From positions 1-14,771 of the forward strand of contig JAIPBB010000115.1 of NCBI GenBank assembly GCA_021739805.1: DNA of 14,771 nucleotides, read 5' to 3'. The notes beneath the pieces are model-generated. The model did no database searches. It was not told the origin of the DNA and saw nothing but the letters and a program-made list of their open reading frames with translations. Source of the DNA: Saprospiraceae bacterium (GTDB taxonomy: Bacteria; Bacteroidota; Bacteroidia; Bacteroidales; JAIPBB01). This document shows, piece after piece, positions 1-14,771 of this stretch. Position numbers and translations under genes: made by a program. Within the stretch, counting starts at the first letter, position 1; each line of letters opens with the position of its first letter.

Positions 1-2
1 GC

Positions 3-1034
3 GAACCGGATTACGTTTCTATAAACCCTTCTTTACCTATTGTTGATGAATTAATTAGTAGTGATAATGATGAAGCTGATTTATACTTTTATCATCCTGA
101 CCACCTTGGCTCAAGTAGTTTTATTTCTGATGTAAACGGGGATGTGAACCAGCATTTGCAATACCTTCCTTTTGGCGAATCATTTATTGACCAGCAAACA
201 AATCATAATATTAGGTTTACTTTTAGTAGTAAGGAGAAAGATAGTGAAACGGGGTTTGGTTATTTTGGGGCGAGGTATTATAATTCGGATATTTCTGTTT
301 GGTTATCTGTAGATCCGATGGCGGATAAATATCCGAGTTTATCTGCTTATAATTATTGTGCGAACAATCCGGTGATGTTGGTTGATCCGGATGGGATGAA
401 GATAAAAATCATACATAATGGAAATAAAGCTATTTATAAGGATGGAGAACTTTATCAAAGAAAGTTTCTATGCTTTGGATTAAAAAAATATGAAGGTAAT
501 GATCGTAAAATACTTCAAGCAGCAAGTGATTTGAATTTTTTAAGTAGTATTGATTCTGAAATTAATTGTCAAATAGAAACACTCGTAAAAAGTAAAAAAA
601 CTCATTTAATAGATTTGAACAATCCTAGTAGAAGAGGTGGTGTTCGACCAATGGGAATAAAAAATAAAACCCTTGCCAATCTCCTTTTATATGCAAGCTC
701 AAAAGGCTTAAAAATGGGTTCAAATATATCATATGATTTTAATGAAAAGGATATGGGAAAAAGATTAGCTAATTTTGGTCATGAAATTTTTCATGGATTC
801 GAATTAGATCAAGGAATTTTCTCATTGATAAATATTATAAATACACAAGGCAAAACAATTCCTTTAAATGAAATTAATGCAGTAAATCAAGGCAATAGAG
901 TGCGAGCTTATTTTGGAATTAGATTAAGAAATACATATGCACCAAATAAAATTAATAGATTAATACCTCAAGAATATCTTGATAATCCAATTAAAAATTT
1001 GTTTATTAAGCCAAAACCGTTTATTTTACAATAA
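3..1034 (+). CDS. Rhs/YD-repeat protein C-terminal part with putative metallopeptidase toxin tip (copy A; 5' end outside window)
   Basis: The reading frame is open to the left edge (first full codon at 3, reading EPDYVSINPSLP), so the gene starts before the window and the GTG at 144 is only an internal codon. The first ~130 codons are Rhs core: YHPDHLGSSSFISD, then QYLPFGE, the KEKD-x-ET-GFGYFGARYY block typical of Rhs core ends, and VDPDG ending at 395. After this the sequence becomes very AT-rich and encodes a ~213-residue variable tip. The tip contains HEIFH (780-794), a zincin zinc-binding motif, and about 25 residues later E-I-NAV...NRVR...LR-x-x-Y, where the Glu (870-872) is a candidate third ligand. 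Tip C shares this pattern. By analogy with polymorphic toxins, it is probably a secreted or surface-delivered peptidase toxin. Substrate and exact peptidase family are unknown. A small exported protein follows 29 bp downstream. Confidence 0.85.
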   Translation, partial: EPDYVSINPSLPIVDELISSDNDEADLYFYHPDHLGSSSFISDVNGDVNQHLQYLPFGESFIDQQTNHNIRFTFSSKEKDSETGFGYFGARYYNSDISVWLSVDPMADKYPSLSAYNYCANNPVMLVDPDGMKIKIIHNGNKAIYKDGELYQRKFLCFGLKKYEGNDRKILQAASDLNFLSSIDSEINCQIETLVKSKKTHLIDLNNPSRRGGVRPMGIKNKTLANLLLYASSKGLKMGSNISYDFNEKDMGKRLANFGHEIFHGFELDQGIFSLINIINTQGKTIPLNEINAVNQGNRVRAYFGIRLRNTYAPNKINRLIPQEYLDNPIKNLFIKPKPFILQ

Positions 1035-1063
1035 TCAGAGCATTAATTTAATAATTAATTAAA

Positions 1064-1639
1064 ATGAAAAATTTTATATTTAGAAAAATGAAAAATTTAG
1101 TTCTCTTTATTGCTTGTTTGATTTTATTAGTAGTCTTCAAAGCAAGTTATGCTCAAACTGAAGATTGTAATTATTCTCAAAATAAGTTTATTAGAAAAGC
1201 TTGTACAGAAGTTTGTAATATTTGTGGTCCACCCTATATTTTACCTATTAGAATTCAGAATATAGATTCTTGTATTCTAATAAGTGTTACAATGAGCGAA
1301 ATGAGATATGAATTTAAAAAGCACTCATCTATTAATTCAAGTCTTTTCTTAAAAAGAAAAGTTATTAGAACTTTAAAAAAAGATTTAATTTTAACTGTAC
1401 CAGATTCTGTTTTTAGTTATTATTATGATGATAAAATAATACTGAATAAAGAAGTTGAAAAAAAATATCTGGAAGGTAAAAAAAGTTTTTTGGATTATTA
1501 TTTTATTGATGATAAATTGAAAAATCAAGTAAAACATGAAGAGTCACTATCAATAATTTATTATTTGTTTAAGTTAAAGATTTTTACATATTGTGATTCT
1601 AACGGTGTTTTATGTATTTCAACTTGTAGTATTTATTAA
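1064..1639 (+). CDS. Exported small protein, putative immunity protein for tip A
   Basis: The 191-residue product is not recognised by family. Its N-terminus is a clear Sec signal peptide: basic MKNFIFRKMKN, a hydrophobic stretch LVLFIACLILLVVF, then a likely signal peptidase I site after SYA and before QTEDC. The mature part has several Cys (C-x3-C-x2-C near residues 47-54), consistent with a disulfide-bonded periplasmic protein. A second in-frame ATG at 1088 would give a slightly shorter signal peptide. It lies 29 bp after the tip A stop on the same strand, in the position that immunity genes occupy in Rhs and other polymorphic toxin loci. That position and the export signal are the only support for an immunity role; no homology is recognised. 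An exported immunity protein fits a toxin acting in the periplasm or at the cell surface. Confidence 0.75.
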   Translation: MKNFIFRKMKNLVLFIACLILLVVFKASYAQTEDCNYSQNKFIRKACTEVCNICGPPYILPIRIQNIDSCILISVTMSEMRYEFKKHSSINSSLFLKRKVIRTLKKDLILTVPDSVFSYYYDDKIILNKEVEKKYLEGKKSFLDYYFIDDKLKNQVKHEESLSIIYYLFKLKIFTYCDSNGVLCISTCSIY

Positions 1640-1660
1640 TTTTTTCGTAATGCTATTTTT

Positions 1661-2884
1661 ATGTTTTATTTTACAAATATAGCAATGCCGGTTTTTTATA
1701 TTAAATTAGGCGGTGGTTTTTCCCCAAGCCTTGTTGATGCTCATAGTGCAACATTAACTCCTATTGTAGGCAACATACAGGATATTGCAGATGGTTTATG
1801 GGATTATATTTATAATAATACAGAATGTGTAGATGGCGAACCCGATTATATTTCCATTGCTTCCAATTTACCAATAGTAGAAGATTTATTTAGCAGCAAT
1901 AATAATGAAACTGATTTATACTTTTACCACCCTGACCACTTGGGTAGTTCTTCATTTATCAGCGATGTAAATGGAGATGTAAATCAGCACCTTCAATATC
2001 TACCTTTTGGCGAGAGTTTTATTGACCAGCAAACAAATCATAATATTAGGTTTACTTTCTCTGCAAAAGAAAAAGACACGGAAACAAATTATTCGTATTT
2101 TTGGGCAAGGTATTATAATAGTGATATTAGTGTTTGGTTGAGTGTGGATCCGTTGGCTAGTAAATACCCTAGCATGAGTTCTTTTATGTATTGTGCTGGA
2201 AATCCGGTGATGTTGGTTGATCCGGATGGGAGAAAAATAAGACCTTCTTCAAACTATTCTAACGACTTGATTAATTCTGCAATTATTTCAATATTTAAGG
2301 GCAAGAATATTAGTGAATTATTCTTTACACAGAATAATAATTCTGAAAGTCCTAATTACGGAATAATATCTACTGCAAGTGGTTTTTCAAATCTTAATGA
2401 AAAACAATTTAGCAGAAAACTTAGGCGACACGGTCGAAAAAATAATATAAAATTCTCTAAAGAAGAAATTAAGGATGCATTCAATGTCTATAAAGTGATT
2501 GACCATTCTGCTGTTTTCGAGATATTTGCAACTAATAATGAATCAAATAAAGACAATAGCAGTTTTTCAGATTTTATGGGAAATGACAATATTACTAATT
2601 ATAAAATTCACAATAAAAGCTTAAATGAAGTAGCAGAGAACCTAGACCTTATTGAAGAAGGTTTTTCATATTGCCCGGATTCTGAAAACGATAAATTTTA
2701 TGATGTTGAGAAAATTAAAAATTCTAAGTCTGAATATCTTGATAAATTATGTGGTAATGACAGATTTAGAAAATACGGCAGAAGAAATTTTCTTATTAAT
2801 ACTACAAATCAAGATTTTTTAGAAAGCACATCTACTGTTAAAAAAACTCTTATTAATTTTAAAGCTGACGATATACCATGGTAA
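1661..2884 (+). CDS. Truncated Rhs core with unrecognised toxin tip (orphan copy B)
   Basis: The 407-residue product has three parts. Residues 1-14 are unlike Rhs. From Lys15 (1703) the sequence matches copy C from K-LGGGFSPSLVDAHS onward and ends at VDPDG near residue 190. Residues 191-407 form a charged, AT-rich variable tip in which no catalytic motif is recognised and no HExxH is present. All upstream YD repeats and any secretion domain are missing, so this looks like an orphan tip that would function only after recombination onto a full-length Rhs gene. The start at 1661 is uncertain: there is no Shine-Dalgarno, an in-frame ATG lies at 1685, and the frame is the same as that of the upstream immunity gene, whose stop is at 1637-1639. 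The stop overlaps the start of the next gene by 7 nt, which suggests translational coupling with its partner. Confidence 0.75.
   Translation: MFYFTNIAMPVFYIKLGGGFSPSLVDAHSATLTPIVGNIQDIADGLWDYIYNNTECVDGEPDYISIASNLPIVEDLFSSNNNETDLYFYHPDHLGSSSFISDVNGDVNQHLQYLPFGESFIDQQTNHNIRFTFSAKEKDTETNYSYFWARYYNSDISVWLSVDPLASKYPSMSSFMYCAGNPVMLVDPDGRKIRPSSNYSNDLINSAIISIFKGKNISELFFTQNNNSESPNYGIISTASGFSNLNEKQFSRKLRRHGRKNNIKFSKEEIKDAFNVYKVIDHSAVFEIFATNNESNKDNSSFSDFMGNDNITNYKIHNKSLNEVAENLDLIEEGFSYCPDSENDKFYDVEKIKNSKSEYLDKLCGNDRFRKYGRRNFLINTTNQDFLESTSTVKKTLINFKADDIPW
1703..2231 (+). repeat. Rhs core repeat, copy B (matches A 3-396 and C 4389-4917)
   Basis: DNA-level repeat shared by the three rhs copies. B and C match from the AAATTAGG-GG-GG codons at 1703 (C 4389) to the GATCCGGATGGGA end. 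A is visible only from position 3. All three are identical over the last 31 nt (A 366-396, B 2201-2231, C 4887-4917), immediately before the tips diverge. These repeats are the likely substrate for tip exchange by homologous recombination. Confidence 0.9.
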
Positions 2885-3483
2885 AAACAACAAAAAAAAT
2901 TATTATTATTTCAATAGTAATATTATTAATTGCTTCATGCAGTACTGAAAATTATTTTAATAATTTTATTAAGAAAAACTTTCCCGATAATTCATATAAT
3001 AAATGTGACTCCGCTGGATTTGTACATGGGAAAATAATCAGATTAGATTCGGTTTTTGCAGATGCAAACATTTGCATGATAAATGTAAATCATGGAGTAC
3101 TTGAATCTCCATATAGTATTTATAATGCAAAAACGGGAAAACTTACTGATAAATTTCATTTTGTCTATACGCAACAAATTAGAATAAAATGCGAAGACTA
3201 TATTTTAGATGATTATCCACTATTTAATTTTCCGGCGACTCTAATTAAAGAAACAACCCAAGAATGGTATGATTCAAAAGGTTTTTTATATAGAAAAACT
3301 TATTATGATAATAAGTTAGGTTATTTTGTTGTAATAGAATATTATCCAAAAACAGAATTAATTGAAAGTATCTCATATGGCTTAGATTCTACTGCTTATT
3401 TTTACAGAGATGGTAGATACAAAGGATATAGGAAAGATTATGAGAATAAGGTAGTAAAATTTGAAGTAGAATATTTTGATTAA
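2878..3483 (+). CDS. Putative lipoprotein, likely immunity protein for tip B
   Basis: The 201-residue product begins with a lipoprotein signal peptide: MVKTTKK, a hydrophobic run of Ile/Val/Leu, then the lipobox IAS-C with the lipidated Cys at residue 20. The mature part contains short repeated patterns resembling MORN or toxin-antitoxin-type antitoxin repeats (YDSKGFLYRKTYYDNKLGY and similar 'W-Y-D-x-x-G' and 'Y-x-D-G-x-Y' turns), but I would not assign a family from this. The ATG lies inside the last codons of the upstream Rhs copy B (overlap 2878-2884), which strongly suggests that the two are translated together as a toxin/immunity pair. Lipid anchoring places it at the periplasmic side of the inner membrane or at the outer membrane, so the cognate toxin probably acts outside the cytoplasm. 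The immunity role is inferred from position alone. Confidence 0.75.
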   Translation: MVKTTKKIIIISIVILLIASCSTENYFNNFIKKNFPDNSYNKCDSAGFVHGKIIRLDSVFADANICMINVNHGVLESPYSIYNAKTGKLTDKFHFVYTQQIRIKCEDYILDDYPLFNFPATLIKETTQEWYDSKGFLYRKTYYDNKLGYFVVIEYYPKTELIESISYGLDSTAYFYRDGRYKGYRKDYENKVVKFEVEYFD

Positions 3484-3500
3484 ATTTTAAAAAACTCAAA

Positions 3501-5555
3501 TTGAGTATAATTATCAAACATACGAAGAACATAGACTCCATGAGTGCCGTGAAATCGCAGCAAACTTTCAATTATTTGAACAATATCAGCTACGATAAAT
3601 TTGGAAATCGTGTGATAGTAAATTATGGAAACGGCACATCGGCAAACTATACTTACGACAGCCAGACACGCCGTCTTAGCAACCTGAAATCCTACGATTC
3701 TCAAAGCAATTTAATGCAAGATATTGACTACGATTATGATAATGCAGGTAATATTTCAGGTATTGAAAACTCGGCAACTGCAATAAATGGTTTGGGCGGT
3801 GTTTATGATTACGAATACGAATATGATTCACTTTATCGTTTAATAAGCTCGGCAGGTAGTTTCACTGACGTAAATCAAACAAACTACCCCTTTGCACTAG
3901 ATATGACTTACTCAGCTTCGGGAAATATAAGCAGCAAAGAACTAACTGCAACCACTTTGCTTAATGGAGCATCTACGAATATTGATTATGAAAGAAATTA
4001 CAGTTATAATCAAAACCAACCGCATACCATCGAAAGCATTACCGACCAGCTTAATGCAGATGATTTCTCTATGCAATGGGACCCAAACGGCAATATGACA
4101 CATTTTAATAGTTCTGCAACAGGAGAAACAAGACGAATGTGTTGGGATGAAGAAAATCGTTTGGCAGTTGTAAAAGACCCAAACTACGCAAGCCACTACA
4201 TATATGACGCCGGCGGTGAACGCACATGGAAAATCACAGGACCAATTGAGAGAATGAGCATAAATGGCGGTTTATATGTTGACCAAACAATGTTGGATTA
4301 CAAAACTCTTTACACCAGCCCATATATGGTTGTTTCTGATGCCGAATACACCAAGCATTTTTACGCCGAAAGCCAAAGGGTAACAACAAAATTAGGTGGC
4401 GGTTTCTCCCCAAGCCTTGTTGATGCTCATAGTACAACATTAACTCCTATTGTAGGCAACATACAAGATATTGCTGATGGTTTGTGGAATTATATTTATG
4501 AAAATACAAATTGTGTAGATGGCGAACCCGATTATATTTCCATTGCTTCCAATTTACAAATAGTAGAAGAATTATTTGGTAGTAATAATGATGAATCTGA
4601 TCTATACTTTTATCACCCCGATCATTTAGGAAGTTCTTCATTTATCAGTGATGTAAACGGGAATGTGAACCAGCATTTGCAATACCTTCCTTTTGGAGAG
4701 AGTTTTATTGACCAGCAAACAAATAATAATATTAGGTTTACTTTTAGTAGTAAGGAGAAGGATAGTGAGACCGGGTTTGGTTATTTTGGGGCTAGGTATT
4801 ATAATTCGGATATATCTGTTTGGTTGAGTGTTGATCCGTTGGCTAGTAAATACCCTAGCATGAGTTCTTTTATGTATTGTGCTGGAAATCCGGTGATGTT
4901 GGTTGATCCGGATGGGAGGAAGTTAAAGTTTGCAAAATATAAAGACTTAACTATAGAGCAGAAAGGTGGACGAACTAGGAAGGAATATAGACATGATAAA
5001 AGAATTGTAAAAGAATCACATAGGAATTTAAGAGTGAATTCAAATACTGGTGGTATAATTGTAAATGACTTACGAAGGGATAAAAGGGATCGTATTATTA
5101 TTGCAACAAGAAATGGAGAATCAGGTTTATCCCATGATAACACAACAATAATAATCAATGTAAATTATAAAATGCAAAACTTAGAAAAAGAAAGCCAACT
5201 ATTAAATATAACTATTTTATTAGCACATGAACTAGGGCATTCATGGTGTAAAAAATATGGATTGGATCTCAAACAACCAACGATTGACGATATGAGGGAA
5301 ATAGGATTTAAAAAGGGATTTGAAATTGTTGATTTTGTTAGAGGGGGAAGAGAAAGTAATGCTGTTCATATTGAAAATAGGGTTAGAGGAGAACTAAATT
5401 TAAAACTGCGAGATAATTATTCAGGTGAAATTCCACCGTATTACGATTTAAACAAAGAATCAAAAAGTTTTAATTATAGTAATGGAAGCATATATCAAGA
5501 TTTTGGAATTGTTAGAAAAAAACGACCTTTCTCTTATTTACTAAACTTGCATTAA
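3501..5555 (+). CDS. Rhs/YD-repeat fragment with putative metallopeptidase toxin tip (copy C)
   Basis: The 684-residue frame can start at TTG 3501 or, more conventionally, ATG 3540. An in-frame stop at 3477-3479 means it is not joined to anything upstream. It enters in the middle of YD repeats (ISYDKFGNRVIVNYGNGTS, then YTYDSQTRRL, DYDYDNAGNI, YEYDSLYRL, MQWDPNGNM, HYIYDAGGERTWK), continues with K-LGGGFSPSLVDAHS, YHPDHLGSSSFISD and KEKDSETGFGYFGARYY, and ends the core at VDPDG near residue 473. Residues ~475-684 are the tip. It has HELGH at 576-580 (5226-5240) and E-SNAV-x-x-ENRVR-x-EL-x-LKLR-x-x-Y from Glu618, which together predict a zinc metallopeptidase related to, but clearly diverged from, tip A. 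A full-length Rhs N-terminus is missing, so this is an orphan or displaced tip. The core half is less AT-rich than the tip, as expected for a horizontally acquired tip. A lipoprotein gene follows 24 bp downstream. Confidence 0.85.
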   Translation: MSIIIKHTKNIDSMSAVKSQQTFNYLNNISYDKFGNRVIVNYGNGTSANYTYDSQTRRLSNLKSYDSQSNLMQDIDYDYDNAGNISGIENSATAINGLGGVYDYEYEYDSLYRLISSAGSFTDVNQTNYPFALDMTYSASGNISSKELTATTLLNGASTNIDYERNYSYNQNQPHTIESITDQLNADDFSMQWDPNGNMTHFNSSATGETRRMCWDEENRLAVVKDPNYASHYIYDAGGERTWKITGPIERMSINGGLYVDQTMLDYKTLYTSPYMVVSDAEYTKHFYAESQRVTTKLGGGFSPSLVDAHSTTLTPIVGNIQDIADGLWNYIYENTNCVDGEPDYISIASNLQIVEELFGSNNDESDLYFYHPDHLGSSSFISDVNGNVNQHLQYLPFGESFIDQQTNNNIRFTFSSKEKDSETGFGYFGARYYNSDISVWLSVDPLASKYPSMSSFMYCAGNPVMLVDPDGRKLKFAKYKDLTIEQKGGRTRKEYRHDKRIVKESHRNLRVNSNTGGIIVNDLRRDKRDRIIIATRNGESGLSHDNTTIIINVNYKMQNLEKESQLLNITILLAHELGHSWCKKYGLDLKQPTIDDMREIGFKKGFEIVDFVRGGRESNAVHIENRVRGELNLKLRDNYSGEIPPYYDLNKESKSFNYSNGSIYQDFGIVRKKRPFSYLLNLH
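4389..4917 (+). repeat. Rhs core repeat, copy C
   Basis: Counterpart of the repeat at 1703-2231. The match is mosaic. From 4665 to 4825 copy C resembles copy A (about 11 differences in 161 nt), and from 4817 to 4918 it matches copy B with a single difference in 102 nt. Confidence 0.9.
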
Positions 5556-5579
5556 ATTAAATTCAAAAATCTCGAAATA

Positions 5580-6164
5580 ATGAACAAAATTAAAATATTG
5601 ATTATCTTTTTTATAACTTTTATTATTATATTTAATATTGGTTGTCAAATATTTTCTAAAAAAAGTAATAGTATTAATAGCTTTGAATGCAAGTTAATAG
5701 AACTAAATGAAAATGAAAATATTGATTCAATTTTTATTGTTAAGCCAGAAATTATTAGTTATTATGATACTCTTATAAATAGTAATAAGTATGATAATCA
5801 GGTATTATATTATTTTAATAACCTTGAAGTTCCAGCATCTAAAAAAGCTTTTTATCTTAAAAGAAACAATAATTCTTCCATATCTATAAAAGATCTCATT
5901 AATGGAAATAATATGACAAGATTTGATTCAACGGAATATAATAATTTTAATAATCTAATTATCAATGTAGAACAAGGATTTTTTGCTCAATATTGCGATG
6001 TTGAGAATACAGGAGGAGAAATTTGTTTCTTTATAGTGAAGAACAAGAATAAGATTTCATTTAAATACTATTCATATACTTTATCATATATGCATTTATT
6101 AAAGACAGATAAACTAAAAATTAAAAACGCATTAAAATTAATGTATTTTTTAAATGGTATTTAA
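5580..6164 (+). CDS. Putative lipoprotein, likely immunity protein for tip C
   Basis: The 194-residue product starts MNKIKILIIFFITFIIIFNIGC, a lipoprotein signal peptide with a candidate lipobox (FNIG-C; Ile at -2 and Asn at -3 make it non-ideal). The mature part is rich in Asn, Lys and Ile with no recognised domain. It lies 24 bp after the stop of the tip C toxin, on the same strand, in the immunity position. It shows no evident similarity to the other two candidate immunity proteins, even though tips A and C appear to be the same peptidase class. That would be expected for specific toxin/immunity pairs. The transcript is probably ended by the hairpin at 6262-6291. The function is inferred from position and localisation only. 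Confidence 0.72.
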   Translation: MNKIKILIIFFITFIIIFNIGCQIFSKKSNSINSFECKLIELNENENIDSIFIVKPEIISYYDTLINSNKYDNQVLYYFNNLEVPASKKAFYLKRNNNSSISIKDLINGNNMTRFDSTEYNNFNNLIINVEQGFFAQYCDVENTGGEICFFIVKNKNKISFKYYSYTLSYMHLLKTDKLKIKNALKLMYFLNGI

Positions 6165-6182
6165 TAGTGGGTCGTGTAGGTC

Positions 6183-6200
6183 GTGTACCATATGGAGCTT
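6183..6200 (+). repeat. 18-bp direct repeat, first copy
   Basis: GTGTACCATATGGAGCTT occurs here and again, identically, at 6339-6356. It contains the palindrome CCATATGG. The first copy is preceded by a short near-duplication (GTCGTGTAG-GTCGTGTAC). The second copy ends where the IS1-like element appears to begin. Confidence 0.85.
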
Positions 6201-6261
6201 TTTGTAAAATTTGAAAACTAATTATCGCAGAAACAACAATTTAAATATATTTGTATAGGTC

Positions 6262-6291
6262 AAAAACAAGGATAATAATCCTTGTTTTTTT
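6262..6291 (+). terminator. Rho-independent terminator-like hairpin
   Basis: A perfect 12-bp inverted repeat (AAAAACAAGGAT / ATCCTTGTTTTT) around an AATA loop, with the T run continuing on the 3' side. It is ~100 bp after the last gene of the rhs array and is symmetrical enough (A run / T run) to act in both directions. A TAnnTTTG match (TATATTTG, 6246-6253) lies just upstream but has no -33 partner. Confidence 0.75.
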
Positions 6292-6338
6292 GTTTAGAGT
6301 TGTCAAAAGCCTTCTGTGAAAGTGTTTTATAAACAGTT

Positions 6339-6356
6339 GTGTACCATATGGAGCTT
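6339..6356 (+). repeat. 18-bp direct repeat, second copy
   Basis: Identical to 6183-6200. The two copies bracket 138 bp that includes the terminator hairpin. Confidence 0.85.
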
Positions 6357-7105
6357 GATAATGCTGGCAAGGCATGATATTATTGGATTTTGTGAAGATT
6401 TAATATTTTGGTTATGAATTGTAAATATTGTAATGAAAAATGTGTGAAAAAAGGTAAAAGGTCGGGTAAACAAAGATATCGTTGCAGCAATTGCATGAAG
6501 TATCAATTACGTACTTACAAGAAAACAAGAATTGACGATTCAAAGGTTGATTTTCTCAGAAAACTAAATAACGAAGGAGTTGGAATTAGTTCTATTTCAC
6601 GATTATTAAACATATCCAAATCAAGTGTTCAACGGGTTATAAAAAGATTATACAATCAAATTCAACAACCTGTTTTCAATGAATCAAATCAAAGCTACGA
6701 AATTGATGAATTACGCACTTATGTGGGAAGTAAAAGCAATGAATGTTGGGTCATTTACGCTATTAACAAACTAAATGGTGTAGTTATAGACATTGCCGTT
6801 GGAAGAAGAACCAAAGAAAATATTCGTAAAGTTGTGAATACAGTATTATCTTTAAATCCCAAACGGATATTTACTGATGGATTAGTAACCTATAAAGGTT
6901 TAATTCCGCAAACAATTCACAGAGTATTTCAATATAATACTAATAAAATTGAACGTAAGAATTTAACCTTGCGAACTCATATCAAACGCCTCGTTAGAAA
7001 AACTATTTGCTATTCAAAAAGCACCCAAATGCTTGAGGCTTGTTTGAAGATTTATTTGTGGGCTTGAATAATTGATAGGAAATAGTCTAAATTTGACATT
7101 ATGTA
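6357..7105 (+). mobile_element. IS1-family insertion sequence (ends tentative)
   Basis: A complete IS1-type transposase gene with short flanks. The left end TGATAATGCTGGCAA (from ~6356) resembles the IS1 left terminal repeat. The reverse complement of the right flank (TACATAATGTCAAATTTA, ending ~7105) shares only ATAATG and a CAA with it, so the inverted repeats are weak and the right boundary is approximate. I found no 8-9 bp target duplication flanking these ends. The element lies between the rhs array and the HTH gene. Confidence 0.55.
6414..7067 (+). CDS. IS1-family transposase, single-ORF type
   Basis: The 217-residue product starts at ATG 6414; the upstream in-frame TTG at 6408 is less likely. 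It catalyses cut-and-paste or replicative transposition of its own element. The N-terminus is an InsA-like zinc finger (C3, C6 and C24, C27 in CxxC pairs within KYCNEKC and RCSNC), followed by a helix-turn-helix (GISSISRLLNISKSSVQRVI, ~58-77). The C-terminal half is the InsB-like catalytic domain with the DDE triad: Asp98 (YEIDELRTY), Asp155 (RIFTDGL) and Glu180 (NKIERKN). Unlike classical IS1, in which InsA and InsB are joined by a -1 frameshift, both parts are in one uninterrupted frame, as in known single-ORF members of the family. All catalytic residues and the C-terminal helix (MLEACLKIYLWA) are present, so it appears intact. Confidence 0.93.
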   Translation: MNCKYCNEKCVKKGKRSGKQRYRCSNCMKYQLRTYKKTRIDDSKVDFLRKLNNEGVGISSISRLLNISKSSVQRVIKRLYNQIQQPVFNESNQSYEIDELRTYVGSKSNECWVIYAINKLNGVVIDIAVGRRTKENIRKVVNTVLSLNPKRIFTDGLVTYKGLIPQTIHRVFQYNTNKIERKNLTLRTHIKRLVRKTICYSKSTQMLEACLKIYLWA

Positions 7106-7146
7106 TTAACCAAACAGAATTTTATTAAGCTTTTAGCCATAATAAA

Positions 7147-7407
7147 TTACCGACAAATATAAAGAAACCCATTTACTTCATATTCTCCCAAATGTTCAAT
7201 AATTATTTGTAATTCAGCAGGAGTAAAAGGTTTTTTATGAGCCATATTTAATTTGTGTTTAATTGGTTTTAGCCATTTATTAAAAGTTGGAAGTGAAACT
7301 TTATATTTTGCAGCCAGAGAAGTTATTGTTTCCGGTTGGTTAAATTTATGAAATCTATCTATAGAATTTGGTCTGGGTTCGGTCATGGTGGAATAATTTG
7401 CGCACAA
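7147..7407 (-). CDS. Small helix-turn-helix protein, function unknown
   Basis: The 86-residue product has a probable helix-turn-helix: ETITSLAAKYKVSLPTFNKWLKP (~26-48), with the pattern 'AxxYxVSxxTFxKW' like a recognition helix. A second predicted helix follows (FTPAELQIIIEHLGEY, ~61-76). The start may be ATG 7405-7407 or the internal Met at 7384-7386, which gives a protein starting MTEPRPN. The neighbouring IS1 element runs convergently, and its stop is 79 bp away. Three 10-bp direct repeats lie 68-97 bp upstream of the start (7475-7504). It may be a small DNA-binding regulator or a leftover of a mobile element. No family is assigned. Confidence 0.6.
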   Translation of the reverse strand: MCANYSTMTEPRPNSIDRFHKFNQPETITSLAAKYKVSLPTFNKWLKPIKHKLNMAHKKPFTPAELQIIIEHLGEYEVNGFLYICR

Positions 7408-7474
7408 TTTAATAGATATAATAATAGGATTTACATTTTCTGGATGCTCATATTGGAATTTTCTTAATTTTGCC

Positions 7475-7504
7475 CTTATTGACCACTATTGACCCTTATT
7501 GACT
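7475..7504 (-). promoter_or_regulatory. Three tandem 10-bp direct repeats upstream of the HTH gene
   Basis: On the + strand: CTTATTGACC, ACTATTGACC, CTTATTGACT, each 10 bp, about one helical turn apart, sharing TATTGAC. They lie 68-97 bp upstream of the minus-strand HTH gene, so they could be an operator. A second pair of 11-bp repeats (CCATTGTTATA, CCATTGTTGTA) follows at 7536-7557. Confidence 0.4.
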
Positions 7505-7815
7505 ATTTAGAATGTGTATAAATTTTAATTATTTTCCATTGTTATACCATTGTTGTACCTAAACTGACATAAGGTGTTGTTAGGCGTTGATAATCAGACT
7601 GTTTAATCATGAAGAAATATTATAACAAATAAAAACCAAAAACAATGTACAAAATTACAAACAGGATTGCCTACAAATAGTCGCTTTTGCATAAGTATTT
7701 TGTTTGTGTTTAGCATTAGGTTTGGTATTTTTCTTTTTTTGAATATTTGGAATTTATTTGTAATTTGTATTTTGTAATTTGTCTTTTCCAGCCTGCCCGT
7801 GTGGTTTTATCCGTA
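7505..7815. other. Gene-free AT-rich spacer
   Basis: No convincing gene, RNA or CRISPR structure is seen. The stretch holds the 11-bp repeat pair at 7536-7557 and T-rich low-complexity DNA at 7716-7790 with recurring TTTGTAATTTGT. The 10-mer GCCTGCCCGT at 7792-7801 also occurs, inverted, in the repeat at 12112-12123 between rnfB and rnfC. A 70-codon + strand frame here overlaps the arsC-like gene end and is composed of low-complexity sequence. Confidence 0.6.
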
Positions 7816-8469
7816 TTAGGAATTAATATTAGAAAACAGATAAAAAATTTCTCTAGCAATCTGTTTACATCTCTCATTATATGTATTCCCTTCATCATTC
7901 GTATTATCTGCAATTTTGGGGTCTTCATAGGTCAAAGAAAATCTAGCATCTGCACCTGAAACAATCGGACAAGCTTCATCAGCATCGGAGCAAGTCATTA
8001 TTGCTATAAAATTGTTTTGTGGATTATTCTCATGTGAAATTTTTTTCGAAAATCCTTTGATTGCTTTCCTATTGTTTGCAAAGTAGATAGAATAAACAGG
8101 ATTATTAGTGAATTCAATTTGCTCAATTTTAAATCCAGCATTTTTTAGTGCACCAACTGTTCTAGGGTTAAATTCTGTTGCCTCTGTTCCTCCCGAAAAA
8201 CAATTAACATTAGGGATTTCATAATATATACTTGCAGTTTGTGCCCAAATTTGTCCAAAATGACTACGGCGTGAATTATGCGTGCAAATGAAAATCAGAT
8301 TTACGATTTGTTTGTTTTTTATCTTGTTTTCAATGTGTTTGGCAATTTCTTTTAATAAACTTTTGCGTTTATCAGAAATATTTGATTCTTCTGACAAGAA
8401 TCTATTAATGTAATTTTTAATCTCAGGAATTATTTCTCGATTTTTATTATCTAATTTTTCTGACTGCAT
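7816..8469 (-). CDS. Arsenate reductase-like LMW protein-tyrosine-phosphatase-fold protein (ArsC, thioredoxin type)
   Basis: The 217-residue product starts at ATG 8467-8469. The frame is open to 8580, but the extra 37 residues are hydrophobic/aromatic and not family-like, and a candidate -7 box (8499-8506) lies inside them. Residues 1-52 are a helical extension. The LMW-PTP P-loop is C62-THNSR-R68-S, which has the CX5R(S) form. CSDADEACP gives Cys160-X6-Cys167, the redox pair of thioredoxin-coupled ArsC enzymes such as that of plasmid pI258, and Asp183 in YEDP is the usual general acid. The expected reaction is therefore arsenate to arsenite, with electrons relayed through three cysteines to thioredoxin. 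No arsR, arsB or acr3 gene is adjacent, so a general phosphatase role is an alternative. It is transcribed divergently from the sensor kinase gene. Confidence 0.8.
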   Translation of the reverse strand: MQSEKLDNKNREIIPEIKNYINRFLSEESNISDKRKSLLKEIAKHIENKIKNKQIVNLIFICTHNSRRSHFGQIWAQTASIYYEIPNVNCFSGGTEATEFNPRTVGALKNAGFKIEQIEFTNNPVYSIYFANNRKAIKGFSKKISHENNPQNNFIAIMTCSDADEACPIVSGADARFSLTYEDPKIADNTNDEGNTYNERCKQIAREIFYLFSNINS

Positions 8470-8498
8470 TTTATAGCTTTTAATTGAAAATATATATT

Positions 8499-8506
8499 CA
8501 AAAATA
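8499..8506 (-). promoter_or_regulatory. Candidate -7 box for the arsC-like gene
   Basis: On the minus strand this reads TATTTTTG, an exact match to the Bacteroidota -7 consensus TAnnTTTG. Transcription would start ~24 nt before the ATG at 8469. No good -33 TTTG is visible, so this remains tentative. If correct, it excludes the longer start at 8580. Confidence 0.4.
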
Positions 8507-8665
8507 AACCAATTTTCGAAAAAACCATATCTGAATTTATATTTTGGTAGTAGGAATGTTTGAAAGAAAATCAAAAACATGACTTAGAACACTTTTTTTA
8601 CCATTTTTTTTGTATAATATTGCAACCTTAATATATTGTTGTTTTATGTTGATAAACAAATTATT

Positions 8666-9967
8666 ATGTCTGAATTTATTGCATTAATAATATCAGTAAT
8701 TCTTCAATTTGTGGCTGCATATTTCTCACTTCGATTAATAAAGGTTACTAATAGAAACATTTCCTGGATATTTATTTCCATAGCTTTTGTTTTAATGGCT
8801 TTCAGAAGATTAATCGAAATTTTTCATTATTTAAAAATATTCGACCTTAATGACTTGAACACCTTATCTAACTGGTTTGCTGTTGCTATATCTATATTTG
8901 TGTTTATGGGAATTGTGATGGTTGGTGAAATATTTTACTCAATTAAAAAAGTTAAAAAAGCTCAGCGAGATTCAGAAACACGTTTTCAAACTATTTTCAA
9001 CAATAGCAGTGATGAAATTTTTGTGTCCGATATAAATGCAAACATAATTGAAGTGAATGAAGTAGCCTGTAAAACCTTAGGTTACACAAAGGAAGAATTA
9101 ATGAAAATGAATTTCGAAGACATTAAATCACCTAAGTATGCTAACCTATTACCATTAACAATTCAAAAAGTATTAGAGGAAGGAAGCCTGACTTTCGAGT
9201 CGGAAAATATGACAAAGGATGGTACTATAATCCCTGTTGAGTTTAAAAGTAGAGTTATTGACTATAAGGACGATAAAGCATTTTTATGTATTTCCCGTAA
9301 CACAACTGAAAGGCGACAAACTGAGCGTAAAATATTAAATGCAATTATCGAAACTGAAGAAAAAGATAAGGAAAGATTTGCTCGCGATTTGCACGATGGT
9401 TTAGGAACTTTACTTTCAAGTATTAGTATTTATGTTAGCTTGATTAAATCTGATGATGTTAAAGATGAAGAAAGAAAGGAATTATTAGATTATACAAAAG
9501 GTTTGGTTGATGAAGCCATTCGCAATACTAAAGAAATTGCTAATAATCTCCGACCAAATATTATCAGTCGTTTTGGACTAGTTGCCTCCATTAAATCTTT
9601 CGTTGAAAAAATTAATGAAACTTCTCTAATTAAAATAAATTTTGATTCTAATATTGAACGCGATTCTATCAATAAAGACCTAGAAGTTACACTTTATCGT
9701 ATAATAAACGAACTTATAAATAATACTCTCAAACATGCTTCTGCTGATAATATTGACATCAATTTAAAATGTGATGGCAAAATCATTCTCCTTAAATATG
9801 TTGATGATGGAATTGGCTTTGATGTTGATAGAACCTTGAAAACCAAAACTCATAAAGGGATGGGACTATCAAATATTATTAGTCGTGCAAAAGCAGTAAA
9901 TGGAACTGTGAAATTTACTAGTGTAAAAGAAAAAGGTATTGATATTTTAATTCAAATAAGACTTTAG
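8666..9967 (+). CDS. Membrane-bound PAS sensor histidine kinase, NarX/DegS/LiaS type
   Basis: The 433-residue product is counted from ATG 8666; the frame also has an upstream TTG at 8636. Three membrane helices lie at ~3-25, 32-50 and 70-92. A cytoplasmic PAS domain follows (~103-215: FQTIFNNSSDEIFVSDINANI...GYTKEEL...KDGTIIPVEF...). The dimerisation/phosphoacceptor domain is of the HisKA_3 type, with His243 in RFARDLHDGLGTLLSS. The HATPase_c domain has the N box NELINNTLKHA (348-358), the G1 box DDGIGFD (380-386) and the G2 region KGMGLSNI (397-404). It should autophosphorylate on His243 and pass the phosphate to the response regulator encoded 134 bp downstream. The signal is unknown: there is no large periplasmic domain, so sensing is likely through the membrane segment or the PAS domain. 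Confidence 0.92.
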   Translation: MSEFIALIISVILQFVAAYFSLRLIKVTNRNISWIFISIAFVLMAFRRLIEIFHYLKIFDLNDLNTLSNWFAVAISIFVFMGIVMVGEIFYSIKKVKKAQRDSETRFQTIFNNSSDEIFVSDINANIIEVNEVACKTLGYTKEELMKMNFEDIKSPKYANLLPLTIQKVLEEGSLTFESENMTKDGTIIPVEFKSRVIDYKDDKAFLCISRNTTERRQTERKILNAIIETEEKDKERFARDLHDGLGTLLSSISIYVSLIKSDDVKDEERKELLDYTKGLVDEAIRNTKEIANNLRPNIISRFGLVASIKSFVEKINETSLIKINFDSNIERDSINKDLEVTLYRIINELINNTLKHASADNIDINLKCDGKIILLKYVDDGIGFDVDRTLKTKTHKGMGLSNIISRAKAVNGTVKFTSVKEKGIDILIQIRL

Positions 9968-9970
9968 TTG

Positions 9971-9987
9971 TTGAAATATTATTTCAA
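9971..9987 (+). terminator. Short inverted repeat after the kinase gene
   Basis: TTGAAAT-ATT-ATTTCAA, a perfect 7-bp stem with a 3-nt loop, starts 4 nt after the kinase stop. It is all A/T except one G-C pair per arm and has no T run directly after it, so it is at best a weak terminator or 3' mRNA hairpin. Confidence 0.3.
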
Positions 9988-10064
9988 TTATTAAATCTCA
10001 CTTTATTTTTGAAAAACCAAAAATTTCAAATCATTCTTTACTTCTATAGCATTCAAAAAATTAC

Positions 10065-10072
10065 TATTTTTG
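10065..10072 (+). promoter_or_regulatory. Candidate -7 box for the response regulator gene
   Basis: TATTTTTG matches the Bacteroidota TAnnTTTG consensus, 29 nt before the ATG at 10102. No clear -33 TTTG is present. It would allow the regulator to be made separately from the kinase. Confidence 0.35.
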
Positions 10073-10101
10073 TTGCAGCATTATAATTATCGATTTTAAT
10101 A

Positions 10102-10755
10102 ATGAAAAAAATAAGAACCATAATTGTTGATGACCATGAGATTTTTCGCACTGGACTTAAATTATTACTAAGCAAAGTTGAAAATGTAAAGGTGGTTGCA
10201 GAAGCTTCTAATGGGCAGGAACTTATGGAAGTTATTAAAAAACATGAAGCAGATCTGGCATTTATGGATATAAATATGCCAATTCTTGATGGAATTGAAG
10301 CCACAGAGCAAGTCTTATCCAAATACCCTAATTTAAAAATTATTGCCCTTACAACTTTTTGCGATAGTGAGCATTTCAATAAAATGATTTATGCTGGAGT
10401 TGAAGGATTTATGTTAAAAAACTCAACTTTGGATGATTTTCGAAGAGCTATTGAAAAAGTTAGCCAGGGTGGCAATTATTTTTCTGAAGAAATGCTTGTG
10501 AAATGCACAAAAAACTTTGTTCTACAGCAGACCGGCGAAAAGGAAAAAATGAAAATTGCAGAACTCTCAACACGTGAAATTGAAGTTCTTGAATTAATTT
10601 GTAAAGGTTATTCAAATGCCAAAATAGGAGAAAAGTTATTCATCAGCGACCGTACAGTTGAACGACATAAAACCAATCTAATCAGCAAAACAGAAACTAA
10701 AAACACAGTAAATCTAGTTATTTACGCTTTTAAGAATAAACTAATTGAACTTTAA
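10102..10755 (+). CDS. NarL/FixJ-family response regulator (REC-LuxR HTH)
   Basis: The 217-residue product has an N-terminal receiver domain (~4-120). It carries the acidic pocket at Asp10-Asp11 (IIVDDHEIFR), phosphoacceptor Asp56 (FMDINMP), Thr84 (ALTTF) and Lys106 (FMLKNS), all as expected for an active receiver. The C-terminal LuxR/GerE helix-turn-helix (~153-212) has LSTREIEVLELICKGYSNAK followed by KLFISDRTVERHKTNLISK, the canonical DNA-recognition sequence. It is the natural partner of the HisKA_3 kinase directly upstream. The kinase and regulator have family-typical lengths and are probably co-regulated. The targets are unknown. The rnf promoter, 76 bp downstream of the stop, is one local possibility, but no binding site is visible. 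Confidence 0.93.
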   Translation: MKKIRTIIVDDHEIFRTGLKLLLSKVENVKVVAEASNGQELMEVIKKHEADLAFMDINMPILDGIEATEQVLSKYPNLKIIALTTFCDSEHFNKMIYAGVEGFMLKNSTLDDFRRAIEKVSQGGNYFSEEMLVKCTKNFVLQQTGEKEKMKIAELSTREIEVLELICKGYSNAKIGEKLFISDRTVERHKTNLISKTETKNTVNLVIYAFKNKLIEL

Positions 10756-10830
10756 AATAACTTTTTTTTGCGGAAAAATACTCACTTTCTTTGTGCAATA
10801 ATCCTTATTTAAAACAAGGGAATATTTCGG

Positions 10831-10861
10831 TTTGTTTATTATTTATTTTAGAATAAATTTG
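10831..10861 (+). promoter_or_regulatory. Bacteroidota-type promoter of the rnf operon
   Basis: TTTG (10831-10834), exactly 19 nt, then TAAATTTG (10854-10861) gives a full match to the Bacteroidota primary sigma factor consensus TTTG-N19-TAnnTTTG. Transcription would begin near 10868, leaving a leader of about 84 nt before the rnfB ATG. Confidence 0.75.
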
Positions 10862-10951
10862 CACTTTGCAAAATTTATATATATAGTTATTGGAATATTT
10901 ATATATTTCCAAAAATTAGTCTTGATAAACTTCAAATAAACCAATTGTCGA

Positions 10952-11815
10952 ATGAATAGCGTAATTTTATATTCAGTAATAAGTCTAGGTGGTATTGGTG
11001 TTGCTGCTTCAATAATATTATATTTTATTGCTCAAAAATTTAAGGTTATAGAAGACCCTAAAATTGACGAGGTTGACGAAGCTCTTCCCGGTGCAAATTG
11101 TGGTGGATGCGGATATGCAGGTTGCAGGGCTTTCGCTGAAGCAATGGTTAAATCTGAATCTTTAGATGGTTTTAATTGTCCGGTTGGAGGTTCTGATGTT
11201 ATGACTATTGTTGCTGGAATTTTAGGACGTGAAGCTGTTATTGCTGATCCTGAAATTGCGGTTGTCAGATGTTCAGGTTCAAAAGTTAACGCTCCTAAAA
11301 AAGTTGAATTCGATGGACCAAAGACTTGTGCTTTTGCTCATGCTTTGTATGCCGGCGAAAGTGGATGTCCTAATGGTTGTTTAGGCTTAGGCGATTGTGT
11401 TGTGTCATGCGATTTTGATGCAATTTATATGGACGAAGAAACAGGTCTTCCAATTGTTAAGGATAATTGTATCGCTTGTGGTGCTTGCGTTAAAGCATGC
11501 CCAAGAGCTATTATCGAACTAAGACCTAAAGGAAAGAAAGACAGAAGAATTTTTGTTTCATGTGTAAACACCGAAAAAGGTGGACCTGCTAAGAAAAATT
11601 GTGCAGTCGCTTGTATTGGCTGCGGGAAATGTGAAAAAGTATGCAAGTTTGAAGCAATTACAATTGTGAATTTCCTTGCTTATATCGACCCGGAAAAATG
11701 TAAATTGTGTAGGAAATGCCAACCTGAATGCCCAACTGGAGCAATTCATGAATTAAATTTTCCACCAAGAAAAGTGAAAACGGAAGTTGTTGAAGAAGAA
11801 GCTAAAACAGATTAA
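10952..11815 (+). CDS. rnfB: RnfB, iron-sulfur subunit of ferredoxin:NAD+ oxidoreductase (Rnf complex)
   Basis: The 287-residue product is a membrane-anchored electron-transfer subunit of the Rnf complex. This complex couples electron flow between reduced ferredoxin and NAD+ to Na+ or H+ export across the inner membrane. Residues ~5-28 form the membrane helix. The Fe-S domain characteristic of RnfB follows: Cys50, Cys53, Cys58 (NCGGCGYAGC) and Cys76. Two ferredoxin-like regions come next, with a C173-x2-C176-x2-C179-x3-C183-P cluster and its partners at ~139-153, and C221, C224, C227, C231 plus C250-x2-C253-x2-C256-x3-C260-P. The C-terminus is a short acidic/basic tail. The start ATG 10952 has no Shine-Dalgarno, which is normal for this phylum, and is 84 nt downstream of the predicted transcription start. 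It is the first gene of the operon. Confidence 0.95.
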   Translation: MNSVILYSVISLGGIGVAASIILYFIAQKFKVIEDPKIDEVDEALPGANCGGCGYAGCRAFAEAMVKSESLDGFNCPVGGSDVMTIVAGILGREAVIADPEIAVVRCSGSKVNAPKKVEFDGPKTCAFAHALYAGESGCPNGCLGLGDCVVSCDFDAIYMDEETGLPIVKDNCIACGACVKACPRAIIELRPKGKKDRRIFVSCVNTEKGGPAKKNCAVACIGCGKCEKVCKFEAITIVNFLAYIDPEKCKLCRKCQPECPTGAIHELNFPPRKVKTEVVEEEAKTD

Positions 11816-11850
11816 ATAATTAGTATTAAAAATTATTGTTCTTTAAATAT

Positions 11851-11882
11851 ATTGTTAAATTGTTAAACTGTTAAATTGTTAA
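11851..11882 (+). repeat. 4 x 8-bp tandem repeat
   Basis: ATTGTTAA, ATTGTTAA, ACTGTTAA, ATTGTTAA in tandem, 36 nt after the rnfB stop. Confidence 0.85.
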
Positions 11883-11891
11883 AACCACTAG

Positions 11892-11934
11892 TCATCCCGA
11901 GTGTTTCAAGCTTGCGAGAAACGTATCGAGGGGG
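11892..11934. repeat. Imperfect palindromic intergenic repeat (GTCATCCCGAG type)
   Basis: Starts GTCATCCCGAG and ends TATCGAGGGGGA, with an inner stem GTTTC-AAGCTTGCGA-GAAAC. This type of sequence is a familiar dispersed intergenic element in environmental Bacteroidota and other bacteria. Only one copy is in the window, so the repeat nature is from recognition. Confidence 0.55.
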
Positions 11935-12092
11935 ACGGGTTGAATGTTAAATTCTTAATAACAACTTAATGACACAAATGACGCCCGAAGGGCAAATGAC
12001 ACGAAAAGTCAGAAGTAGAGAGACCGAAAAAAATATGATTTAAGAACAAGGATTAACGATTTTTGATTTAAGATGTAAATGACAATTAATGA

Positions 12093-12125
12093 CCCGCCTA
12101 CGCTAAAGCTACAGACGGGCAGGCG
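12093..12125. repeat. Imperfect inverted repeat, CCCGCCTACG...ACGGGCAGGCG
   Basis: The arms CCCGCCT and AGACGGG can pair with one mismatch around a loop with GCTAAAGCTAC. The right part, as its reverse complement GCCTGCCCGT, recurs at 7792-7801. It is likely a dispersed intergenic repeat of this genome. Confidence 0.5.
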
Positions 12126-12206
12126 CGAAGCAAATAACGCCTGAAGGGCAAATGACAGCGAAGCACAATTAACGAAAGAAAATAACAAAAGAAATTATAA
12201 ACAATC

Positions 12207-12211
12207 GGAGG
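12207..12211 (+). promoter_or_regulatory. Strong Shine-Dalgarno fixing a TTG start for rnfC
   Basis: GGAGG, 8 nt before TTG 12220. It is the only convincing Shine-Dalgarno upstream of a gene in this window, and it points exactly to the TTG from which the canonical RnfC N-terminus is read. Confidence 0.85.
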
Positions 12212-12219
12212 AAATCATA

Positions 12220-13548
12220 TTGAGAACTTTTAAGATTGGAGGTGTTCATCCACCTGAAAACAAATTATCAGAAAACAAAGCAATAGAAACACTTGCTATT
12301 CCAAAGAAAGCATTTATTCCTGTTACTCAGCATTTAGGTGCTCCTTCAGTTTTGAAGGTAAACAGGGGAGACCAGGTGAAAGTTGGAACTTTGCTTGCTC
12401 AAGGCGAAGCATTTATTTCAGCAAGTGTTCACTCAAGTGTTTCTGGAAAAGTTGCTAAAATCGATAATCTTATCGACCCAAGTGGATATAAAAAATCAAC
12501 AATAGTAATTGATGTTGAAGGTGATGAATGGGAAGCTTCAATTGATACTTCTAAAGATATTAAAAGAGAAATTACAGCAACAGCTGAAGAAATAGTTCAG
12601 AAAATGAAAGAGCTGGGTGTTGTTGGTTTAGGTGGAGCAACATTTCCTTCTCATGTTAAGTTAATGGTTCCTGAAGGCAAAAAAGCAGAAGTACTTATTA
12701 TTAATGGTGTTGAATGCGAACCTTATCTTACATCTGACCATAGATTAATGCTTGAAAAATCTGAAGAAATGCTTATTGGCGTTCAGATTTTGATGAAAGG
12801 ACTTAAAGTTGACAGAGCTTTAATCGGAATTGAAAACAATAAAAAAGACGCAATAGAAAAGATTACAGAATTAGCTAAGAAATTTAAAGGTATTGAAGTT
12901 TATGCTTTAAAAGTGCAATATCCGCAAGGAGCCGAAAAACAATTAATAAAAGCATTAATAAATCGTGAAGTTCCATCAGGAAAACTACCAGTCGAAGTTG
13001 GTGCTGTAGTAAATAATGCCGGAACTGCTTTTGCAGTTTATGAAGCTGTTCAAAAGAACAAACCATTAGTTGAAAGAGTTGTTACAATCACAGGAAAAGC
13101 AGTTAAAAATCCTGCTAATTTTATGGTTAGAGTTGGTACTCCTGTTTCAGAGTTAATTGAAGCTGCAGGTGGAATGCCCGAAGATACCGGTAAAATTATT
13201 GGCGGTGGACCAATGATGGGAAAAGCATTGGTTTCTCCCGAAACCCCAATCGTAAAAGGCTCTTCAGGAATTTTATTAATGACGAAAAAGGAGTCAAAAA
13301 GACCAACTGTCCAAAACTGTATAAGATGTGCTCAATGTATTTCTGTTTGCCCTATGGGATTAGAACCTGTTCTTTTAGCTCAACTTACTGAATTATCAGA
13401 TTTTGAGCAAACTGAAAAAGCCAGGATTCTTGATTGTATCGAATGTGGTTCATGTCATTACACATGCCCGGCAGGAAGACCTTTGCTTGATAATATCAGA
13501 TTAGGCAAAGCAAAAACAAACCAAATGATTAGGAATAGAAATAAATAG
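12220..13548 (+). CDS. rnfC: RnfC, NADH/FMN- and Fe-S-containing subunit of the Rnf complex
   Basis: The 442-residue product is the peripheral subunit where the Rnf complex exchanges electrons with NAD+/NADH. Translation starts at TTG 12220 behind a GGAGG. The protein then begins MRTFKIGGVHPPENK, which is the conserved RnfC N-terminus, so the start is secure. Domain order: N-terminal barrel (~1-100); nucleotide/FMN-binding domain with GLGGATFPSHVK (136-147) and INGVECEPYLTSDHR (162-176), as in complex I NuoF; a soluble ligand-binding beta-grasp region (~285-350); and two 4Fe-4S motifs, Cys367/370/373/377 and Cys406/409/412/416 (both CxxCxxCxxxCP). The length is as for Bacteroidota RnfC, without the long Ala/Lys-rich tail of gammaproteobacterial RnfC. 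It sits 404 bp after rnfB and 161 bp before rnfD, unusually wide spacing for subunits of one complex. Confidence 0.96.
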   Translation: MRTFKIGGVHPPENKLSENKAIETLAIPKKAFIPVTQHLGAPSVLKVNRGDQVKVGTLLAQGEAFISASVHSSVSGKVAKIDNLIDPSGYKKSTIVIDVEGDEWEASIDTSKDIKREITATAEEIVQKMKELGVVGLGGATFPSHVKLMVPEGKKAEVLIINGVECEPYLTSDHRLMLEKSEEMLIGVQILMKGLKVDRALIGIENNKKDAIEKITELAKKFKGIEVYALKVQYPQGAEKQLIKALINREVPSGKLPVEVGAVVNNAGTAFAVYEAVQKNKPLVERVVTITGKAVKNPANFMVRVGTPVSELIEAAGGMPEDTGKIIGGGPMMGKALVSPETPIVKGSSGILLMTKKESKRPTVQNCIRCAQCISVCPMGLEPVLLAQLTELSDFEQTEKARILDCIECGSCHYTCPAGRPLLDNIRLGKAKTNQMIRNRNK

Positions 13549-13592
13549 TACATGGATTATTAGTACATAGATTATTAGTACATAGTACATAG
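13546..13592 (+). repeat. 15-bp tandem repeat starting at the rnfC stop codon
   Basis: TAGTACATGGATTAT (13546-13560), TAGTACATAGATTAT (13561-13575), then TAGTACATAGTACATAG (13576-13592). The first unit begins with the TAG stop codon of rnfC. Confidence 0.85.
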
Positions 13593-13596
13593 AAAA

Positions 13597-13633
13597 ATTA
13601 GATATTAGAAAATAGAAATTAGATATTAGAAAA
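13597..13633 (+). repeat. 16-bp direct repeat in the rnfC-rnfD spacer
   Basis: ATTAGATATTAGAAAA at 13597-13612 and again at 13618-13633, a 21-bp period. Further low-complexity (AAATTTC-rich) sequence follows to 13680. No promoter is visible in this 161-bp spacer. Confidence 0.85.
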
Positions 13634-13709
13634 CAAAGAACAGAGTTTCCAAATTTCTAATTTCAAATTTCAAACAAAAAAATTACGAATCATTATAGAA
13701 ACTAAATAT

Positions 13710-14711
13710 ATGAATCTATTAACAATTTCAGGATCACCACATGTTCATAGCGGACATTCAGTTAAAAAAGTAATGTATGGAGTGGTGATTGCAATGGTGC
13801 CTGCATTATTGGTTTCATTTTATTATTTCGGATTAGGTGCGGTGAAAGTTACTTTGGTAGCCGTTATAGCTTGTATGCTTTTTGAATACCTGATTCAAAA
13901 ATACCTCTTAAAAGGCGAAATCACAGTTTTCGATGGCTCAGCAATTATAACGGGAATTTTATTGTCGTTCAATGTCCCTAGTAGCTTGCCAATTTGGATG
14001 ATTATAGTAGGAGCATTGGTAGCAATAGGAATTGGAAAAATGTCTTTTGGCGGATTAGGAAAGAATCCATTCAATCCTGCTCTTGTAGGACGAGTTTTTC
14101 TTTTAATTTCATTTCCGGTACAAATGACATCATGGCCAAAACCAATTGAATCTGCATCTCAACTTGTTGATGCTGTGACAGGACCAACTCCTTTAGGACT
14201 TGTGAAAGAAGGTTTAGCGGCTGGAGAATCTATGTCGAGTGTGATGGCACAAGTCCCATCATATATTCAACTATTGCTTGGAAATTGTGGCGGTTCATTA
14301 GGTGAAGTTTCAGCAATAGCACTAATTGTTGGTGGTTTATTTATGTTGATTAGAAAAATCATCACATGGGAAATCCCTGTAGCATTTTTAGGTTCTGTAA
14401 TTATTTTCACCGGAATTTTATGGTTAGTAAATCCTGAAATATATGTAAATCCTTTATTTCATCTTGTAACAGGTGGTATGATGCTGGGAGTTTTCTTTAT
14501 GGCAACTGATATGGTAACATCACCAATGTCGCGGAAAGGAATGCTAATATTTGGGGTAGGAGTTGGAGTAATAACAATATTAATAAGAGTTTTTGGTGCT
14601 TATCCCGAAGGTGTTTCATTTGCAATTTTAATTATGAATGCATTTGTACCACTTTTAAATAAATCATTTAAACCGAAGAGATTTGGGGAGACTATTAAGG
14701 TGGTGAAATAG
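13710..14711 (+). CDS. rnfD: RnfD, membrane subunit of the Rnf complex
   Basis: The 333-residue product is an integral membrane subunit of the Rnf ion pump, homologous to NqrB, that normally carries a covalently bound FMN and forms part of the ion path. About ten hydrophobic helices are visible. The N-terminus MNLLTISGSPHVHSGHSVKKVMYGV and the segments FDGSAIITGILLSFNVP, GGLGKNPFNPALVGRVFL (114-131) and ATDMVTSPMSRKG (near 265-277) are typical of RnfD. The flavinylation site read by the ApbE flavin transferase lies at D154-AVTGPT160: Thr160 is present, but residue 159 is Pro where the motif DxxTGAT has Ala. The start ATG 13710 is consistent with the family N-terminus. The frame ends 60 bp before the window edge, and rnfG would be expected next. 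Confidence 0.95.
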   Translation: MNLLTISGSPHVHSGHSVKKVMYGVVIAMVPALLVSFYYFGLGAVKVTLVAVIACMLFEYLIQKYLLKGEITVFDGSAIITGILLSFNVPSSLPIWMIIVGALVAIGIGKMSFGGLGKNPFNPALVGRVFLLISFPVQMTSWPKPIESASQLVDAVTGPTPLGLVKEGLAAGESMSSVMAQVPSYIQLLLGNCGGSLGEVSAIALIVGGLFMLIRKIITWEIPVAFLGSVIIFTGILWLVNPEIYVNPLFHLVTGGMMLGVFFMATDMVTSPMSRKGMLIFGVGVGVITILIRVFGAYPEGVSFAILIMNAFVPLLNKSFKPKRFGETIKVVK

Positions 14712-14740
14712 TCGGAAGTCGGAAGACCGAAGTCGGAAGT
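14711..14740 (+). repeat. 7-bp tandem repeat starting at the rnfD stop codon
   Basis: GTCGGAA, GTCGGAA, GACCGAA, GTCGGAA, then GT. The first base is the last base of the rnfD TAG stop. Purine-rich low-complexity sequence continues to the window end. Confidence 0.85.
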
Positions 14741-14771
14741 AAAAAGAGAAAGGCTAAGGAGAAGGCAAAGG

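What the first reader, a model, noticed from the sequence alone, without database searches (positions are those of the whole stretch)
1..6164. Array of three Rhs tip + exported-partner cassettes sharing one recombining core
Seen: three Rhs cores are each followed by a different C-terminal domain and a small exported protein gene, all on the + strand and tightly packed. Copies B and C lack the N-terminal part of an Rhs protein. Known: in enterobacterial Rhs and CDI loci, orphan tip/immunity modules downstream of the main gene act as a reserve for tip switching. Inference: this is a Bacteroidota version of such an array, with the main gene starting left of the window.
Basis: partly seen in the sequence, partly recalled or inferred. 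Interest (0 to 1): 0.75.

Follow-up and report, generated by a model that had tools for sequence, protein, structure and literature searches.

The report
Array of swappable toxin-tip and partner genes
A probable Bacteroidota bacterium carries a row of three different toxin-like protein tips, each with its own small partner gene that is predicted to make an exported antidote, in an arrangement that looks like a store of interchangeable weapons and antidotes.

Summary
Three Rhs core ends (3-395, 1703-2230, 3537-4916) are each followed by a different C-terminal tip and a small gene with a predicted N-terminal export signal, all on the + strand. The cores are 75-87% identical and recombining: copy C is a mosaic, A-like at 4649-4816 and B-like on both sides (0 of 2000 shuffles as clustered). 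The contig begins inside core A, so the main gene is not in view. In four related Bacteroidales-type genomes the core recurs 11-20 times; two complete copies are SpvB/TcdB-mid/Rhs genes of 3,054-3,105 aa, many others short orphan cassettes. In equal windows around eight main genes, orphans lie downstream on the same strand (17 against 0 upstream). One cassette is 96% identical over 1.5 kb between two species, behind cores of different length. So it is a displaced-tip array, a known kind. The less expected part is the partner: predicted exported in 48 of 54 cassettes of this group (controls 34 of 87), and in all 16 with an HExxH tip, but only in 51 of 85 across the phylum. Best reading: envelope-acting toxins with exported immunity. 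Nothing was tested at the bench; export calls come from a crude script.

The parts
3..395 (+). Rhs core end, copy A (open at the contig edge)
   Evidence: TIGR03696 E 1e-19; repeats
396..1034 (+). Tip A, HEIFH motif; no direct Pfam match, but 33% identical over 189 aa to the tip of P0008, which passes the M91 cut-off
1064..1639 (+). Partner A, predicted signal peptide; only itself found in the protein database
1661..2230 (+). Rhs core fragment, copy B (homology to the core starts at 1703)
2231..2884 (+). Tip B, no recognised motif; only itself found in the protein database
2878..3483 (+). Partner B, predicted lipoprotein
3501..4916 (+). Rhs core fragment, copy C (resemblance to relatives' cores starts near 3535)
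4649..4816 (+). A-like segment inside core C (mosaic; B-like on both sides)
4917..5555 (+). Tip C, HELGH motif; Peptidase_M91 26.3 bits alone (cut-off 25), 19.6 bits within the whole ORF
5580..6164 (+). Partner C, hydrophobic N-terminus, lipoprotein-like

Best explanation
This is the 3' part of a SpvB/TcdB-type Rhs polymorphic toxin locus of a probable Bacteroidota bacterium. A long main gene, expected to the left, would carry an export signal, an SpvB/TcdB-mid shell part and the Rhs core, and would display one tip. Each cassette is core end + tip + partner. Homologous recombination in the shared core end exchanges tips together with their partners, and displaced tips stay behind as truncated orphans (B and C, possibly A). 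Tips A and C are zinc-metallopeptidase-like toxins; the partners are their immunity proteins, exported because the toxins act in the cell envelope or pass through it. Shown by sequence: cassette order, mosaic core, pairwise inheritance and transfer in relatives, export signals as predicted by a script. Inferred: toxicity, immunity, site of action, delivery, expression of the orphans, the main gene on the left.
For: Mosaic core C: 98 informative sites, segment 4649-4816 has 34 A-like and 4 B-like, outside 6 and 54; 0 of 2000 shuffles have as few runs, 0 of 500 as strong a segment. Two complete main genes in relatives have SpvB (E 2e-28, 2.6e-31), TcdB_midN and RHS and signal-like N-termini by eye. 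In equal windows up- and downstream of 8 main genes: 17 orphans downstream on the same strand, 0 upstream, 0 on the other strand (one of the 8 had a window of only 668 bases; 7 of the 8 were chosen because matches clustered there). The six closest tip pairs (E below 1e-70), each between different species genomes, all have matching partners; the closest is 97.9% in the tip and 96.5% in the partner, one block 96.2% over 1,542 columns that starts inside the core end, with 542 against 102 aa of open frame before the core end. Partner export 48 of 54 in G001-G004 plus window against 34 of 87 control ORFs (Fisher P 2.5e-9); after collapsing tip families 32 of 37. HExxH tips: 16 of 145 against a mean of 0.85 in shuffles, all 16 with an exported partner. 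Tip C passes the M91 cut-off when scanned alone.
Against: In the phylum sample only 51 of 85 partners look exported, and some genomes have none (G021 0 of 4, G023 0 of 3, G069 0 of 3, G091 0 of 4). The location does not simply follow the main gene: G023 and G069 main genes have signal-like N-termini (by eye) but no exported partner, and the G063 main gene shows none at its first ATG although 6 of 7 partners there look exported. The export calls are a hydrophobicity script, not SignalP. Tip C misses the M91 cut-off within the whole ORF, tip A matches no Pfam family directly, tip B nothing. Single-sequence structure models were unusable (B mean pLDDT 37.2; C 35.4). No main gene is seen for this window.
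Confidence: 0.7

Rival explanations
1. The array is mainly a defensive bank: the partners are expressed and protect against neighbours' tips, and the truncated tips are inert remnants.
For: Orphan CdiI is made while the orphan toxin does not appear to be, in E. coli EC93 (PMC3150448, passages). Copies B and C show no export signal of their own by eye, and partners have their own start codons. Three of 59 core-end places look broken (tips of 2, 5 and 65 aa).
Against: Most tips are open frames of 100 aa or more (55 of 59 places), and HExxH motifs are far above chance. Decay would be expected in unused tips.
Confidence: 0.3
2. The partners are exported accessory proteins (for instance anchors or chaperones of the tip) and not immunity proteins.
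For: Of 46 partners scanned, 1 matches YxiG-like and 2 MORN_2, and no other Pfam family is matched at E 0.01.
Against: They change with the tips; toxin-then-immunity order is the predominant order in polymorphic toxin loci (PMC3482391 section 41).
Confidence: 0.15
3. Assembly artefact: reads from several loci with a common core were collapsed into one contig.
For: The contig breaks inside a core, as assemblies do at repeats; it is a short contig without a held genome.
Against: A like arrangement is found in long contigs of other genomes, for example G099 4.38 Mb and G063 2.84 Mb, and cassettes recur in four related genomes. B and C cores begin at different places behind different sequence.
Confidence: 0.07
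4. The tips act on eukaryotic cells (Tc-like or M91-effector-like), and bacteria are not the target.
For: SpvB/TcdB-mid parts are shared with Tc proteins; Pfam describes M91 as 'effector protein'.
Against: A partner after nearly every tip (54 of 55) is what antibacterial toxins need; exported partners point to the producer's own envelope as the place at risk.
Confidence: 0.15

Closest known systems
TcdB/TcaC-type polymorphic toxins with RHS repeats (Zhang et al. 2012, PMC3482391; section 41, first part of section 38, and passages by term search seen)
   Same: Signal peptide, SpvB, integrin-like repeats, RHS, variable C-terminal tips including HExxH peptidases (Tox-MPTase2 in Bacteroidetes), Tox-JAB-1 with RHS in Bacteroidetes, standalone cassettes in toxin-immunity order.
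   Different: That survey calls all but a few immunity proteins cytoplasmic and Imm65 (partner of Tox-JAB-1) the only lipoprotein in its collection; here predicted export is the rule in the group of the window, across many unrelated tip families.
Enterobacterial rhs and cdi orphan tip/immunity modules (PMC3967940: abstract and passages; PMC3150448: passages)
   Same: Main gene followed by truncated orphan modules; exchange by recombination in the conserved part; orphan modules tested there are functional.
   Different: Other delivery proteins. The passages seen name no export signal on the immunity proteins; that these are mostly cytosolic is otherwise recalled.
VgrG2b C-terminal metallopeptidase and its immunity protein in Pseudomonas aeruginosa (PMC6899460; abstract and outline seen)
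   Same: Zinc metallopeptidase toxic in the bacterial periplasm, opposed by a cognate immunity protein.
   Different: Carried on VgrG and fired by a T6SS; no cassette array is mentioned in what I saw.
TANFOR polymorphic toxins of Bacteroidetes (PMC7073777; passages seen)
   Same: Bacteroidetes, predicted Sec signal on about 87% of the toxins, variable C-termini, downstream immunity gene.
   Different: TANFOR leader instead of SpvB/Rhs; the tested toxin is a DNase; T9SS export is hypothesised there.

Membership tests
Rhs polymorphic toxin | Rhs-associated core ending just before a variable tip | tested here: met
   TIGR03696 in core A; RHS_repeat in C; identity ends near the DPDG codons in all three
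Rhs polymorphic toxin | Tip followed by a small immunity gene in toxin-immunity order | tested here: inconclusive
   Order met 3 of 3 in the window; 54 of 55 cassettes of G001-G004 plus window have a downstream ORF; immunity function not tested
TcdB/TcaC-type system | Signal peptide, SpvB and TcdB-mid parts in the main gene | tested here: inconclusive
   Met in two relatives' main genes (signal by eye); the window has no main gene in view
Orphan (displaced) tip array | Orphans downstream of the main gene on the same strand | tested here: inconclusive
   Relatives and other genomes of the phylum sample: 17 down, 0 up, 0 opposite in equal windows around 8 main genes (7 loci chosen for clustering); window itself not testable
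Orphan (displaced) tip array | Shared core segment with signs of recombination | tested here: met
   Mosaic core C; cassette exchange between species in relatives
Peptidase_M91 | Profile match over the curated cut-off, with HExxH | tested here: inconclusive
   Tip C 26.3 bits alone but 19.6 within the ORF, cut-off 25; tip A no direct match. Filed as metallopeptidase-like only
Known immunity family | Profile match of the partner | tested here: not met
   The three window partners match no Pfam family at E 1
T9SS substrate | C-terminal sorting domain | tested here: not met
   No such Pfam domain in two relatives' main genes or in the three tips; other routes by T9SS not excluded

The most novel reading that the evidence does not exclude
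In this Bacteroidales group the whole Rhs/SpvB tip reservoir is aimed at the cell envelope: peptidase, JAB and, judged by eye, papain-like and membrane-active tips are paired with dozens of undescribed families of exported or lipoprotein immunity proteins, so that the compartment of immunity follows the tip's chemistry. Because such tips would be harmless in the cytoplasm, orphan tips can be kept and even translated at little cost, which would let arrays grow long.
Probability: 0.4. Interest if true: 0.6.

Novelty: new variant of a known kind. Interest (0 to 1): 0.42.

Why it matters
It gives a Bacteroidota counterpart of the enterobacterial orphan-tip arrays with breakpoints visible in sequence, and it points to a large set of uncharacterised tip/partner pairs (111 tip families in 145 cassettes by single linkage) whose partners, in the group of the window, are mostly predicted to be exported, against the general statement in the 2012 survey. 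That makes the question 'does the site of immunity follow the toxin's site of action?' directly testable.

Tried and rejected
Tip B: the protein search with its region found only itself, no profile relation to the JAB tips, no Pfam match, structure model unusable; no function is claimed. Partner A: only itself found. Both searches see only relatives that share a few exact 5-residue words. Tip C: no credible solved-structure relative (best E 0.13), model unusable, so no fold search was made. The core on viral contigs: no relative; on plasmids: 1,065 of 72,556 records match, all below 60% identity, so nothing points to a mobile replicon for this locus. A closer genome was sought in a phylum sample of 395 (at most 4 candidates scored per genome): the best core there is 48% identical, in G001. 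P0003, P0005 and P0006 (72-85% identical, each with another tip) share a listed longest-contig length of 78,651, which suggests one contig with three copies in a close relative, but its context could not be fetched. A first idea that a signal peptide on the main gene dictates exported partners failed: G023 and G069 have the signal and no exported partner, G179 has it with 2 of 4, and G063 lacks it at the first ATG with 6 of 7 exported (main-gene signals judged by eye). A first count of orphans (16 downstream, 0 upstream, 1 opposite around 11 main genes) was unfair, because 0-3.1 kb was held upstream and 0.7-10.1 kb downstream; one search repeats it in equal windows after fetching more upstream DNA. 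A repeated flank (22 hits of 29-311 bp, 14 of them directly before a core end) is a possible second recombination site; not pursued.

Rows dropped: 4 of 59 core-end places (tips of 2, 5 and 65 aa, and one of 50 aa cut by a contig end). In one search, 90 of 121 phylum ORFs were kept (complete tip of at least 80 aa, last 60 residues not seen before); 85 of the 90 had a partner ORF. The 20 regions (16 genomes) were picked by hand, most from the listing and one, because matches clustered there, so they give no prevalence; the other 48 phylum loci came automatically, whose genome samples appear to overlap (same handles). Related tips remain counted apart in the 48 of 54 figure; one search gives the collapsed count.
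Full report
What is there. Three Rhs core ends lie in the first 6.2 kb, each followed by a different tip and a small gene, all on the + strand. Core A alone matches TIGR03696 at E 1e-19. Pairwise DNA identities are 74.9% (A-B), 81.6% (A-C) and 86.9% (B-C), and identity drops away just past the DPDG codons. The window appears to be the whole contig and begins inside core A, so nothing can be said of the gene to its left; no genome is held for it. The best protein match with a name, 81% identical over 68% of copy C, is from a 'Bacteroidota bacterium' (P0002).

The core recombines. At 98 sites where A and B differ and C agrees with one of them, C follows B, then A (4649-4816: 34 against 4), then B again (outside: 6 against 54). 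None of 2000 shuffles had as few runs and none of 500 as strong a segment. This is gene conversion or crossover among the copies or with copies elsewhere.

Relatives. A genome scan gave four loci at 42-46% core identity, all from MAGs titled Bacteroidales or Bacteroidetes; one title names goat abomasum. Searches of these four whole genomes found 20, 19, 11 and 12 core matches. G003 and G002 have complete long frames of 3,112 and 3,054 codons; G004 has frames of 2,930 and 2,519 codons that run off contig edges; in G001 the closest copies sit in frames of 985 and 773 codons, and long frames (2,272, 2,116) hold only distant copies (34% and 28%). Many further matches keep only the last 60-70 core residues. 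The two complete main genes carry SpvB, FG-GAP, TcdB_midN and RHS domains and signal-like N-termini by eye. In equal windows up- and downstream of 8 main genes (one in G002, seven in other genomes of the phylum sample) 17 orphans lie downstream on the same strand, none upstream and none on the other strand; the G002 window was only 668 bases, and the other seven loci were chosen because matches clustered there. In 296 genomes drawn from the phylum, 112 have the Rhs core over the cut-off.

Tips and partners travel together. Among 55 cassettes of G001-G004 and the window there are 40 tip pairs by blastp and 8 partner pairs. The six closest tip pairs, each between two species genomes, have matching partners; of the other 34 tip pairs one has. 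The closest pair (G003 and G001) is one block of 1,542 columns at 96.2% that starts inside the core end and stops about 110 bp past the partner; before it the same diagonal is at background, with 542 in-frame residues before the core end in one genome and 102 in the other. That is what a cassette exchange leaves. No window tip is in such a pair.

Export of the partners. With a script that asks for a 10-residue hydrophobic stretch without charges near the N-terminus, 48 of 54 partners in G001-G004 and the window qualify, against 34 of 87 control ORFs of 100-320 aa from the same loci (Fisher P 2.5e-9); in the phylum sample 51 of 85 against 19 of 97 (P 2.5e-8). Another script gave 45 of 56 against 36 of 114. 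Collapsing tips into families leaves 32 of 37 and 41 of 69. The trait is not universal: G021, G023, G069 and G091 have 0 of 4, 0 of 3, 0 of 3 and 0 of 4. The window has 3 of 3.

Tip chemistry. Of 55 tips 9 match Toxin-JAB1, one Ntox44, one M91 (tip C) and a few others weakly. HExxH (no proline inside) occurs in 16 of 145 tips against a shuffle mean of 0.85, and in 0 of 139 partners. All 16 HExxH tips have an exported partner, against 83 of 123 for the rest (Fisher P 0.006). In the window, tip A aligns with the tip of P0008 (33% over 189 residues, E 1e-14 in a small set), and P0008 passes the M91 cut-off there. Tip C scores 26.3 bits for M91 when scanned alone (cut-off 25) and 19.6 within the whole ORF. 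Tip B and partner A have no detected relative among about 5.8 billion proteins at the sensitivity of that search.

How it most likely works. A Sec-exported SpvB/Rhs shell presents one tip; recombination in the core end swaps tip and partner as a unit, and displaced cassettes remain as orphans. Exported partners fit toxins that act in, or pass through, the envelope. VgrG2b, a zinc metallopeptidase toxic in the periplasm with a cognate immunity protein (PMC6899460, abstract and outline), is a tested precedent for that chemistry. Toxicity, immunity, delivery and switching are inferred here.

Against the literature. Orphan arrays and switching are known in enterobacteria (PMC3967940, abstract and passages; PMC3150448, passages). 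SpvB/RHS toxins and cassettes, Bacteroidetes included, are in the 2012 survey, which states that all but a few immunity proteins are cytoplasmic and that Imm65 is the only lipoprotein in its collection (PMC3482391, first part of section 38; section 41; passages). In eight full-text searches I saw no listing that describes exported partners as the rule for Bacteroidota Rhs arrays; of most hits only titles and the start of abstracts were seen, and most subscription papers are not held.

Verdict. The finding is real and its array reading is right in kind. The new element is the predicted export of most partners in this group, strongest for metallopeptidase-like tips. Interest is moderate.

Noticed in passing
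window 6180-7067: An IS1-family transposase ORF (DDE_Tnp_IS1, E 1.3e-25) directly follows the array, with a 21-bp direct repeat at 6180-6200 and 6336-6356; the inverted pairs listed in 6100-7500 (five) look like chance.
   Followed up: partly
window 8636-10755: By reading only: a PAS-type sensor kinase followed by a LuxR-type response regulator.
   Followed up: no
window 10952-14711: By reading only: genes like rnfB, rnfC and rnfD, so the array sits beside chromosomal core genes.
   Followed up: no
L047:200-1972 (minus strand): A JAB-like tip appears cut short and fused in frame to what looks like its exported partner: a 416-residue 'tip' without a separate partner.
   Followed up: no
L092, L093: A main gene (2,442 aa) without a signal-like N-terminus at its first ATG; all four partners counted in that genome look cytoplasmic.
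   Followed up: partly
L045, L046, L047, L049: A repeated flank stands directly before orphan core ends in G001 and, in shorter pieces, elsewhere (14 of 22 hits over the G001-G004 loci).
   Followed up: partly
G288:C27:27457-27693: An Rhs core match inside an open frame of 9,840 codons.
   Followed up: no
window 11975-12001 and 12131-12157: A 27-bp direct repeat, 93% identical, between the rnfB-like and rnfC-like genes.
   Followed up: no
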